A stretch of 64,000 bases of DNA from contig NZ_SPQP01000011.1 in NCBI RefSeq assembly GCF_004571075.1, forward strand, positions 1 to 64,000, written 5' to 3'. The DNA is from Blastococcus sp. TF02A-35 (GTDB taxonomy: Bacteria; Actinomycetota; Actinomycetes; Mycobacteriales; Geodermatophilaceae). Within the stretch, counting starts at the first letter, position 1. The number at the start of each line of letters is the position of its first letter. Of the stretch, positions 1 to 64,000 are shown in pieces. The position numbers and the translations under genes are program-made. The notes beneath the pieces were generated by a model. That model saw nothing but the letters and a program-made list of their open reading frames with translations. It did no database searches and had not been told where the DNA came from.

Positions 1-67
1 GGTTGCGAGCAACGTTCACGACGTCGTCGCGGAACTCCTTGGGGTAGGGCTTGGGCACGGTGAACAT
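1..67 (-). CDS. IS3-type transposase OrfA, N-terminal fragment cut by window edge
   Basis: Reading leftward from an ATG at 67 the first residues are MFTVPKPYPKEFRDDVV, followed by NVARN. The PKPYPKEFRDDVV start is typical of the helix-turn-helix OrfA subunit of actinobacterial IS3-family transposases, which binds the element ends. A GGAAGG ribosome site sits just before the ATG. Only about 22 codons are inside the window, so neither OrfB nor the far terminus can be checked. It lies next to the lower-GC gene cluster and may mark or have helped create that cluster's left boundary. The family is judged from the short N-terminus alone. Confidence 0.6.
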   Translation of the reverse strand, partial: MFTVPKPYPKEFRDDVVNVARN

Positions 68-404
68 CCTTCCAGCGGCGCCTCACGGCACCACAGATCA
101 GATGTCACCTACTCGTGCAGCAGTCCCAGGGCGGCCGGCGAGCTGTCGCAGCCGAGACAACCCCTCCACCGCCGAGACCCACAGAGCTGTCGAGGGTGCC
201 CTCGATGACCGCGAGGCCGACCGAGGCCGGTTGCGGCAGCACCGGTTCCTGTGCCAACACGAATCTTCCGAAGCAACGAGTCTCGGCGGCCTCGAGGTCG
301 ACGATTAGGAGCGCAGTAGTCGTAGGACGTTGAGGGCGGATCATCGCCAACGATGGAAGACCTCGCCAGAACGACCGGGTTGACTCCGTCGGATTCAGGT
401 AGTT
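68..404. other. Intergenic stretch between IS3 start and NUDIX gene
   Basis: I see no gene I can support here. The minus strand is open in two frames downstream of the NUDIX stop, including one with an ATG near 350, but neither has a ribosome site or recognisable motif. The left part must contain the terminal repeat of the IS3-type element, which I could not delimit without its other end. Confidence 0.4.
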
Positions 405-827
405 CTATCCGGGCCTCGGGGTGCCAGACCGCCCTTCCAAGGTCCGAATCAGCAAGGATAAGTGCTCTGGGTGAGCTAACCGCAAATACTTCAGCTCCGC
501 CGCCCCCACCCAAGCGATCGCTGAATGCTCCTCTGGTGCCGCATTCACAGGCTCCCCAGTAAACTGATCCACAAACCACGCCTCAACCACATAGGCGTCA
601 TCACGTATGGCTTGAAGAGGCCCGTCGCGCGAGATCGCGGCGTCCACGCCGATCTCTTCCCGCAGCTCCCGTCGCAGAGCGTCGCGTGAGCTTTCCCCCG
701 GCTCCACTTTTCCACCGGGAAGAGACCAGTAGTCGGGGTACCGCACCCGACCCTTGCTCCGATGGCACAGCAGCAGGCGGCCATCTCGGATGAGTACGCC
801 CGCAACCACCGTTCCCGTCCCTATCAC
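405..827 (-). CDS. NUDIX hydrolase
   Basis: A 140-residue NUDIX protein, the usual size for a stand-alone family member that hydrolyses nucleoside-diphosphate-linked substrates. The full NUDIX box is present at residues 39-61: GGKVEPGE, then the REL-REE-IGV helix, matching GX5EX7REUXEEXGU exactly, so the metal-binding glutamates are intact. It starts at a GTG overlapping the TGA of the upstream pyruvate-kinase-like gene (GTGA), so the two are translationally coupled. It is the last gene of the long minus-strand operon. The substrate is unknown. In this context it could remove a toxic nucleotide by-product or process a nucleotide-activated intermediate made by the upstream kinase and nucleotidyltransferase. 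Confidence 0.85.
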   Translation of the reverse strand: MIGTGTVVAGVLIRDGRLLLCHRSKGRVRYPDYWSLPGGKVEPGESSRDALRRELREEIGVDAAISRDGPLQAIRDDAYVVEAWFVDQFTGEPVNAAPEEHSAIAWVGAAELKYLRLAHPEHLSLLIRTLEGRSGTPRPG

Positions 828-1867
828 GAGGCCCGGAACAGAGGCAGCCGGCCCGATTCGGCGCCGTAACGTTCAATCAAGGACGACAACATGGCGACCG
901 TGCGGGTCGGATGCTTTCCCACCGTGGTCTCCGTCGAGAGCATAAGCCCATGCACGCGCTTCTCGATCAGATGCGATACGTACGCAAGTTCGGACCGATT
1001 AGGTAGCCATGTGTTGGACAAGCTGACGAGCAGTTGCGTGCCGACTATAGCCGGCACACCTTGCTTGTCGGCGGCCTTCAAGACCGATCGACATGCGTCA
1101 TAGAACTCAATTGGGCCGACATCGAGGAGGAGGTCTCCCCGACCGAGCAGGACGCCGTCCGACTCGTCAAGGATTTCCTGTATCGCGCCGATTCCGGCCG
1201 CCGTTTCCACCTTGGCGATGACCGCCGGGGGCGGCCGATTGCCGAACGAACGCGCCAGAGACTCCTTGACCTCCCGGACAGTCTTGGCGCTCTCTACGAA
1301 GGAGACAATGACACCGGTGAACGGAGCAGCGCCGAGCGTCTCCAGACCCTCTCGATCACCTGCGGTCAGGGACTCGCTGGCGTTCGACCGCCCGGACACG
1401 GTCACACCGCGCCGGCGCCCCAGCTCGCCGCTCGTTAACGGCCGCGCGATGCAGTGGTCATCCGCGACCGCCTCGACGGCAAGAGCTTCCTCGCCGTCCC
1501 CGGTAACAAGAACATCACCCACCGCCACTTCATCCAAGCCTCCACCGGAGATCCCAAGCCGCGGCGGATCGAGCCGTGGATCGGCCTCTTCCGGCGAGAA
1601 CGCGACCCGCACAGGCCGCTGCGGATCCAGGGGAAATCCATTGTCGTTGGTTAAACGCGTCTTCGACCCGGGCAGATCCAGGAGTAGGTCGAGTTTCGCG
1701 CCAAGCCCGTCGGCTTCCTTCGCGACGGACCACGCTTGGTCAGTCAGTACGTCGACACCGAACTTCGAGGCAGGAAATCTGAAGGCGTCAGCCCCCGAAT
1801 CGATAATCTGGCGCCAACTCTCGGGCGTGGAAGTGTTCGGCCCGACCGTAATAACGATTTTCGTCAC
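824..1867 (-). CDS. Pyruvate kinase-like barrel protein, degenerate active site
   Basis: About 347 residues resembling the A/B domains of pyruvate kinase without the C-terminal allosteric domain (true enzymes are about 470). It opens TKIVITVGPNTSTPES. The phosphoryl-transfer lysine region (VIAKVETAAGIGAIQEI) and metal-binding SDGVLLGRGDL are kept. The nucleotide/K+ site is not: the usual RLNFSHG reads RFPASKF, and LLDTKGPEIR reads LLDLPGSKTR. So enolate chemistry may survive while ATP handling is altered. I chose the GTG at 1867; an in-frame TTG at 1882 is the alternative. It is the penultimate gene of the cluster, coupled to the NUDIX gene. It could be a specialised aldolase/kinase-like enzyme or a divergent self-resistance copy; this is not settled. 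Confidence 0.75.
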   Translation of the reverse strand: MTKIVITVGPNTSTPESWRQIIDSGADAFRFPASKFGVDVLTDQAWSVAKEADGLGAKLDLLLDLPGSKTRLTNDNGFPLDPQRPVRVAFSPEEADPRLDPPRLGISGGGLDEVAVGDVLVTGDGEEALAVEAVADDHCIARPLTSGELGRRRGVTVSGRSNASESLTAGDREGLETLGAAPFTGVIVSFVESAKTVREVKESLARSFGNRPPPAVIAKVETAAGIGAIQEILDESDGVLLGRGDLLLDVGPIEFYDACRSVLKAADKQGVPAIVGTQLLVSLSNTWLPNRSELAYVSHLIEKRVHGLMLSTETTVGKHPTRTVAMLSSLIERYGAESGRLPLFRAS

Positions 1868-1921
1868 GAGTAAACCATCCAACTTCGCAGGACACTCCAG
1901 AACGACATGACGACTTCACGA

Positions 1922-3571
1922 CTAGTCTTGCCGCGTATACAGGGTCCCCTCCGACCAGACGTACCGAGTGCGCCCCCACTCCATGGCACTCCGAGCGTCC
2001 GGGAAGAATCCCGAGTTCTTGAGATTCGCGCTCGTATTGCAAAGCAGCGGAATCCCTGACAACGCCTCGTATGCGGCGAGCAATTCGGCTATAGCAGGGT
2101 TGCTTTCACTCGTAACCGTTTGGAGCCGAGCCGTACCATCCAGGTGCCGAATGGCTGGAACACGTTCCGCCCATTCATCTCGAACGGCATGGTCAAAGAG
2201 CATATAGGGATCTGGTGTCCCGGGATCGAAGATCCCAGACGCCCGATCCTCCAAGCAGATCGGCGCGACCGGACGGTAACCTTCGCGCTCCTTGATGTCG
2301 TTCAACACATCCTTCATTTGCGGACTCCCCGCCGGCGCCAGGATACTGCGGTTTCCGAGTGCCCGCGGGCCCAGTTCCGCCTTGCCATTCAGGAAGACAA
2401 CGGCCTCTCCCGACGCATGCAACACCTCGGCCAGGCCCCTCAACGAGCACTCCTTGCCAACCCACCCCGGCAAAGGATCACTCGGGCGCAAGGCGGGACC
2501 GGAGTAGACATTCCAGTCAAGACTTCTCCGATGACTCTGCTGCATCATAGCCACCGACGCCGTTCCAATTGCGCTTCCCGAATCATTCGGGAAAGGCGGA
2601 ACCCAGACCTCGTCGAATAGCCCGGAGTCGCGGATGGCGCTATTCCACTTAATATTTAGAGCGCACCCCCCAACGAGACAGAGATTGCGGATTCCTCCGG
2701 CCGCCTCCAGCGCGGACAGTTCCTGCAGTCCCGCCAGCAGTCGGTCCTGCAGGAACTGATGCAGTGAGGCGAGCGCGTCGGCTCCGCTCACACCATCCAG
2801 GCGAAGGTCGCGTTCTATGCCTTCGAGGATCCGGACGCCTGCATCTACTTGCAGCCGCCTGTCGTTAGTCTGCCAATCTGGCCCGATATGCTGATCGACT
2901 AGCGCATCGGTCAAGCGCGCAAGCTCAGCAATGACGTCGTCACGAGGCCTCCCAAGTGCGATATATGCCATGATCTTGCCGGCAAGCCCAAGCACGTGGG
3001 GGAATTCGATCTTACGATCGAACGGCGGAAAGTGTCGACCGACGCGGTGGTACACGTCTCCAATAAGCGGCAGGACGGCACCAAGCGTCTCTGCGCCACC
3101 CGACTCTGCGTTGATCCTGTACAGCATGGGAAACATCCAGGCATCCCAAGCGAGGACAAGTGCATCCTCGCCCCGGACCGCGAAGGGGCTCGTGCAGTAG
3201 CCCGAGGCGACATGCCCCGCGTAGTGCGTATAGCTCTGGTAAGTCAGGTCGAATACGGTGTGCGGATAACTTCCGAACAGATCGTCCGAGATAAGGCCAC
3301 GACGATAGGGGGCGAGGACTATCTCTGCCTCCTGCCCCGCCCACTGTCGCACCTTATGCGTCTTGTGCCAGCCGTCCAGTACGAACTGGTCGACATCCGC
3401 GGGCGAGTAGCCGTGCTCCTCGATCAGCTTGAAGACTATATCGAGATCCTCGATCTTCGAATAACGCTCATTGTTGTCGAGCTTCTCCATTTCGATGGAG
3501 AAGATCAGCTTGCCATCATCGATCAAAGCGACGGCACCGTCGTGTGTTGTCTTGACTCCGCAGATGATCAC
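1922..3571 (-). CDS. NodU/TobZ/CmcH-family O-carbamoyltransferase
   Basis: A 549-residue protein with the layout of NodU/CmcH/TobZ carbamoyltransferases, which convert carbamoyl phosphate and ATP to carbamoyl-adenylate and move the carbamoyl group onto a hydroxyl. The N-terminal Kae1-like domain starts MIICGVKTTHDGAV and has the metal-binding H-x3-H as HYAGH (residues 116-120). The conserved LCLVGGCALNIKWN loop lies near residue 300 and the C-terminal signature ELGPRALGNRS near 410. It starts at a GTG with a good GGGAGAA ribosome site. It sits mid-operon among flavoenzymes and kinases. It is the second carbamoyl-transfer enzyme of the cluster, beside the transcarbamoylase at 7414-8442, so the final product probably carries a carbamate or urea group. 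Confidence 0.9.
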   Translation of the reverse strand: MIICGVKTTHDGAVALIDDGKLIFSIEMEKLDNNERYSKIEDLDIVFKLIEEHGYSPADVDQFVLDGWHKTHKVRQWAGQEAEIVLAPYRRGLISDDLFGSYPHTVFDLTYQSYTHYAGHVASGYCTSPFAVRGEDALVLAWDAWMFPMLYRINAESGGAETLGAVLPLIGDVYHRVGRHFPPFDRKIEFPHVLGLAGKIMAYIALGRPRDDVIAELARLTDALVDQHIGPDWQTNDRRLQVDAGVRILEGIERDLRLDGVSGADALASLHQFLQDRLLAGLQELSALEAAGGIRNLCLVGGCALNIKWNSAIRDSGLFDEVWVPPFPNDSGSAIGTASVAMMQQSHRRSLDWNVYSGPALRPSDPLPGWVGKECSLRGLAEVLHASGEAVVFLNGKAELGPRALGNRSILAPAGSPQMKDVLNDIKEREGYRPVAPICLEDRASGIFDPGTPDPYMLFDHAVRDEWAERVPAIRHLDGTARLQTVTSESNPAIAELLAAYEALSGIPLLCNTSANLKNSGFFPDARSAMEWGRTRYVWSEGTLYTRQD

Positions 3572-3610
3572 AGCTTCTCCCAGTACAGGTTTACATTGTT
3601 GAGGAGTTGT

Positions 3611-3883
3611 TCAGGGAAGTTTCGGGTGGAACTGAATCATCAACGTTTCAACATCCTCATACGGTCGCAAGATATCGACCGTCTCAACGATGCGTTCCGG
3701 GTAACGGGACCGCACACGCACCAACGGCTGCTCGATTCCGTTCAAGCCGATGACAGTCGTGTCCCCGGTGAGGATGAAGATGAAGTCATCTCGGTAGTCA
3801 AGATGCCTGAAGAGATCCGAATAGCGCTCGATTCGATCTTTCGCATCCTCATGCGAATATCCAATGAACTCAATGGCGGGCAT
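3611..3883 (-). CDS. Small tautomerase-like protein
   Basis: A 90-residue protein starting MPAIEFIGYSHEDAKDRI. I chose the ATG at 3883 rather than an upstream in-frame TTG because a GGACGGA ribosome-site-like run precedes it, and because it puts proline at position 2, the residue that becomes the catalytic N-terminus in tautomerase-superfamily enzymes. The alternating beta/helix pattern (DDFIFILTG, then PLVRVRSRYPERIVETVDIL) fits that fold. I could not match it to a named subfamily, so function is tentative: possibly keto-enol isomerisation of an intermediate. It lies 39 bases downstream of the CYTH gene stop-side junction, and 39 bases ahead of the carbamoyltransferase gene, in the same operon. 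Confidence 0.6.
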   Translation of the reverse strand: MPAIEFIGYSHEDAKDRIERYSDLFRHLDYRDDFIFILTGDTTVIGLNGIEQPLVRVRSRYPERIVETVDILRPYEDVETLMIQFHPKLP

Positions 3884-3925
3884 GATTCCGTCCAATCTGC
3901 TGGGGTTGGCCTTAGCCGACTGCGC

Positions 3926-4399
3926 TTAAGACCAGGATCCGAATGGCGAAGAGCTCAGATGGGCATTGTAGAAGCGGTCATCGTCGGTGACCTCGGCTCC
4001 GATCCACTCCGGCCAAGTCTCTGGCCACGCTGCTGCGACATCGAGCTCGAGCTCCGCGAGCACGAGTCCTGCGTTTTCGTCTTCGTACTCATCTACGACG
4101 ATTGTCCACACACCGAAGGGAACGAAGTGACGAACCTTCGCGACCCGCCGGCCGCCGCAAAGCCGGTCGATCATGGTGCGGGCTTCATCGGCATCGATTT
4201 GGTACTCGTACTCTTCGCGAGTGTGTCCTTGGCGGCGGCCTTTCACCGTCAGGAACCCGTGTTCCCCATCGAAGCGGACCCGGACACTGCAGTCCGCTCC
4301 GACCGAGAGGTAGCCCTGGCATAAGGAGAGTCTGCGCGTGACACCAGACCGCCACGAATCTCCCTGAACAAGAAACTTCCGCTCAACCTCTTTGGCCAC
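3926..4399 (-). CDS. CYTH-domain triphosphate tunnel protein
   Basis: A 157-residue single-domain CYTH protein. The defining ExExK motif is at the N-terminus as EVERK (residues 4-8), followed by paired basic and acidic strands (VRVRFDGEHGFLTVKGRR, REEYEYQID, VVDEYEDENAGLVLAELEL) that line the tunnel. Stand-alone bacterial CYTH proteins are usually inorganic triphosphatases or nucleotide triphosphate hydrolases. It starts at a GTG overlapping the stop of the P-loop kinase by one base (TAGTG), so the two are coupled. In this cluster it could act on a triphosphate side-product or phosphorylated intermediate; the substrate is not visible from sequence. Confidence 0.85.
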   Translation of the reverse strand: MAKEVERKFLVQGDSWRSGVTRRLSLCQGYLSVGADCSVRVRFDGEHGFLTVKGRRQGHTREEYEYQIDADEARTMIDRLCGGRRVAKVRHFVPFGVWTIVVDEYEDENAGLVLAELELDVAAAWPETWPEWIGAEVTDDDRFYNAHLSSSPFGSWS

Positions 4400-5109
4400 T
4401 AAGCCATCCCTTCCACAGCAGTTGCGGATGATGATGTCGTCTGCAGGGGCAGGCGGTTCTCGAGCCGTTCGAGGACATGCTGCACGATTTGCTCAGTCGA
4501 TAGCTCATCCGTTTCGATAATCTCCCAGTCTGGATCCTGCCCCACCTCGCCCAGCGCGAGCGCCTCCATTGCGGGAAAGGCATCCAGGTTGGCACGGAAG
4601 TAGCGATTTAGCTGGTGTGTTTCCCCGCCCGACCGGGCTTGCGCCCTGCGTGCACGCTCCACCGGTCCACACGTTAGGAATACTTGGACTGCAAAGCGCG
4701 TCGCTCCGTGCTCACGCCACCCCCTCGATAAGAAGTTCTCTCGCGGCGTAAAGAACTCGTTGTGACAGAACTGCGTGAGCCAGTTCCGGTCCTGGATATG
4801 GATATAGCCCTCGGGGATCCCAAGTCGCCGCGTCTCCGCCGCGTCAGAAATCATCTCAGCGGAGCGCAAAGCGTTAAAGGCGTACACGAAGTCTGGGTCC
4901 GGGAACCTGTCGGGGATGTCTGGACTCAGACTTGCGAAGGCTGCCTGGTGGAGCGCCTCCGTGTGAATTGATGGGGTAACAAAGCAGCGACTCATGCGGT
5001 GTGCGACGTTGCGACGAGCGCACTCGGCCGCTAACCCATGGGCAGCGCTTGTTTTACCTGCATAGTTCAATCCTTCCAGTAATACCCCCGGAATGATTGC
5101 GCCGCTCAT
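4399..5109 (-). CDS. P-loop kinase related to thymidylate/nucleoside kinases
   Basis: A 236-residue kinase. The Walker A loop GLNYAGKTS (residues 13-21) is preceded by a hydrophobic strand, as in thymidylate kinase-like proteins. A DRNWLTQFCH segment resembles the D-R substrate-site motif, and FLTCGPVERARRAQARSGG resembles the lid helix. The start is set by an AAGGGAG ribosome site six bases before the ATG at 5109; an in-frame ATG at 5133 lacks one. A 149-base gap separates it from the APH-type gene, the largest gap inside the operon. It is coupled to the CYTH gene. It may phosphorylate a nucleotide-like or small-molecule intermediate; the acceptor is not predictable from sequence. Confidence 0.75.
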   Translation of the reverse strand: MSGAIIPGVLLEGLNYAGKTSAAHGLAAECARRNVAHRMSRCFVTPSIHTEALHQAAFASLSPDIPDRFPDPDFVYAFNALRSAEMISDAAETRRLGIPEGYIHIQDRNWLTQFCHNEFFTPRENFLSRGWREHGATRFAVQVFLTCGPVERARRAQARSGGETHQLNRYFRANLDAFPAMEALALGEVGQDPDWEIIETDELSTEQIVQHVLERLENRLPLQTTSSSATAVEGMA

Positions 5110-5258
5110 GCCCGACTCCCTTGCCCTAGACATTCAACCCAGACAGCGCCGCACCATCCGAGTGTGCCGTGGCGCGCATGGGACGGGCGCCCGGTCAATC
5201 CACCCGCGCCGACCGTCCTAGCCTGAGGGTTGCGGGTTAGCGTCAGATGGCGAAGCAC

Positions 5259-6224
5259 CTATCTACCGCCTTCCGACCAGTGAGCCGCGATGCCAGCCTC
5301 CAGAAATGCTCTGCTCAAGCGCGCGACAGCAGCATCGAGCTCTTCACCGGGCAAACGATCGAACACAAACGGCACCCCGAGGGGATAGTCCTCCGCTTGT
5401 TGTACGGCGCGCCGCCGGCAACCGGTAATCAAGCTGAGCGTGTCCAATCCATAACGGAGGAGCACCAGGCGCGACATGCCGCGGAATCGAGTCATTTCAT
5501 CAGCCGTCGCGGTGCGTCCCAGGTAATCTTCAAGGAAGTTGCCTGCCGCGTCGCTCGTCAACTGCAGCGCTCCCGCCGCGGTGGCAACGTCAAAGAAGAC
5601 ATCTCCCATTCCCACATGATCGAAGTCAATCAACCAAACACGGTCACGACTGACCAACATGTTGGTCGGATTGAGATCGTTATGACAAAGAGCCCTTATA
5701 CCTCGCCCTCGGGAGAGCTTCCCCCGCAAGTCGTCGTAAGCACGCATTCCGATCTGGTAGCGTCGCAGTTCCGGACTGGCGCCGACCTCACCCCGGATTC
5801 TGTCGATCCCTACGCGCCGCTTGCTCTTGTGCAGAGCGAGTGCCTCATCGGGCGCGACAGCATGAAGCTGGCGCAAGACGCGGGCAGCTTCGGCGACAAT
5901 GGAGCGGTTCGGCCGTACGGCCGACTGAGCGTCGATGTGCGCCATCAGCAGTTCCCCCGCCGCTGTATCCGCCGCGATCACCGCGGGCCCGAGTTGTTCG
6001 CGGCCCAGTCGCGCCGCCACTTCGAACTCTGCACGCACGTCAGACGCGGTAACCCTTGAGAGGTTGATCTTTCGGAGCACCGCTGCCGGACGACCCGATG
6101 CTCGACGAACCAGGAAGGTGCGCGCCCATTGTGTCGGAGTGTCCGGGTAGGGCCGGAACTCGCACTCACGCAACCATGGCGCTTCGCGCCACAGCGACTG
6201 GCCTAGCGCCTCGAACTTACGCAT
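5259..6224 (-). CDS. Aminoglycoside phosphotransferase (APH)-family small-molecule kinase
   Basis: A 321-residue protein of the APH/choline-kinase fold, about the usual length. The catalytic loop is HNDLNPTNML (His181, Asp183, Asn188) and the metal-binding segment LIDFDHVGMG (Asp200, Asp202). The ATP-binding lysine region AAVLRKINLSR lies near residue 50. Such enzymes phosphorylate hydroxyls on sugars, amino-alcohols or antibiotics. The ATG overlaps the TGA of the upstream flavoenzyme (TGATG), so they are coupled. Within a biosynthetic operon the role could be a true biosynthetic phosphorylation or self-protection by product phosphorylation. I cannot separate the two from sequence. Confidence 0.85.
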   Translation of the reverse strand: MRKFEALGQSLWREAPWLRECEFRPYPDTPTQWARTFLVRRASGRPAAVLRKINLSRVTASDVRAEFEVAARLGREQLGPAVIAADTAAGELLMAHIDAQSAVRPNRSIVAEAARVLRQLHAVAPDEALALHKSKRRVGIDRIRGEVGASPELRRYQIGMRAYDDLRGKLSRGRGIRALCHNDLNPTNMLVSRDRVWLIDFDHVGMGDVFFDVATAAGALQLTSDAAGNFLEDYLGRTATADEMTRFRGMSRLVLLRYGLDTLSLITGCRRRAVQQAEDYPLGVPFVFDRLPGEELDAAVARLSRAFLEAGIAAHWSEGGR

Positions 6225-7417
6225 CAGATGAAGGCCGTGTCTGGTTCCTGCCCAGACAGCAATTCGCCCACCCAGTCGATCATCTGGTGTTGAGCGACGA
6301 CGTGCTGGCAGGCTGTGACGATGTCTCTGAGGAGGCGGTCCAGTGGGGTTCGGCTGCTATAGACCGCAGCGCCACCCACGAGGTCGTAGACCTCCTCGAT
6401 GACCTGCCGCGCGGAACGAAAAGCGTTGTAGCGAGACAACGCGGCGCGAGCGCGAGCAGCGACGCCGAGCTTCTCACCTTTCAACAGGTGCTCCCACTGC
6501 TCGTCCAACGACCCATACACCAGGGCCCGCGCCGCAGACAGCTGCAACTCGCACTCCGCGACCACCCGCCGGGCTCGTGGCGTTCCGGCCCTTGCCGACG
6601 CGTTCGCCGTGCCACCCTTTCCCTCGGCCAGCGAATAGGCGACGTCAAGCGCGGCCCGGCCGGCCCCCAGGGCGACGCCTGCCATTTTTCGGACTAGCGC
6701 ATCGGAACGCCTCGTGAGGATGCCCGGGTGTACTGGTCGCTCAAAGGAGATCACGTGTCCCGCCGGTACAAACAAGTCGCGCGCCACGTAGTCACGACTG
6801 CCCGTTCCCGCAAGCCCAGTCGAATACCACGAGTCAATGAACTCAAACTGTTCAGGCTTCGCGAGCAGGACCTTCCAGGTACCCTTTTCAGCAGGCACTC
6901 CGCCAGCAGACTCAGCGACTCGGAACCCTGCAGCCATCACATCCGCATGATTGCTACCGCTAGCGAACCGCCAATCGCCGTTCACGAGATATCCGCCGTC
7001 GACTGGCTCGCCGCGGCCCAAGGGCGCCACCTGACCGGCCGTGATGAGGTCTGGCGAACGAAAGATCGCGCGGGCCGCCTCTGGGGAAAGATAGCGGGCG
7101 TAGATGCCAGAGTCCATGCCAATCATGACGCACCAGCCCACCGAGACGTCTGCGCGCGACAGCGCCTCGATAATCCGCGTCTGTTCGGCAGACGTGAGAT
7201 CGGCGCCGCCCCATTCCGCCGGTACTGCACAACTGAAGACGCCGGTCTCCCGAAGCTGAGCGACCAGCGCACTGGGAAGATGCCGCTCAGACTCGGCCTG
7301 TGCCCCGGACTCCCGGATGCTCCCGTGGAGCGCTTGCGCTCGACTTAGAATGGTTGTAAAGGTCCGGCCGGGGACACCGACGAGGCTGCTCGGCTCAACC
7401 ACGCTGGGTTCAGTCAC
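6224..7417 (-). CDS. Acyl-CoA-dehydrogenase-fold flavin enzyme
   Basis: A 397-residue protein of the acyl-CoA dehydrogenase fold. Features are the N-terminal helical domain (FSCAVPAEWGGADLTSAEQTR), the central beta domain (GYLVNGDWRFASGSNHADV, matching the GxKxWxTxG-type segment of FMN-dependent oxygenases) and the C-terminal four-helix domain (YDLVGGAAVYSSRTPLDR, RDIVTACQH). The GSNHAD form and the type-2 C-terminal domain favour a flavin monooxygenase (N- or C-hydroxylase) over a CoA-ester dehydrogenase. I placed the start at the GTG that overlaps the upstream stop (GTGA); a longer frame would intrude 66 bases into the transcarbamoylase gene. It is a likely oxidative tailoring step. Confidence 0.8.
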   Translation of the reverse strand: MTEPSVVEPSSLVGVPGRTFTTILSRAQALHGSIRESGAQAESERHLPSALVAQLRETGVFSCAVPAEWGGADLTSAEQTRIIEALSRADVSVGWCVMIGMDSGIYARYLSPEAARAIFRSPDLITAGQVAPLGRGEPVDGGYLVNGDWRFASGSNHADVMAAGFRVAESAGGVPAEKGTWKVLLAKPEQFEFIDSWYSTGLAGTGSRDYVARDLFVPAGHVISFERPVHPGILTRRSDALVRKMAGVALGAGRAALDVAYSLAEGKGGTANASARAGTPRARRVVAECELQLSAARALVYGSLDEQWEHLLKGEKLGVAARARAALSRYNAFRSARQVIEEVYDLVGGAAVYSSRTPLDRLLRDIVTACQHVVAQHQMIDWVGELLSGQEPDTAFI

Positions 7418-8442
7418 TCGCCTGACACCATCCCTGCCATCAGCGCCATCCGGCAATGTACTGATGCACGCACCTGCTGCCAATACATACTGTTCGGCAT
7501 GCTGTCTGTGTCCTCGTGGAGCTCATCAGAGCGCGGGCCAGGATGAAAGACCAGGGTCCTCGACTTGGTCGACTCGATTTTCTCGCGAGTGACCCGGTAC
7601 TTCTCATGCGTGGCCAGTGCGTTGCCCCTCAGGGTTCTCGGGTCCGCCTCGAGCGACGGGATGCGTGCGGGAAGCATCTCGAGTGCGTCGGCTTCACACA
7701 GGACGTCTCGTACATCAGCGCAGTACTCGATCCTAACCGGGAACCGTGCCAGCTCCGTTTCGACATCTTCCGGCAGTCGTGCACCTCTCGGACCACCATT
7801 GTCACTATTGTCCGTGACACTATCCGGCGTCATGAAGAGGAGGCGCTCGACTCCCAGGCGGGCCAATATTGCGGCCAGCGAGCGCAGCACCCGTGTCCCC
7901 GGATCGCCGATCAAGGCGACCGTTCTTCCGCTCAGGCCGCGGAGCGTTCTGTCCATCAGCCACGCATCTGTAATCGCTTGCGTTGGATGCTCATTGCTCC
8001 CGTCGCCGCCATTGATTATCGGCACAGTGGAGACTTCGGCGGCCCGGGCCGCCGCGCCGGCAACGAAGTGGCGCATGACAATGATGTCCGAGTAGGCGGC
8101 CAGCACCTGTGTCGCGTCCTCAATAGACTCACCGGTGTAGTGAACCGATCTGGTGCTGGCGATGTCAGAAAAGCCCACGACGCGTCCCCCGAGGCGATGC
8201 GCAGCAGTCTCGAACCCGAGGCGAGTGCGGGTGCTCGGTTGGAAGAAGGCAACGCCAAGCACCTTTCCCGCCATGCAGTCCTGGATTGCCGCGTGTCCTG
8301 ACGGCTGTTGCACCTCGTCGATGCGGTCGAAGATGCCGACAATGTCGCCGTACTCAAGCTGCCCAACCGAAGTCAGATGCGTGAAGGAGAACGGCCTAGT
8401 CAGTCCTGAGCATGGGCTAGTTGCCGAGAGTGGCATGGTCAT
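7414..8442 (-). CDS. Aspartate carbamoyltransferase-like transcarbamoylase with altered acceptor site
   Basis: A 342-residue aspartate/ornithine transcarbamoylase-family protein. The carbamoyl-phosphate site is intact: FFQPSTRTRLGFE (STRT at 70-73), VMRH (Arg124), HPTQ (152-155) and Arg184 in GDPGTRVLRS. Residues that hold aspartate in genuine PyrB are changed: the mobile-loop lysine before GE is Thr103 (HYTGES instead of KKGET), the R-x-Q segment reads M-L-P-A-R (256-260), and HPLPR reads HPGPR (300-304). So the acceptor is probably not aspartate. The start has a strong AGGAAGG ribosome site. No other pyrimidine gene is nearby, and it is coupled by GTGA to the flavoenzyme. A resistant target copy is possible but fits the missing lysine poorly. 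Confidence 0.85.
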   Translation of the reverse strand: MTMPLSATSPCSGLTRPFSFTHLTSVGQLEYGDIVGIFDRIDEVQQPSGHAAIQDCMAGKVLGVAFFQPSTRTRLGFETAAHRLGGRVVGFSDIASTRSVHYTGESIEDATQVLAAYSDIIVMRHFVAGAAARAAEVSTVPIINGGDGSNEHPTQAITDAWLMDRTLRGLSGRTVALIGDPGTRVLRSLAAILARLGVERLLFMTPDSVTDNSDNGGPRGARLPEDVETELARFPVRIEYCADVRDVLCEADALEMLPARIPSLEADPRTLRGNALATHEKYRVTREKIESTKSRTLVFHPGPRSDELHEDTDSMPNSMYWQQVRASVHCRMALMAGMVSGE

Positions 8443-8510
8443 AGGTACCTTCCTGGCGCGATAAGGCCACGAGGATCGAACAGATCTTTCAGACCCCGCA
8501 ACAACCGTTC

Positions 8511-9803
8511 CTACACCGGGTCGGCACGGATAGACGCTGCCAGGTGCATGTGATCAATATCGAGGCGGTACGGGCTGAGGCGGCGGAGCCCGAAACCTTC
8601 ATGCAGTTGATCTAGAAGGCGACGCACGGTTGCCGCTGTCGCCGTCGACCGTTCGAATCGGAGGGCCACCACAAGGTCGACGTAGCCGCTGGGCAACACA
8701 TTGATTGTGTGACCGATCGTGATGCCGTCTGACTCCTCAGCGGCGCCCAAGACTTCTAGTGCGGGCCCAAGCCCTTCCGGCGAGAAAGGGACCATCGGGG
8801 TGACGAACGCCCACCCGAAACGGCTGTGGGTTTCCACGTCCCGGGCGGGGCATCCGAACACGGCATCGATCATCGCATCGTTTCCACGAGGATCGCCGGC
8901 ATATGAACGCACTAATGCCGCTTCGGGCACCGTCATCTCGTCTGTATCCGACGGCAGCACAAGCGCCTCACTGAATAGGCAGGCATCGCGGGCGCCCTCA
9001 AGAATCGTTCTCGTTTTTACGTCGGCCACTTCTGCGGTGCCCTCAATACAGACGTACATCGTGTAGGCCGCCGAGCGCATGCCGCCATAGACTTCGATCG
9101 CGGCCTCATTATAGATTTTTATGACACCAGCGGTGGTGCCTTGCCGCTGGTAGCGCGCGATCCAACGGACGACGCGGGGCAGGCGATCAGCATCGAAGCG
9201 GAGACGCAGACAGTACATGCGCTCAGGTACGGGGATAAGCCCTACCACCGCAGCCGTCACCACACCCAGGTTTCCTTGTGGGAAGAGCTCCAGAAGGGAC
9301 GGACCAACACCATGCCGGTAGTGAGCCGTTTGGTCACCCCTTGGCCAGAAGCCCGCGCGGCAGACGTCCCCGTCAGATAGCACGACTTCTAAGCCGAGAA
9401 CGTCGTCCGTCCGCTGCCGGCGCACGCCAACGCCGCGGTCCAAAGCATTCCCAAGAACACTGGTGTGCTGCGAAGACGCGGTCACGTTGAGCAGGAAGTC
9501 GCTGCCCGTCAGGGCCTCCGCCAACTGGCCCTGAGAGACACCGGGCTCGATAACCGCCCATCCTTGATCCAGATCGATGCGCCGCACCTTGTTCATTTTG
9601 TGGAGCCTTAGAAGGGCTTGGCCACTTTGCGCTGGGGCGTCCGTCCCGAACCCCCAGTTGAACCCGGTGCTTACCGGGTAGACGGGGACCTTGCGGGCTT
9701 CTGCGTCGCGCAGCGCGTCTCGCACGTCTTCAAGGCATTCCGGCTCGACGACGGAGACCACGCCGCGAGCGGAGAAGGCACCGGGACGGGCATCGCGTTC
9801 CAT
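8511..9803 (-). CDS. FAD-linked oxidoreductase of the VAO/PCMH type
   Basis: About 430 residues. The N-terminal half is a PCMH-type FAD-binding domain: VVEPECLEDVRDALRDAEARK, the loop YPVSTGFNWGFG, AVIEPGVSQGQLAEAL and NALDRGVGVRRQRTDD. The C-terminal half (FGWAFVTPMVPFSPEG, GYVDLVVALRF) is the alpha/beta substrate domain seen in flavin oxidases and dehydrogenases of the GlcD/vanillyl-alcohol oxidase group. I prefer the ATG at 9803, with a GGTGAG run upstream, over a GTG at 9815. I could not identify the usual covalent-flavin histidine with confidence. It lies between the exporter and transcarbamoylase genes and probably performs a two-electron oxidation in the pathway. Confidence 0.8.
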   Translation of the reverse strand: MERDARPGAFSARGVVSVVEPECLEDVRDALRDAEARKVPVYPVSTGFNWGFGTDAPAQSGQALLRLHKMNKVRRIDLDQGWAVIEPGVSQGQLAEALTGSDFLLNVTASSQHTSVLGNALDRGVGVRRQRTDDVLGLEVVLSDGDVCRAGFWPRGDQTAHYRHGVGPSLLELFPQGNLGVVTAAVVGLIPVPERMYCLRLRFDADRLPRVVRWIARYQRQGTTAGVIKIYNEAAIEVYGGMRSAAYTMYVCIEGTAEVADVKTRTILEGARDACLFSEALVLPSDTDEMTVPEAALVRSYAGDPRGNDAMIDAVFGCPARDVETHSRFGWAFVTPMVPFSPEGLGPALEVLGAAEESDGITIGHTINVLPSGYVDLVVALRFERSTATAATVRRLLDQLHEGFGLRRLSPYRLDIDHMHLAASIRADPV

Positions 9804-9884
9804 ACGTGGTCTCACCTTCGAGCGTATCTAGAGGAGTACATCCGCACAGTGGCCAGGGCCATCGACTCAGCAGGCGGTCGACAC

Positions 9885-11132
9885 CTACCTCTCCGGGAAG
9901 CTGCGGCGGGCTAGGATGACGCCGAGGCCGACCAATACCTGCCCGGTGGCGGCAACGATTAGGACAGTCCTCAGCGATGTCGCTTCTGCGAGCCACCCGC
10001 CCATTAGCGCGCCCACCAACATAGGTCCCCGGCTGATGACGCGCATGGAGGCGAATACTCGACCGATCATCGGCTTTGGAATGGCATGCTGCCGCATGGT
10101 GATGCCCAGAACCAGGTAAACCGTGATCGCCAACGACGCCACCAGTTGCGCCGTGAAGAGGAAGACGACGGGTACCCAGGGCCCTTCGGGACTCAAAGCC
10201 AGAATAAGTTCACCAGCTCCAGCGAGTGCCAGCGCCGAGGAGAGAGCGATTCTGACACCGAACCGCGTCTGAGCCCTGTTGGCGACCGAGGCGCCGACAA
10301 CGCCACCAACAGCTCCAAGGCCCAAGGCAATGCCGTAGACCGTCGGCGACACCTCTAGCGTTCGAAGAACGAACAGGACGGCTATCGAGCCCGCAGCGCC
10401 AGCGAAGAAGTTGAAGCCGCCGCTGCCGATTGCAAGGAGCCGCACCGCAGGTATACGAGTGACGCCAGCGAAGCCCTCAGCCACTTGACGCACGTAGGCC
10501 CCGGCGCCCGTGGAGGCGCGGTCGGGCACGGCCTCAGCGACCTTGATAAGGAGGAGCGTCCAGGCAGAGAAGAGATATGAAGCGACGTCCAGCAACAGCG
10601 CCAGAGGCGCGGAGACCAGTTGGAGCAGGAGCCCGCCCAGTCCAGGGCCCGCAACTTGCGAAACCGACCGCGATGCCTCAAGGCGTCCATTCGCCTTGGT
10701 TAGTGCATCGGAAGGGACCAGGGCCGGCACCCAAGCGACATAGCCGACGTCAGCGACGACCGAACACAATCCCAACGCGAGTGCGGCGAGGATTAATGTG
10801 CCGATGCCGAGCAGGTCCGCTGCCCACAAGGCAACAACCATGGCAAGCAGTGCTGCGCGTGCGAAATCTGTGGCGAGCAGGAGGCGCCGTTTTGAGCCGC
10901 GGTCGACGAGGGGGCCAGCGAATAGCGGCGCCGCAAGGTTCGGCACGATCCCAGCGGCCACCAGCAGGCTCATCTCGACCGGACTGGCGCCGAGGGTGGC
11001 TGCCGCGATAACTGGAAGCAGGAAGGTCGTGATCTCTGACCCGATGAGGGATGCACTCGCACCCGCCCAGTACCGACGAAAGTCATTGCCGAGCCCAGCG
11101 GAAGATACCGATACCACGCCGCGTCCCGTCAA
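9885..11132 (-). CDS. MFS exporter (MFS_3/enterobactin-exporter-like)
   Basis: About 415 residues with roughly 12 hydrophobic segments. The N-terminus DFRRYWAGASASLIGSEI and the cytoplasmic loop LVDRGSKRRLLLATDFARA match the MFS_3 group of exporters, which often export natural products. The first codon appears to be a TTG overlapping the nucleotidyltransferase stop (TTGA); a GTG at 11117 is the alternative. It is embedded in the operon between the nucleotidyltransferase and FAD-oxidoreductase genes, so export of, or resistance to, the cluster product is the natural reading. No ABC exporter or peptidase-fused exporter, which many peptide clusters use, is present. Confidence 0.9.
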   Translation of the reverse strand: MTGRGVVSVSSAGLGNDFRRYWAGASASLIGSEITTFLLPVIAAATLGASPVEMSLLVAAGIVPNLAAPLFAGPLVDRGSKRRLLLATDFARAALLAMVVALWAADLLGIGTLILAALALGLCSVVADVGYVAWVPALVPSDALTKANGRLEASRSVSQVAGPGLGGLLLQLVSAPLALLLDVASYLFSAWTLLLIKVAEAVPDRASTGAGAYVRQVAEGFAGVTRIPAVRLLAIGSGGFNFFAGAAGSIAVLFVLRTLEVSPTVYGIALGLGAVGGVVGASVANRAQTRFGVRIALSSALALAGAGELILALSPEGPWVPVVFLFTAQLVASLAITVYLVLGITMRQHAIPKPMIGRVFASMRVISRGPMLVGALMGGWLAEATSLRTVLIVAATGQVLVGLGVILARRSFPER

Positions 11133-11953
11133 CTCGCCACGCGGTTAGCAAGGAAGTTGTCTTGAACGCTCTGCACGATCTCCGCGGCAGTACGCAGCCG
11201 ACGCTTCGAGGTCGCCAAGACGTCGACGGGTGCGGCGGACCGGTCCAAGCCCACCTCGAGGTATCTCTCGGCGATCACCGTCTCGCCCAACGCACGTAGT
11301 TTTGCGAACCGCCACTTCGGCTTGGGATTCGTATGCCCTTTACTGGCACAAAACGCATCGACGGCGGCGCCTAGCGTCCACTGAGACGTCAGCATTGCGG
11401 TGCCGTAGTCGCCCTCAGCGATCGCTCCAACTGCGTCTTCGGACAGTCCGAAATAGTCCACCAAGAAGCGATTCGCAACCAGGCGGGCCAGCCGGTCACT
11501 AGGGACCGCCGCCTGGATCAGCTGGAAGTCCTCGGGACGTTGAATGGGCACACCGATGCGAATGCGGTGAGCCATGTCGATGAAGCTAGTGGGGACCGCG
11601 ACAGCCGCCGCCACGTCTTCGAGGTCACATGACCTAATGGCCTCGGTCACCTGCTGAACCTTCGTTCGCGACCAAGTTTCGATATCGAGGCGCGTCTTGT
11701 CGACGTACTGCAGATTCATGGAGAAGTCGCCCATGTCATAGCCCGCATTAGGCTTAGCTTGCGGCTCAGATGACGGGCGGTCGATGATGAAGACGTCCAG
11801 GTCTGAGGATTCGTTGCCGATGCCCTCTACTAAGGACCCGCTGATAAATACGGTACATGTGGGGTCGATGCCCTCGGCAGCCCGCTCCCCGATACGGACA
11901 AGGTCGTCCAGTGCCGAGTTTGAAACTGAAGCAGATCCGCGATGGTACGCCAT
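11129..11953 (-). CDS. Nucleotidyltransferase-domain protein
   Basis: A 274-residue protein with an N-terminal polymerase-beta-like nucleotidyltransferase core: FISGSLVEG followed by SSDLDVFIID (Gly39-Ser40, Asp51, Asp53), the GS...DxD metal site of antibiotic adenylyltransferases and related enzymes. The C-terminal half is helical with no clear motif. The start is decided by an AGGAAGG ribosome site six bases before the ATG at 11953; a longer in-frame ATG at 11989 overlapping the upstream stop has no such site. It could transfer a nucleotide to a small molecule or to the peptide, as activation or protection. The acceptor cannot be read from sequence. Confidence 0.75.
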   Translation of the reverse strand: MAYHRGSASVSNSALDDLVRIGERAAEGIDPTCTVFISGSLVEGIGNESSDLDVFIIDRPSSEPQAKPNAGYDMGDFSMNLQYVDKTRLDIETWSRTKVQQVTEAIRSCDLEDVAAAVAVPTSFIDMAHRIRIGVPIQRPEDFQLIQAAVPSDRLARLVANRFLVDYFGLSEDAVGAIAEGDYGTAMLTSQWTLGAAVDAFCASKGHTNPKPKWRFAKLRALGETVIAERYLEVGLDRSAAPVDVLATSKRRLRTAAEIVQSVQDNFLANRVAS

Positions 11954-11985
11954 TGATACCTTCCTACAAGTCGACTGCCGGCCCG

Positions 11986-12711
11986 TCATGCAACTGGGAC
12001 GGGCTGCCTTTTAGGGATGGAGGGTCGGAGCAGCGTCTGAACGACGTTTGGAAGGTTGTAGACGGTATGGGCTATCGCTACCGCTAGCCAACTACCGGTG
12101 AGGTACATGACCGCCGCGTAAACCGTTCCCAATACGGCGTGCACCACTACATCGCGAGCGTCCCATGTGCTTCTGGCGACCGCATGCAACACGTGTTCAC
12201 CGACGAAGAGCAGGACGCTCAGCGGAATAACCACCCAGTCGAGCAGGGGCGTAAACGCAACGAAGACGACCCAGCGGTACAAGTACTCCTGAGCAGCGCC
12301 CCCGGAGAAGAAGTAGATGAGGTCTCGGGCGCGATCCATCGAACCTAGCGGGCCGAGCATCTCAACCATTCGGGAACTGAGGCCCAGGCGGATGTTAGCC
12401 CAGCCGAAAGCCATGGCCAGGACCGTCGGTCCAATGGCTGCCAGCAAAGCGAGACCTGATACATGCAGTTCAGGAATCCCGAACGTGAGCAGCGGCGCGA
12501 AGAATACGAGACTGCGCGTCAACCGACGGATCAGGCTGCCAAAAGGAAGGCGGTCGGCCCAGGGGAGACTAGACCGCGAACTCACCGCCACGAGGCCGAA
12601 GGCAGCTATCGCGACAATCGCTGGATAACTCCGAAGGAGGACGATCGTGAGGGCGAGCGCAACGCTGACTCCCCCCGTGAGCCACGCCCGCCGGGATTGA
12701 CGACGGCTCAC
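11986..12711 (-). CDS. CPBP-family intramembrane protease homologue
   Basis: A 241-residue membrane protein with about six to eight hydrophobic segments and the CPBP (CAAX/bacteriocin-processing) motifs. Motif 1 reads AAQEYLYR where the family normally has EE-x3-R, so the first glutamate is Gln. Motif 2 is FVGEHVLHA and motif 3 is AIAHTVYNL, supplying the histidines and asparagine. Such proteins cleave peptides within or near the membrane, and some mature or give immunity to bacteriocins. It is coupled by GTGA to the PqqD-like gene and is the only protease candidate in the cluster, so leader removal or immunity is a reasonable guess. The Gln substitution leaves catalysis uncertain. Confidence 0.8.
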   Translation of the reverse strand: MSRRQSRRAWLTGGVSVALALTIVLLRSYPAIVAIAAFGLVAVSSRSSLPWADRLPFGSLIRRLTRSLVFFAPLLTFGIPELHVSGLALLAAIGPTVLAMAFGWANIRLGLSSRMVEMLGPLGSMDRARDLIYFFSGGAAQEYLYRWVVFVAFTPLLDWVVIPLSVLLFVGEHVLHAVARSTWDARDVVVHAVLGTVYAAVMYLTGSWLAVAIAHTVYNLPNVVQTLLRPSIPKRQPVPVA

Positions 12712-12959
12712 TCCACCAGGCCCATTCTCGCGAGCTGGGCAACCAGTTCGCGAGCGTCTGCCTTTGCGTCGTCAAGGCTGACGTCATACTCAGCGGCAAT
12801 GACCGTTGCAATGTCTTCAACAGTCTTAGTGCCGTCACAGTGGCGCCAGATCAGCCCCGCCACTGCGTCCAATTCGTAGGCCTCGCCGCGGCGCACAAGC
12901 AGGAGCGTATCGCCTTGTGCGCTCACACGGGCATCAAAGGCCTTTTCTGGCTTTTCCAC
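12708..12959 (-). CDS. PqqD-like RiPP recognition element protein
   Basis: An 83-residue stand-alone PqqD-family protein. The pattern is typical: LLLVRRGEAYELDAVAGLIWRHCDGTKTVEDIATVIAAEY, followed by the C-terminal helix VAQLARMGLVE. This is a winged helix-turn-helix that binds leader peptides and delivers them to modifying enzymes. It begins at a GTG with a GGAG ribosome site. It lies 75 bases downstream of the 21-residue peptide gene, with a strong hairpin between, and is coupled to the CPBP gene. Its presence is the main reason to call the cluster peptide-linked. Lasso-peptide systems use the same domain, but no lasso cyclase or B2 protease occurs in this window. Confidence 0.9.
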   Translation of the reverse strand: MEKPEKAFDARVSAQGDTLLLVRRGEAYELDAVAGLIWRHCDGTKTVEDIATVIAAEYDVSLDDAKADARELVAQLARMGLVE

Positions 12960-12995
12960 TTCTTTCTCCAGTCGCTATCAAACTTCAACGATGCA

Positions 12996-13029
12996 CGGGC
13001 GGGGGCGGATTAGCACCCGCCCCCACCCG
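12996..13029 (-). terminator. GC-rich attenuator-like hairpin after the precursor gene
   Basis: A 13-bp stem with one G-U pair and an 8-base loop (arms 12996-13008 and 13017-13029) lies just after the stop of the 21-residue peptide gene and before the PqqD gene. There is no T-tract, so it is likely a partial terminator or 3' stabiliser that leaves the peptide message more abundant than the enzyme messages. This is a common arrangement in peptide-precursor operons. Confidence 0.7.
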
Positions 13030-13034
13030 CACCA

Positions 13035-13100
13035 TCAGGCCACGTTCATGGCCTTACCGATGCTCACCTTGCGAACGGTGGGCTTCTTGTACTCCTTCAT
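13035..13100 (-). CDS. Putative 21-residue RiPP precursor peptide
   Basis: A short ORF: ATG at 13100, TGA at 13035-13037, preceded by a strong GAGAGGGGG ribosome site. The peptide begins MKEYKKPTVRK and ends KAMNVA. Residues Tyr4-x-x-Pro7, then Val9, Val12 and Gly15, match the YxxP leader motif that PqqD-type recognition elements bind in lasso precursors. Only about six residues follow Gly15, with no Cys, Ser or Thr among them and one Asn, so a conventional lanthipeptide or thiazole core is excluded. It is the first gene after the promoter and is separated from pqqD by a hairpin. It could be a true precursor with a tiny core, or a scaffold peptide on which a small molecule is built. Assignment rests on context and motif. 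Confidence 0.75.
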   Translation of the reverse strand: MKEYKKPTVRKVSIGKAMNVA

Positions 13101-13165
13101 GGTTTTCCCCCTCTCAACATGTAGGGCTTGTGCGGCTCGTCGGCCGCGGAACGCCGACACCTAGG

Positions 13166-13188
13166 GACCGCCGGGCGAACCGGCGGTC
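13166..13188 (-). promoter_or_regulatory. Leader hairpin between promoter and precursor gene
   Basis: A perfect 9-bp inverted repeat (GACCGCCGG / CCGGCGGTC, 5-base loop) lies in the roughly 100-base untranslated leader expected from the promoter at 13206-13235. It could stabilise the RNA or bind a regulator. There is no T-tract, so it is not an obvious terminator. Confidence 0.5.
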
Positions 13189-13205
13189 GAAGTGTTGGCG
13201 GTTAC

Positions 13206-13235
13206 GTTCTATCCCCTTACCGGATCGAGGGTCAA
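13206..13235 (-). promoter_or_regulatory. Sigma70-type promoter of the peptide cluster
   Basis: On the minus strand TTGACC (13230-13235) is followed after 18 bases by TAGAAC (13206-13211), close to the vegetative -35/-10 consensus. Transcription would start near 13200, about 100 bases before the peptide ATG. It is the only strong promoter-like sequence I find ahead of the operon. Confidence 0.6.
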
Positions 13236-13298
13236 GCACGTCGACGCGGAAGTTGGAGCGGTTGCCATAGGTTCTGCGCAGAGCCCTATCAAGCGCGA

Positions 13299-13326
13299 CT
13301 TGCCGTAGTTCGACGGCAAGTTTTTT
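13299..13326 (+). terminator. Orphan intrinsic terminator, plus-strand sense
   Basis: CTTGCCGT, a 6-base loop, then ACGGCAAG followed by six T residues: a textbook Rho-independent terminator for plus-strand transcription. I see no plus-strand gene ending here, so it may be left from a lost gene or may block antisense reading from the cluster promoter region toward dnaX. Confidence 0.7.
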
Positions 13327-13655
13327 CTGTCGCTCTCTGGTGGACGAGAGGCAGGTGTGTTAAGTAGCGGTCCGCCCAGGATTCGCTTATGGTCGCGTAC
13401 CAGTGCTCAGGGCGCTACGCAAGTCGACAGCAGCGAATCGATGGCGGGGCCTCCATGTCTAGGCTGCATCATCTAGGGCGAGGGCGTGCCTGGAGCACTA
13501 TCCAGCCACGAGGATCCCCTAGCTTGAGCCAGGGCTGCCTTCCGAGAGCACGAGGCGGCTCCTAATCGGCGACGCCTCGTCGACTGCGCAATGCGCTGGT
13601 TCGCTTAACCCGCCTCGACGAGTGGGACCTTACTGCGGGGCCCACCGCCAATCGA
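13327..13655. other. Intergenic region between terminator and dnaX 3' end
   Basis: I see no gene. A weak 8-bp inverted repeat (13550-13557 with 13573-13580, 15-base loop) lies downstream of the dnaX stop and could be a poor terminator for it. Confidence 0.4.
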
Positions 13656-15338
13656 TTAGTAAGGCGCTCCGCCGACTGGCGCGACAATCACCTGAATTTC
13701 CAAAGGATCACCGAGAATCTGTCGCGCTACGTGGTGCAGGATGCCTTTGTGGATCTCATCATTCAGCCTTAGGGCCAAAGCCGCTGAAGTCACCGTAAGT
13801 TTGAGGACACCGTTCGAGGCTTGCGTGGCTCTTGCTTGCCGGAGTAGCGCCTCTGCCGTGCGGCTGCCCTGTCGAACTGCGCTCAGGAGCTCTGGCCAGC
13901 GCGGAACTTCGACGGGTGGCGTCGCACGCTCAAACAAGGGCTTGTGGCGCTCCTCCGGAGGTACGGCTCTTCTGTCGTTCGCCAGCGGCACGAGTGGCCG
14001 AGTGGGCGGGCGGTCCGGTTCCGCCTTCTCAGTGGTCGTCAGGGGCGTTGCAGCAGTAAGTGCAATGAGCCGTGTGGCTTCCGTCGAGCTTAAATGCGAC
14101 GGTGCTGTTGTAGGGGACGGAGCGACAGGTGTCCGCGACCTCTTGTGCGGGTCGACATGTTCAGGTCGTGAGTCGGCCATCTGAAGACGCCGCTCTAGCC
14201 GTTCCAGTCGGCCCACCACCGTGTCGGCCGAGTAGTTGTCGACGGGCAGTAACATGCGGGCGCAAACCAGCTCGAGCAGCAGCCGGGGGGCCGTCGTCCC
14301 GCGCATCTCGGTGAGGCCCTCGTGCACCGTATCGGCCATCCGGGAGAGCGTCGCCGAGCCGAGCGCGGCGGCCTGCTGGTTCATCAGGTCCAGCCGGTCG
14401 GGCGGGCAGTCGAGCAGGTCGTTGCCGCTGGCGTCGGGGACGGCGTCGAGCACGATCAGGTCGCGCAGCCGGTCGAGCAGGTCGGTAGCGAACCGGCGCG
14501 GGTCGTGCCCGGCCTCGACGACTTGGTCGACGGCGCGGAAGACACCCGGTGCGTCGTGCGCGGCCAGCGCGTCGATGGTCTCGTCGAGCAGGGCGTCGTC
14601 GGTGACGCCGAGCAGGCTCACGGCGCTCTTGTAGGTGACGCCCTCGGGGCCGGCGCCGGCGAGCAGCTGGTCGAGAATCGAGAGCGAGTCGCGGGCCGAG
14701 CCGCCGCCGGCGCGCACCACCAGCGGGAACACGCTGGGTTCTATTCGTGCGGTCTCCACTTCGCTAATGACCTCGAGCAGTCGACGCATGATCGCCGGAG
14801 CCATGAGGCGGAAGGGGTAGTGGTGGGTGCGCGAGCGGATGGTGGGCAGCACCTTGTCCGGCTCGGTGGTGGCGAAGACGAAGACCAGGAAGTCCGGCGG
14901 CTCCTCGACCACCTTGAGCAGGGCGTTGAAGCCCTGCGTGGTGACCATGTGCGCCTCGTCGACGATGTAGACCTTGTAGCGGCTGCTCACCGGCGCGTAA
15001 AACGCGCGCTCGCGCAGGTCGCGGGCATCGTCGACACCGCCGTGGCTGGCCGCGTCGATCTCGATGACGTCGATCGAGCCGGGGCCGTCGGGCGCCAGCG
15101 AGACGCAGGAGGTGCAGACGCCGCACGGGGTGGATGTGGGCCCCTCCTCGCAGTTGAGCGAGCGGGCCAGGATGCGCGCCGAGGAGGTCTTGCCGCAGCC
15201 ACGGGGGCCGCTGAACAGGTAGGCGTGGTTGATCCGGCCGCCGTCAATGGCCTTCGCCAGCGGGGCGGTGACGTGCTCCTGCCCGACCAGCTCGGCGAAG
15301 GTCGCCGGACGGTACCTCCGGTAGAGCGCAAGAGTCAT
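13656..15338 (-). CDS. dnaX: DNA polymerase III subunit gamma/tau
   Basis: A 560-residue clamp-loader ATPase. Walker A is GPRGCGKTS (residues 44-52), the structural zinc site is Cys64, Cys72, Cys75 and Cys78, and Walker B is VDEAHM (126-131). Sensor 1 (VFATTEPDKV) and the lid (GGGSARDSLSILDQL) follow. The tau-like tail ends EIQVIVAPVGGAPY. It loads the sliding clamp and couples the replisome. The N-terminal two-thirds is strongly GC-rich. From about 14.2 kb toward the stop the composition drops to resemble the neighbouring cluster, so the 3' end may have been exchanged or relaxed. The gene is complete and in frame, so it is likely functional. Confidence 0.97.
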   Translation of the reverse strand: MTLALYRRYRPATFAELVGQEHVTAPLAKAIDGGRINHAYLFSGPRGCGKTSSARILARSLNCEEGPTSTPCGVCTSCVSLAPDGPGSIDVIEIDAASHGGVDDARDLRERAFYAPVSSRYKVYIVDEAHMVTTQGFNALLKVVEEPPDFLVFVFATTEPDKVLPTIRSRTHHYPFRLMAPAIMRRLLEVISEVETARIEPSVFPLVVRAGGGSARDSLSILDQLLAGAGPEGVTYKSAVSLLGVTDDALLDETIDALAAHDAPGVFRAVDQVVEAGHDPRRFATDLLDRLRDLIVLDAVPDASGNDLLDCPPDRLDLMNQQAAALGSATLSRMADTVHEGLTEMRGTTAPRLLLELVCARMLLPVDNYSADTVVGRLERLERRLQMADSRPEHVDPHKRSRTPVAPSPTTAPSHLSSTEATRLIALTAATPLTTTEKAEPDRPPTRPLVPLANDRRAVPPEERHKPLFERATPPVEVPRWPELLSAVRQGSRTAEALLRQARATQASNGVLKLTVTSAALALRLNDEIHKGILHHVARQILGDPLEIQVIVAPVGGAPY

Positions 15339-15510
15339 GGAGCGAGGCTACGGGTCACCATCTCTCGATCGGTCGTACTTGCCGGAGTCGAACAGCGAGC
15401 GGTATCGAGTGACCTTGACACGGGCGGACAGTCCCGAGATCGCGAAAGCCACCACCGGCCATTGCCCCTGGCTGCTTGGGCGAAGTCGACCGGCCGCCGC
15501 CTAGCCTGAC

Positions 15511-15800
15511 TGCGACATCGCCACCTACGGCATGGGCCTGGCCGCCTCGATGGGGCACTTCCTGCTCACCGTCGGCACCCCGGGCAAGCGGTACTCGCTG
15601 CCCCGCACGCGGATCATGATGCACCAGCCCTCGGCCGGCGTCGGCGGTACGCAGTGGGACATCACCATCCAGGCCGACATGCTCCGCAAGCTCAAGCGCG
15701 AGCTCAACGAGCTGCAGTCACACCACTCCGGACAGCCGGCCGAGCAGATCGAGCGCGACTCCGACCGCGACCGCTGGTTCACTCCCGAGCAGGCACTCGA
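15511..15800 (+). pseudogene. clpP fragment (internal and C-terminal part only)
   Basis: In frame from about 15511 the sequence reads CDIATYGMGLAASMGHFLL, then RIMMHQPSAG and GQPAEQIERDSDRDRWFTPEQAL. These are the nucleophile-serine (AASMG), catalytic-histidine (MHQP) and aspartate-side segments of ClpP protease. The roughly 75 residues that should precede this are missing, with a stop codon (TAG at 15502) just upstream, and the C-terminus is cut at about 15800 where another fragment begins. There is no start signal. It is a dead remnant on the strand opposite dnaX, left by a deletion or rearrangement. Confidence 0.8.
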
Positions 15801-15802
15801 GG

Positions 15803-16060
15803 GCCCTGGACCTGGCGCTCGGCCGGCTCGGTGCCCATGCAGTAGCGGTGCGGTCCTCGGCGACCGGTGAAGACTTCAGACAGACGTCCGCGGCGGGGCA
15901 GTACGAGACGACGCTCGCTGTGCACGGACTGCCGGCCGTCGCCGAAGCGGTCCGCGCCTGCTGGGCGTCGCTGCTCTCTCCCCGGGCGACTGCCTACCGG
16001 TCCCGCACCGCCCCGCCGACGAGTTGGCCATGGCGGTCATCGTCCAGCGGCGCCCAAGTA
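15803..16060 (+). pseudogene. PEP-synthase/PPDK N-terminal domain fragment
   Basis: Joined directly to the clpP fragment but in another frame: LGRLGAHAVAVRSSATGEDF, then AAGQYETTLAV and AVRACWASLLSPRATAYR. After a further frame change comes ELAMAVIVQRR. This matches the ATP-binding (PPDK_N) domain of phosphoenolpyruvate synthase or rifampin phosphotransferase-type enzymes (VRSSAT-ED, CWASLW, AVxVQR). It has no start and internal frame disruption, and fades after about 16060. It is unrelated to the intact ppdK at 53.4-56.1 kb by position and lacks that gene's start region. From about 16060 to 16358 I see no identifiable gene. Confidence 0.65.
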
Positions 16061-16358
16061 GCGTCGGAGCTGAGAACGCACCGTCGTCCCCGACGCCGAC
16101 GATCGGATCACGGGCATGGGCGAGGTGGCCTGCCCGCAGAGCTTCCCGCAGCTACGCGGCAAAGGCGGCGCCCGGCGATCCCGAGGCCCCCGCCGACAGC
16201 AACGGCGGCACTGGCCCCTGACCGCTCACTTCGTGCACAGCACAAGGCTGGCACACGGCTTGCCCTCGGGTGCGCACGGCTCAGACGCAGCAGAAGGGAC
16301 TTCGGCACCGCGGCTCAGCACACCGTTGCGGCTCCCCGTCTCGGCAGGCGGATCGGCG

Positions 16359-19300
16359 TCAGCTCGCCCGGTCGGTCCACTGTCGTCGGAAGAGGATCTC
16401 CGCCGTTCTGGGTGGCAGATCCTCCTCCACCTCGGCGTCATGATTCGCCAGGATCCGAGCGACGTAGGCGTCGGCTTCGGCTCGCTTGTCCTGAGCGTCA
16501 CAGGCGGCGACCAGGTCGAGCAGCGGCACGTCCTCGTAGCTGCTGGCCTTCAGGGCCACCTCGGCGGCGGCCGCCGCGAGCTGCGGCTGGCCGTCGGCGA
16601 GGTAGTGGGTGGCGACGGTGTGCGCCACGTCGACGACCATCGCTGCGTACTCAAGGTCCAGTCGAACGTTGTCGTCCACCAACCAGCTGTAGCCCCCAGC
16701 AGCGCCGTACCGCGGCGCGGGCAGGTCGAAGGGGCGACCGGTGACCAGGTCGAGAGCCGCGCACAGGTCGCCGATCCCGTCAGCTCCTCGGGCCAGCCCG
16801 CGGACTCGCAGTCGGCGGAACAGTTCCGCGTCGGTGAGGATGCCGTCGATCCGGTAATGCCCGGCCGCGGCGGCGGTGAGCCCGGAGGGCAGGTAGTCGG
16901 CGCCGGTCTCCGGATCGGTGCCGAGCCAGGCTCGCACGACCGAGATGGACTGGCGCACCTTCGTCTTGCCGACGATGTCCGGCTCGTGGGGCCAGATGGC
17001 GGTGGCGTAGCGCTCGCTGGTCACGCCGCCCGGGCGGGTCGCCAGGTAGGCGACGACCTCGGTGTAGAACTGCCGCCGCGGATTGCGCTCCGGCAGCGAG
17101 CTCTGGGCGCGCACCTGGACCGGGCCGAGCAGCGTCAACTTCGGTCGCGGGCAGGACGGGTCGGCCCAGTCGGCCAGGTCTTCGTCCAGGCCGGGGTCGG
17201 CGCTCTCCACCTGGCGCCGGATGTCCTCGTCGGTGGCCGGGGCCAGCGCCTGCAGGTCCTGCTCGGTCGTCGCCGCCTGGTCCAAGTAGGTCTGCGCGGG
17301 CAACGGCAGCACGGAGCTTGTCGTCGACACAGGCTTCTTCGTCGGGCCCGGCGACGGGCCGTCAGCCGCGACAGAGTCCGGTGGCTTCCGCCGCGACGTG
17401 CCTGCCGGGTCGACGCGTAGGCCGCCGCAGGCGTCGGCGTGCGCGTCCCAGGGCTCGTTTCTGTGGCTCGGCGGGACGGGCCGGTCCTCCGTGACAGACG
17501 CCAGGGCCAGCACCTGAGCCAGCTGCGCGGCCTCTTCGGCCGGGATCTGTTCGGCGATCAGCTCAAGGCTAAGTGCGGGGATGCGGAGAATCCCGTCGTC
17601 GTCGATCGTCAACCGCCAGCGGACGTCGTCGGCGAGATCGGTGTCGTGAACCAGCACCACCGCGACTGCGCTTCGGGCCGGCTGCTGCCGAATCGCAGCC
17701 ACCAGCTCGGCCAGACCGTCGCCGTCCTCGGTCGCGTCCGAGGCGATTAACAGCACGTGCGGCGCCCAGGCGTCGGCCGCGATGTCGTGCAACCGGCCTG
17801 CGAGCACGTCGGTGGCGGCAACCCGCATGGCGTCGGTGACCGACTCGAGCCGCCCGGTGAGCGCCGCAATCGCCTTGTCGAGGTCCTCGGTGTAGGTCAG
17901 CCGGTCGGGATTGATCTCGGCTAGCTCCTCGCCGAAACCGACCACGGTCACCTGCAGCATCTCCGACCAGCTGTTGTGCGCCAGCTCGGCGGCGAGGAAC
18001 CGCGCCAGGTTCAGGCAGCGCTCAGAGTCGCCGGACAGGGAGATGGCCGCGACGCGTTCCAGGTCGACGAGCCAGTGCTCTCCCGCCGCAGTGTGCCCCA
18101 CCGACGCGAGCGTCGGGAACGGTGCGAAGAAGCGTGTTCGCCGGTGCTCGTCGTACGTCAGCGGGTCGCCGCGCCGAATCGACCAGCGGGTCCCCGTTGA
18201 GTCCACGGCCCATGGCTCCGGTGCCGGCGTCGCCGGGCTCGCAAGGACCAGGGTCAGGACGTCGTCGGTTGTGCACGCCGCGACGACGTCGGGCAACCGG
18301 GCACCCTCGGCGTCGACTTGAGCTTGCACCAGGCTGCGCAGCGCTTGGTCCAGCCAGCTCACGTCAGCACTGCCAGCGCTTCCCGCCATCAGCAGGGCCC
18401 GCTCGGCGCTGAGGAGTTCGGGCGGAGTGCTGCTGATGACCCGGCCGGGACTGCGGTGGCGGAACTGTCGTCGTCGGTAGCGCAGGAGCGCAGCGAGCGA
18501 GGTACCGGCCAGGAGCAGCCCACCACCCGCGAAGGCGACCATCGGCAACTCTGATGCGCTCTCGTCCGCCGGGGCCTCGATCTGCTGGGTAGGCGACGAC
18601 TCGGCGTCCGGCGCGGCGGTTTCCGTCGGCGTCGAGGCCGGGGTGTCCGGCGCCGGCACGGACGTCGTCGGGGCTTCACCGGACGGCGGCGGGGCCGGTT
18701 CCGTCGTCGGGAGAGGCGCAGGTGCGGGCGGCATCGGTGGGCTCGGCTCGGGCTCGGGGCTGTCCACCGGCGTTGGGATGCTGAGCGTCCATCCCGGCCG
18801 GATCAACGATGGATCGGTGAAGGTCACTCCGCCCGGCTGGATGCGTCCGCGGTTCAGCTCCCAGGCGTGCGGCCAGTTCTGACCACTCCCGGTGACCTCC
18901 TCCGTGAGTTTCCACAGGGTGTCCCCCGGCTCGACGGTGACCTCCTCGGTCACGGTCGGCGCGGTGGGCTCCGCGCTGTCCCCGGCGGGCGGCAGGCCGG
19001 AAGCGTCGGATGGAAGGATCAGCACCGTGCCGGGGATGATCTCGTTGTCCGGGCCGACCGCGGTGGTGTTCAGCTCAATGATCTCCGGATAGCGCAGCGG
19101 GTCGCCCAGGTAGCGCTCGGCCAACGCCCACAGCGTGTCTCTGCGCTGGACCTGGTAGGTCTTGGACGCCGATGTCGAGGGCGCCGGATCCTCCGGTGCC
19201 GAGTACGCGGACGCCGTCTGGGTGGCTGTGACGCCGACGTCTCCTTCCGCCGCCGCCGCGGACAGGACGGCGGGCACGGTCGCGACCGGTAGTGGTGGAC

Positions 19301-19694
19301 GGGCAGCTGCGGTGCCGGACGAGGAGGCGGCGGCCAGGCTTGGGGCGACGGTCAGGCTCACGGCGACTGCGGCCACGAGCGCGGCCGCCGGCCGTTGGAA
19401 GATCCGCAGCCCCGGCAGCGGTGGAGCCGGCCGGTCGCGGACCAGCCCCCACAGCTCCGCCGCTGTCGACAGCGTGAACAGCGCCCAGCACACCCACACC
19501 CCCATAGCGAGGACGATCTGGGCGAGTCGTCCGTCGTCTCGAGCTTTCAGCGAGGTCACGACCTCGCCGAGGGACGGCAGGCTGTGCGGCACCAGCTGCA
19601 GGGCCGCGAGGAGCAGCGGAACGCCGACGACGACCGCGATGAGCACGGCCAGCGCACCCACGGCCTTGATGAGGCGGACGGCACGCGCAGTCAC
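16359..19694 (-). CDS. Membrane LysM protein with bacterial transcriptional activator domain
   Basis: About 1111 residues. The N-terminus has hydrophobic segments (LIKAVGALAVLIAVVVGVPL and two more). Two LysM-type domains follow: YQVQRRDTLWALAERYLGD and VTVEPGDTLWKLTEEVTG. A long Pro/Thr-rich linker and another membrane segment (MVAFAGGGLLLAGTSLAALL) come next. The C-terminal region resembles a BTAD/SARP-type regulator: LTLLGPVQVRAQ, a helix-turn-helix-like KTKVRQSISVVRAWLG and a TPR-like end. I placed the start at the GTG overlapping the upstream TadG-like stop (GTGA), with a GGGGAGGGG ribosome site. It closes the tad operon. It may link cell-wall binding to regulation or assembly of the pilus; which of the two is unclear. 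Confidence 0.8.
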   Translation of the reverse strand: MTARAVRLIKAVGALAVLIAVVVGVPLLLAALQLVPHSLPSLGEVVTSLKARDDGRLAQIVLAMGVWVCWALFTLSTAAELWGLVRDRPAPPLPGLRIFQRPAAALVAAVAVSLTVAPSLAAASSSGTAAARPPLPVATVPAVLSAAAAEGDVGVTATQTASAYSAPEDPAPSTSASKTYQVQRRDTLWALAERYLGDPLRYPEIIELNTTAVGPDNEIIPGTVLILPSDASGLPPAGDSAEPTAPTVTEEVTVEPGDTLWKLTEEVTGSGQNWPHAWELNRGRIQPGGVTFTDPSLIRPGWTLSIPTPVDSPEPEPSPPMPPAPAPLPTTEPAPPPSGEAPTTSVPAPDTPASTPTETAAPDAESSPTQQIEAPADESASELPMVAFAGGGLLLAGTSLAALLRYRRRQFRHRSPGRVISSTPPELLSAERALLMAGSAGSADVSWLDQALRSLVQAQVDAEGARLPDVVAACTTDDVLTLVLASPATPAPEPWAVDSTGTRWSIRRGDPLTYDEHRRTRFFAPFPTLASVGHTAAGEHWLVDLERVAAISLSGDSERCLNLARFLAAELAHNSWSEMLQVTVVGFGEELAEINPDRLTYTEDLDKAIAALTGRLESVTDAMRVAATDVLAGRLHDIAADAWAPHVLLIASDATEDGDGLAELVAAIRQQPARSAVAVVLVHDTDLADDVRWRLTIDDDGILRIPALSLELIAEQIPAEEAAQLAQVLALASVTEDRPVPPSHRNEPWDAHADACGGLRVDPAGTSRRKPPDSVAADGPSPGPTKKPVSTTSSVLPLPAQTYLDQAATTEQDLQALAPATDEDIRRQVESADPGLDEDLADWADPSCPRPKLTLLGPVQVRAQSSLPERNPRRQFYTEVVAYLATRPGGVTSERYATAIWPHEPDIVGKTKVRQSISVVRAWLGTDPETGADYLPSGLTAAAAGHYRIDGILTDAELFRRLRVRGLARGADGIGDLCAALDLVTGRPFDLPAPRYGAAGGYSWLVDDNVRLDLEYAAMVVDVAHTVATHYLADGQPQLAAAAAEVALKASSYEDVPLLDLVAACDAQDKRAEADAYVARILANHDAEVEEDLPPRTAEILFRRQWTDRAS

Positions 19695-20119
19695 GACAAC
19701 CCCTCCCCGTGGGTGACGCCGACCAGCAGTTGCGCTGTGTGGGTGCGGGTCTGGCTGACCGCAATTCCGAGCAGGGGTGTCGAGGCGGTGACGGTCACGC
19801 TGACCTCGACCACGCCGGGGCCGAGGACGTTCACCGTGCCTACCGCGCCGGCCTGCTCGAGGTAGCCGCGGGCGGCGGTCACGGCCAACGTGGCGTCCGC
19901 GCTGCCTCCGGTGGGGACCGGGCCGACCGCGATGCTGGCCGCCCGAGCCGCCTCGGCGGAGTAGGTGTCGGCCCGGTTGGCCGCCTGGATCGCCGTGCCG
20001 GCGTCCACGAGGCCGGTCACCAGGACGCTGGCGATGAGGACGATGAAGCAGAAGAGGACCGCCACCGATCCGCGCTCGTCGTCGCGGACTCGGGCGTCGG
20101 TCCGCCCCGGGCAGGTCAC
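19691..20119 (-). CDS. TadG/Rv3654c-like pilus-assembly protein
   Basis: A 142-residue protein. After the arginine/aspartate-rich start (DDERGSVAVLFCFIVLIASVLVTGLVDAG) a single N-terminal membrane helix carries the GS-type prepilin-like junction of TadE/TadG proteins. The rest is a secreted beta-rich domain. It lacks the von Willebrand domain of large TadG proteins and is closer to the short actinobacterial helicase/secretion-neighbourhood TadE-like form. The GTG start of the downstream LysM gene overlaps its stop, and its own start overlaps the stop of the TadE gene above. It probably supports Flp/Tad pilus assembly at the membrane. Confidence 0.75.
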   Translation of the reverse strand: MTCPGRTDARVRDDERGSVAVLFCFIVLIASVLVTGLVDAGTAIQAANRADTYSAEAARAASIAVGPVPTGGSADATLAVTAARGYLEQAGAVGTVNVLGPGVVEVSVTVTASTPLLGIAVSQTRTHTAQLLVGVTHGEGLS

Positions 20120-20580
20120 GACAGGTCCCGGGCGGGGTCGAGCGGGCTGGTGGCGGTGTCACGCAGGGTGCGCGAGCCGGGCAGTCCGGCCACCCCGATG
20201 TCGGACAGGTCGACGGTGCATGCCACGGTCACGGTGACCGAGGCTGGAACGCCTGGGGCACTGTCGAACCCGGTGGTGTCGACCCTCACCTGGACGTCGG
20301 CACAGTGCAGGTCCCGGTCGACCAGCGCGTCGGTGGCGCTGGCCGTGGCGACCTGTTGAGCGGCGCTGGCTGAGCGGGCGAGCGAGGCGTCTCGGGCGGC
20401 GATGCCGGCGACGCCGCTGACGCGGTCGCCGGCCAGTGCGATCCGGGCTCCGATCACCAGCATCGCGAGGATCAGGATTCCGACCGGCAGCAGGATGGCC
20501 AGCTCGACGGACTCGGAGCCGCGGTCGTCTCTCCGCGGCGGGCCGGTCGGAGCGGTGACCGGCTGCAGGCGACGGTTCAT
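20116..20580 (-). CDS. TadE-family pseudopilin (first copy)
   Basis: A 154-residue TadE-like minor pseudopilin. The processing region DDRGSESVELAILLPVGILILAMLVIGARIALAG has the invariant glutamate five residues into the helix that prepilin peptidases require. The remaining periplasm-facing domain includes a cysteine pair (LHCADVQV and VACTVDL) that could form a disulfide. It overlaps both neighbours by four bases, in the operon order TadE, TadE, TadG. TadE proteins are thought to prime or cap the Flp pilus. The family is clear from the helix. Confidence 0.85.
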   Translation of the reverse strand: MNRRLQPVTAPTGPPRRDDRGSESVELAILLPVGILILAMLVIGARIALAGDRVSGVAGIAARDASLARSASAAQQVATASATDALVDRDLHCADVQVRVDTTGFDSAPGVPASVTVTVACTVDLSDIGVAGLPGSRTLRDTATSPLDPARDLS

Positions 20581-21044
20581 GGCGAGTTCGGCGTGGTGAA
20601 GCGCTCCTTGCCGCGCGTCACTGTGACGTCGACGGTCGGGGCGAAGCCGGGCAGCGGGATCACGTTGGGCACTTCAGCGGTGACATGGACGGTGACCGTG
20701 GTGGCGGTGTCCTGTTCCTCCACCGAGTAGCGGGTGATGGTGCCGGTGCCGAGTCGGGCCAAGTATTGGTCGGCCGCTTCCTGTCCCGCTCCCCCGGCCG
20801 CGCCGCTGACGCTGGCTGCCCGCGCCCCGGCGTGCGCGGCGGCGTCGGCGGCTTCGCGGGCGAAGTACCACATCGCCAGCTGCGGCCCGGCGAGCAGCAG
20901 GGTGACGATGATCGGAAACAGGATCGCGAACTCGACGCTCGACGAACCTCGATCGCTTCCGCCACCCCGGCTCGGCCTGCCTGGACGCACCACCACATCG
21001 CACGGCGGTACCGCGGGGCGTCTCCGGGCACGGGATTCAGGCAT
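20577..21044 (-). CDS. TadE-family pseudopilin (second copy)
   Basis: A 155-residue TadE-like protein with the processing segment SDRGSSSVEFAILFPIIVTLLLAGPQLAMWYF: glycine, then a glutamate at the +5-like position, and a single hydrophobic helix. The ectodomain (YSVEEQDTATTVTVHVTAEVP) is beta-rich. I chose the ATG at 21044; the frame is open further upstream but would overlap the Flp-like gene. No clear ribosome site precedes the ATG, so the start is uncertain. It lies between the Flp-like pilin and the first TadE gene. Confidence 0.8.
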   Translation of the reverse strand: MPESRARRRPAVPPCDVVVRPGRPSRGGGSDRGSSSVEFAILFPIIVTLLLAGPQLAMWYFAREAADAAAHAGARAASVSGAAGGAGQEAADQYLARLGTGTITRYSVEEQDTATTVTVHVTAEVPNVIPLPGFAPTVDVTVTRGKERFTTPNSP

Positions 21045-21064
21045 GGCGCTGCTGGTGCGTCTCG

Positions 21065-21301
21065 CTACTGGAACAGCGCCGTCTTGCTGGCCACGAACGC
21101 CACCGCGGCGACGGTGACCGCGCCGCCGAGCGCGATGGCCAGGATGACCATGAAGGCCTTCTCGGAAGAGTCCGAGCCGCGGTCGTCGCTCACGTGCGCG
21201 GCGCGCAGCCACGCAAACGCTGTCAGGACTGCGGCGTGCACCGCCGCCCGGAGAGCCAGAACTACACGAGGGCCATGGCGACGGGTGGTGAGCTGGAACA
21301 T
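21065..21301 (-). CDS. Flp-type pilin candidate
   Basis: A 78-residue protein whose C-terminal half reads DRGSDSSEKAFMVILAIALGGAVTVAAVAFVASKTALFQ in two runs: the acidic DSSEK followed by a single hydrophobic helix, the hallmark of Flp major pilins processed just before the helix. The N-terminal 40 residues are longer than usual for Flp leaders, so the true start could be an internal GTG near the HVSDDRGSD segment. It is the only pilin-like gene in the tad operon and sits between tadC and the tadE genes, where the pilin is expected in actinobacterial loci. Confidence 0.7.
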   Translation of the reverse strand: MFQLTTRRHGPRVVLALRAAVHAAVLTAFAWLRAAHVSDDRGSDSSEKAFMVILAIALGGAVTVAAVAFVASKTALFQ

Positions 21302-21324
21302 GGGATCTCCCGTTGGTGATGTGG

Positions 21325-22233
21325 TCAGGTGCTGACGGCGAACATGCGGAGCAGGAACGGGACCAGGACGAACAAGGTCAGTCCGGTGACGAGCAGCGCC
21401 AGCGGGCGAGACATCCGCTCGCTGACCTCGTTGGCCTGGCTGCGGGCATCGGACAGTTCGGCGTGCCGGAGGGTGCGAGCGCTGGCCAGCAAGGTGTTGT
21501 AGACCGACGCCCCGTCGGCGGCCACCGCCGCGATGTCGGCCAGGCTGCGCAGCTCGGGAACCGCGAGCTCATCACCGAGGTCGCGCAGGTCGCTCCAGGG
21601 CTTGCGACCGGACAGCGCGGCGCGCCGGATCGCGCGCCGCATGCGGACGAACGGCAGGCTGCCCGAGATCTCCGCGGCCTCCTCGAGGGCCTGCTCCACC
21701 GAGCCTCGCGCCCGGCGCTCGCCGGCCACCAAGGTGAGGAAGGACTCGAGGTTGCTGCGGAACTCCGCCCGCGCCTTCCCCGCCGCCTCCCGGGCCTCGG
21801 CCGACGGGAGCAGCCATCCGACCGCAGCCAACCCCAGCCCGACGGCGCCGGGCACGACGAACGGCACCGGCATGTCGACCAGCACGGCGACGAGGCCGAG
21901 CACCGCCGGGGCGAGCAACCCGGCGAGGGCGAGGGTCAGCTTGCGCGCGGCAAGCTCACTGCGGGTCTGGCCGAGCATGGCCAGGTCGGCGTCGGAGACG
22001 CCGAGGCGTCCCTCGACCACGCGGACCATCGGCGACGGCAGCCAGGTCCACCGGTCTCCCGCCGGGTTCGACGTCGATCCCGGCGGGGGCAGGGCTCCCG
22101 CGGTCGGGCTGGCCGAGAGCTGCTCGAGCGCCGCGGTCAGCGACGGCGGCGCGGGACGCAGCGCCCGAGCCGCGAGGACGAGACCGAGCGCCACCACCAT
22201 GCCGGCCAGGGTGGCCGTCTGCAGCCCGGTCAC
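21325..22233 (-). CDS. tadC: TadC-like type II secretion F-domain membrane protein
   Basis: About 302 residues with an N-terminal and paired C-terminal membrane helices and a central T2SSF domain (FRSNLESFLTLVAGERRARGSVEQALEEAA, then PELRSLADIAAVAADGASVYNTL). Paired with TadB, it forms the inner-membrane platform that couples the TadA ATPase to pilus extrusion. The start is a GTG overlapping the TadB stop (GTGA), giving a hydrophobic start VTGLQTATLAGMV. The frame is open far upstream but that would run through TadB. Confidence 0.85.
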   Translation of the reverse strand: MTGLQTATLAGMVVALGLVLAARALRPAPPSLTAALEQLSASPTAGALPPPGSTSNPAGDRWTWLPSPMVRVVEGRLGVSDADLAMLGQTRSELAARKLTLALAGLLAPAVLGLVAVLVDMPVPFVVPGAVGLGLAAVGWLLPSAEAREAAGKARAEFRSNLESFLTLVAGERRARGSVEQALEEAAEISGSLPFVRMRRAIRRAALSGRKPWSDLRDLGDELAVPELRSLADIAAVAADGASVYNTLLASARTLRHAELSDARSQANEVSERMSRPLALLVTGLTLFVLVPFLLRMFAVST

Positions 22234-23093
22234 CGGTCCACCGTGACCAGGTCGGGGTCGACGAGCACACGCGGCGGCCGCGGCGGGTCGGACAGGCGGC
22301 GCATCCACCGCAGCGCCGTCCCGAAAAGCACGATGACCAGGAGCAACGCCACCTGTCCGAGAGGCGTGGAGTAGCCCGACAGGAAGGTGTGGGCGAACAG
22401 CGTCATCGCGACGACCAGGACCAGGGTGACCACCACGATGGTGCGCATGTTCGCCCGTGGCTTGGCGCGCTCGGCCTCCACCTCGCGAACCATCCGCGAG
22501 CGGTCGTCGAGGTCCGCGGCCAGCGCGGTGAGCACCTCGGCCAGCCCTGGCCCGCCGTTCCGCTCCCGCAAGATGAGCACCATGGCGATCTTGTCGGCGG
22601 CCGGGTCGTCGACCTCGCGGGCGAACTGCCGCAGCGCGGGCTCCACGCCCTGCGGCCCCATCCGGGTCACCAGGTTGGTGACCGCCGGCGCGATCGCCTC
22701 CGGCGCCGAACTCAGCGAGCGGCGCAGCGCATCCCGGGTCGAACCGGCAGCGCCCGAGCTGATCAGGTCCGCCAGCCGCCGTGTCCAGTCCGCCAGCGCC
22801 TCGGAAGAGGCGATCACCCGCTTGGCGGCCTTGCCGCCGCCGAGCACCTTGGGGATGAACACGACGCCGGCGACGGCGGCCAGCGCGGCGACCGGCCAGC
22901 CGGTGATCAGCAGCGCGAGCACCCCGGTTGCCGCTGCGCCGAAGTGCAGTGGCGTGATCCGCCGTCGGCGGGGACGGCGTACGGACAGCGAACCAGTGGA
23001 CAGGCCGACCCCACGGACCGCTGCGACCGCGGCGACCAGACCGCCGGAGACCATCAGCCCGGCGAGGATGAGCAGCAGCATCCCGGCCGTCAC
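22230..23093 (-). CDS. tadB: TadB-like type II secretion F-domain membrane protein
   Basis: About 287 residues. N-terminal membrane helices (MLLLILAGLMVSGGLVAAVAAV, LALLITGWPVAALAAVAGVVF) are followed by a T2SSF domain (TRRLADLISSGAAGSTRDALRR, AADKIAMVLILRERNGGPGLAEVLTALA) and two C-terminal helices. I prefer the GTG at 23093 that overlaps the TadA stop, as at every other junction in this operon; a GTG three codons upstream is possible. It works with TadC as the platform of the Flp pilus machine. Confidence 0.85.
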   Translation of the reverse strand: MTAGMLLLILAGLMVSGGLVAAVAAVRGVGLSTGSLSVRRPRRRRITPLHFGAAATGVLALLITGWPVAALAAVAGVVFIPKVLGGGKAAKRVIASSEALADWTRRLADLISSGAAGSTRDALRRSLSSAPEAIAPAVTNLVTRMGPQGVEPALRQFAREVDDPAADKIAMVLILRERNGGPGLAEVLTALAADLDDRSRMVREVEAERAKPRANMRTIVVVTLVLVVAMTLFAHTFLSGYSTPLGQVALLLVIVLFGTALRWMRRLSDPPRPPRVLVDPDLVTVDR

Positions 23094-24610
23094 GACGCCC
23101 ACTCCTGCCGGCGGAGGTCGGCGGGCCAGTCGGACGCATCCGGGTGCAGCCAGTTCAGGTCGAAGCCGACCGCGGTCAGACGTTCGGCCAACGAGTCGCT
23201 GAGCATCCCCGGCCCGGTGGCCCGAGCGCGGCCGTCATCGGGTCGCGGCGCGAAGATCGGCCTGAGGTCGGGCCGGCCGGAGTCGCCGATCGCACCCAGT
23301 TCGTAGATGCCCGACACGAACCGGGCGTAGCCGTGGTCGCGCTGCACGTGCACGACCAGGCCGAGGGCGGCCAGCGAGCGCAGGACCAGCTCCGGCGACG
23401 GAGTCGGGTGTGCCTTGAGCGCGTTGATCAGCACCTTGTCGAAGACGCCGTCAGCCGACGGCGAGTGGATCGTGCACATCACCGAGGCGATGCCGCTGGT
23501 CGCGGCCTCCAGCAAGGAGGTGACGTAGGCGCCGCGGACCTCGCCGACAAGCACCCAGGTGGGGGAAGCCCGGAGCGCCAGGTGCAGGACGTCCCCCATG
23601 TCGAATCCGCCCCTGCCCTCGGCGTTGGGCAGCCGCGACTCGAAGGGGCGGCAGACGGCGTGCCGCTTGATCAGTCGCTGCTGGTCGGGATCCCACCGCG
23701 GCAGGTGCAGGCCCAGCTCCCGCTCGTCCTCCACGGTGATGACCACGTTGTTCCACGGGATCGCGTTGCCGAGCGCACGCAGCAGGGTCGTCTTGCCGAC
23801 GCCCGGTGCCCCGGTCACGAGCGGCGATACGCCGGCCTCGATCACCGCGCGCAGGAAGGCCCGGATCGGTGAGTCGACCATGTTCAGCCGGTGCAGGTCG
23901 TCCAGGCTCGGGTCGGAGAAGCGGTGCACCCGGATCACTCCGGCCGGGCGGGGCAGCACATCCATCGCGGCCTGCAGGCGAGCTCCCAGCTGGGTGACGC
24001 CCTTCAGACGCACGTTGAGGATGGGGCTGGCCGACGAGAACTCCCGGCTGGTCTGCCCGCCGTCCGATCGTGACCCGATCGACCGCAGCAGCTGCTCGAG
24101 TTCCTCGTCGGTGGAGGCGATCGGCGGTCCGGCCACCAGCTGGCCGTCCACCGTGCGCAGCACGGTCGGGTCACAACCCTCGAAGTGGATGTCCTCCACG
24201 TCGTCCCGAGTCAGCAGCGGCGCCAACCGCCCCAGTCCGTCGAGCTCGGCCAGCACCGCGGCGAAGATCCTGTCCTCGGTGGACACCGCGGGAACGGCAC
24301 GGCCGCGGTTGGCCTCGTGCAGCAGCCACTGGTCGTATTCGTCGCGGATCAGCTTCTTGGTCAGTTCCCGACGCGGACCGGCCGCGTAGTTCTTGTCCTC
24401 CGCTGTCAACCGCGTCGACACCCGGTCGCGCAGCTCGCCCACGACGCGGTACTCGGCCTCGGTGAGGTCTGCGGCATCGGACGGTGTGGCCTCGGCCCGG
24501 TGCACGTCTCCTGGGACGGCGGCTCCGAGGCCGGGCAGCAGCGGGCGCGTCGGGACCTGCGGGAGCTCCGGTGCTGTCGAGGATGGCGACCGAGTGTCCT
24601 TGCGGCTCAT
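23090..24610 (-). CDS. tadA: TadA/CpaF secretion ATPase
   Basis: A 506-residue type II/IV secretion ATPase. The nucleotide-binding P-loop is VTGAPGVGKTTLLRALG near residue 270, preceded by RIHRFSDPSLDDLHRL and followed by the Asp-box VVITVEDERELGL. The Walker B-like segment is ALRASPTWVLVGEVRGAYVTSLLEA and the His-box is SVMCTIHSPSADGVFDKV. It powers pilus subunit assembly at the cytoplasmic face. It overlaps CpaE upstream and TadB downstream by four bases each. It is full length with all motifs present. Confidence 0.95.
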   Translation of the reverse strand: MSRKDTRSPSSTAPELPQVPTRPLLPGLGAAVPGDVHRAEATPSDAADLTEAEYRVVGELRDRVSTRLTAEDKNYAAGPRRELTKKLIRDEYDQWLLHEANRGRAVPAVSTEDRIFAAVLAELDGLGRLAPLLTRDDVEDIHFEGCDPTVLRTVDGQLVAGPPIASTDEELEQLLRSIGSRSDGGQTSREFSSASPILNVRLKGVTQLGARLQAAMDVLPRPAGVIRVHRFSDPSLDDLHRLNMVDSPIRAFLRAVIEAGVSPLVTGAPGVGKTTLLRALGNAIPWNNVVITVEDERELGLHLPRWDPDQQRLIKRHAVCRPFESRLPNAEGRGGFDMGDVLHLALRASPTWVLVGEVRGAYVTSLLEAATSGIASVMCTIHSPSADGVFDKVLINALKAHPTPSPELVLRSLAALGLVVHVQRDHGYARFVSGIYELGAIGDSGRPDLRPIFAPRPDDGRARATGPGMLSDSLAERLTAVGFDLNWLHPDASDWPADLRRQEWAS

Positions 24611-25389
24611 CGGGCTGCCGCCTCAGCGATCGAGGATGCCTCGGCGGAGTCAGCCAGCTCGCCGGCCAGGGACGACGCCGCGCGCATCAGCGCGGACCGC
24701 CGCAGGGTCTTCATGCTCGAGACCGCGCCGTCGGAGAGGGCAGCGGCCGCGCTGGGGTCGTAGGGCAGCACGCCGGCGAGCGGCAGTTGCAGCGCCGTGA
24801 CCACCTCCCTCGCCGAGTACGGTCCGGTCCCGACCACCAGCGCGGCCACGTTCGCCAGATCACCGAGCTCCCGACGCACCCGCTGCACGGCGTCCTGTGC
24901 CGCGTGCACCGACCGCACGCTGGGCCGCACCACCAGGAGCACCTGGTCAGCGGTCCGCAGGACCGGCCAACATCCACGGTCGGTGACCAGTCGTCCGGCG
25001 TCCACCACGACGTCCCGGCCGATGGCGGTCGTGGACGCTGCCAGTGCCAGCGCGAGCCGCTCCCACGTCTCGGAGGTGAACGACGCCCCCTGCGTGGCCG
25101 TCGTGAAGCCGGGGATCAGCGCCACCTGCGGATGCTCGGGGACCTGCGTCGCGTGCTCGGCGAACAGTCTGGCGGCCGCCGTCGCCGGCAACCCTCGACG
25201 AGCGGCAGCCGACCAGGACAGCAGGCCCCGGTCGGCGCTGACCCGTCCGGCCAGCAGCCCCGGTGCCAGATCGCCGCCCGCGTGATCACAGTCGGCGAGC
25301 AGCAGCGGTCGAGGCCAGGACAAGGCCAGCGCCCACGCGCACGTGGACACGCCGGGGGCTGCCTTGCCGGAGGCCACGACGGTCAGCAC
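24607..25389 (-). CDS. CpaE/MinD-like ATPase of the tad locus
   Basis: A 260-residue ParA/MinD-superfamily protein. It starts MLTVVASGKAAPGVSTCAWALAL: the deviant Walker A SGKAAPGVST lacks the usual KGGxGKT, so ATP binding may be weakened. The DCDHAGGDLAPGLLAG segment matches the switch-I aspartate region. CpaE-type proteins localise the Tad machine to a cell site. The GTG start lies four bases beyond the stop of the restored SAF frame (25394-25396), which supports the frameshift interpretation of that gene. The C-terminal part has no separate domain. Confidence 0.8.
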   Translation of the reverse strand: MLTVVASGKAAPGVSTCAWALALSWPRPLLLADCDHAGGDLAPGLLAGRVSADRGLLSWSAAARRGLPATAAARLFAEHATQVPEHPQVALIPGFTTATQGASFTSETWERLALALAASTTAIGRDVVVDAGRLVTDRGCWPVLRTADQVLLVVRPSVRSVHAAQDAVQRVRRELGDLANVAALVVGTGPYSAREVVTALQLPLAGVLPYDPSAAAALSDGAVSSMKTLRRSALMRAASSLAGELADSAEASSIAEAAAR

Positions 25390-25494
25390 CCGGTCACCGG
25401 CCCGTCGGCAGCAGGATCAATGCCAGGCTGCCGGTGGAGGCGAGCTGGGCGACCGCCGGCCCCTCGGCCTCACGGACCCGCACGTCGACGACCG

Positions 25495-26109
25495 TCACCT
25501 GGGTGGCGGGTTCACCGGTCCCACCTCGGCGACGATCGCCTCGGTCGGACGATCGGACGTCCCGCCCATGCCGTCGGTCCCGCTGGTGGAGCCCGCGGCA
25601 CCGGGGGTCTGAACGATCAGCACCTGCTGCCCCGGCGTCACCCCTCGGGCGGGAAACTGGCCTTCCTTCAGCGGCAGGGCGACCAGCATCTCCCCGACCG
25701 CGAGTCCGGTGCCCGTGCCGACCTGGGCACGGGTCAGCAGCTGGCCGCGGGTCAGCGGGACCTGCGCCACCATCCCGACGACCTCGGACTGCTGGGCCGC
25801 CGGGATGGGTGACAGGTTGGGGTCCGAGGTGACGTTCGCGATCGTCAGGTCGTCGGCGGTGATCGTCGAGCCCACCTGCACGTCCCGGGCGACCGCGAGC
25901 ACCTCGGTCTCGGCGGTCAGCATCCGGCCGGCGGCAAAGGCGATCAGGCCACCGAGCAGGACGACGAGCACGCTGAGGACCAGTGACCTCTGGCTTGTGC
26001 GCCGCCTCGCCGCGGCGCTCCGCAGCGTGGGGACCGGTGGCGGTGCCGCCTCACGTACCGGAGCCGCGGAACGCCCGGCCGACGTCGTCGCCTCTACTCG
26101 TGCTGTCAT
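25495..26109 (-). CDS. SAF-domain CpaB/RcpC-like protein, frameshifted at its 3' end
   Basis: As read, 204 residues: a cytoplasmic Pro/Arg-rich start, one membrane helix (LVLSVLVVLLGGLIAFAAGRM), then a SAF domain (LAVARDVQVGSTITADDLTIANV and LTRGQLLTRAQVG). It stops early at NPPPR. One extra G near 25509 would turn this into VEPATQVTVVDVRV, then REAEGPAVAQLASTG and SLALILLPTGR, ending at 25394, four bases before the CpaE start. That tail is the normal end of these proteins, so about 39 residues have been lost by a single-base deletion or misread. The start ATG overlaps the upstream stop (ATGA). CpaB-like proteins help anchor the secretin or pilus base. Confidence 0.85.
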   Translation of the reverse strand: MTARVEATTSAGRSAAPVREAAPPPVPTLRSAAARRRTSQRSLVLSVLVVLLGGLIAFAAGRMLTAETEVLAVARDVQVGSTITADDLTIANVTSDPNLSPIPAAQQSEVVGMVAQVPLTRGQLLTRAQVGTGTGLAVGEMLVALPLKEGQFPARGVTPGQQVLIVQTPGAAGSTSGTDGMGGTSDRPTEAIVAEVGPVNPPPR

Positions 26110-27062
26110 CCGGTCACCACCGCCTGCACCTCCGCAACCGCGAACGTCGCGTTCGACGTCGTCGTCAGGTCCGGCAGAGTGCCGCTCGCTCCTGTCGACG
26201 ACGTCCAGGCGACCGACCAACTGATGCCGTAGGTCGCCGTCACCTGCTCATTGGGCTGGTGGATCGACGAATGCGGATACCGGTACTGGCAGCCTGTCGG
26301 AGACGGCGCCCAGACACCGTCGCCGCGCTGCCAGGCCACCCCGGGGCCAGGACACGAGACAGCCCCAGTCCCGTCGCCGGGTGTGAAGCTCAAGGCGGTC
26401 GGCGTCACCGTCACCTCGGCCCAGACACCGCCGGCGTCCGCCCGCGCGGTCAACTCCCGGAACGATGCGGGGTCGGTCCAGAACCACGTGTAGGCGTTGA
26501 CAACGGTGAAGGGCCGCCCGTCCCGCAGGGTCCCGGCCGGATAGCGACCGGTCGTCGGGCCGGGGATGGTCAGGGTGCGCAGCGCCTGCTCGGCGACCGC
26601 CGCGGGGTCGACGGCTGCGGGGCCGGCCGGAGCGGTGGCCGACCAGAACGTGAACCCATTCGTGCCCGGGAAGGCCCCACCGTCGGTGTAGAAGCTGCAC
26701 GAGTAGATGGCGCCGTCGGTGTGACCGCCCCACACCGGCGAGTCCATGGGAGGTGGCTCGAGCATCGGCTGCGCGTAGCACTGCACGCTCTGGACCCACC
26801 ACGACGGGCCGTCCTGGCAGGGGATGGGAGCGCCGGTGGTGTTCAGGGTGCAAGGAGCCTCCTGACTCCCACCACCGCTACCGGAGTCCACTGCGACCGG
26901 CCGACTTCCCGGCTGCTGGGCGGACTCGGCCTTCACCACGCAGATGCCGAGCGAGTTGTACTGCTGGCATACGACCGGATCAGCCATGGCCGTGCCCCAG
27001 TACACGCCTTGGGCGCAGAGGCCGAGCAGCGCCCCGGACAGCGCGACCGTCACCCGTCGCAT
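26106..27062 (-). CDS. Exported protein of the tad operon, unknown function
   Basis: About 318 residues. A signal peptide is visible: MRRVTVALSGALLGLCAQGVYWG, then TAMADPVV. The mature part has several cysteines (VVCQQYNSLGICVVK, APCTLNTTGAPIPCQDG, VQCYAQ, YSCSFYT, VSCPGPG, GCQYRYP), suggesting disulfides, and is otherwise beta-rich. I used the ATG at 27062, which overlaps the upstream lipoprotein gene by 13 bases; the frame is open further upstream without a signal peptide. I do not recognise the family by name, though similar exported proteins accompany actinobacterial tad loci. Confidence 0.75.
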   Translation of the reverse strand: MRRVTVALSGALLGLCAQGVYWGTAMADPVVCQQYNSLGICVVKAESAQQPGSRPVAVDSGSGGGSQEAPCTLNTTGAPIPCQDGPSWWVQSVQCYAQPMLEPPPMDSPVWGGHTDGAIYSCSFYTDGGAFPGTNGFTFWSATAPAGPAAVDPAAVAEQALRTLTIPGPTTGRYPAGTLRDGRPFTVVNAYTWFWTDPASFRELTARADAGGVWAEVTVTPTALSFTPGDGTGAVSCPGPGVAWQRGDGVWAPSPTGCQYRYPHSSIHQPNEQVTATYGISWSVAWTSSTGASGTLPDLTTTSNATFAVAEVQAVVTG

Positions 27063-27700
27063 GACTGCGCCTGCCTGTTCGGAGCCTCGCCGACGCGCCA
27101 TCCGGAGGCGTCCGGATAGTCCGGGTTGACCACCGTCAGCCGTGCGACGAGGTATCTGGGGCGGTCGGCGGGAACGACCGAGGCCCCGGAGGCGTCGGTC
27201 GCCTGCACCTGACCCACGTCGACACATGCGGTGACCACGACGGTCGGGAGTCTTGGTGACAGCGAGGCCGCCGGATCGGTCGTGAGGTCGACGCTGTCGG
27301 CGGTCGCCGTCACCAGCTCGGATCGCCCGACCTGCCGGTAGCCCTGCGAACGAAAGGTTCCGATGGCAGTGGCCTGGTTGGTGGCCTCCGGCGCGACGGC
27401 CACCTCGTAGAGGTCGTCGAGGGGTCGCGACGGGTCCACGTAGAGGTCGTCGATCGTCCGGATGTAGGTGGGGACGAACTCGACGGCCTGTGCTCGTGCG
27501 TCGTCGGCCGGATCGGTCGTGGATGGTGCGGCGCTCGACGACGACCCCGAGGTCGGTGTCGAAGTCGGCGCAGTCGAGGAACCGCCGCCGGACGACGAGC
27601 AGCCCGAGACCGTGAGCACGGCAGCAACCGCTGCCGTGACCGCCGTCCGCGTCACCTGCACGCGTCCTCCGCTCCGCTTACGGTCTGCCTGTTCGTGCAT
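27050..27700 (-). CDS. Lipoprotein, first gene of the tad operon
   Basis: A 216-residue lipoprotein. After MHEQADRKRSGGRVQ a hydrophobic stretch ends in the lipobox VLTVSGCSS, followed by a Gly/Ser/Thr-rich linker and a domain with the NTF2-like pattern AVEFVPTYIRTIDDLYVDPSRPL. The start is decided by a GAGGAAG ribosome site five bases before the ATG at 27700; the open frame extends far upstream but without coding character. It heads the minus-strand tad operon and is preceded by a cluster of palindromes. It may help position the pilus base outside the membrane. Confidence 0.75.
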   Translation of the reverse strand: MHEQADRKRSGGRVQVTRTAVTAAVAAVLTVSGCSSSGGGSSTAPTSTPTSGSSSSAAPSTTDPADDARAQAVEFVPTYIRTIDDLYVDPSRPLDDLYEVAVAPEATNQATAIGTFRSQGYRQVGRSELVTATADSVDLTTDPAASLSPRLPTVVVTACVDVGQVQATDASGASVVPADRPRYLVARLTVVNPDYPDASGWRVGEAPNRQAQSCDG

Positions 27701-27720
27701 CGAGACTTCCTCTTCCACGT

Positions 27721-27774
27721 TCACACGGTGTGACGTCGAGCACCATGACACCCGTTCGGGTGACTCACAGTCAC
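27721..27774. promoter_or_regulatory. Three adjacent palindromes in the divergent tad promoter region
   Basis: TCACAC-G-GTGTGA (27721-27733), CACCCG-TT-CGGGTG (27749-27762) and GTGACT-CAC-AGTCAC (27760-27774) crowd the 230-base gap between the minus-strand tad operon and the plus-strand prepilin peptidase gene. Their position suggests operators for one or more regulators controlling both directions. No regulator gene is adjacent except the distal LysM-BTAD protein. Confidence 0.5.
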
Positions 27775-27931
27775 GATCGCTCTGCCGGTCGTCCCCCAGA
27801 TGGGTGTATCGCAAGGCCCCGTCAGGTTTCTGCGCCGCACACTCGCAGCCCGCTCCCCCACGCCTCGGCAGACGAGGTGTCAGCGCGCGGGAGCAGTCGG
27901 TCGCGGTCCGGCGAGGAGGCACCTGGCGCGC

Positions 27932-28570
27932 ATGGACACTCTGTGGCTGGGCGTGGTGGTCGCAGCCGTTGTCACCGGGGCGGCAGCCACACCCGTGCTG
28001 CTGGCCCGTGGGCTCGCACAGCTTGCACGACGGGACGCCATGAGCAGGGGTGTGGGTCTGGCGGGGGTTCTCGGCGGGATCGCGGCCGGGGCGGCGGCGG
28101 TGGCGACGACACAGCGGACGGGGATCTGGGAGCTCGCGCCGGTCCTGCTGATTTGGGGATGTGCGCTCGTCGCGGCGGCGTGCTGCGACGCGGTCACCCA
28201 GCGCGTCCCGACGGCACTCGTTCGGCAGGCCGGCGTCCTGACCTGCGCTCTGCTGACGGTGGCACTGGCCGTGCACGGCGACTGGCCGGGACTGGCGCTC
28301 AGCGGGGTCGCCGCGATGGCGTCGGGGCTGACGTTGCTCTTGTGCTGGCGATTCGCCGGAGCGGGATTCGGTGACGTCCGCCTGGCGACGCTCGGCGGAC
28401 TGGGCCTCGGTCATGCCACACATCGCGGCCTCCTGCTGGCCTTCGCCGCGTTCACCTTGATCACCGTGACCCAAGCCGTCGTGACCGTGATGCGTGGTGG
28501 CGACCGTCGAACCACGATCCCCTACGGCCCTGCTCTCACGGTGGGCTTCTTGCTCGCGGCCGCTGCCTGA
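27932..28570 (+). CDS. Prepilin peptidase (A24 family, TadV/CpaA-like)
   Basis: About 212 residues with six or seven hydrophobic helices. The catalytic aspartates of A24 aspartic peptidases are present: CDAVTQRVPTALV (Asp86) and the GxGD-type motif AGFGDVRLATLGG (Asp148). The N-terminal methyltransferase domain of PilD is absent, as in TadV/CpaA. The ATG at 27932 starts a hydrophobic segment (MDTLWLGVVVAAVVTGAAAT), with GAGGAGG about 12 bases upstream; the frame is open upstream but not hydrophobic. It is divergent from the tad operon and should mature the Flp pilin and TadE proteins. Confidence 0.9.
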   Translation: MDTLWLGVVVAAVVTGAAATPVLLARGLAQLARRDAMSRGVGLAGVLGGIAAGAAAVATTQRTGIWELAPVLLIWGCALVAAACCDAVTQRVPTALVRQAGVLTCALLTVALAVHGDWPGLALSGVAAMASGLTLLLCWRFAGAGFGDVRLATLGGLGLGHATHRGLLLAFAAFTLITVTQAVVTVMRGGDRRTTIPYGPALTVGFLLAAAA

Positions 28571-28677
28571 CACGATCGGAAGCCCGCGGCCGATCTTCGG
28601 AAGCAGGATCTACGGCACACCGGCAGGGCGCCGCTCCCATGAGCCAGTCCGGTGGGCCCGGTCAAGCCTCTTGGACA

Positions 28678-29886
28678 TCAGCCGCCGGTCTCGTCGATTC
28701 CCCGGGTCGTGCTCTCGCCTCGACGCCTTCCACGCCCGGCAGGCGGCTGGGAGCGCCGGGTCTCACGTGCGACGGGGGTGCTGTCGAGTCGGGCTTCGGC
28801 CCGATCGGCTCTGCTGCGCTGCACGGCGACTTCCTCGCGTGCGGCATTAAGTTCGCCGCGCAGCCCGCTGAACTCCGCCTGGAGTCGGCGGTGTTCCTCC
28901 TCGTGACCGGCACGCAGGTCGTCGATCCGCTGCTCACCGTGGGCCTTCTCGCGTTCGGCGCCGCGAACGGCGGCGTCGCGCTCGGTAGTCATCGTCGCCA
29001 GCTTCCCGCGCAGATCGCCCACCTCCGCATGAAAGTCCGCCGCTCGCCGTTCGGCCAGCGCCAGGTCCCGGCGTAGCGACTCCACTGCCTCCTCGGCCCG
29101 GACGGCGCGTTTCGACTCGGCATCGATCCGCTCGACGGCGTTGCGGAAGCGTTCCTCTGCCTCGGACTGCGCGACCATGGCGGCCTCGGCTCGTTGCGTC
29201 GCGGCGTCCCGGCCGCCGTGCGCCTCGACCAGCCGCGCCTCGGTGACGGTCAGCCGCTGTGCGACATCGGCCAGCTCTGCAGCGGACTTCTGCCGCTCCC
29301 CCTCCACGGCCGCGTGGGCGTCGGCCAGCTCGGCGATCGCCCCGTCTCGTTCGGCTTGGACCTCCGCCAGCCGCTGGCGAGCCGATTCGAGCCCGGTACC
29401 GAGCTGCTCGCTCAGCGCAGAGGCCTCCTCCGCGGCGGCGTCGGCCTCGGCGCGCTCGGCCTCGGCGCGCCGTTGCGCTTGCTCAGCCCGGCTGGCGCGC
29501 GCCTCGGCGGTCGCCACCCGCTCGGCCGCCTGACTCGCCGCGGCCTCGATTTGCAGCTCGGCCACTTCCGGATCGGCCACGGTTCGTAGCTCCTCGAGCA
29601 GCCCCTGCAGCTGCTGACCCAGGTGCTCGACCATGCCAGCGACCTGACCGTGCAACTCACCGGCCCGCTGCCGCGCAGCGTCCACCGGCCGCGACTCGAC
29701 CCCGGGCGCGTGCCCGGACTGCGCCGCTCGCAGCCGGCGGCGTGCATGCCAGGCGGCAGTCCGGTTGTGCGCGCTGTCGTCGCAGTACTCCGGCGGGCGG
29801 CCGGCCCCGGCATGCGATGCCGCCGCCGGCCGCTGGCAGCCGGGAAAGCGACAGATCCGTCGTTCCGTTTCCGTAGGGTCGCTCAT
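28678..29886 (-). CDS. Large coiled-coil protein with N-terminal zinc-finger-like segment
   Basis: About 402 residues. The first 45 contain ICRFPGCQRPAAASHAG and EYCDDSAHN, a C-x5-C...C-x4-H arrangement that could bind zinc. From about residue 90 to 370 it is an almost unbroken Ala/Glu/Arg-rich heptad region (AERVATAEARASRAEQAQRR and similar), ending in a basic tail (GRGRRRGES). This resembles KfrA/plasmid-accessory and chromosome-segregation-like coiled coils. I chose the ATG at 29886, just before the MSDPTETERRICR segment. It is the first gene of the accessory region and is divergent from the DUF6880-like gene. Its function is unknown. Confidence 0.7.
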   Translation of the reverse strand: MSDPTETERRICRFPGCQRPAAASHAGAGRPPEYCDDSAHNRTAAWHARRRLRAAQSGHAPGVESRPVDAARQRAGELHGQVAGMVEHLGQQLQGLLEELRTVADPEVAELQIEAAASQAAERVATAEARASRAEQAQRRAEAERAEADAAAEEASALSEQLGTGLESARQRLAEVQAERDGAIAELADAHAAVEGERQKSAAELADVAQRLTVTEARLVEAHGGRDAATQRAEAAMVAQSEAEERFRNAVERIDAESKRAVRAEEAVESLRRDLALAERRAADFHAEVGDLRGKLATMTTERDAAVRGAEREKAHGEQRIDDLRAGHEEEHRRLQAEFSGLRGELNAAREEVAVQRSRADRAEARLDSTPVARETRRSQPPAGRGRRRGESTTRGIDETGG

Positions 29887-29969
29887 AACGTAAAGCTGCA
29901 CCGACGTAATGACGGCGGGACGCTTCTGCGGCGGTCCTGTGGACGAGAAATCCACATCCACATCTCGGG

Positions 29970-31313
29970 TTGCGCGGTGCGTCAGTGCGCTCCAGGCGCC
30001 GGCCGTGCCCAGCCGGCGGGGTTGGCGAGTTTCCACGAGCCCTGGACGATGAGCCGGTGGGATCTCTCGCCGCCGCGGTGCTGCCCCTGATCCGAACTCG
30101 TGCCGACCTGCACCGATGGAGTTCGGCGAACCAGCACGGCATGGTGATGCACGAAGCAGTTGACCTGCTCGAGCAAGCCATGCCGACCGAAGAACCGGTC
30201 GAGGTGCACGCGGTGACCCACAAGGCGCTGACCAGCGCCATCAAGGTGATCGCACGAGCCGACGACTCCAGCGGGATCATCGGTGACGCATGCCGCCGGC
30301 TGCTCGCCCTGCACCCGAGGACAGCGGCCGCCGCGTCGCCTCCGCCCGGCCGGCTGGTGGACTGGATGATCGCGTTCCAGTTCGACGGCGACGTCGACTA
30401 CTTCGAGCTCGACCCCGTTGCCTACGCCCCGGCCCTCGGGGCCGACGGCATCACCGCCTACCGCCACCGCCTGGGCGAGATTCAGGAGCGGGTCGGGGAC
30501 CCGCCGGCCGACCGCTTCGCGTCGAACCACCGGCACGAGCACTGGGTGCTGAGCTGGAATGAGCAACGGCTCGCCGTCCTCGACCGGGACGCCGACGCCG
30601 TCATCCGCACCCACGCACGCGACCGGCGCATCGCCCGCTGGTTTCACGACACCGCGGTCGCCCTCGTCGAGATCGACCGGGTCGACCTCGCAACCAACTG
30701 GGCCCGGCAGGGCGCCGGGATCGACCCCTTCCACCAGGCTCAGGAGTGCGCCGACCTGTGGGTGTCCCTGCTCGACCGGCAGCCCCGGTACGACGCGGAC
30801 GACATCCTCGCCGCCCGTCGCTCGGTGTTCGACCGATGGCCGACCGACTCCACCGCAGCCCGACTGCACGACGCCGCCACCGCCGCCGGCCGGGCCTGGG
30901 GCGACATCGAGGAGGACGTCATCAACCGGCTCGCGCAGCAACCGCAGAACGCCGTGAGCTTCGCGCTGGGCACCCTGCGCAACCCGCGACGCGCCTGGCA
31001 GCTCGCCCACGACCTCGACCTGGACCCCGACGACACCCACACCTGGGGAACGCTGGCCACCGCATACGAGGCCATCGACCCACCGGCCACACTCCCTGTC
31101 CACGCCCGGATCGTCGAGCGCGACCTCACCCACGCCGACGCCGGGCACTACCGCGACGCCGCCCGGCGCCTGGCCGGGATGCGCACCCTCGCCGCCGGCA
31201 CCGGCGACCAGGAACACATCGACCACGTCGACCGGCTCATCGCCGAGCTCCGCCTCAACCACCGCCGCAGGCCACGCCTGCAGCAGGAGTTCGACCGAGC
31301 CCACCTGCCATAA
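29970..31313 (+). CDS. DUF6880/SWIM-associated-type alpha-helical protein, start uncertain
   Basis: Up to 447 residues, largely helical and repeat-like. Recognisable pieces are VDWMIAFQFDGDVDYFELDPVAYA, WFHDTAVALVEIDRVDLATNWARQG and the basic end VDRLIAELRLNHRRRPRLQQEFDRAHLP. These resemble the helical C-terminal region of actinobacterial SWIM-zinc-finger/DUF6880 proteins. No zinc finger is visible at the N-terminus and no clear ribosome site precedes any start; a GTG at 30057 is a plausible alternative. The gene may therefore be 5'-truncated. Its last codons and downstream bases are repeated, imperfectly, 1000 bases further on. Confidence 0.6.
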   Translation: MRGASVRSRRRPCPAGGVGEFPRALDDEPVGSLAAAVLPLIRTRADLHRWSSANQHGMVMHEAVDLLEQAMPTEEPVEVHAVTHKALTSAIKVIARADDSSGIIGDACRRLLALHPRTAAAASPPPGRLVDWMIAFQFDGDVDYFELDPVAYAPALGADGITAYRHRLGEIQERVGDPPADRFASNHRHEHWVLSWNEQRLAVLDRDADAVIRTHARDRRIARWFHDTAVALVEIDRVDLATNWARQGAGIDPFHQAQECADLWVSLLDRQPRYDADDILAARRSVFDRWPTDSTAARLHDAATAAGRAWGDIEEDVINRLAQQPQNAVSFALGTLRNPRRAWQLAHDLDLDPDDTHTWGTLATAYEAIDPPATLPVHARIVERDLTHADAGHYRDAARRLAGMRTLAAGTGDQEHIDHVDRLIAELRLNHRRRPRLQQEFDRAHLP

Positions 31314-31363
31314 CATCCCGTACAAGAGCCCGCACCGACGTCCTTGGACACGCGTGGGGCCAC
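31280..31363 (+). repeat. Imperfect direct repeat, left copy
   Basis: This stretch covers the 3' end of the DUF6880-like gene and the bases after its stop. It is repeated with roughly one mismatch in five at 32280-32362, including the shared core ACAAGAGCCCGCACC. The pair brackets the GNAT gene. Confidence 0.7.
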
Positions 31364-31747
31364 CGGCGCTGCGGGACAAGAGGCATGCTCGGATACAGCC
31401 ATCATCTACCGCCTGGGCGGGATGGATGCGGCTCACCCGCCCGACCACAGGGCTGGAGGAGCAGTACGCCGTCGTCCGTGGCGTGCGGCGTCCTGTCGTT
31501 GTTCCGCTCGCTCAGCCGTGTGGCTGCCTGGTCGATGAGCATGTCGTGGCTCTGCAGGCTGGGGCACCTCTGAACGAGCCAGGGGCTCCGGCATGAGTCG
31601 CTGTCCTCAGTGCGCAGCGCCGCTCTTCCCCGCACCGCCTCGATGCGCCGTGCATCTCTGGGCGCTGCATGCTCACGCTGAGTCCATTGCGGGACAGTCA
31701 CTACCGCTAGCTGCCACCGGTTTGGCGGGGATGACAAGCTTCTGCTC

Positions 31748-32227
31748 ATGCCCGTCGTGAAGGTCGAGCAGACCGACGACACCGCCGTCGTTCTCGATTT
31801 GCTCACCCGGTGGAAGACAGACACGCGCGCCTTCGTCCGTTCGGACCGGATGGTCCACTGGGTCGCTCGGCTTGCAGATCAACCAGTCGGCGTGCTGACG
31901 GGAACCCACGACTTCGGCAACTGGTCCCTGCTCGAGCGTTACCGACACCTCACCGACGACGATGAGGGGTCCTACGTCACCGCCATGTTCGTGGAACCAG
32001 CACTGCGTTCACATGGCATCGGCGCTGCGCTCCTTCGCGCATTCGTCGCCCAGGCGAGATCAGCAGGGTCTCCCGTGGTCGTGGCGTGGCCCGACGAAGA
32101 TGAGGAAGGACGCGAGGAGCGGGTCCGGTTCTTCGGGCGCAATGGGTTCGCTTTCCTCGACTTCCCCGGCGGCGTCCATGAGCCTTGGCTGATGGGACTA
32201 CCGCTGAACGGACGCCGCGCATGTTGA
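31748..32227 (+). CDS. GNAT-family N-acetyltransferase
   Basis: A 159-residue GNAT protein. The acetyl-CoA-binding motif is RSHGIGAALLRAFVAQAR (the Q/R-x-x-G-x-G/A type), preceded by the central strand YVTAMFVEPAL and followed by PVVVAWPDEDEEGREERVRFFGRNGF, the usual end with the F-GF signature. These enzymes acetylate small molecules, antibiotics or protein amino groups; the substrate is not predictable here. It stands alone between two imperfect direct repeats, as if inserted into or next to a duplicated end of the DUF6880-like gene. Confidence 0.8.
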   Translation: MPVVKVEQTDDTAVVLDLLTRWKTDTRAFVRSDRMVHWVARLADQPVGVLTGTHDFGNWSLLERYRHLTDDDEGSYVTAMFVEPALRSHGIGAALLRAFVAQARSAGSPVVVAWPDEDEEGREERVRFFGRNGFAFLDFPGGVHEPWLMGLPLNGRRAC

Positions 32228-32279
32228 CGGGTCACCCTGGCCAATTGGCTTGGCGGTCACGCTGACCGGCTTGTCAGCT

Positions 32280-32362
32280 GCAGCAGCAGTTCAACCGAGC
32301 TCGCCTGCCATGACACCCGAACAAGAGCCCGCACCAACGGCCTCGCTACAGACGCACGGGGC
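32280..32362 (+). repeat. Imperfect direct repeat, right copy (remnant gene end)
   Basis: Mirrors 31280-31363. In the frame matching the DUF6880-like gene's end it reads QQQFNRARLP before a stop, so it is the diverged 3' remnant of a second copy of that gene whose body is missing. Confidence 0.7.
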
Positions 32363-32462
32363 GGCCGCGAGCGGCACACTGAGCGCCCTCAGATAGAGAG
32401 GGGCCGCCTGCCCCCTCCCAAGGAGGCGACACTAGCGATCCATCGGGTCCACCATCGCGGAC

Positions 32463-32735
32463 ATGATGACTCTTCCCGAGACTTCGCCCAGCTCAACCAC
32501 TCCTGCAGCCGAGTCCTACCCAGTCCGGCTGCAGTGCGTGCCCGGCCTCTTCGAGGAGGTCGAGCATCTGGTGCGCGATCACGTTCTCCTCGACGGCTGC
32601 CGCATCGTCAGCAACGCCAGCGGAGACGGCTTTTGGTACGTCCCGGCCGGCTCGCAGACCACCGCGGGAGGTGAACCTCCCCTCGCGGTCTTCCAGCCGC
32701 ACCCCAGCTCGTCCTTCAGCTCCCCCATCCGTTGA
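32463..32735 (+). CDS. Small hypothetical protein
   Basis: A 90-residue ORF beginning MMTLPETSPSSTTPAAESY. The middle RLQCVPGLFEEVEHLVRDHVLLDGCRI looks like a real amphipathic helix region with two cysteines; the ends are Ser/Pro-rich. There is no clear ribosome site and I know of no family. It stands alone between the GNAT remnant region and a divergent membrane-protein pair. It could be an expressed small protein or a chance ORF. Confidence 0.4.
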   Translation: MMTLPETSPSSTTPAAESYPVRLQCVPGLFEEVEHLVRDHVLLDGCRIVSNASGDGFWYVPAGSQTTAGGEPPLAVFQPHPSSSFSSPIR

Positions 32736-32958
32736 GCTCATCAGCGGGCCGTCGCACCGACGCCAGGCCGATGCGACGGCCCGCTGGGAAGTGCTCGTCC
32801 ACCGAGAGCGGCGGTACCCGCATCCCGGGGGGACCGACGACTCATCCAGACGCTGTCAGTTGAACGGCGTCCCGTTGCTCGGTGTGGGCACCGTCTGCCT
32901 CCATCAGCTGCCGGAGCCGCTGCCGGGCCCGGGCCCGTCTGCTCTTGAGGGACGGGCG

Positions 32959-33459
32959 TTAGGGCACGGTCGCGTCGACGGCCACCGTGAGGGCAGCGGC
33001 GGCGGCGAACGCCACGACCGTGACGGCAGTCGCCACGCCAGGGGCCATGACGTAGGCCCCCACGCAGAAAGCCGCACAGAAGACTAATGAGACCCGGCGA
33101 CACACCTTGCGAAATCGGTTCGAGTTCGGCCCGGCCGCAGTCAGCAATACCGTCACGAATGCGGTGGGGGCCAGGAAGAACGATCCGAGGATCACGTCGG
33201 CCCGCCGGAGACCCACGACCGACAACCCGACCAGCGGGACAGCGAGGACGACCGCGAACGCAACCGCAAGAATCACCAGCCGCAGGACCCGGCCGTGACG
33301 CTGCGCCCACGTGCGTGAGGGGACCGGTGGCGACGCGACCGGTGGCATGACGATGGGTGGCTTGGGGACGGGTGGCTTGGGGACGGGCTCCGGGGACCGA
33401 CCAACGGCCACCCCGATCGCCACGCCAACCAAGCCCGCAAGCAGTGTCGATGTCCTCAC
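32959..33459 (-). CDS. Small membrane protein, start uncertain
   Basis: About 166 residues from the GTG at 33459. One N-terminal hydrophobic segment (STLLAGLVGVAIGVAVG) is followed by a Pro-rich linker with repeated KPP/PPV units, then three or four further helices (VLRLVILAVAFAVVLAVPLVGLSVVG, and VATAVTVVAFAAAAALTVAV at the end). The minus-strand frame is open to 33741 but that would overlap the divergent gene. No ribosome site clearly settles the start. I recognise no family; it is a membrane protein divergent from the next pair. Confidence 0.5.
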   Translation of the reverse strand: MRTSTLLAGLVGVAIGVAVGRSPEPVPKPPVPKPPIVMPPVASPPVPSRTWAQRHGRVLRLVILAVAFAVVLAVPLVGLSVVGLRRADVILGSFFLAPTAFVTVLLTAAGPNSNRFRKVCRRVSLVFCAAFCVGAYVMAPGVATAVTVVAFAAAAALTVAVDATVP

Positions 33460-33628
33460 CCGTCGAGCATCGGCGGCCCGCCGGCGTGGCTGGAGTCCAT
33501 GGGACGGCCCCGCTCTGTCCCAGGGGGTCAGCCTCCCGATAACGTCGTTCCCTGCGCCTCCACCAACCGGCAGATATTGGACGTTATTGGCGGATTCCTG
33601 TCGGACCCCTCCTCTAGCGTCCGGAGGC

Positions 33629-34453
33629 ATGGGGACAGCGAGCACCAACGCGGCCGCCGAGCCGGCCGGGGACCCGACGGCGTGGACCGACGTGGTCTCG
33701 GCGGTCGGCGCCGGCGTCGCCGCGTTCGCCGCGCTGGCCACCGTGGTGGTGGCGATCGTCGCCGCGCGCTACGCCAAGGGGCAGGTGGACGGGCTGCGTA
33801 AGCAGCTGGACGTGGCCGGGGAGCAGCTGGAAGAGGCGCGCACGCTGCGCCGCGAGCAGGCTCAGCCCTACGTGGTGGTCTCCGCGGTCACCAACCGGGT
33901 GAGCCCGCACGTGAGCGAGGTAGTGATCCAGAACCTGGGGACCACCGGGGCACGCGACGTGACCATCTCCTGCTCCCCACCCCTCGTGCGCACCGACCAG
34001 CACGGTGGCGCCCAGGAAGTCCAACTCCCCGAGACCATCCCGTTCATGGCGCCCGGGCAGGAGTGGCGCACCTTCTGGGACGTCGGCACCGAGCGCGCCA
34101 GGGACATCTACGACCTCCCCGACCGCTACGACGTCACCGTCACCTATCGCGACTCCCTCGACGTCTCCCACACCACCCCGTCGGTGCTGGACTGGGGCGT
34201 CTTCCGGCACCGCATGTGGACCACGGAGAAGACCGTGCACCACGCCACCAAGGAGCTCGAGGCCATCCGGACGGCGCTGCAGAGCCTCGCCGGCCCGCGC
34301 CGAGTCCAGCGGGTGGCCGTCTTTGACGGCCCCCAGTTGGACCGAGACGCCGCCGAAGCGGAGAAGGAGTCCATGCGCCACCTTGCCGAACTGGACGCGG
34401 AAGTGGAGCAGGCACAGGTCCGGTGGCAGCGCGAGCACGAGGGTGAGCAGTGA
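33629..34453 (+). CDS. Membrane-anchored protein with coiled coil, coupled to a recombinase
   Basis: About 274 residues. A single helix near the N-terminus (WTDVVSAVGAGVAAFAALATVVVAIVAARYA) is followed by a coiled coil (QVDGLRKQLDVAGEQLEEARTLRREQ). A beta-rich domain (QPYVVVSAVTNRVSPHVSEVVIQNLG, then RYDVTVTYRDSLDVSHT) and another helical tail complete it. Its stop overlaps the GTG of the tyrosine recombinase (GTGA), so they are co-translated. The topology (anchor, coiled coil, beta domain) recurs in actinobacterial accessory genes of unknown function. The start at 33629 has GGAGG only one base before it, so a later start is possible. Confidence 0.6.
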   Translation: MGTASTNAAAEPAGDPTAWTDVVSAVGAGVAAFAALATVVVAIVAARYAKGQVDGLRKQLDVAGEQLEEARTLRREQAQPYVVVSAVTNRVSPHVSEVVIQNLGTTGARDVTISCSPPLVRTDQHGGAQEVQLPETIPFMAPGQEWRTFWDVGTERARDIYDLPDRYDVTVTYRDSLDVSHTTPSVLDWGVFRHRMWTTEKTVHHATKELEAIRTALQSLAGPRRVQRVAVFDGPQLDRDAAEAEKESMRHLAELDAEVEQAQVRWQREHEGEQ

Positions 34454-35463
34454 CCGTCATCCAGCCTGCCGACGACGCCGTGCCCGCCGTAGTCGCCGTC
34501 CTTGAGCAGCTCCCACACAGCAACGTCATGGCCCTAGCCCGGGTGCCCGGCACCGCGCTGGACCCCTTCGACCGGCTGGTGGTCGCCTTCCTCACCGGGC
34601 GCAAGCGGGCCCACACCAAGACCGCCTACGCCGCCGACCTCACCGCCTGGCGCGCCTGGTGCCTGGTCGACGCACCGACGGAGTACCGGGTGCACCCGCT
34701 GCTGGCCACCCGCCCGCACGTCGGAGCCTGGGTCGACCACCTCGCCCGCACTCCCAGCGCCCGCACGGGCCGGCCGCTGTCGCCGGCCAGCATCGCCCGC
34801 CGGCTGTCGGCGCTGTCGAAGTTCTACGCCTACGCCCAGGACCTCGGCGTCCTCGAGCGGTCCCCTCTGGACCAGGTCGAGCGGCCGGCGGTGTCGGATG
34901 AGTCCTCGACCGCCGGGCTCACCGCCGCCGAGCTCGTGGCCCTGCTCGATGCCGCCGACGCCCACTCCCCCCGTGCGGCCACACTGATCTCCGTGCTCGT
35001 GTTCACCGGCTGCCGGATCTCCGAAGCCCTGGGTGCTGATCTCACCGACTACCGCCACGACCGCGGACACCGCGTGCTGCGCATCCGCCGCAAGGGCGGC
35101 AAGCGCGCCTCCGTCGCCCTCTCCCCGGCCACCGTCCGGGCACTCGACGACCTGATCGGTGAGCGCACCAGCGGGCCGATGTTCCTGTCCCGCACCGGTG
35201 GGCCGCTGGCCTACAAGACCGCCTACGACCTGATCAAACGCCTCGCGAAGACCGCCGGCATCGCCTCCGCCGACCTCATCAAGCCGCACAGCCTGCGCCA
35301 CGGATTCGCCACCGAAGCCCTCGCCATCGGCATCCCACTGCAGGACGTCCAGGATGCCCTGGGGCACCGCGACCCCCGCACCACCCGCCGCTACGACCGG
35401 ACCCGGCACAACCTCGACCGCTCCCCCGCCTACTCCCTCGCCCAAGCACTCCGCCGTCAGTAG
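34450..35463 (+). CDS. Tyrosine recombinase/integrase (XerD-like)
   Basis: A 337-residue tyrosine recombinase. The N-terminal SAM-like core-binding domain (RKRAHTKTAYAADLTAWRAW, SPASIARRLSALSKFYAYAQ) precedes the catalytic domain with all residues in place: Arg189 in GCRISEAL, His280-x-x-Arg283 in HSLRHGF, His306 in LGHRDPR and nucleophile Tyr315 in RRYDRT. It catalyses site-specific integration, excision or resolution. It is coupled to the preceding membrane protein rather than to an excisionase, and no tRNA or obvious attachment repeat lies beside it. It is a mobility gene of the accessory island. Confidence 0.9.
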   Translation: MTVIQPADDAVPAVVAVLEQLPHSNVMALARVPGTALDPFDRLVVAFLTGRKRAHTKTAYAADLTAWRAWCLVDAPTEYRVHPLLATRPHVGAWVDHLARTPSARTGRPLSPASIARRLSALSKFYAYAQDLGVLERSPLDQVERPAVSDESSTAGLTAAELVALLDAADAHSPRAATLISVLVFTGCRISEALGADLTDYRHDRGHRVLRIRRKGGKRASVALSPATVRALDDLIGERTSGPMFLSRTGGPLAYKTAYDLIKRLAKTAGIASADLIKPHSLRHGFATEALAIGIPLQDVQDALGHRDPRTTRRYDRTRHNLDRSPAYSLAQALRRQ

Positions 35464-35579
35464 GTAGAGACGGCGGGCGCTTGGACCCCTCCTGAATCGC
35501 CCGTGTCCGTGATGGGCGAGCCAGCCCTCGAGTCAGGTGGCTCTGACGGGAGCCGCGTCCAGTACTCGCTACATCAAGA

Positions 35580-36833
35580 TCACCAGGAGGGCACGCTCTG
35601 CTCGCACTCCCTGAAGAGCAGTCCACTTCCACACGGGCACCGCTCCTGAGGACCAGCGATCAAGGGCACCACCGTGCGCTGGGTCCCATCGAAGAGGCCG
35701 AAGTTGTGCAGCACCAGCGACCGCTCGCGCTGCGTGGGCTCCACAGGTCCCTCCGGCAGGACGTAGCGGTAATCGATGTGCTGGTTTTCGGCGACGAGAT
35801 GTCCGACGGCGAGGGCCGAGACGGGGTAGCCCTGGAACGTCGAGATTTCGGCCGAACGCACGATCGCCAGAGCTGCCAGGACAGCGTCGAAGATGCTTTC
35901 GTCCGATGGTTCGGTCCAGGTGGCTGCAGCGAAGATGAGCACCCACGCCTGGTCCAGGATGACGAGGCCGCTCGCGTGTCCGTTGTGTTCAGCTTGCTGA
36001 GCTCGCTTGGCGAGCAGCCATCGCCCCAGGCGCGGCATGGCGCCGGGGGGCGTGGCGTCGAGGAAGTCCACGACTCGGCGGTAGTTCGAGAGCGTTACCG
36101 CCGGCAGGGACTGGTCGTTGGGCCAGACACGCTCCACGAGTTCTCGGTACAGCTGGGCCCCTACCGGGTCCGTGTAGACCTCGCTGGTCAACCAGCCAGC
36201 CGTACCGCCAGCTCGGGCATCGGCCTCGATCACCGCGAGGAAGCGTTGCTGCTCCTGCCCCAAGGGGACGTGGAGGGGCGGCTCAGCCGCGAGCACTCGC
36301 CGGACGTACTTCAGGAGAGCGGTCACGCTGCGGAGGCCGCGCATCAGCTGGTGCCAGTCATCCAGCGTGATCCAGAAGGCACTCGGATCAGGGACCGGCT
36401 GCCCAGTCACACCGGGATGATCGACCACAATGATGGTGGGCCAGCTGCTTACGTCGTGGTCGAGAAGGAGGCCCGCTTGCTGGCGTTCCGCCTCATCGAG
36501 GTTGGTGACACGCACGGGGAAGGCGGTCAGGGGCTTGCCTGAGCGCTGTTGCTCCTCGATCGTCCGCCGGCTGCCCTCGGCCTGACGGCTCGCCTTCCTC
36601 CCGTGCTTGGTCAACCATCCGCTTCCGTCGTCCATGGCGTCAGGGCGCCGGGCCTTGACCTGGACGACGGCGCCAGCGCCGTTGGCGATGAGTAGGGCAT
36701 CGCCCACCTCGCGGTCGGCCTTGCCCTTGCGGACCCGAGGGACGATGTAGACGAAGTCAGGTAGGCCCAGCGCGGCGGCGACGTCTCGGACGGCAGTCTC
36801 TGCAGCACCGCCATGGTCCCCACTCGATGTCAT
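35580..36833 (-). CDS. PD-(D/E)XK nuclease-like protein with C-terminal SEC-C motif
   Basis: About 417 residues. Near the N-terminus EVGDALLIANGAGAVVQVKAR (Glu42, Asp45, Gln58-x-Lys60) fits the D...QxK core of Mrr-like restriction endonuclease folds. The C-terminus ends RCPCGSGLLFRECEQ, a SEC-C zinc motif (Cys399, Cys401, Cys410) with Glu replacing the last ligand. The middle has no named domain. The ATG at 36833 starts the conserved part. It lies downstream of a 353-residue protein on the same strand inside a recombinase-rich island, so a defence nuclease is a fair guess. Confidence 0.65.
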   Translation of the reverse strand: MTSSGDHGGAAETAVRDVAAALGLPDFVYIVPRVRKGKADREVGDALLIANGAGAVVQVKARRPDAMDDGSGWLTKHGRKASRQAEGSRRTIEEQQRSGKPLTAFPVRVTNLDEAERQQAGLLLDHDVSSWPTIIVVDHPGVTGQPVPDPSAFWITLDDWHQLMRGLRSVTALLKYVRRVLAAEPPLHVPLGQEQQRFLAVIEADARAGGTAGWLTSEVYTDPVGAQLYRELVERVWPNDQSLPAVTLSNYRRVVDFLDATPPGAMPRLGRWLLAKRAQQAEHNGHASGLVILDQAWVLIFAAATWTEPSDESIFDAVLAALAIVRSAEISTFQGYPVSALAVGHLVAENQHIDYRYVLPEGPVEPTQRERSLVLHNFGLFDGTQRTVVPLIAGPQERCPCGSGLLFRECEQSVPSW

Positions 36834-36915
36834 CGGTCCAGCATCGGGCTGTCGAAGTCGATCGGCATGCGGGCGGGAGCAGTCGCCCAAGGGGTGTGCC
36901 TGGACCCGCGCTTGA

Positions 36916-37977
36916 TCATTCGTCTTCCATCGCCCGTAGGGCGGTGAGGACGGTTTCGACGGCTGGTTGTTCGAGGCCGGCGAGAGTGGCCCGGATGCGG
37001 TGCAGGTGCCCGTGCTGCGTGGCACCGCCGGGGATCTGACCGTCGTCCCTGCGTTCGGGGTCGGGCGTGACGTCGAGGAGGCCGAAACGCGAGAGTGTCT
37101 GATGGGTGTCCCACGCGTCGGGGGTCAGGCCGTAGAGGGCGCCGCGGGTGTACCCGTTGACAGCGTGCCCAGCAGCGTCCGTGCTCAAGGGCTCGGTGGT
37201 GTCCAGGTGCAGGTACATGAAGAAGTTGGCGATCTCGGAAGGCGTCAATGCATGCACCCAGCCGTTGGTCCAGAACGAGATCGGGACCTCGAAGTAGTCA
37301 CGCTGAGGCAGCACCCAGTCGATCGGCTCCCCCACCCGGAGGCCGGTCTCTGCGTACAGCGTGACAGGAGTGGGCGAACGTCGGGCCGTTCCAGCCTGCG
37401 ATGGAGATGCGAACAGCCCCACTCTTGCCATCGGGGTCTTGGTTCGGCGTCGGACCTTCGGTTCGATGTCCAGACGGTCGAGGGCGTCCCGGACCTGACG
37501 GACTCGGTTGTCCGTGAGGGTGTGCTGCGTCGAACCTGATCCCGCTTGCCTGGAGCGGAAGACGGCCGGGACGACCATGACGTCTGTCCAGCCCGGCTCC
37601 TTGGCGGAGATGGCACGCAGTGGAAGCTGGATGGCCCCACGCCGAAAGATCGTTCTGTTCTTGGTCTGGGCGAGGAACAGGGCGGTGATCGCCGTCCGCA
37701 GCGCGACACCGTTGGGTATCGAGGACAGGATGCTGACCGGTGGCCAGCCATCTCGCACAGCCGGACGCTTCTTGTCCGACGCATCGGTGAGTGCATCGTC
37801 GGCCCGCACGAAGCCCGACCGCATCCGAACACTGGTCATCTCACCGGCGGTGGCCAGTTGCCGGAGCCACGTACGGGCGTCTGCATCCAGATTGCGGTCG
37901 GTGCCCTGGCCCAGCATCCCGTCCAGGACGTTGATGCGCCGCGCCGTCAGTCTGGCCTTCTGCGTCGTCGACTTCAT
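36916..37977 (-). CDS. Hypothetical protein upstream of the SEC-C nuclease
   Basis: A 353-residue soluble protein beginning MKSTTQKARLTARRINVLDG. I recognise no family. It is rich in basic residues early, and segments such as LRQLATAGEMTSVRMRSGFV, VRQVRDALDRLDIEP and TLSRFGLLDVTPDPERRDD look like winged-helix units, which would suit a DNA-binding or replication-associated role. It is 82 bases upstream of the nuclease-like gene on the same strand and may act with it. The ATG at 37977 is the natural start; there is nothing coding upstream on this strand. Confidence 0.65.
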   Translation of the reverse strand: MKSTTQKARLTARRINVLDGMLGQGTDRNLDADARTWLRQLATAGEMTSVRMRSGFVRADDALTDASDKKRPAVRDGWPPVSILSSIPNGVALRTAITALFLAQTKNRTIFRRGAIQLPLRAISAKEPGWTDVMVVPAVFRSRQAGSGSTQHTLTDNRVRQVRDALDRLDIEPKVRRRTKTPMARVGLFASPSQAGTARRSPTPVTLYAETGLRVGEPIDWVLPQRDYFEVPISFWTNGWVHALTPSEIANFFMYLHLDTTEPLSTDAAGHAVNGYTRGALYGLTPDAWDTHQTLSRFGLLDVTPDPERRDDGQIPGGATQHGHLHRIRATLAGLEQPAVETVLTALRAMEDE

Positions 37978-38157
37978 GCAACTTTGAACGTCGTTAATAG
38001 GACGTGTTGTTCCCCCTGTGACGCTCTGACTCTCTCCGCGACTCGTAGCGATGCGGGGGGAACAAGACCACCGCGCTCTACCGTCGAGAGTACTCGCTCA
38101 AGCGCCTGAGAGCGGTCAGAGTGGTGCCCGTCCGAAGTTCGACGAGGCGGACACGAC

Positions 38158-38187
38158 GACGGCCCCCCGTTGCAGCGGAGGGCCGTC
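38158..38187. terminator. GC-rich hairpin
   Basis: An 11-bp stem with one mismatch (38158-38168 with 38177-38187, loop gttgcagc) lies between the divergent ends of the 353-residue gene and the small membrane ORF. No T-tract follows. It may separate the two transcription units. Confidence 0.4.
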
Positions 38188-38227
38188 AGATCGCCTCGAC
38201 CCAGGTGGCACCCGAGATGGAGACCTC

Positions 38228-38404
38228 ATGAGCGTAGAGCCGTATCAACCCAGCCGGCCCCTTCACCCGCACCGGATGCCCCGGGCGGTGGATCTCCGGG
38301 CACGTCTGCTGCTGGCGTTGACCGTCGGGCTGGCGGTGTCACAGGTGGACCCGTCCCTACTCGGCGTCCTGGCAGCGGCCTTGCTGCTGGAACGTTCCGA
38401 GTAG
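38228..38404 (+). CDS. Small membrane protein
   Basis: A 58-residue ORF starting MSVEPYQPSRPLHPHRM with one membrane helix (RARLLLALTVGLAVSQVDPS, then LLGVLAAALLLERSE). A GGAG ribosome site precedes the ATG, and a perfect 16-bp terminator-like hairpin begins 18 bases after the stop. Both support expression. It has no known family. Short single-helix proteins of this kind sometimes act as toxins or as partners in defence loci, but nothing here proves that. Confidence 0.55.
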   Translation: MSVEPYQPSRPLHPHRMPRAVDLRARLLLALTVGLAVSQVDPSLLGVLAAALLLERSE

Positions 38405-38421
38405 CGCACCCGTGAGCTGGA

Positions 38422-38464
38422 GCCGGCTGGCGGGGACTCACCTACATGGTCCCCGCCAGCCGGC
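38422..38464 (+). terminator. Perfect 16-bp hairpin after small membrane gene
   Basis: GCCGGCTGGCGGGGAC (38422-38437) is perfectly complementary to 38449-38464 with an 11-base loop. It directly follows the small membrane gene and probably ends its transcript, although no T-tract follows. Confidence 0.65.
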
Positions 38465-38701
38465 GGCCTCGGACACAACCGTGTCCGGATGATCGGGCAC
38501 GGACACACCTCACGCCCTAGAGCCGCTCCCGCCGACCAGGTCATGTCCGTGGGGTGCTTCTCTACTACGACGCCTGCTGGGTCGTTCAGCTGCGGAGCAG
38601 GTCGACTGCTTCGAGCCACCACCTACGCCGTCGCCGCCGGAGAGCCTTGGACATCAGAACGCTGAGGATGGACAGGTGTTGATCGACCACAGGACCTGCT
38701 C

Positions 38702-39289
38702 GTGATCGGCGTCGAGCTGGCCGTTAGCACCGTGATGCAGTCCATGCTGCAGGCCGGCGCCCGCGAGGCCGTGTCGGGGCTGAAGACGAAGATCGGGCGG
38801 CGTCCTGGTCGAGCAGCTCGTCGAAGCACCTATCAAGTCCTGCAGGTCAAGCTCGCCCAAGCCCAGCTTCGGGCGGGCCTTCTCCAAGCCCTCCACCGCA
38901 GCCACCTGTCCCCCGGCAAAGCGGTGACCGGGCTGATCGCCTATCCGGCCATGGTCAGGACGCTGGATCACGCCCTGACCGACATGGCCGAGGTGATGGA
39001 CGCCTGGCTGTCGGTAGGGGGCCTTGCCCCGGCCGCGGTGGCCGCGGCGGCTGATGACGCGGTCATGGCGATGGCTGGTCTCCTGGAGCATCCTGCTCGG
39101 ACCTGGTGGCAGTCCGGACGCCGCGAGCAAGCTCAACTACACGCTCGGGCAGGCCAGCGCTTCGACGAGGCCTTGGCCGAGTTCATCCGGCTGACCGTCG
39201 CCGACAGCGGGCGCACCCGCGGTGAGCGGCGTGCCGCTCGGCGGCGAACAGTGACAGTGCCAGGGACGGTTACTACGCCGCGGTCATAG
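38702..39289 (+). CDS. Hypothetical helical protein
   Basis: A 195-residue ORF from a GTG, almost all helical: VELAVSTVMQSMLQAGAREA, KLAQAQLRAGLLQALHRSHL, DHALTDMAEVMDAWLSVGGL and a basic end RTRGERRAARRRTVTV. It has no motif I can name and no clear ribosome site. Codon use is consistent with its neighbours. It lies just upstream of the small helix-turn-helix gene on the opposite strand, in the same island. Confidence 0.5.
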   Translation: MIGVELAVSTVMQSMLQAGAREAVSGLKTKIGRRPGRAARRSTYQVLQVKLAQAQLRAGLLQALHRSHLSPGKAVTGLIAYPAMVRTLDHALTDMAEVMDAWLSVGGLAPAAVAAAADDAVMAMAGLLEHPARTWWQSGRREQAQLHARAGQRFDEALAEFIRLTVADSGRTRGERRAARRRTVTVPGTVTTPRS

Positions 39290-39388
39290 TGGCGCGACGT
39301 CCCCAGCGCCACCGGGCGGCTGCGCCAGGATCGTTGTGGCCCAGGGAGCCAGCGCAGCTGGCCGTGGCCTGCACCTACGGGGAGACCG

Positions 39389-39631
39389 TTACCCGTCCGC
39401 GAGCGGCGGGGCACCCGTCGGCCGGCGAGGCACCTGGTGCTTGTCCAGCGCACGCCGGACGGCGGTCTGGGACCGGTCGATCAGCTCGGCGACCTCGCGC
39501 AGCGACCGCCCCTCCCGATAGGCGGTGACGATGAAGTTCTCCAGCTGTCGCTGCAAGAGCGGGTGCGCGCTGTCCCGCGTGCCGACGAACTCCGGACGCG
39601 GCCGCAGCTGAGGACGGGGCGGGTAGGGCAT
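39389..39631 (-). CDS. Small helix-turn-helix protein
   Basis: An 80-residue protein: basic start MPYPPRPQLRPRPEF, then FIVTAYREGRSLREVAELIDRSQTAVRRALDKHQVPRR in two runs, a compact helix-turn-helix with the GRSLREVAELIDRSQTAVR turn typical of resolvase/transposase-type DNA-binding domains. The frame is open upstream but only this part is coherent. It is divergent from the SIR2 gene, 109 bases away, so it could regulate it. Confidence 0.7.
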   Translation of the reverse strand: MPYPPRPQLRPRPEFVGTRDSAHPLLQRQLENFIVTAYREGRSLREVAELIDRSQTAVRRALDKHQVPRRPTGAPPLADG

Positions 39632-39740
39632 GGCCTGAGTCTGAGCAGCACGGGAGCGGCCAGACCACCCAGCGCCGGATCTCCTCCCTGGGACGGGTGG
39701 CATCCCGGCGAGGCGAGGCGGTCCCTGACAGCATGAGTCG

Positions 39741-41144
39741 GTGAGCGCAGCCGAACTCGATCTGGTGACGCTCGAGCGGCTACGCCCGGTCGCGGACGCT
39801 GCGCAGGTGAGCGTCCTGCTGGGAGCCGGCGCTTCCGCCGCAGCCGGCCTGCCCGACTGGAACAGCCTGGCGACCAAGCTGCTGCAGCTCAGCGGCACGA
39901 TCGATGACGAGGAGACCGCCCGGGCCTTCTTGGCGGGCCAGGACCCATCCCTGGCCGCGGAAGCAGCCAAGGCGGCCGCTGATGACTGGCTCGAGCTTGT
40001 ACGCGAGGCTCTCTATCCCCCATCGCTGGGGGAGGCAGAGCCGGCTGCCCTGCACCTTGCCGTGGCGTCCCTGGCCGCCGGGCGTCTGGTCGGCGAGGTC
40101 GGCCTATTCACGCTCAACTTCGACCTGCTGATCGAATGGGCGCTGCAGGATGCGCTGGACGAGGTCGGAAGCGATGCAGGTGTCCATGCCCGGGACACCG
40201 AAGACGACCGGGCACCCCGGGATGCCTTTGAGGTGCACCACCTTCATGGGTACCTGGGCCAAGATCCCGTCGACACGGGCGAGATCGTGTTGACCCTGTC
40301 GGACTTCACCAAGCTGAGCGCCCAGTCCTCGCCCTGGCAGCGCGCTGAGTTGCAAAGTGCCCTCAGCCGCGGACCACTGCTGCTGGCGGGCACCTCCTAC
40401 CGGGACAGCGACATTCGACAGTGGCTGCACGAGCTCAATCTCGCCACCCGCCCCGACAAGGGCTTCATCCTCTTGGCCCGCGAAAGCTTTGGACTGTCCC
40501 GGCACCAGTTCGACCTGGTCAAGGACGCCCTGGTGGCGCAGTGGGCATCGATCGGGGTCTCCGCGGTCCTGGTGCAGGACTACAGCGATGCCGCTCAGGC
40601 GATCCGCGAGCTGAGCGCCCTCAACGATGTGGACTACTTAGCGCCGAAGGTGCGGGCCGGAGCCCTGTGGGACGGCATCCAGGGCGACTTCGAGCAGCTG
40701 CAGCGGGAGCACTCCGACCAGCTGGCCCGCGACCTCACTCGCCTGCGCCCGGTGCTGGGCGATGACGCCAACATGACCTTGTGGCTGGCCGATGGGGCCG
40801 GCCACATCGTGCGATGGAGCTCCCACGACCGCCTCTACCGGGGCGCAGAGCAACTGCGGACGGTTCCGGTCGGCCATGACAGCCCCTGGATCGCCGGGCA
40901 GTGCCTGGGCCGGTCGGAGATCCTGGCCCGCAATCTCTCCGAGGCAATGAGCACCCGGCGATGGCAATCGGTGGTGGCTGCCCCGTGTGTCGCGGACTTG
41001 CCCGGCGGGCCTCCACTTCCGACGGCAGTGCTGAGCTCAGCGGCGACGTCCCCCCTCGAGAACCAGGACCTGGATGCCTGGCACCAGGTGCTCACTGAGC
41101 TGGCGGAGGAGTGGGCAGGGCGGCTGTCCACCCTCGCCGAGTGA
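39741..41144 (+). CDS. SIR2-family defence-type protein with C-terminal sensor-like domain
   Basis: A 467-residue protein. The N-terminal SIR2 domain has VSVLLGAGASAAAGLPDW (GAGAS at 28-32), TLNFDLL with Asn126 and the catalytic histidine in VHHLHGYLG (His169). Proteins of this SIR2_2 type act as NAD+-depleting effectors in phage defence. The C-terminal 120 residues (MTLWLADGAGHIVRWSSHD, HDSPWIAGQCLGRSEILAR, SVVAAPCV) look like a GAF-type sensor rather than the usual partner domains. It starts with a GTG. No second subunit gene is adjacent, so a single-protein abortive-infection system is likely. The NADase role is from family knowledge; the trigger domain is inference. Confidence 0.8.
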   Translation: MSAAELDLVTLERLRPVADAAQVSVLLGAGASAAAGLPDWNSLATKLLQLSGTIDDEETARAFLAGQDPSLAAEAAKAAADDWLELVREALYPPSLGEAEPAALHLAVASLAAGRLVGEVGLFTLNFDLLIEWALQDALDEVGSDAGVHARDTEDDRAPRDAFEVHHLHGYLGQDPVDTGEIVLTLSDFTKLSAQSSPWQRAELQSALSRGPLLLAGTSYRDSDIRQWLHELNLATRPDKGFILLARESFGLSRHQFDLVKDALVAQWASIGVSAVLVQDYSDAAQAIRELSALNDVDYLAPKVRAGALWDGIQGDFEQLQREHSDQLARDLTRLRPVLGDDANMTLWLADGAGHIVRWSSHDRLYRGAEQLRTVPVGHDSPWIAGQCLGRSEILARNLSEAMSTRRWQSVVAAPCVADLPGGPPLPTAVLSSAATSPLENQDLDAWHQVLTELAEEWAGRLSTLAE

Positions 41145-41217
41145 TGACCGCCACGTCTTTCCTGCCGTTGCCGAGTAGAACAGCTACGGTGACCTCAGCG
41201 AGCAAAGGGAGGCAGCA

Positions 41218-41415
41218 GTGAAGTCAACGAAGAAGACTTCGGTGCGCGAGGTCAGCCCCGGCACGTTTCGGGTGAGCGCAGTGCGCGGCCGCAGCGCCAT
41301 GACTGGCCGCTTCGTCACATCGGACGCTGTTCACCGGCACTCCCGCACCTCCGTGACCGGGCAATCGAGCGCGGGGCGGTCGAGCACCCGCAGCTCTGGC
41401 ACGGGCCAGGCTTGA
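41218..41415 (+). CDS. Short RSAxTGRxxS-motif peptide (one repeat)
   Basis: A 65-residue basic protein from a GTG with a strong AGGGAGG ribosome site. It holds one copy of the unit RSAMTGRFVTSDAVHRHSRT followed by SVT, the same unit found twice in the protein encoded at 41544-41747. The remainder is Ser/Thr/Gly-rich. Such short proteins are seen in many bacteria but have no established function that I know of. The gene is convergent with its relative across a shared terminator hairpin. Confidence 0.7.
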   Translation: MKSTKKTSVREVSPGTFRVSAVRGRSAMTGRFVTSDAVHRHSRTSVTGQSSAGRSSTRSSGTGQA

Positions 41416-41492
41416 CCAACCCGATCGACCTACGCCGGCGGTATCCGCACAGCGCACGCAGCTGTCCCTGACTTTTTCGGGGCTGAACGAGG

Positions 41493-41529
41493 CAGGGCCC
41501 CCCGCACTTGCACTGCGGGGGGCCCTGCT
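41493..41529. terminator. Perfect 15-bp bidirectional terminator hairpin
   Basis: GCAGGGCCCCCCGCA (41493-41507), a 7-base loop, and its exact complement (41515-41529) lie between two convergent small genes. It very likely terminates both. Confidence 0.75.
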
Positions 41530-41543
41530 GCTTGCTGGAGCGG

Positions 41544-41747
41544 TCAGCTCTTCTCGGTGACGCTGGTGTTGGGGTGCCGGGCGGCCGCCGCCCCCGAGAT
41601 GAAGTGACCCGTGATCGCCGAGCGGTGGTGCGTGCCCGAACCCCGGTTGCTCCCGGACTCGGTGACGCTCGTCCGCGGGTGCCGGGCGGCAGCCGCGTGC
41701 GAGATGTACCGGCCGGTGATCGCGCTCCGCGCGTGGCCCTTGGCCAT
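41544..41747 (-). CDS. Short RSAxTGRxxS-motif peptide (two repeats)
   Basis: A 67-residue basic protein with a good ribosome site (GGAGACACC before ATG). It is two tandem units: ARSAITGRYISHAAAARHP, then RTSVTESG, and HRSAITGHFISGAAAARHP, then NTSVTEKS. The repeated pattern is RSA-I-TG-x-(Y/F)-I-S-x-AAAARHP-x-TSVTE. It has no membrane or metal motif. It is divergent from the XRE/ImmA pair and shares with it an intergenic region carrying two operator-like dyads, suggesting co-regulation. Its function is unknown. Confidence 0.75.
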   Translation of the reverse strand: MAKGHARSAITGRYISHAAAARHPRTSVTESGSNRGSGTHHRSAITGHFISGAAAARHPNTSVTEKS

Positions 41748-41787
41748 GGTGTCTCCGTTCTATCAGTGCGCCTGCCGTTACAAGCGC

Positions 41788-41857
41788 TGCTTAGGATGCT
41801 AAGCACACTCCCGCCGGGATGCAAGGCCCAGCGCGCGCCGCTTGCTCAACTAAGCAA
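41788..41857. promoter_or_regulatory. Two operator-like dyads sharing the CTAAGCA half-site
   Basis: Site 1 is TGCTTAG-GATG-CTAAGCA (41788-41805). Site 2 is TTGCT-CAACTA-AGCAA (41842-41857), containing the same CTAAGCA half-site. Both lie in the 118-base gap between the repeat-peptide gene and the XRE gene, as expected for sites bound by the XRE regulator. Confidence 0.55.
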
Positions 41858-41865
41858 AGCGAGAC

Positions 41866-42279
41866 ATGATGACGTGCGTGTCCGCCACCCCCAACAGCCC
41901 GCTGTCCGCGGGATCGCAAAGCCTGGGTGCCTACTTGAAGTCGGCTCGTTCGGCACTGGGTCTGAGCTTGCGTGCGGTTGAAGAGCGCACCGGCAAGGCC
42001 GTGACCAACGGCTACCTCAGCCAGATCGAGAGCGGCACAGTCACCCAGCCCTCGCCCAACATGCTGTATCACCTGGCCCAGGCCTACGACCTGGACTACG
42101 GCGACCTGCTCGTCCGAGCCGGCCACCGGGTCCCGCACAGCGACGACACGGCGCAGCGAGGCATCCTTGCCGGCTTTCCCATGCACGCCCTGGAAGAGCT
42201 CACTGAAGGTGAGCGCGGCGAACTCCTCGACTACATCGCTTTCCTCCGATCCAAGCGCCCCTCGAGCCGAGGTAGGTAA
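41866..42279 (+). CDS. XRE-family transcriptional regulator
   Basis: A 137-residue protein with an N-terminal XRE helix-turn-helix: LGAYLKSARSALGLSLRAVEE, then TNGYLSQIESGTVTQPSPNMLYHLAQAYDLDYGDLL in two runs. A short C-terminal tail (LEELTEGERGELLDYIAFLRSKRP) resembles the end of regulators paired with ImmA proteases. It lies nine bases before the ImmA/IrrE-type gene. The classic model is that the protease cleaves the repressor under stress. Two dyads upstream are its probable operators. Confidence 0.9.
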   Translation: MMTCVSATPNSPLSAGSQSLGAYLKSARSALGLSLRAVEERTGKAVTNGYLSQIESGTVTQPSPNMLYHLAQAYDLDYGDLLVRAGHRVPHSDDTAQRGILAGFPMHALEELTEGERGELLDYIAFLRSKRPSSRGR

Positions 42280-42287
42280 GAGCCCAC

Positions 42288-43187
42288 GTGCCCCCGCTTC
42301 ATGCCGCTTCCCTAGAGGACATCCGCCGGTACGCGCGGGGGGCGCTCCACGCTGCCGACGCGCTGGCGCAGACACCCACGCCGCTGGCCGCGGTCGAAGC
42401 CGCAGCGGGCCTGCTACCTGCCGAAGAGCTCTTCCTGGCTGGGGCCGACGTCCCGCCTGGGTTGGCTGACAGCGTTGCCAGGCTCATGAAGAAGGTCATG
42501 GGAGGCCTGGCATACCGAGAGAAACGGGTCTACCTCAACACCGCCGAGCTGGCTCTCCCCCGCCGTCGCTTTGTCCACGGCCACGAGCTTGGTCATCAGG
42601 TGCTTCCGTGGCAGGAGCAGGCGTATTACGCCGATGACGACAACACCTTGAGCCCTGAGACCCGCGACGCCATGGAGTGGGAAGCCAACGCGTTCTCAGC
42701 CGAACTCCTCTTCGGCCTGGACCGCTTCACCACGATGGCCGATAGCTACGCCCCGGGCCTGGCCGTGCCGCTTCACCTGAGCAACGAGTTCCAGACCTCA
42801 GCCCATGCGGCCATTCGCCGATATGTGGCGACGAGCCAGCACCGGGTTGCCCTCCTGACCCTGGGCCGCTTCACCCGCCGGGTCCCTCGCGGCCCCTACC
42901 TGCCAATGATGAACGACCAGTGCGCCGAATCGCCGGGGTTCAGCGAACGGTTCGGATCGATCACCGACCTCGCCGCCCGCCCCTTGGTGCTGGCCGAGCA
43001 CCCAGCTATAGCAGCCGCTGAACGCGTTGCCCCAACGGGCCTGTTGGAAGACAACGATGACCTCGTCATCGAGACCAAGCGGGGCATGACGACATTTCAG
43101 ACTCAGGCCTTCCACAACGGCCGTCTGCACTTCGTCCTGCTCTATCAGCAAGGGCGCTTCAACGGCCAGCGCCTGCGCGCGGCCTGA
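42288..43187 (+). CDS. ImmA/IrrE-family zinc metallopeptidase
   Basis: A 299-residue gluzincin-like protease: HGHELGHQ gives the HExxH motif (His99, Glu100, His103) and EWEANAFSAELL supplies the third ligand Glu132, exactly as in ImmA/IrrE (DUF955). The C-terminal part (GFSERFGSITDLAARPLVLAE, LVIETKRGMTTFQTQAF) probably senses a signal. It is in an operon with the XRE regulator and probably cleaves it. Downstream are two strong hairpins. Confidence 0.9.
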   Translation: MPPLHAASLEDIRRYARGALHAADALAQTPTPLAAVEAAAGLLPAEELFLAGADVPPGLADSVARLMKKVMGGLAYREKRVYLNTAELALPRRRFVHGHELGHQVLPWQEQAYYADDDNTLSPETRDAMEWEANAFSAELLFGLDRFTTMADSYAPGLAVPLHLSNEFQTSAHAAIRRYVATSQHRVALLTLGRFTRRVPRGPYLPMMNDQCAESPGFSERFGSITDLAARPLVLAEHPAIAAAERVAPTGLLEDNDDLVIETKRGMTTFQTQAFHNGRLHFVLLYQQGRFNGQRLRAA

Positions 43188-43347
43188 CACTGAGCCCAGT
43201 GTCACGACAGTCGCGGCCGGCACCTGGACTGTTTGGCGGTGGCGGGGCCGGTGAGCGCGTCGGTCCGTTAGGCCCGCCGGCAGCTTGCTGACGGATGTCC
43301 CGACGCGCCAGCGGCGGGACGCACGCGCGACCCCCGCGCGAGCCCCA

Positions 43348-43419
43348 GCACCCGGCCGGTGCTGCTGCTGGCCGGGTGCCGGGACGGCTGGGGCGGGGCC
43401 GCCGGTGGGCGGCCCCGCC
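43348..43419. terminator. Tandem terminator hairpins
   Basis: Two perfect inverted repeats stand side by side: a 10-bp stem with a 12-base loop (43348-43357 with 43370-43379) and a 12-bp stem with a GGTG tetraloop (43392-43403 with 43408-43419). They lie between the convergent ImmA gene and the GntR operon, and should stop both transcripts. Confidence 0.7.
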
Positions 43420-43425
43420 GTCGGC

Positions 43426-43572
43426 TCAGTCCTCGGCCGGATCCTCGTCGATAGGGTCAAGCTCGGTGTCCCTACCGCCCGACCCCTCTGGGGCCGGGTG
43501 TTCTTTGCCCTGACGACCGCGGCCACGGGCTCGGTCAACCCACGACCACTCCCGGTCGCCCGGAGGTCCCAC
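43426..43572 (-). CDS. Small acidic-tailed ORF after GntR
   Basis: A 48-residue frame from a GTG two bases after the GntR stop, ending seven bases before the 12-bp terminator hairpin. It starts MGPPGDREWSWVDRARGRGR and ends with the very acidic ELDPIDEDPAED. The tight spacing and terminator position suggest a real third gene of the GntR operon. I know of no family and it could be fortuitous. Confidence 0.4.
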   Translation of the reverse strand: MGPPGDREWSWVDRARGRGRQGKEHPAPEGSGGRDTELDPIDEDPAED

Positions 43573-43574
43573 GG

Positions 43575-43946
43575 TCAGGCGCGGAGTGCGACCAGTGCTG
43601 CGCGCAGCAGTGACAGGGCGGTCTCCTCGCTCATTCCGGCTCGGTGGGCTCGACTGGCCAGTTCAGCGGCCGCCTGCCGCACGTCGCCAGCATCGGCTGC
43701 CGGTACGGAGGGGGCGGCCACGACGGTGCCGAGTCGCCGTCGGCTGGCGACCAGGCCAGCTGCTTCGAGTTCGCGGTAGGCCCGGGCCACGGTGCCGATG
43801 GCAACGCCGAGGTCAGCGGCCAAAGCTCTCATGCTGGGCAGCCGGGCGCCTTCCTCGAGCTGCCCACTGTCGATGGCGGCTGCGATCTGGGCGCGGATCT
43901 GCTCATAGGGAGGGGTGGGGCTAGCAAGGTCGACGGTGACGTCCAC
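43575..43946 (-). CDS. GntR-family regulator (YtrA type)
   Basis: A 123-residue short GntR regulator. The winged helix-turn-helix is clear: PPYEQIRAQIAAAIDSGQLEEGARLPSMRALAADLGV in two runs, then TVARAYRELEAAGLVASRRRLG. A short helical tail replaces a ligand domain, as in the YtrA subfamily that usually controls an adjacent membrane or ABC protein. It lies six bases downstream of a membrane-protein gene, matching that habit. Confidence 0.9.
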   Translation of the reverse strand: MDVTVDLASPTPPYEQIRAQIAAAIDSGQLEEGARLPSMRALAADLGVAIGTVARAYRELEAAGLVASRRRLGTVVAAPSVPAADAGDVRQAAAELASRAHRAGMSEETALSLLRAALVALRA

Positions 43947-43952
43947 GGGTTG

Positions 43953-44900
43953 TCAGCGCTTCGCGTCGACGAGTTCGTCGGCGGGAACGGGGACGCGGGT
44001 CCGGATGAAGAAGACGCCGACGCCGGCAACACCGCCGAGCAGGCCGCTGAAGGCCAACACGCCGCCGACCCACGGCAGGACCGAAGCGGCCGCGCCGACG
44101 GGCAGGTCCTCGAGGCGGGCTGCCTGGGCTGCCGTGATCGCAGCGCTGCGGACCGCCAGCCCGCTGACGGTCACGAGGCCAGCGACCAGGATCATCGCTG
44201 CGGTGGTCGCTCCGCGGAGCACCCGCTGGGCCGATGCCCGCCGGAGGGCGTCTTCGACGTCGAGGTCATCGGTGACAATTGCGGGGCGGTTGGCGACGAC
44301 CCACAGTGCTGCCGTGCTCAGCGCGAGCAGGCATCCCAGGCCCACCAGCGCCGGCATGCCGTAGAACGAGCCCACGTAGGGAGACGCCGCCCCCTCGACC
44401 AGGCCGCTGCCGGCGTAGACGGTGATGCTGCGGTTGGCGTCGTAGCGGTTGTCGGTCACCGCTCCCACCGCGATCACCCCGATCCCGGTGACCAGCGTGC
44501 CGATGGCCGTTCGCAGCAACCAGGCCGGGAGGGCCTGCAGCAGGCCTCGATGCGCCAGCCGCGCCCGCCGGACCATCCCGCCAGGCCGGGGCCAGGTCAG
44601 CTCCCCGACCAGGATGACACCGGTGTGCGCGACCCCGAAGGCCAGCGGCAGCATCATCGCGGCCACCCCGGGCCGCCCAGCCGCCGGAGCCAGCGGCGCC
44701 GGCAGCAGCACGGCGACGGCAGCGGCCACCGCGGCGAGGAGGCTTACTACTACTGCGGTCGCCGAAGTTCGCTGGGCGTGCCGTTGCGCTCGGCGAACCG
44801 TGTTTTCTTCACCATGGGCGAACTGGCGCATGAGCAGCGCCGCACCGCCGGCGACCAAGCCGACCAGGAGCAGGAGCACGAGCAGCGGAGAGATGTACAT
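43953..44900 (-). CDS. Multi-pass membrane protein (DUF1648-like context)
   Basis: A 315-residue protein with about seven to eight hydrophobic segments: MYISPLLVLLLLVGLVAGG, ATAVVVSLLAAVAAAVAVLL, VAAMMLPLAFGVAHTGVILV, LLRTAIGTLVTGIGVIAVGA, LVGLGCLLALSTAALWVVA, AAMILVAGLVTVSGLAV and VLPWVGGVLAFSGLLGGVAG. I recognise no catalytic motif. Membrane proteins of this sort paired with a YtrA-type GntR regulator are common in actinobacteria and are thought to respond to envelope stress. It starts at ATG with an AGGAC site. Confidence 0.7.
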   Translation of the reverse strand: MYISPLLVLLLLVGLVAGGAALLMRQFAHGEENTVRRAQRHAQRTSATAVVVSLLAAVAAAVAVLLPAPLAPAAGRPGVAAMMLPLAFGVAHTGVILVGELTWPRPGGMVRRARLAHRGLLQALPAWLLRTAIGTLVTGIGVIAVGAVTDNRYDANRSITVYAGSGLVEGAASPYVGSFYGMPALVGLGCLLALSTAALWVVANRPAIVTDDLDVEDALRRASAQRVLRGATTAAMILVAGLVTVSGLAVRSAAITAAQAARLEDLPVGAAASVLPWVGGVLAFSGLLGGVAGVGVFFIRTRVPVPADELVDAKR

Positions 44901-45423
44901 GCCGTCCTCAGTTCGTCTGTATCAAGTAGGCAGCACATTGACACAGGCGAGCGTGCGACTCGGGGACGTTCGATAGCAGGCGTGTTGCGCGGCAGCACCG
45001 CCGTGGACTGTGGTCGGCGGTCGAAGTCCCCGGCGACAAGGCGAGAGTCGCCCTACTGACGCGAGCGGCGAACGATCTCAGTCCGGGTTGGAATGCGGTA
45101 ACCCGCCGGCGGTGGGAGCTTGTGACGCGCGCAGGTCGGGAAGACCAAGGTGATGGTCTCGACCTAGGGAGCCACCGGGCGCCCGGCACAGCTGAGACAA
45201 CGACGGCTCTCGGTTTCGAGACACGATTCCGGACAGCACTAGGACGGCTTGTCGCCAACGAAGGCAGGCGACACCACTTCTCCAGAACGGCGGTTGTTGC
45301 AACCCACCGGGCGGTATGCCGGACGACGCCCCTCGCTGAGCCGCCAGGATGTCTACATCTGGTCCTACCTTGCAGTGCCAAGCCTGACCGGCATGCGTGA
45401 GGAACGACCAGAGAGGTTCGTCC
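44901..45423. other. Intergenic region upstream of the excisionase gene
   Basis: I find no convincing gene. Short frames on both strands lack ribosome sites and coherent composition. It separates the GntR/membrane operon from the integrase module and may contain the promoter of both. Confidence 0.4.
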
Positions 45424-45627
45424 ATGGACAGCCCCGATGACCTGCTGACCACCGCCGAGGTCGCCCAGATCATGCGCTCACCGGTGTCCACCTTGAGGTA
45501 CTGGCGGCACCTCGGCACCGGCCCGCACAGCTTCCGACTGGGGCGTCGGGTCGTCTACCGCCGCGCCGACGTGACCGCCTGGCTGCTCGAACAGTCAGAG
45601 GCGGGGCGCGCGGAACGAGCGGTCTGA
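45424..45627 (+). CDS. Excisionase/MerR-like helix-turn-helix protein
   Basis: A 67-residue protein: LLTTAEVAQIMRSPVSTLRYW, RHLGTGPHSFRLGRRVVYRR, then ADVTAWLLEQSEAG. This is the winged helix-turn-helix of small excisionases and AlpA-like regulators. A GAGAGG ribosome site precedes the ATG at 45424. It lies convergent to the integrase and probably directs excision of the island or represses the integrase. Confidence 0.85.
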   Translation: MDSPDDLLTTAEVAQIMRSPVSTLRYWRHLGTGPHSFRLGRRVVYRRADVTAWLLEQSEAGRAERAV

Positions 45628-45688
45628 GCAGTGAGCGTGACCGCCGTCCTGCCGTCGTGCCAAAGATCCGCGAAGGCGCCCCCGTTGC

Positions 45689-46912
45689 TCACCGCCCCAG
45701 GACGCGAGCGGCTTCGGCGCTGACCACCTGGCGGCCGAAGTAGACGTCCAGCGTCATCGAGGGGTTGGCGTGACCGAGCTGGTCGGCCACCTGGCGCGGG
45801 GTGAAGCCGGCTTCGTCGAGTCGGGTGGCGACGGTCTTCCGGAAGGTGTGCGAGGTGACCCACGACCACGGCCCCTCCGTGCACCGGACCTGTCGGCCGC
45901 CGGGCACCGGGCGCACGCCGACCTCAGCGCACGCTTCGCACTCGAAGCCGTCCAACAGCTGGCGTAGATCGGTGGAGACGTTCGTCGGGTCCCGCAGCGT
46001 GCCCGACACGGGCGTCGGAAACACCAGCGCGGTGTCCGGCCGCAGCGGCGAGGCCAGCCGCCGGCGCACCATTTCGACCGCGAACTGCGGCACCGCGACG
46101 ATCCGCCAGCCGGCAGCGGTCTTCGTCCGCGGCTGCACGACCATCCCCTGCTTCGGCACCCGCACCGCGGTGGCGTTGACCTCCCACGTGCCGGCGTTCA
46201 GGTCGAGCAGCGGCCGGCCGTCCGCCTTGCCCGTCCGCAGCGCCAGGGCCTCGCCGATCCGGGCACCGGTGGCGAGCATCCAGTCGACCAGGTCTGGGAC
46301 GTCCAGCTCGGCTGCACGCGGGCTGGAGTGGAACAGCTCGACCAGCCGCCCGGTGTCCTCCACCGACAGCGCCCGCGGCGCCTTCTTCGCGGTCGTGTTC
46401 AGCCGGGCGCCGGCGTCACGCACCGGATTGGACGTCACCGCGCCGTCCGCGATCGCCAGCGCGAACATCCCCGACAGGCACGCCCGAGCCGTCTTCGCCG
46501 CTCCCGGGCCACTGCGCTGGGCGATCGTGGTCAGCGCCCGGTTCACGGTGCCCGGGGTGATCTCCCGCAGGCACAGCTGCCCGAACGCCGGGATCACCTG
46601 GGTGCGCACCGTCGAGCGGTAGGTGCGCTCGGTGCCGGTCGACCAGCCGTGCTCAGCAGCCAGCCAGGCGTCGGCCAGCGTCGCCATCCGGGAGGCTGCG
46701 GTCAGCGCACCCGTCCCACCCGGAGAACGGCGGACGGTCAGCTCCACCTTCAGCGCCCGCTCGGCTGCGGCCCGGCTCGCCGCGGTCTTGGACACCAGCC
46801 GGACCTGGCCGTCGTGGTCGCGGAACTTGACCCGGGCCTTGACCATGCCGTTGGGCATGGTCGCGAACAAGACCTTGCCGCTGGTGCCCAGCGGCAGCGG
46901 TGGACGGCCCAT
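45689..46912 (-). CDS. Tyrosine integrase next to tRNA-Asn
   Basis: A 407-residue phage/ICE-type integrase. It has an N-terminal arm-binding domain (MPNGMVKARVKFRDHDGQVR), a SAM-like core domain (RTYRSTVRTQVIPAFGQLCL) and a catalytic domain with Arg in GARIGEALAL, the HTFRKTVATRL box, LGHANPS and the nucleophile tyrosine in LDVYFGR. A cysteine-rich insert (CEACAEVG...VRC) inside the catalytic domain is unusual. The start has GGAGG eight bases before the ATG at 46912. It lies 111 bases from the 3' end of tRNA-Asn and points away from it, the classical arrangement for integration at a tRNA. Confidence 0.95.
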   Translation of the reverse strand: MGRPPLPLGTSGKVLFATMPNGMVKARVKFRDHDGQVRLVSKTAASRAAAERALKVELTVRRSPGGTGALTAASRMATLADAWLAAEHGWSTGTERTYRSTVRTQVIPAFGQLCLREITPGTVNRALTTIAQRSGPGAAKTARACLSGMFALAIADGAVTSNPVRDAGARLNTTAKKAPRALSVEDTGRLVELFHSSPRAAELDVPDLVDWMLATGARIGEALALRTGKADGRPLLDLNAGTWEVNATAVRVPKQGMVVQPRTKTAAGWRIVAVPQFAVEMVRRRLASPLRPDTALVFPTPVSGTLRDPTNVSTDLRQLLDGFECEACAEVGVRPVPGGRQVRCTEGPWSWVTSHTFRKTVATRLDEAGFTPRQVADQLGHANPSMTLDVYFGRQVVSAEAARVLGR

Positions 46913-47023
46913 CGGGGCACCTCCGGCGCTCGGTAATGAGTGCCTAAAGAGTGCCAGCTCCGCCTTCACCTCGGAAGAGAAAAGGCCCCGACCGGCGTCT
47001 TCGCTGGTCAGGGCCTCGCTCTG

Positions 47024-47096
47024 CTCCCCCGACTGGACTTGAACCAGTAACCCTGCGATTAACAGTCGCATGCTCTGCCAATTGAGCTACGGGGGA
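47024..47096 (-). tRNA. tRNA-Asn (GTT)
   Basis: A 73-base cloverleaf: acceptor TCCCCCG pairing with CGGGGGA, D-arm GCTCAATTGGCAGAGC, anticodon loop CTGTTAA (GTT), and T-arm GGTTCAAGTCC. CCA is not encoded. Its 3' end adjoins the integrase, so it is the likely attB target of the island. I did not find the matching repeat of its 3' end at the far side. Confidence 0.95.
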
Positions 47097-47235
47097 TCAG
47101 CGGGGCGAACCCGCTGGCCCGACGAGAGTACCGCACGGCCTCGGAGGCCCTGCGAACGGCTCACCGACGGCGGGGCGATCCCGGCCACAGGTAGCGTGAT
47201 CGTCGTTCACCTCGCGTCCACCCAGGAGGTCCACC

Positions 47236-47445
47236 GTGGCCAAGCTTTCGTTCCTCGCCGGTTTCGGTGCTGGCTACGTGCTCGGTGCGCGGGCCGGACG
47301 CGAGCGCTACGAGCAGATCCGCCGCGGCTGGGAGCAGGCCAAGGACGACCCGCGCCTGCAGAGCCTGGCCGGCATGGCCCAGGCCCGCGCCGACGACGCC
47401 GTCTCCGCGCTCAAGGCCCGCATGGGCGGCGAGCCGCCGCGCTGA
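47236..47445 (+). CDS. YtxH-like small membrane-associated protein
   Basis: A 69-residue protein: MAKLSFLAGFGAGYVLGARA, then GRERYEQIRRGWEQAKDDPR. The glycine-rich GFGAGYVLGARAGRERYE segment is the typical start of actinobacterial YtxH/DUF-type small proteins with one short helix. A clear AGGAGG ribosome site precedes the GTG. It is convergent with the dnaG operon. Its function is unknown, possibly stress-related. Confidence 0.8.
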   Translation: MAKLSFLAGFGAGYVLGARAGRERYEQIRRGWEQAKDDPRLQSLAGMAQARADDAVSALKARMGGEPPR

Positions 47446-47452
47446 CGCGGTC

Positions 47453-48001
47453 CTAGTCCGGCTGCTCGGCGGCGAGCGCCTCGGCGAGCTTCTGCCGGGC
47501 CGCCTCCCGCGCCACCGGGTCGTGCCGGTCGGCGTCGTCGTCGAACACGACGGTCCACTCCCGCTCGGCCTGGCCGGGCACCCGGCGGGCGACCAGCAGC
47601 ACCCCGCCCCGGTCCGGCAGCGGGGTCCGGCGGCTGGTCACCACGGTCTGGTCCACCCGCTTGCGCACCACCGCCGGCAGGTCGCCGGCATCGGCGAGCA
47701 CGTGCCGGACCACCGGCTCCCGGGCCTGGACGCCCGGCTCGACCTCCGTCAGCGCCGTGACCGCGAAGCTGCCGCCGCCGTCGTTCGTCCCCGCCCAGCG
47801 CGCGGAGCCGACCAGGTGCCACGGCACCATGCCCCCGGCGCCACCGACGACGCGCAGCCCGCGCGAGGTGGCGACCAGCCAGCCGCCGTCGCGGGCCAGC
47901 ACGCCCCAGGCGAGCACCCGCTCGTCCGGGTCGGCCAGCGCGGCGCGCACCTCCTCGGGCGGCCGGGCGAACCGGCGCCGCACCGCGTCGAGCAGGCTCA
48001 C
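47453..48001 (-). CDS. Hypothetical protein downstream of dnaG
   Basis: About 182 residues from a GTG overlapping the dnaG stop (GTGA). It reads MSLLDAVRRRFARPPEEVRA, then VLAWGVLARDGGWLVATSRG and WHLVGSARWAGTNDGG: a beta-rich domain like the short PH-like or DUF proteins that follow dnaG in actinobacteria. An acidic segment WTVVFDDDADRHDPVAREAARQ is near the end. I have no functional assignment. Confidence 0.8.
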   Translation of the reverse strand: MSLLDAVRRRFARPPEEVRAALADPDERVLAWGVLARDGGWLVATSRGLRVVGGAGGMVPWHLVGSARWAGTNDGGGSFAVTALTEVEPGVQAREPVVRHVLADAGDLPAVVRKRVDQTVVTSRRTPLPDRGGVLLVARRVPGQAEREWTVVFDDDADRHDPVAREAARQKLAEALAAEQPD

Positions 48002-49881
48002 CCGAGCCCGCCGACCGCGCGCTTGCGCAGGGAGATCGCCAGCTGCTCCAGGTCCATCAGCTGCTTGAAGGCCTTCATGTACTCGTCGCCGGCCTCGACC
48101 GGGTTCATCCGCTGCAGCCGCCCCTTGAGCCCGGCGATCTCGCGCACCGTCGCCATCTCCTGCAGGCGCGCGACGACGGCGTTCACGTACCCGGCGTCGG
48201 CCTCGCCGACCGAGCGCAGCGGCTCGACCGCCAGCGCGGTGAGCAGCGCCCGGGCGCTCTCCCGCTCGCAGTGCTGCGCCACCTCGTCCAGCCACGCCGG
48301 ACCGGTGACGGCCGTGCTCGCCGCGCCGCCGGCAGCCGCCACGGCCGCGGCGACGGCGGCGTAGTCGGGGTCGGTGAAGGCGGCGGGCGGCACGGCGTCG
48401 AAGGCCGGCCCGGCGTACTCGGGCACCTGGAGCGCGGCCTTGACCGCCTCCCGCTCGACGGCGACCGCGGCGTCGTCCGGCGTCCGCCTCGGTGCGCGCG
48501 GCCGCCCGCGGGACGGCACCCCTCCCCCGTCGCCGGACACCCGGCGCATGCGCTCGAGCACCTCGGACTCGTCGACGTTGCCGATCATCCCGGCCAGCTC
48601 GCGGGCGTAGGCCGGGCGCAGGGCGTGGTCCTTGATCTGCGCGACCAGCGGCGCGGTCTTCTCCAGCGCGGCTACCCTGCCCTCGACGGTGTCCAGGTCG
48701 TAGCCGGCCAGCGTCGTCCTCAGCACGAACGCGATCAGCGGGGTGCGCCGGGCGACGAGGTCGCGGACGGCGGCGTCGCCCTGCTCCTGGCGCAGCTCGC
48801 AGGGATCGCGTCCCTCCTGCTCGACCGCGACGAACGTCTGCCCCACGAAGCGCTGGTCCTCGGCGAAGGTCTTCATCGCCGCCGCCTGGCCCGCCGCGTC
48901 GCCGTCGAAGGTGTAGACGACCTCGCCGCGGAACTCGTCCTGGTCCATCAGCAGCCGGCGCAGCACCCCGATGTGCTCGGCGCCGAAGGCGGTGCCGCAG
49001 GAGGCGACCGCCGTCGTGACGCCGGCGAGGTGGCAGGCCATCACGTCGGTGTAGCCCTCGACGACGACGGCCTGGTGCCGCTTGGCGATGTCGCGCTTGG
49101 CCCGGTCGATGCCGTACAGCACCGAGCTCTTCTTGTAGAGCGGCGTCTCGGGGGTGTTGAGGTACTTCGGGCCCGGGTCGTCGTCCATGAGCTTGCGGGC
49201 GCCGAAGCCGATGACGTCGCCGGTGATGTCGCGGATCGGCCACACCAGCCGCCGGTGGAACGGGTCGATGAGCGTGCCGCGGGAGGACTCCTTCGCCAGC
49301 CCGCCGGTGACCAGCTCCGCCTGGGTGAAGCCCTTGGCCCGCAGGTGCCGGGTCAGCGCGTCCCAGCCGCCGGGCGCGTACCCGCAGCCGAAGTCCAGCG
49401 CGGCCTGGCGGTCGAACGCGCGGTCGGCGAGGAACTGCCGGGCCGGGGCCGCCTCGGGCGTGGTGAGCTGCTCGGCGTAGAACGCGGCGGCCGCGGTGTT
49501 GGCGGCGACCAGCCGCGCGCGCTGGCCCACCGAGGCGCGGTCGGGGCCGGCGGTGGGTCGCCCGCCGTCGTCCTCGTACTTCAGCTCGATGTTGGCGCGG
49601 TTGGCCAGCAGCTCGACCGCCTCGGTGAAGGACAGGTGGTCGATGTCCTGCACGAAGCGGATGACGTCGCCGCCGACCCCGCAGCCGAAGCAGTGGTACA
49701 GCCCGCGGGAGGGCGTCACCTGGAACGAGGGCGACTTCTCGTCGTGGAACGGGCACAGCCCCTTGAGGCTGCCGCCACCGGCGCGCTTGAGCTGCAGGTG
49801 CTCGCCGATGATGTCGTCGATCTTGCTGCGCTCGCGGACCAGCGCGATGTCGGCGGCCCGGATCCGCCCTCGCCCGGCCAT
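47998..49881 (-). CDS. dnaG: DNA primase
   Basis: A 627-residue primase. The N-terminal CHC2 zinc-binding domain has Cys43, His46, Cys64 and Cys67 (LCPFHDEKSPSF, YHCFGCGVGGD). The TOPRIM catalytic core follows (VVVEGYTDVMACHLAG, VVYTFDGDAAGQAAAMK). The C-terminal helicase-binding region is Ala-rich and ends LEQLAISLRKRAVGGLG. It makes RNA primers for the replisome. The ATG overlaps the upstream stop (TGATG) and its own stop overlaps the next gene, so it sits in a tight operon. Confidence 0.97.
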   Translation of the reverse strand: MAGRGRIRAADIALVRERSKIDDIIGEHLQLKRAGGGSLKGLCPFHDEKSPSFQVTPSRGLYHCFGCGVGGDVIRFVQDIDHLSFTEAVELLANRANIELKYEDDGGRPTAGPDRASVGQRARLVAANTAAAAFYAEQLTTPEAAPARQFLADRAFDRQAALDFGCGYAPGGWDALTRHLRAKGFTQAELVTGGLAKESSRGTLIDPFHRRLVWPIRDITGDVIGFGARKLMDDDPGPKYLNTPETPLYKKSSVLYGIDRAKRDIAKRHQAVVVEGYTDVMACHLAGVTTAVASCGTAFGAEHIGVLRRLLMDQDEFRGEVVYTFDGDAAGQAAAMKTFAEDQRFVGQTFVAVEQEGRDPCELRQEQGDAAVRDLVARRTPLIAFVLRTTLAGYDLDTVEGRVAALEKTAPLVAQIKDHALRPAYARELAGMIGNVDESEVLERMRRVSGDGGGVPSRGRPRAPRRTPDDAAVAVEREAVKAALQVPEYAGPAFDAVPPAAFTDPDYAAVAAAVAAAGGAASTAVTGPAWLDEVAQHCERESARALLTALAVEPLRSVGEADAGYVNAVVARLQEMATVREIAGLKGRLQRMNPVEAGDEYMKAFKQLMDLEQLAISLRKRAVGGLG

Positions 49882-50393
49882 CAGCTGCCTCCCGCCGCCG
49901 CGGCGCCACCGGCGATCGCGGCGGTGGCCGCGGCCTGGTCGCGGCGGCTCATCACCAGCGCCAGCCACAGCAGGAAGACCTGGTGGTCCAGCGGCAGCGT
50001 GTCGTCTGCGGTCAGTGTCGGCCGCGGCGACCAGCCACCCGTGGTCCCGGTCTCGGCGACCACCCGGTCCCCGGCCAGGTAGCGGTGGCCACCCTTCCAG
50101 CGGGACACGACCTCGGCCCGCACCGGGAGCCCCTCCAGGTCGACCTGCCAGGTGCCCCTCCAGAACGACGTCTGCTCCGCGCTGATCCGGACGGCGTCCT
50201 CCGGCTCGCTCGCCCACCGGCCGGTGAGCCTGCGCTTCTGCTTGGCGAGCACCCACTCGCGGTCGCCGACGACGGCCGTGGCCGCCTCCTTCCAGCCGGG
50301 CGCGCGCAGGGTGGCCACGACGACGCCGTTCCGGAGGACGGGCAGGACGCGCTTCTCCACGCCCGCCGAGCCGGCCTTGCCCAGTTCGAGCAC
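49881..50393 (-). CDS. Hypothetical protein upstream of dnaG
   Basis: A 170-residue protein starting at a GTG with an AGGAAGG ribosome site: MLELGKAGSAGVEKRVLPVLRNG, then WKEAATAVVGDREWVLAKQK, WRGTWQVDLEGLPVRAEVVS and a C-terminal hydrophobic stretch VFLLWLALVMSRRDQAAATAAIAGG. The twelve-strand-like pattern resembles LURP-one/scramblase-type proteins, but this is a fold guess. It is coupled to dnaG (TGATG) and widely neighbours dnaG in related genomes as far as I know. Confidence 0.8.
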   Translation of the reverse strand: MLELGKAGSAGVEKRVLPVLRNGVVVATLRAPGWKEAATAVVGDREWVLAKQKRRLTGRWASEPEDAVRISAEQTSFWRGTWQVDLEGLPVRAEVVSRWKGGHRYLAGDRVVAETGTTGGWSPRPTLTADDTLPLDHQVFLLWLALVMSRRDQAAATAAIAGGAAAAGGS

Positions 50394-50404
50394 TGTGTCC
50401 TTCC

Positions 50405-51028
50405 TCAGCCGATGCCGGGTGCCCCGGCGACGCTCTCGCCGGTGACGCGGTAGAGCAGGTAGGCAGCAGTCTCCCGCAGGATGTAGCGGAACTGGGTGTC
50501 GCGGGTCTGCACGGCCGGGCCCTGCCGGGTCGGCGAGCTCTCGGCCTGCATGCCGGCGTCCTCGGCCATCCGCTCGGCCCGCATGGCGTGCCACGGGTCG
50601 GTGACGAGCACCGCGCGCTCCCAGCCGCGGTCGGCGAAGGCCGCGCCCACGGCCCGCATGCTCTCCAGGGTATCGACGCCCTCGGGCACCGCGAGCAGGG
50701 CCTCCGCGGGCACGCCGGTCTGCGCCAGGTAGTCGCGCCCGGCCTCGGCCTCGGCGAACTGGTCGCCGTCGGCCTTGCCGCCGACGGTGACGACCACCGG
50801 GGCGACGCCCTCCTCGAACAGGTCGCGGGCGTGCTCCAGCCGGGCCTCGAAGATCGAGGACGGGACGCCGTTGTACTGCGCCGACCCCAGGACCACGATC
50901 GCGTCGGACTGGGGCCGGGAGTCCTGCCGCGCGGTCCACCAGATGCCGAGCGCGGTGGAGACGACGAGCAGCACGGCGGCCAGGACGACCGCACCCACCA
51001 CCCGCGTCACGAGCCTCCACACCAGCAC
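50405..51028 (-). CDS. YdcF/ElyC (DUF218) family membrane protein
   Basis: A 207-residue protein: an N-terminal helix (VVGAVVLAAVLLVVSTALGIWW), then the DUF218 core DAIVVLGSAQYNGVPS, VVVTVGGKADGDQFAEAEAG and AVLVTDPWHAMRAERMAEDAG, with the conserved D-AIVVLG and WHxxR motifs. These proteins act in envelope or peptidoglycan precursor homeostasis. It is the first gene of the dnaG transcription unit. The frame is open upstream, but this start gives the membrane helix directly. Confidence 0.9.
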   Translation of the reverse strand: MLVWRLVTRVVGAVVLAAVLLVVSTALGIWWTARQDSRPQSDAIVVLGSAQYNGVPSSIFEARLEHARDLFEEGVAPVVVTVGGKADGDQFAEAEAGRDYLAQTGVPAEALLAVPEGVDTLESMRAVGAAFADRGWERAVLVTDPWHAMRAERMAEDAGMQAESSPTRQGPAVQTRDTQFRYILRETAAYLLYRVTGESVAGAPGIG

Positions 51029-51115
51029 CCGTCATGGGTACCACGCGGGACCGACGGCGTGCGCTCCGCGGGGGCCTCCACGGACCGGCCCCGCCAGCCG
51101 ATCCCACCCCTATCT

Positions 51116-51134
51116 GGGAACGATTATCGTTTGC
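51116..51134. promoter_or_regulatory. Zur-box-like palindrome
   Basis: AACGAT-T-ATCGTT (51119-51131) is a perfect palindrome with flanks resembling the actinobacterial zinc-uptake-regulator box (TGAnAACGATTATCGTT type). It sits about 45 bases before the aztD start. It should repress the two zinc genes when zinc is plentiful. Confidence 0.75.
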
Positions 51135-51176
51135 GCTACGGTGACGCCCGTCCACCTCTAGCTCCAGGAGAAACCC

Positions 51177-52454
51177 GTGCGCCGCCTGACCTCCCCCTCC
51201 CTCCGCGTCATCGCCCTGACCGCGGCGCTGCCGCTGGCGCTCGCCACCGGCTGCGCCTCGACCGACGGCTCCGATGCCGCCGCCCCGTCCGAGACCACGT
51301 CCGCCCCCGAGCCCACCGAGGTGGGCGGCAGCTCGCCGCGGCTGGCCCTGACCTACGACGGCGGCATCCAGGTGCTGGACGCCAGCACGCTGGAGGTGCT
51401 CGCCGACGAGGAGCTGGACGGGTTCAACCGCCTCAACCCCGCCGGCGACGGCCGCCACTTCCTCGTCTCCACGCAGGGCGGCTTCCAACTGCTCGACGGC
51501 GGCGCCTGGGCCGAGCCGCACGGCGACCACTCGCACTACTACACCGCCGAGCCGCAGCTGACCGACGTCGTCTTCGAGGCGGAGAAGCCGGGCCACGTCG
51601 TCGCCCACGCCGGACGGACGGTGCTGTTCGACGACGGCACCGGGCGGGTCACCGCGTTCGACAGCGCGGACATCGCCGACCCCGACCGGGAGGTCGAGGA
51701 GCTCACCACCCCCGAGGCCCACCACGGCGTCGCGGTCGAGCTCGAGGACGGCACGATGCTGGTCTCCGACGGCACCGAGGAGGAGCGCACCGGCGTCCGC
51801 ATCCTCGACGCCGACGGGAACGAGGTCGCCGCCACCGACGACTGCCCCGCCGTGCACGGCGAGACCGTGGCCGCGGACGAGGCGATCGTCATCGGCTGCC
51901 AGGACGGCGCCGTGCTCTACGCCGACGGCCGGCTGACCAAGATCGACAGGCCGGACGAGTACGGCCGCATCGGCAACCAGTTCGGCACCGAGGACTCGGC
52001 GATCGTGCTCGGCGACTACGAGCGCAGTGCCGAGGACCGGTCCAGCACCGTCGCGCTCATCGACACCACGACGGCCCAGCTCCGCCTCGTCGACCTGCCG
52101 GCGCCCTACTGGTACCGCTCCTTCGCCCGCGGCCCGGCCGGCGAGGGCCTCGTGCTCACCTACGACGGCGCCCTGCAGGTGATCGACCCGGTCTCCGGCA
52201 CGGTCACGAGGTCCATCCAGGTCACGGCTCCGTGGGAGGAGTCCGACGACTGGCAGGACCCGCACCCGCAGGTCGTCGTCGTCGGCGGCATGGCGTACGT
52301 GACCGAGCCGGCCACCCAGCGGATCCACGCCGTGGACGTCGAGGGCGGTGAGGTGTGGAAGAGCGCCGACCTCGAGGTGACGCCCAACGAGCTGGCCGGC
52401 GTCCCCGGGGACGTCGACGAGCACGCCGGCCACGAGCACGAGCACGACGAGTGA
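51177..52454 (+). CDS. aztD: AztD-type zinc metallochaperone lipoprotein
   Basis: A 425-residue beta-propeller-like protein with a lipobox (PLALATGCAS, Cys26). The mature part shows repeated WD-like blades (LALTYDGGIQVLDASTLEVL, GLVLTYDGALQVIDPVSG), a metal-ligand segment PHGDHSHYY and a His-rich tail HAGHEHEHDE. AztD hands zinc to the AztC binding protein. It starts at a GTG with CAGGAG upstream and overlaps aztC by four bases (GTGA). The Zur-like box upstream supports zinc control. Confidence 0.9.
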   Translation: MRRLTSPSLRVIALTAALPLALATGCASTDGSDAAAPSETTSAPEPTEVGGSSPRLALTYDGGIQVLDASTLEVLADEELDGFNRLNPAGDGRHFLVSTQGGFQLLDGGAWAEPHGDHSHYYTAEPQLTDVVFEAEKPGHVVAHAGRTVLFDDGTGRVTAFDSADIADPDREVEELTTPEAHHGVAVELEDGTMLVSDGTEEERTGVRILDADGNEVAATDDCPAVHGETVAADEAIVIGCQDGAVLYADGRLTKIDRPDEYGRIGNQFGTEDSAIVLGDYERSAEDRSSTVALIDTTTAQLRLVDLPAPYWYRSFARGPAGEGLVLTYDGALQVIDPVSGTVTRSIQVTAPWEESDDWQDPHPQVVVVGGMAYVTEPATQRIHAVDVEGGEVWKSADLEVTPNELAGVPGDVDEHAGHEHEHDE

Positions 52455-53320
52455 GGCCGACCGGCAGGCGGCGGGCCGTCCCGGCAGCGGTGCTCGTCCT
52501 GGGCCTCGCCGGCTGCGGCGCGGGCCAGGCGGCGGAGGACGACGGCCGGCTCGACGTCGTCGTCTCCTCCTACCCGCTGCAGTACGTGGCCGAGCAGGTC
52601 GGCGGCGAGCACGTGGCGGTCGCGAACCTGACTCCGCCCGGCGGCGACACGCACCGCCTCGACCCCGCCCCCCGCGACGTCGCGGCGCTGTCCGAGGCCG
52701 ACGTCGTGGTGCACCTGTCCGGGGGCATGCAGCCGGCCGTGGACGACGTCGTCGCCCGGGAGCGGCCCGAGCACCTGGTCGACGCGGCGTCCGTGGCCGA
52801 CCGCGGCCCGGACCCGCACTTCTGGCTGGACCCGCTACGCCTGGCCGGGCTCGGCCGGGACGTGGCAGCGGAGCTGGCGGAGGTCGACCCGGACCACGCC
52901 GACGACTACGCCGCCAGGGCCGACCGCCTGGCCGACCTGCTCGCCGGGATCGACCGCGAGTACACCGAGGCGCTCTCGGACTGCCGCGGCGCCACGCTCC
53001 TCGCCTCGCACGAGGCGTTCGGCTACCTCGCCGAGCGGTACGGCCTGCGGCAGGTCGGCGTGGCCGGTCTCGACCCGATGGTCGAGCCCTCACCCACCCG
53101 GGTGCGGGCGGCGGCCGACGCCGTGGGCGGCTCGGGGGCCAGGACCATCTTCTTCGAGGCGGCGGCGGGGTCCTCGGTCGCCGAGGTGCTGGCCGCCGAC
53201 CTCGGGCTGGCCACCGACGTCCTGCACCCGATCGAGCGGGTGCAGGACGGGGAGAGCTATCCCGGGCTCATGTCGGCCAACCTGGCCGCCCTCGAGCGCG
53301 GCCTCGTCTGCAACGGCTGA
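52451..53320 (+). CDS. aztC: Zinc ABC transporter substrate-binding lipoprotein
   Basis: A 289-residue ZnuA/TroA-type metal-binding protein. The lipobox is LVLGLAGCGAG. Zinc ligands are expected in PGGDTHRLDP, PDPHFWLDPL, ASHEAFGYLAERYG and the Glu/Asp near FFEAAAGSS. The long His-rich loop of ZnuA is missing, as in AztC, where a separate chaperone (AztD) takes its role. The start is a GTG overlapping the aztD stop. The permease and ATPase genes (aztA, aztB) are not in this window, so they must be elsewhere. Confidence 0.9.
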   Translation: MRPTGRRRAVPAAVLVLGLAGCGAGQAAEDDGRLDVVVSSYPLQYVAEQVGGEHVAVANLTPPGGDTHRLDPAPRDVAALSEADVVVHLSGGMQPAVDDVVARERPEHLVDAASVADRGPDPHFWLDPLRLAGLGRDVAAELAEVDPDHADDYAARADRLADLLAGIDREYTEALSDCRGATLLASHEAFGYLAERYGLRQVGVAGLDPMVEPSPTRVRAAADAVGGSGARTIFFEAAAGSSVAEVLAADLGLATDVLHPIERVQDGESYPGLMSANLAALERGLVCNG

Positions 53321-53329
53321 CCCCGCGGA

Positions 53330-53361
53330 GGCCCCCGGCCGGCGCCCGCCGGCCGGGGGCC
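53330..53361. terminator. 14-bp bidirectional terminator hairpin
   Basis: A perfect stem (53330-53343 with 53348-53361) with a 4-base loop lies between convergent aztC and ppdK. It should end both transcripts. Confidence 0.8.
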
Positions 53362-53366
53362 GTCCG

Positions 53367-56057
<2,691 letters not shown>

Positions 56058-56228
56058 CCCCGTACCTCCACGCTCGACTACCGGCCTCCGCGTGGTCGAG
56101 ATGGTGCCGCACCGGAGGCCTCCGGTCTGCCCGCCCGCTCGCGCCGGGAGGTGCCCGGACGCCGGTCAGGATCCCGTGATCTTGGCGCAGAGCGGGGTGC
56201 GGCGCGATTCGGCCACACCCCGGAGGGG

Positions 56229-56672
56229 TCAGCCCGCGATGCCGCAGATGCGGGGGCCGTCCTCGTTCTGGACCCGCAGCTCGGTGGTGGTGCCGTCGTC
56301 CCAGCGGACGGCGACGACCTGCACCGCGGCCCCCTCGACGGCGTCGTCGCGGACCTCGCCGATCTCCCCGCCGCCGGAGCCGAGGTAGGTGCCGGCGACC
56401 TCGTCGGGCTCGAGCCGGTCGCGTTCGTCCTGGCACAGCATCTGGTAGGCGGTGTCGGTGTCCCCGTCGGACATCGAGTCGACGAAGACCTGCGCCGCGC
56501 GCGTGGCCTGCTCCTGCGGCGAGCCCTTGAGCAGGTAGAGGAAGCCGACCATCGCGACGGCCAGGACCGTGATGCCCACGAGGCCCGCGACGATCCAGGT
56601 CCTCCCGCTGCGGGGGGTGCCCGTGTGCAGCGGTGCCGGGTCGTCGTCGTAGAGGAAGGGTCCCTGCGTCAT
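56229..56672 (-). CDS. Small membrane-anchored DUF4878-like protein
   Basis: A 147-residue protein: cytoplasmic start MTQGPFLYDDDPAPLHTG, one membrane helix (TWIVAGLVGITVLAVAMVGFLYLL), then an NTF2-like extracytoplasmic domain (QEQATRAAQVFVDSMSDGDTDTAYQMLCQDERDRL, VRWDDGTTTELRVQNEDGPRIC in two runs). It resembles DUF4878-type lipoprotein or secreted stress proteins. The ATG overlaps the dus stop (ATGA), so they are co-translated. No function is established. Confidence 0.8.
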   Translation of the reverse strand: MTQGPFLYDDDPAPLHTGTPRSGRTWIVAGLVGITVLAVAMVGFLYLLKGSPQEQATRAAQVFVDSMSDGDTDTAYQMLCQDERDRLEPDEVAGTYLGSGGGEIGEVRDDAVEGAAVQVVAVRWDDGTTTELRVQNEDGPRICGIAG

Positions 56673-57829
56673 CCACCGCTCGTCTCGAGTTCGGCACCCA
56701 CGGGGGGCCGGGGGTCGTCCCGGTCGTCGAGCCAGCCCTCCGGCAGCGCCACCGGGCGGGGCGTGCTGGTCCGTCCGCGCGGCGCACCGAGGACGGCGGT
56801 CGGGTACGGCTGGTCGGGGATGCCGGCCAGCAGCTCGGCCAGCTCGTCGAGGCTGCTCACCATCGCCAGCGCCCGGCGGACGTCGCCGCCCACGCTGAAG
56901 CCCTTGAGGTACCAGGCGACGTGCTTGCGGAAGTCGCTGCAGCCGTGCTGCTCGCCGTGCTCCTCGGCCAGCAGCTGCGCGTGCCGGTGCATGACCGCGG
57001 CGACCTCGCGGAAGGTGGGCAGCGCGCGCCGGGTCTCCCCCGCGAACGCTGCGGCGAGGTCGCCGAACAGCCACGGCCGCCCCAGGCAACCCCGGCCGAT
57101 GACGACGCCGGCGCACCCGGTCTCGGCGACCATGCGCAGCGCGTCGTCGGCCTCCCAGATGTCGCCGTTGCCGAGCACCGGGATGTCGACGGCCTCGACC
57201 AGGCGGGCGATGGGCCCCCAGTTCGCGGTGCCGCTGTAGAGCTGGTCGGCGGTGCGCCCGTGCAGGGTGATCGCCGCGGCGCCCTCGTCCTGCGCGACCC
57301 GGCCGGCGTCGAGGTAGGTCACGTGGTCGGCGTCGATGCCGATGCGGGTCTTGATGGTGACCGGCACGTCCTTCGCCGCGCGCACCGCCTCGCGGACGAT
57401 GTCGCGCAGCAGGACCCGGTGCCAGGGCAGGGCCGAGCCGCCGCCCTTGCGGGTCACCTTGGGCACCGGGCAGCCGAAGTTCAGGTCGATGTGCGCGGGG
57501 CGGGTGCCGGCGACGCCCTCGTCGACCAGCATCCCGACCGCCCGGCCGACGGTGGCCGGGTCGACGCCGTACAGCTGGACCGAGAACGCGTCCTTCTCGT
57601 CGGTCGTCGCGCGGATCATCCGCAGCGTCTTCTCGTTGCGCTCCACCAGCGCCCGCGTGGTGATCATCTCGCAGACGTAGAGGCCCGCCCCGAACTCGCG
57701 GCACAGCGTGCGGAACGCCGGGTTGGTGATGCCGGCCATCGGCGCGAGCACCACCGCGGGGTCCACCGTGAGCCCGCCGAGCCGCAGCGGCGGGAGTGCC
57801 GTCGTCGTCGGCTCGAGCGTGCTGGTCAC
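56669..57829 (-). CDS. dusB: tRNA-dihydrouridine synthase
   Basis: A 386-residue Dus enzyme. The TIM-barrel motifs are standard: LAPMAGITNPAFRTLCREFGAGL, the phosphate/FMN-binding LNFGCPVPKVTRKGGGSAL with the catalytic Cys, IGIDADHVTYLDAGRVAQDEG, AITLHGRTADQLYSGTANW, and IPVLGNGDIWEADDALRMVAETGCAGVVIGRGCLGRPWLFGDL in pieces. It reduces uridine in the tRNA D-loop. It is in an operon with the small membrane protein. The DusB assignment rests on bacterial actinobacterial form; another Dus class is possible. Confidence 0.93.
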   Translation of the reverse strand: MTSTLEPTTTALPPLRLGGLTVDPAVVLAPMAGITNPAFRTLCREFGAGLYVCEMITTRALVERNEKTLRMIRATTDEKDAFSVQLYGVDPATVGRAVGMLVDEGVAGTRPAHIDLNFGCPVPKVTRKGGGSALPWHRVLLRDIVREAVRAAKDVPVTIKTRIGIDADHVTYLDAGRVAQDEGAAAITLHGRTADQLYSGTANWGPIARLVEAVDIPVLGNGDIWEADDALRMVAETGCAGVVIGRGCLGRPWLFGDLAAAFAGETRRALPTFREVAAVMHRHAQLLAEEHGEQHGCSDFRKHVAWYLKGFSVGGDVRRALAMVSSLDELAELLAGIPDQPYPTAVLGAPRGRTSTPRPVALPEGWLDDRDDPRPPVGAELETSGG

Positions 57830-58045
57830 GGCACCCAGGGTAGGCGGCGACGCCGGTCACCCTCGCCGCCCGGCCGGGTGAGCCGGGGGCCGGGTCGACC
57901 CACCTCACCGTCGGTGGGCCCGCGCCACAGCGCGGGTCGACGGTCGGCGGCGCGACTCGACCCGCGCTGCGTCCCCAGCGAGCAGCTCGTCCACAGATGG
58001 AGCCGGTCTCGGCGCCGGCGCCGGCAGCGGCACGACGGTCGTTCC

Positions 58046-59122
58046 GTGGCCACTCCCCTGCACGTCCCGCTCGCCGTCGACGAGCCCGCCCGCCGGCGCC
58101 TCGGCATCTTCACCACCGCCGACCTCGCCCGTCGAGGCGTGACCGAACGAGAAGTCCGGACGGCGACCCGTACGGGCGCGTGGGTGCGGCTGCGCACGGG
58201 TGTGTTCGTCAGCGCCGGTGACCTCGCCGAGGTCGAGCGCTCCGACCGTCGGCCGGGGCTGGAGGCCCTCGCCGTCATGGCCGGCCTCGCCCGTCCGTCC
58301 GCCGTCCTCAGCAGGGACACCGCGGCCTGGGTGTGGGGCCTCCCCCGGCCGCGCACCACCGCTCCGGTCGGCGTGCACCTGACCGATCCGCACACGTGGC
58401 GCCGCGGGCGTGGCTGGCTGATGACCCGTGCCGCGCTGCCCGACGACGAGGTCACCCTGCGGGGCGCCTACCGGGTGACGGCGGCGGCCCGCACGCTGGT
58501 CGACGTCGCCCGGACGTGGCCGGAGGTCCACGCCGTCGCCGCCGTCGACGCCGCCTTGCTGCGCGGCCTGACGACGCGGGACGAGATGCGCCGCGTCCTC
58601 GCCCGCCAGGTGAACGTGCCAGGGATCCCACGCGCCGTCCGCGCCGTGGACCTCGCCGACGGCCGGGCCGAGTCGTGGCTGGAGACGTGCGGGCGGGTGA
58701 CGTTCGCCGCGCTCGGCCTCCCGCCCTTCGTCCCGCAGGTGGAGCTGTGGGTCGCGGGAACGCTGCTCAAGGTCGTCGACGGCTGGTACCCCGAGGCCGC
58801 GCTGGCCGTGGAGTTCGACGGGCGGGTCAAGTACCGGCGTCCGCGCTTCGGTCGCTCCCCGGAGCAGGAGCTGTGGGAGGAGAAGCGCCGGGAGGACCTG
58901 CTCCGTTCGACCGGGGTCCGGTTCCTCCGGGTCGGCTACGAGGACCTCGCCGGGGGGCGCCGTGAGCTGGACCGGGCAGCACGGCGGCTGCTCGCCGCAC
59001 CCGGCCCCGAGGTACCCGACGTCCGGGCCGTTCCGCGAGCGGAGGGTCGCTCCCGGGTGGGCGAGGCCGGGGACGACGGATGGCTGGCCCGGGTGGACGA
59101 CGGCGTCGGCCGACCGGGTTGA
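58046..59122 (+). CDS. AbiEi-like winged-helix and DUF559/Vsr-like nuclease-domain protein
   Basis: A 358-residue protein. The N-terminal part (LGIFTTADLARRGVTEREVRTATRTGAWVRLRTGVFV in two runs) is the AbiEi antitoxin-type winged helix. The middle is helical. The C-terminal part has a PD-(D/E)XK-like pattern: ESWLETCGRVTFAALGLPPF, then DGWYPEAALAVEFDGRVKY and RREDLLRSTGVRFLRVGYEDL. Such proteins are very common in actinobacteria, often without a toxin partner; none is adjacent here. The GTG at 58046 is the most natural start. Defence or repair role is unproven. Confidence 0.8.
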   Translation: MATPLHVPLAVDEPARRRLGIFTTADLARRGVTEREVRTATRTGAWVRLRTGVFVSAGDLAEVERSDRRPGLEALAVMAGLARPSAVLSRDTAAWVWGLPRPRTTAPVGVHLTDPHTWRRGRGWLMTRAALPDDEVTLRGAYRVTAAARTLVDVARTWPEVHAVAAVDAALLRGLTTRDEMRRVLARQVNVPGIPRAVRAVDLADGRAESWLETCGRVTFAALGLPPFVPQVELWVAGTLLKVVDGWYPEAALAVEFDGRVKYRRPRFGRSPEQELWEEKRREDLLRSTGVRFLRVGYEDLAGGRRELDRAARRLLAAPGPEVPDVRAVPRAEGRSRVGEAGDDGWLARVDDGVGRPG

Positions 59123-59163
59123 CCCACCTTGGCGTCCCCTGACCGGAGCTGTGGCCCGGGGCA

Positions 59164-59204
59164 CCGGTCGGCCGTGCGGGTCACCCCGGCGCACGGCCGA
59201 CCGG
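59164..59204. terminator. Perfect 15-bp hairpin between convergent genes
   Basis: CCGGTCGGCCGTGCG (59164-59178) pairs perfectly with 59190-59204 across an 11-base loop. It separates the AbiEi-like gene from the aldehyde dehydrogenase and should terminate both. Confidence 0.75.
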
Positions 59205-59215
59205 CGGTCCGAGGA

Positions 59216-60667
59216 TCAGAACGGGTAGACGCGGGGCTCCACCTGCATGCTGATCCACCGCAGCTCGGTGAAGGCGTCGATGCCGGCCTGGCCGCCGAAG
59301 CGCCCGTACCCGCTGTCCTTCACGCCGCCGAAGGGCATCTGCGCCTCGTCGTGCACCGTCGGCGCGTTGATGTGGCAGATGCCGGACTCGATGCGGCGGG
59401 CCACCTGGAAGCCGCGCGCGGCGTCCTTGGTGAAGACCGCGGCGGAGAGCCCGTAGGCGCTGTCGTTGGCCTTGGCGACGGCCTCGGCCTCGCTGCTCAC
59501 GCGGGTCACGGTGACGGCCGGGCCGAAGATCTCCTCGTGGAAGATCTCCATGTCCGGGGTCACGTGGTCCAGCACCACGCCGGGCATGATCGTGCCGTTC
59601 GGCTCGCCGGTGGTGAGCACCTTCGCGCCCTTGGCGACGGCGTCGTCGACCAGCCGCTGGATGTGGTCCACGGTGCTCTGGCCGATGACCGAGCCCAGGA
59701 CGACGTCCCCCTCGCGCGGGTCACCGACGGGCAGCGACTCCACCCGGGCCACGAGCTTGGCGACGAACTCGTCGGCGATGGACTCGTCCACGATGATCTT
59801 GTCGGTCGACATGCAGACGTGGCCCTGGTTCACGAAGCCACCGAAGGTCGCGCCCTGGACGGCGGCGTCGATGTCGGCGTCGTCGAGGACGAGCAGCGGG
59901 TTCTTGCCGCCGAGCTCCAGGACCGCGGGCACCAGGTGCCGGGCGCAGACCTCGCCGATGATCCGGCCGACCCGGGTGGAGCCGGTGAAGTTCAGCCGGC
60001 GGACGGCCGGGTGGGCCACCATCGCCTCGGTCACGTCGGCGGCGTCCTCGGGGGCCACGGTGATGACGTTGACGACGCCCTCGGGGAAGCCGGCCTCCAG
60101 CAGGATCTCGCCCAGCAGCATGTGCGTGGCCGGCGAGAGCTCGGAGCACTTGAGGACGACGGTGTTGCCGGCCGCGAGCGGGAAGGCGACCGCCCGGGTC
60201 GAGAGGATGACCGGCGCGTTCCACGGCGCCATGCCGACCACGACGCCGGCGGGCTGGCGGACACCCATGCTCAGGCTGCCGGGGATGTCCGACGGGATGA
60301 CCTGACCGCCCACCGAGGTGGTCAGGCCGGCGGCCTCGCGGAGGATGCCCGCGGCGAGGTGGACGTTGAAGTGGCCCCACCCGGCGGTGGCGCCGCACTC
60401 GGCGGCCATCCGCTCGACGAAGCGGTCGGTCCCGGCCTCGAGCAGGTCGGCGGCCTTGAGCAGGAGCATGCGCCGGGTGCTGGGCGTGGTGGCGGCCCAG
60501 CCCTCGAACGCGGCGGCGGCGGCCTCCACGGCGCGGACCGCGTCCTCGACGCCGGCGGCCGGGGACCTCGTCACCACCTCGCCGGAGACGGGGTTGGCGC
60601 GGTCGAAGGTCCGTCCGCTCGCGGCGGACGACGGCTCACTGCCGATGAGCAGGCTGGTCTCGAACAC
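59216..60667 (-). CDS. NAD(P)-dependent aldehyde dehydrogenase (aryl-aldehyde type)
   Basis: A 483-residue ALDH. The glutamate motif is VLELGGKNPLLVLDDADI, and the catalytic cysteine lies in NQGHVCMSTDKIIV. The NAD motif FTGSTRVGRI and the C-terminal EIFGPAVTVTRV are in place. The HVCMS form and overall length resemble vanillin/salicylaldehyde/benzaldehyde dehydrogenases. It lies after the sugar ABC operon, separated by a nested hairpin, and starts at a GTG with GGAG upstream. It may oxidise an aldehyde derived from the transported sugar or aromatic compound; the substrate is not determinable from sequence. Confidence 0.92.
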   Translation of the reverse strand: MFETSLLIGSEPSSAASGRTFDRANPVSGEVVTRSPAAGVEDAVRAVEAAAAAFEGWAATTPSTRRMLLLKAADLLEAGTDRFVERMAAECGATAGWGHFNVHLAAGILREAAGLTTSVGGQVIPSDIPGSLSMGVRQPAGVVVGMAPWNAPVILSTRAVAFPLAAGNTVVLKCSELSPATHMLLGEILLEAGFPEGVVNVITVAPEDAADVTEAMVAHPAVRRLNFTGSTRVGRIIGEVCARHLVPAVLELGGKNPLLVLDDADIDAAVQGATFGGFVNQGHVCMSTDKIIVDESIADEFVAKLVARVESLPVGDPREGDVVLGSVIGQSTVDHIQRLVDDAVAKGAKVLTTGEPNGTIMPGVVLDHVTPDMEIFHEEIFGPAVTVTRVSSEAEAVAKANDSAYGLSAAVFTKDAARGFQVARRIESGICHINAPTVHDEAQMPFGGVKDSGYGRFGGQAGIDAFTELRWISMQVEPRVYPF

Positions 60668-60702
60668 TGGTGCACTCCTGGAGCTGGGTCGGTACGGGTG
60701 GA

Positions 60703-60775
60703 GCGGGCCCCGACGGCGGACCGCCGGCCGACGACGGGTCGCGTCGTCGGCCGGCGGTGGCCGGGTGGGGCCCGC
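60703..60775 (-). terminator. Nested hairpin between ABC transporter and aldehyde dehydrogenase
   Basis: An inner 16-bp stem with a 5-base loop (60721-60736 with 60742-60757) is enclosed by an outer 9-bp stem (60703-60711 with 60767-60775). No T-tract follows, so it may reduce rather than stop transcription into the dehydrogenase gene. Confidence 0.6.
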
Positions 60776-60784
60776 GGTGGGACG

Positions 60785-62317
60785 TCAGGCGGTCGCGACG
60801 GAACCGGTGTTCATCGCGGCGAGGATCTCGTGCTGTCGGAGGGTTTCCCCCGCCAGCTCGGCGCACACGCGGCCGTGGTGGAGGACGAACACGCGGTCGC
60901 AGAGCGTCGCGAGCTCGTCGAGGTCGGTGGAGCAGAGGAGGACGACGGCGCCGGCCTCGGCGACGGAGCGCACGAGGCCGTGCATCTCCGCCTTCGCGCC
61001 GATGTCCACGCCGCGGGTCGGGTCGTCGAGCAGGAGGACCGACGGCTGCGTCTGCAGCCACTTCATCAGCACGACCTTCTGCTGGTTGCCGCCGGACAGC
61101 AGGCCCGCGCTCTTGTCGAGCGAGGAGGTGCGCAGGTTGACCCGGCCGGCGTGCTCGCCGGCCCGCCGGCGGAGCGCCCCCTTGCGGACCAGCAGCCCGT
61201 CCCGCGCGAGGGCGACCGAGCGGACCTGGCCGGCGTTGTCCCAGATCGGCTTGTCCAGCATCAGGCCCAGCCGCCGGCGGTCGCCGGTCACCAGCGCCAC
61301 GCCGCGCGCGATGGCGGCGCGCAGGCCCTTGGGGGCCGGCGAGCCGTCGGGCAGCAGGACCTGCCCGGACGAGGGCTGGCGCAGACCGGCCACGAGCTCG
61401 AGGACCACCTGGTGGCCGGCCCCGGCCACCCCGGCCATCCCCACGACCTCGCCGGGGGCGGCGGTGAGCGAGACGCCCTCCAGCCGGTCCTCGACGGAGA
61501 CGTCCTGGACCCGCAGCACGCCGCTGCCGTCGGGGGCGCCGACGGTCCCGCTGAGGTCCACGGTCGCCTCGGGGCGGGTCTCGGCGAGCTCGGCGTGCCG
61601 CTCCCCCAGCATCGACTCCACGATCTTGGGGATGGTGAGGCCGGCCAGCGGTGCGGCGTCGAGCACCGTGCGCCCGTCCCGCAGGATCGTGACCTCGTCG
61701 CAGAGCGCCATGACCTCCTCCAGGATGTGCGACACGAAGACGACGGCCACCTGCCGGTCCCGCAGCACGCGCAGGATGTCCAGCAGGACCTCCGCCGTCT
61801 TCGAGTCCAGCGCCGAGGTCGGCTCGTCGAGGATCAGCACCCGCGGGTCGGTGACCAGGGCCTTGGCGACCTCGAGGAGCTGGCGCTGGGCCAGCGAGAG
61901 GTCACCCACGCGGTCCTTGAGGGACACGCGCAGGCCCAGCTGGTCGAGGATCGGCCGGGCGAGCGCAGCCATGCGCCGGCGGTCCACGAACGGTCCCCGG
62001 CGGGGCTCGCGCATCGGGAACATGTTGCTGAGGACGTCGAGGTCCGGGAAGAGGCTGAGCTCCTGGGAGACGACGGCGACGCCGTGCCGGGCGGCGTCGG
62101 CCGTGTCGGAGAAGGAGACGTCGGACCCCTCGAGGCGCAGCACGCCGGCATCGGGGCGCACCGCACCGGTGATGATCTTCACCAGCGTCGACTTGCCCGC
62201 ACCGTTCTCCCCCAGCAGGGCGTGCACGGTGCCCGGGCGGACCCGGAGCCCCGCGTCGGCCAGTGCGGTGACGCCGCCGTAGGTCTTGCGCACGTGCTGC
62301 GCCTCGAGGGCGAACAT
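60785..62317 (-). CDS. Sugar ABC transporter ATP-binding protein (RbsA type)
   Basis: A 510-residue protein with two ATPase domains, the RbsA/XylG/MglA layout. First Walker A is LLGENGAGKSTLVKII, first signature LSLAQRQLLEVAKAL, Walker B VLILDEPTSAL. In the second half Walker A is degenerate (VAGAGHQVVLELVAG), the signature is LLSGGNQQKVVLMKW, and Walker B VLLLDDPTRGVD, as is normal for this family. It energises uptake of a pentose or hexose. Its ATG overlaps the stop of the binding-protein gene (TGATG). Confidence 0.95.
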   Translation of the reverse strand: MFALEAQHVRKTYGGVTALADAGLRVRPGTVHALLGENGAGKSTLVKIITGAVRPDAGVLRLEGSDVSFSDTADAARHGVAVVSQELSLFPDLDVLSNMFPMREPRRGPFVDRRRMAALARPILDQLGLRVSLKDRVGDLSLAQRQLLEVAKALVTDPRVLILDEPTSALDSKTAEVLLDILRVLRDRQVAVVFVSHILEEVMALCDEVTILRDGRTVLDAAPLAGLTIPKIVESMLGERHAELAETRPEATVDLSGTVGAPDGSGVLRVQDVSVEDRLEGVSLTAAPGEVVGMAGVAGAGHQVVLELVAGLRQPSSGQVLLPDGSPAPKGLRAAIARGVALVTGDRRRLGLMLDKPIWDNAGQVRSVALARDGLLVRKGALRRRAGEHAGRVNLRTSSLDKSAGLLSGGNQQKVVLMKWLQTQPSVLLLDDPTRGVDIGAKAEMHGLVRSVAEAGAVVLLCSTDLDELATLCDRVFVLHHGRVCAELAGETLRQHEILAAMNTGSVATA

Positions 62318-63408
62318 CAGTTCTCCAGCTCGGTGATGTAGTCGTCGATGTTGGCGAACTGCTCCTCGGCGACGTCCTTGAACCAGGCCGCGCGCGAGTC
62401 CTCGTCCTTCTGGCGGGCGATGATCTCGTCGACGTTGTCGGCGGTCACGAGCAGCTCACCCGGGTTCCACCAGCCGGTGGGGAGCTCCTCGCCCTCCTGG
62501 GCGTTGAGGGCCAGCAGGCGCAGGCCGATGTATCCCTTCAGCCAGTGCTCCGGCGAGGAGATGGCGAACAGGTGGCCGTTCTTCAGGCCCTCCAGCGCCG
62601 CCGGGTCCAGGTCGCAGGCGCCGGCGAGCCAGGTGGCGTTCGTGCTCTCGTGCAGGCGGGCCAGCGAGACGGAGTCCTGCGCGCCGGCACCGAGGTACGC
62701 CACGGCGTCCGGGTGGGCCTTGAGCAGGTTGTTCCAGGCGTTGAAGTTCTCGGTCGGCTCGTTCGCCGTGGCCAGCGGGCCGACGATCTCCAGGTCGGGG
62801 CGCTCGGTCTCGAGCAGCTCCTTCATGCCGGCGAGGCGCTCCTCGATGGTCGGCAGGCCCGGGATGGCGTTGCCCAGGACGACCTTGCCGCCCTGGCCCT
62901 CCGGCAGCTGCTTGATGAGCTCCTCGGCGAGGATGCGGCCGACGTTCTCGTTGCTGTTGCCGACGAAGAACTCGACCCCGCTGCCCTCCGGCGGCGCGGT
63001 GTCGATCGACACGATCGGGATGTCGTTGTCGGTGGCCTGGCCCAGCGGGCGGGTGAACAGGTCCGGGGTCAGCGTCTCGAAGAGGATGCCGTCCTTGGAG
63101 GTCTGCATCGCCGACTGGAACATCTGCACCTGCTGCGGTCCGTTGACGCCGGCCGGCGCGGACTCGCTGTAGTTGACGCCCTCGCGCTCACCGGCCGCGG
63201 CCTTGGCGCCCAGGGCCATCTCCTGCATCGCGTTGATGGTGGAGGTGGCGTAGACGAACGAGAGGTCGACCTCCTTGGTCGAGCTGCCCGAGCCGGAGTC
63301 ACCGCCGTCCGAGCCGCAGGCCGCGGTCAGGGCCAGCGTGGACGTGATCGCGAGCGCGGCGACCGCGTTGCGCCGCCGCGACGGTGCGGCGTTGGTGAGG
63401 GATCGCAT
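62317..63408 (-). CDS. Sugar ABC transporter substrate-binding lipoprotein (RbsB type)
   Basis: A 363-residue protein. The lipobox is LALTAACGSDGG. The Peripla_BP_4 fold follows: LSFVYATSTINAMQEMALGAK, IPIVSIDTAPPEGSGVEFFVGN, NVGRILAEELIKQLPEGQGG and VAYLGAGAQDSVSLARLHES. It captures a sugar or related small molecule outside the membrane and delivers it to the permease below. It is the gene upstream of the ATPase, coupled by TGATG. The substrate cannot be named from sequence. Confidence 0.93.
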   Translation of the reverse strand: MRSLTNAAPSRRRNAVAALAITSTLALTAACGSDGGDSGSGSSTKEVDLSFVYATSTINAMQEMALGAKAAAGEREGVNYSESAPAGVNGPQQVQMFQSAMQTSKDGILFETLTPDLFTRPLGQATDNDIPIVSIDTAPPEGSGVEFFVGNSNENVGRILAEELIKQLPEGQGGKVVLGNAIPGLPTIEERLAGMKELLETERPDLEIVGPLATANEPTENFNAWNNLLKAHPDAVAYLGAGAQDSVSLARLHESTNATWLAGACDLDPAALEGLKNGHLFAISSPEHWLKGYIGLRLLALNAQEGEELPTGWWNPGELLVTADNVDEIIARQKDEDSRAAWFKDVAEEQFANIDDYITELEN

Positions 63409-63506
63409 GGGTCCTTCTCTCTGTGGGCGGGTAGGGCGGAGCGCGGCGCGCCGGGAACCGGCGGACCGTGGTGCGGGGTGGTGCGGTCAGGGAGGAGCGG
63501 CGGCGG

Positions 63507-64000
63507 TCAGAGACCGGCCGCGGCGGCGCGCGCCTCGCGCCGGCGCCGCAGGAGGCTGTCGATGCCCACGGCGATGAGGATGACGGCGCCGGTGGCGAAC
63601 GAGCTCCAGTTCACCGGGATGTTGAAGTAGACGAGCCCGCTGGTGACGACGCTGAGCAGGACCGCGCCCAGCATGGCGCCGACGACCGTGGCGCTGCCGC
63701 CGCGCAGCTGGGTCCCGCCGATGACCGCGGCGGCGATGGCGAGCAGCTCGAAGCCGCTGCCGATGTTGGGGTCGCCGGACCCGAAGAAGGCCAGGCCGAG
63801 CATCCCGGCGAGACCGGCCAGGCCGCCCATGAGCATGAGCGCCTGGATGCGCACGCGGGCGACCGAGATGCCGGAGAACGCGGCTGCGTCCGGGTTGGAG
63901 CCGATCGAGCGGATCCGGTAGCCGAACGGGGTGGTGCGCAGGACGAAGGTCAGGACGATCGCGACCACCACGAGCACGAGCACGCTCACCGGGATGCCGA
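63507..64000 (-). CDS. Sugar ABC transporter permease (RbsC type), cut by window edge
   Basis: The C-terminal half of an RbsC/XylH-type permease: LVVVAIVLTFVLRTTPFGYRIRSIGSNPDAAAFSGI in pieces, the EAA-like segment SVARVRIQALMLMGGLAGLAG, GGTQLRGGSATVVGAMLGAV and a basic end SLLRRRREARAAAAGL. The start and first helices lie beyond 64000. It forms the membrane channel with the ATPase and binding protein genes just downstream on the same strand. Confidence 0.93.
   Translation of the reverse strand, partial: GIPVSVLVLVVVAIVLTFVLRTTPFGYRIRSIGSNPDAAAFSGISVARVRIQALMLMGGLAGLAGMLGLAFFGSGDPNIGSGFELLAIAAAVIGGTQLRGGSATVVGAMLGAVLLSVVTSGLVYFNIPVNWSSFATGAVILIAVGIDSLLRRRREARAAAAGL

Follow-up and report, generated by a model that had tools for sequence, protein, structure and literature searches.

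A 21-residue peptide encoded by Blastococcus sp. TF02A-35, together with its counterparts in similar clusters, points on well-supported sequence grounds to a family of peptide-linked natural products that has gone unrecognised. The family is wide and apparently undescribed: we found no account of such a peptide/nucleotidyltransferase/PqqD family in the open-licence literature, the only literature covered. An earlier note on this DNA had suggested a new RiPP class or a pathway using the peptide as a scaffold, a suggestion that the comparisons below support, on genomics only and with no product known. One general mark of a RiPP is present, an encoded precursor lying beside an RRE and candidate modifying enzymes; modification of the precursor is inferred. 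The family would add a RiPP-associated group with a very short precursor, and the trio of peptide, nucleotidyltransferase (NTase) and PqqD gives a handle on clusters whose payloads are unrelated to one another, phosphonates and nucleotide-like molecules among them.

The gene block and its leading peptide

In the window, by which we mean the whole 64,000-nucleotide stretch analysed, a closely packed block of genes occupies 405–13100 on the minus strand, the strand of all features given below. The genes named in the earlier note (two carbamoyl-transfer enzymes, two flavoenzymes, NTase, CYTH, NUDIX, CPBP and MFS proteins) were all located there; its count of fourteen becomes 15 with the peptide gene, and its two kinases become three kinase-type genes when a pyruvate-kinase-like one is included. 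The block is indeed led by the peptide and a PqqD-type RRE, and has the lower GC claimed for it, about 61% versus about 71% outside (per kb, 0.56–0.64 over 1–14 kb and 0.65–0.76 farther on). At its left side the window begins at base 1 of the contig (C3), and the first 120 bases are present at 4 places in the genome, which places the assembly break within a repeat; the block has no demonstrated natural end on this side and may continue beyond the contig edge.

The precursor-like peptide, MKEYKKPTVRKVSIGKAMNVA (13035–13100), has counterparts in other loci with NTase and PqqD genes and is preceded by a Shine-Dalgarno-like site, GAGAGGGGG (13107–13115), recognised from its sequence. It ends in Ala rather than Asn, lacks Tyr in its second half and has no side-chain hydroxyl within its last eight residues. 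The peptide gene is genuine and unlikely to have arisen by chance, given how rare the pattern is: open reading frames of 20–24 codons with M.{1,4}Y..P and a Shine-Dalgarno-like site occur once in 1.7 Mb of order-2 Markov sequence and not at all in 248 kb of real DNA. The clean control within the latter is 124 kb (16–64 kb of the window and four dnaX regions of relatives), the remaining 124 kb being seven NTase loci that had yielded no peptide before.

Directly after the peptide stop lies a strong hairpin (12993–13032), judged by folding energy to be a probable attenuator. The 70 bases past the stop fold at -43.4 kcal/mol (z -5.9), and none of 200 shuffles was as stable. A strong hairpin follows the peptide in 23 of 29 family loci, and folding energies after the family peptides are lower than after 383 other genes (P about 1e-6); in the other six (L008, L012, L018, L019, L061 and L072) the 60 nt after the peptide fold only weakly, at more than -20 kcal/mol. 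Tandem peptides occur in L061 and L072, both among these weak-hairpin loci.

Conservation of the peptide and its partners

Relatives found by an NTase-guided search are mostly Streptomyces, with others in Nonomuraea, Corynebacterium and Parageobacillus. Among 31 loci where NTase and PqqD are separate genes, 29 have a YxxP peptide with a Shine-Dalgarno site, one of the 29 being in Bacillota; with the starts chosen, it is 21–23 residues long. We found no such peptide in L077, at a contig edge, or in L078, where both NTase and PqqD are present, and none in the NTase-RRE fusion loci L080 and L081. None was found either in five NTase loci without PqqD (L010, L013, L015, L071 and L079), two of which, L071 and L079, share their genomes with L059 and L063 and so add no new ones. 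Searching from the peptide alone (tblastn of plasmids, two queries) returned three records, all with NTase/PqqD clusters, and reached an additional member on an S. europaeiscabiei plasmid, while L008, L011 and L012, plasmid members that have diverged further, were missed. The earlier note was to fall if the enzymes proved conserved and the peptide not; the 29 of 31 loci and the further cluster reached by peptide alone run the other way. In five plasmid records (L009, L011, L012, L014 and L106) the gene table, itself incomplete, is empty at the peptide position, so such genes are easily overlooked.

Along the peptide the first 18 residues are conserved and the last four change rapidly. Across 13 pairs of related peptide genes, residues 2–18 carry 39 silent and 33 replacing codon changes, against 5 silent and 26 replacing at residues 19–22 (Fisher 4e-4, the pairs not being independent). 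The last residue, at position 22, is associated with the set of tailoring genes, but so are most other residues, and relatedness therefore cannot be separated from this link. L072 and L076 have common payload genes, yet their peptides end in Ala and Lys.

The PqqD-type RRE (12708–12959; PF05402, 2.8e-17) is modelled with a pLDDT of 92.7, and its best PDB match is the lasso B1 protein TbiB1 with leader peptide (5v1u, TM 0.84); against 6jx3 the TM is 0.86. Such a B1-like RRE and the YxxP motif are what one would expect if the peptide were a lasso leader whose core has been lost. We consider such decay very improbable: it would not have preserved a length of 21–23 residues across 29 loci that include one from Bacillota, nor does it fit the conserved first half of the peptide. 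Most family members resemble lasso systems also in having an asparagine-synthetase-like (AS-like) enzyme. Unlike lasso systems, moreover, the window has no B2 transglutaminase-like leader peptidase domain and no C protein (the AS-like cyclase), and the whole peptide leaves no core long enough to thread.

The core family gene is an ANT-like NTase (11129–11989) in which GS..SDxD and a third acidic residue are intact. The model (pLDDT 82) has Foldseek matches to 3c18, ANT(4') and LinB at TM of only 0.4–0.5. The triad is intact in every separate NTase aligned from the 31 PqqD-bearing loci and also in L010, L013 and L015, which lack PqqD and peptide, whereas in the fusions L080 and L081 Asn-x-Asn replaces the catalytic Asp-x-Asp; the triad is thus not tied to the peptide. 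Resistance enzymes among the nearest solved folds, and related NTases without PqqD or peptide (those same three loci), would suit an ordinary small-molecule antibiotic whose NTase, APH and exporter serve self-resistance or activation, with peptide and RRE separate and perhaps regulatory. This is improbable in our estimation, as NTase and PqqD remain together across changing tailoring sets and natural NTase-RRE fusions exist.

What stays constant is thus the YxxP peptide, the PqqD-type RRE and the ANT-like NTase, often with an exporter, while tailoring genes differ widely. In the 28 gene-called peptide loci an AsnB-like (asparagine-synthetase-like) gene occurs in 23, and in 20 it directly follows the peptide. 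Payload genes in other loci relate to nucleotide or phosphonate metabolism and include orotidylate-decarboxylase genes. Window protein P0006 as bait retrieved nothing from genome contigs or plasmids. With P0012 as bait, 3 of 195 other genomes of relatives had matches, all weak, and 11 plasmid records were matched, of which 8 were examined. Run on 396 genomes of the phylum, the NTase model matched six other frames, of 746–1322 residues, all less strongly than the window; L021, the only one checked, had no PqqD match in 1.5 kb flanks.

A possible route to peptide conjugates

We propose, tentatively and with somewhat less than even confidence, that the family makes conjugates, a small molecule being converted to an NTP-like triphosphate that the NTase would couple to the RRE-held peptide; the chemistry is inferred, without product or assay. 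Tailoring enzymes would build the small molecule. Here these would be a FAD oxidase of vanillyl-alcohol-oxidase/p-cresol methylhydroxylase type (8511–9815; PF01565, 7.1e-24; best PDB sequence match 1dii, 1.3e-28), an acyl-CoA-dehydrogenase-fold flavoenzyme (6224–7483; nearest NCBIfam HsaA, far under its cut-off; true start probably further inside the annotated frame), an aspartate-carbamoyltransferase-like enzyme (P0009, 7414–8442; TIGR00670, 210 bits, under the cut-off of 237; nothing at E<=1e-60 in 393 further genomes) and a NodU/TobZ-type O-carbamoyltransferase (1922–3571; PF02543, 3.9e-66; PF16861, 3.9e-46; TobZ among its PDB sequence matches). Kinases would then add phosphates stepwise: an APH-type kinase (5259–6224; PF01636, 2.8e-20), a P-loop kinase-like protein (4399–5133; only a weak AAA_18 match, E 0.014) and a pyruvate-kinase-like barrel (824–1882; PF00224, 3.6e-36), with thymidylate-kinase-like and NDP-kinase-like enzymes in this role in other loci. 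Matches of the barrel to whole pyruvate kinases stop before their C-terminal domain, and it may not be an NDP kinase.

With the RRE holding the YxxP half of the peptide, the NTase would move the phosphoryl-payload onto the variable C-terminal end and release pyrophosphate; in most relatives conversion of the C-terminal carboxylate, by the AsnB-like enzyme and a diiron oxygenase of AurF type, would come before this. A CPBP/Rce1-type intramembrane protease (11986–12711; PF02517, 1.4e-8; E142, R146, H173, H215 and N219 invariant in an alignment of four) would trim the leader, and an MFS exporter (9885–11132; PF07690, 2.5e-24), with homologues in other family loci, would export the product. The protease was found in only 9 of the 29 peptide loci, which leaves leader removal unexplained for the family as a whole. 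CYTH and NUDIX families act on phosphate anhydrides, and the CYTH-domain protein (3926–4399; PF01928, 2.8e-10) and NUDIX hydrolase (405–827; PF00293, 2.6e-22) would remove excess triphosphate.

The known targets of ANT-type NTases are hydroxyls of small molecules, and something other than the peptide may therefore be the acceptor; the low ANT-like TM, the absence of hydroxyl side chains near the end of the window peptide and the Asn-x-Asn of the fusions also speak against coupling to it. In the boldest version of the proposal, the cluster makes its own NTP analogue, perhaps even a phosphonate 'triphosphate', and a stand-alone ANT-like NTase ligates it to an RRE-held 22-mer, one tagging machine serving many payloads of unrelated kinds in Actinomycetota and on one or more Bacillota plasmids; we regard this possibility as doubtful. 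If coupling does occur, it would tie ribosomal peptides to antimetabolite chemistry through a single tagging step.

The peptide might instead be a carrier. In PQQ and 3-thiaglutamate pathways the residues at the C-terminus of an RRE-held peptide are built or modified enzymatically; by analogy the NTase and kinases would act on an intermediate, and the product, a small molecule derived from amino acids, would be cut out of the peptide. The near-constant short length with only the last 3–4 residues highly variable is consistent with this, as are the AsnB-like gene, which in 20 of the 23 loci that have one immediately follows the peptide, the M20-peptidase-type proteins in L072 and L076, and the amidation or nitrilation of RiPP C-termini by AS-like enzymes described in PMC13060819. 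We hold it rather unlikely; taken alone it leaves unexplained the enrichment of thymidylate-kinase-like and NDP-kinase-like genes and the phosphonate and orotidylate-decarboxylase genes.

Known systems and the kinase association

Pfam and NCBIfam scans of the window's products found no lasso B2, lasso cyclase, YcaO, radical SAM, LanB/LanM or ThiF, in agreement with the earlier note, which had seen no lasso, lanthipeptide, YcaO or radical-SAM enzyme; a 94-aa protein of unknown family (3611–3895) had no match to either set and the P-loop protein only its weak one. The PQQ precursor PqqA is about as long as the window peptide, and its pathway uses the radical SAM enzyme PqqE and a Glu/Tyr pair in the precursor. 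The PqqD-type RRE is shared, whereas the window has no radical SAM enzyme and its peptide no Glu/Tyr pair. Pearlins and 3-thiaglutamate use a LanB-like peptide aminoacyl-tRNA ligase, for which the window has no match. With ANT-type nucleotidyltransferases the likeness is the catalytic GS..DxD and third acidic residue, from which nucleotidyl transfer is inferred.

Microcin C-type peptide-nucleotides, as described in PMC6495379, share a very short ribosomal peptide of near-constant length, a strong ribosome site, an RRE and possibly a C-terminal nucleotide-like payload, but the window lacks the ThiF (MccB) adenylyltransferase and its peptide the C-terminal Asn, and the present family has a separate RRE, an ANT-like NTase and its own kinases. 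Paeninodin and pseudomycoidin are lasso systems with a tailoring kinase and NTase. The NTase-like PsmN of pseudomycoidin acts at the precursor C-terminus, where a hexose was observed and nucleotidyl transfer not excluded (PMC9266682), a precedent, to that extent, for an NTase-like protein at a RiPP C-terminus. Nitrilobacillins and other AS-like RiPPs resemble the AsnB-bearing members, with an AS-like enzyme beside the precursor, though the window itself has none; some of the present loci could be among the roughly 300 uncharacterised AS-like candidates mentioned in PMC13060819.

Of the extra kinase matches in 21 genomes, 12 of 21 that are thymidylate-kinase-like and 11 of 18 that are NDP-kinase-like map no more than 15 kb from the NTase (expected 0.08 and 0.07), a count that pools related clusters and ignores kinship. 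As a control, none of the PfkB matches lay within 15 kb of the NTase among the strongest listed of 346; this control, assessed by reading, still includes housekeeping copies. The clustering of NTP-type kinases with the NTase and the payload genes related to nucleotide or phosphonate metabolism count in favour of the proposed route. That clustering, the breadth of the family and the AsnB-like gene directly after the peptide go beyond the earlier note. One contiguous block of L058, a Streptomyces-group cluster, contains homologues of all three kinase-type genes of the window (APH 39%, P-loop kinase-like 33% and pyruvate-kinase-like 46%).

Conservation of the peptide gene

The earlier note would have been refuted had the 21-residue peptide (13035-13100, minus strand, with a YxxP motif) not been conserved in homologous clusters, and we examined this with the ANT-like nucleotidyltransferase (NTase, P0012; 11129-11989, minus strand) as query. 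Eleven plasmid records matched, and eight were examined (L008-L015); the fetched stretch of five (L008, L009, L011, L012 and L014) contains PqqD, the RRE protein found at 12708-12959 (minus strand) in the window, and a short peptide is present in each, the first counterparts found being MKKTYSTPKVTEVKVNTAVIINV from Parageobacillus and MKKAYRKPEATKAEFGAIMAWPG from Corynebacterium. A search for related loci gave four more (L016-L019). The NTase model also had matches at E<=1e-8 in 50 of 343 genomes from a single genus, which is inferred to be Streptomyces, and 26 regions were taken around the stronger ones. By profile search, separate NTase and PqqD genes occur in 31 loci and the peptide in 29 of them, so that the refutation did not materialise. 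No peptide was found in the other two, L077 (at a contig edge) and L078, or in any of the five NTase loci without PqqD: L010, L013, L015, and also L071 and L079, whose genomes had been counted before. The 29 include near copies (L008, L018 and L019, which have one peptide sequence, and L065-L067), and L056, the same cluster as L017, was excluded from the locus counts. Where more than one start is possible, the peptide lengths of 21-23 residues assume the later one; with the upstream start, the peptides of L008, L009, L011, L017, L018 and L019 would have 24-26 residues.

To gauge chance occurrence, we counted ORFs of 20-24 residues that match M.{1,4}Y..P and have a Shine-Dalgarno-like site. The 29 loci (569 kb, selected for having one) contain 32, compared with one in 1.7 Mb of Markov sequence and none in 248 kb of real DNA, half of it a clean control (window 16-64 kb and four dnaX regions) and half seven NTase loci where no peptide had previously been found. 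When two family peptides were themselves searched by tblastn against 72,556 plasmid records, the only matches were Streptomyces NBC_00853 (E 2), S. scopuliridis (self) and S. europaeiscabiei (E 2e-3); the more strongly diverged plasmid members L008, L011 and L012 were not recovered. The S. europaeiscabiei plasmid was already an NTase match, but its locus had not been examined before this search. The gene table omits its peptide, MRKYTKPTAKTISQGTVLRDNA, which immediately precedes asnB, a diiron oxygenase, MFS and pqqD; the NTase is on the opposite strand, 0.5 kb off.

The peptides behave like precursors. In the 23 distinct 22-mers, positions 4, 6, 7 and 10 vary least after Met1 (Tyr, Lys, Pro and Lys in 20-21 of the 23), and position 20 varies most. 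When related peptide genes are compared in 13 pairs, codon changes at residues 2-18 are silent in 39 cases and replacing in 33, compared to 5 and 26 at residues 19-22 (Fisher P 4e-4, though the pairs are not independent). Two loci have tandem peptide genes, three in L061 and two in L072. The 60 bases 3′ of the peptide fold strongly, with a median of -33.1 kcal/mol; in the same loci, the median after 383 other genes is -19.2 (P 9e-7 with all 29 peptides, 6e-7 with 24 once near copies are dropped); the window has a z of -5.9, and strong folding is missing in 6 of the 29.

Core enzymes and locus architecture

The window PqqD-like protein is modelled as an RRE (pLDDT 92.7); of the solved structures, it most resembles lasso B1 proteins with leader peptide (5v1u, 5v1v, 6jx3), followed by PqqD. 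One paper describes groups of RREs binding W/Y/LxxP motifs (PMC12710340). The NTase model (pLDDT 82) best matches 3c18, ANT(4′) enzymes and LinB, at TM-scores no higher than 0.4-0.5. Its SDxD motif and third acidic residue are intact in every aligned separate NTase of the 31 PqqD-bearing loci, and also in L010, L013 and L015. The copies of L071 and L079 have altered residues here, and so do two NTase-RRE fusions (L080, 9290-10486; L081, 9679-10902), where Asn-x-Asn replaces the catalytic Asp-x-Asp. These two related clusters both have a 46-aa ORF ending AHSEWAGGVVW, perhaps another precursor family.

An asparagine-synthetase-like (AS-like) family member is present in 23 of the 28 gene-called peptide loci, directly after the peptide and on the same strand in 20 of the 23, and 17 loci have an AurF-like diiron oxygenase; the Pfam identities (PF00733 and PF11583) were checked only on members from L058, a Streptomyces-group cluster. 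In the fetched DNA, the AS-like gene is absent and a CPBP protease present in the window, S. virginiae, Streptosporangiaceae NEAU-GS5, Parageobacillus and Corynebacterium, while L008 and L018 have both. The window order peptide-PqqD-CPBP-NTase-MFS is also found in S. virginiae.

Payload genes, kinases and a possible coupling reaction

Payload genes vary from cluster to cluster. At E<=1e-6, the window carbamoyltransferases, CYTH, acyl-CoA-dehydrogenase-like and 94-aa proteins have no matches in the other loci; there is a single short match for the FAD oxidase and another for the NUDIX protein. The three kinase-type proteins (APH, 5259-6224; P-loop kinase-like, 4399-5133; pyruvate-kinase-like, 824-1882; all minus strand) match a contiguous block in L058 (39, 33 and 46% identity). 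Elsewhere, L017 has a ribonucleotide-reductase-like protein, L009 and L065 have NDK domains, L072 has an orotidylate decarboxylase, and L064 has phosphonopyruvate decarboxylase and PEP mutase. This phosphonate-type cluster also contains TauD, a class III aminotransferase, pantoate ligase and a thymidylate-kinase (TMK)-like kinase, and L068 shares most of its gene families. BtpA/SgcQ accompanies the decarboxylase in L072 (scanned in that locus), and a large M20-peptidase-type protein occurs in both L072 and L076, whose peptides end in different residues. A tryptophanyl-tRNA synthetase gene (L012, 6871-7887) lies beside the Corynebacterium plasmid cluster, where the peptide ends AWPG, a possible case of self-resistance and hint to the target. 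The plasmid regions L010, L013 and L015 have pyrimidine, phosphonate or alanyl-tRNA synthetase genes.

We counted extra kinases in 21 genomes, setting aside the strongest, housekeeping-like match (none for TMK in genome G976). Within 15 kb of an NTase lie 12 of 21 extra thymidylate-kinase-like matches (0.08 expected) and 11 of 18 NDK-like ones (0.07 expected), distributed over 16 of the genomes; narrowing the distance to 10 kb leaves 12 and 5. The counts pool related clusters, and three of the 39 extra matches, one of them near an NTase, fall under the family cut-off. In a PfkB control, read by eye and with housekeeping copies left in, none of the matches listed (the strongest of 346) is within 15 kb of an NTase, and one is just outside.

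A kinase relay, the NTase and a peptide with an RRE adjoin, an arrangement most simply read, by inference, as coupling a phosphorylated payload to the peptide. The relay would yield the payload, possibly as an NTP-type triphosphate, and the NTase would join it to the RRE-associated peptide, the C-terminus of which may first be amidated, and perhaps N-oxygenated, in members with AsnB. The last eight residues of the window peptide include no Ser, Thr or Tyr, and attachment would therefore be at the C-terminus or a Lys/Asn side chain. Alternatively, the NTase could act on a small molecule as acceptor, and the peptide could serve as a carrier or give rise to a small product.

Known systems and the extent of the cluster

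That existing classes do not explain the cluster, as had been proposed, is supported: each of the nearest known systems has at least one defining feature that is missing in the window. These systems are PQQ, lasso peptides whose C-terminus is tailored by a kinase and an NTase (PMC9266682), microcin C (PMC6495379) and AS-like nitrile-synthetase RiPPs (PMC13060819); another paper mentions daptide clusters with nucleotidyltransferases (PMC10036551). No description of this peptide-NTase-PqqD family was recognisable, by title and abstract, among the papers listed in searches of the open-licence PMC literature; subscription papers and most preprints were outside this scope, and a description elsewhere is possible.

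The minus-strand block reported in the earlier note is present, with 15 genes at 405-13100 rather than 14, and its GC is indeed lower than that of the flanks (56-64% per kb versus 65-76% past 14 kb). The window starts at base 1 of its contig, and since its first 120 bases occur at four places in the genome, the left end marks where the assembly broke off within a repeat; the cluster may thus include further genes past this edge. Read by eye, the repeat (1-120, minus strand) resembles the start of an IS3-type transposase. A second dnaX (13656-15338, minus strand), with a C-terminal part that is lower in GC and poorly alike, adjoins the cluster. The other genomic copy (contig C75) is syntenic with relatives and the window copy is not, in the stretches compared; the latter could be a self-resistance copy or a sign of island insertion. 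Beside it, an ORF at 15848-16744 (plus strand) matches the PPDK ATP-binding domain over 54 residues.
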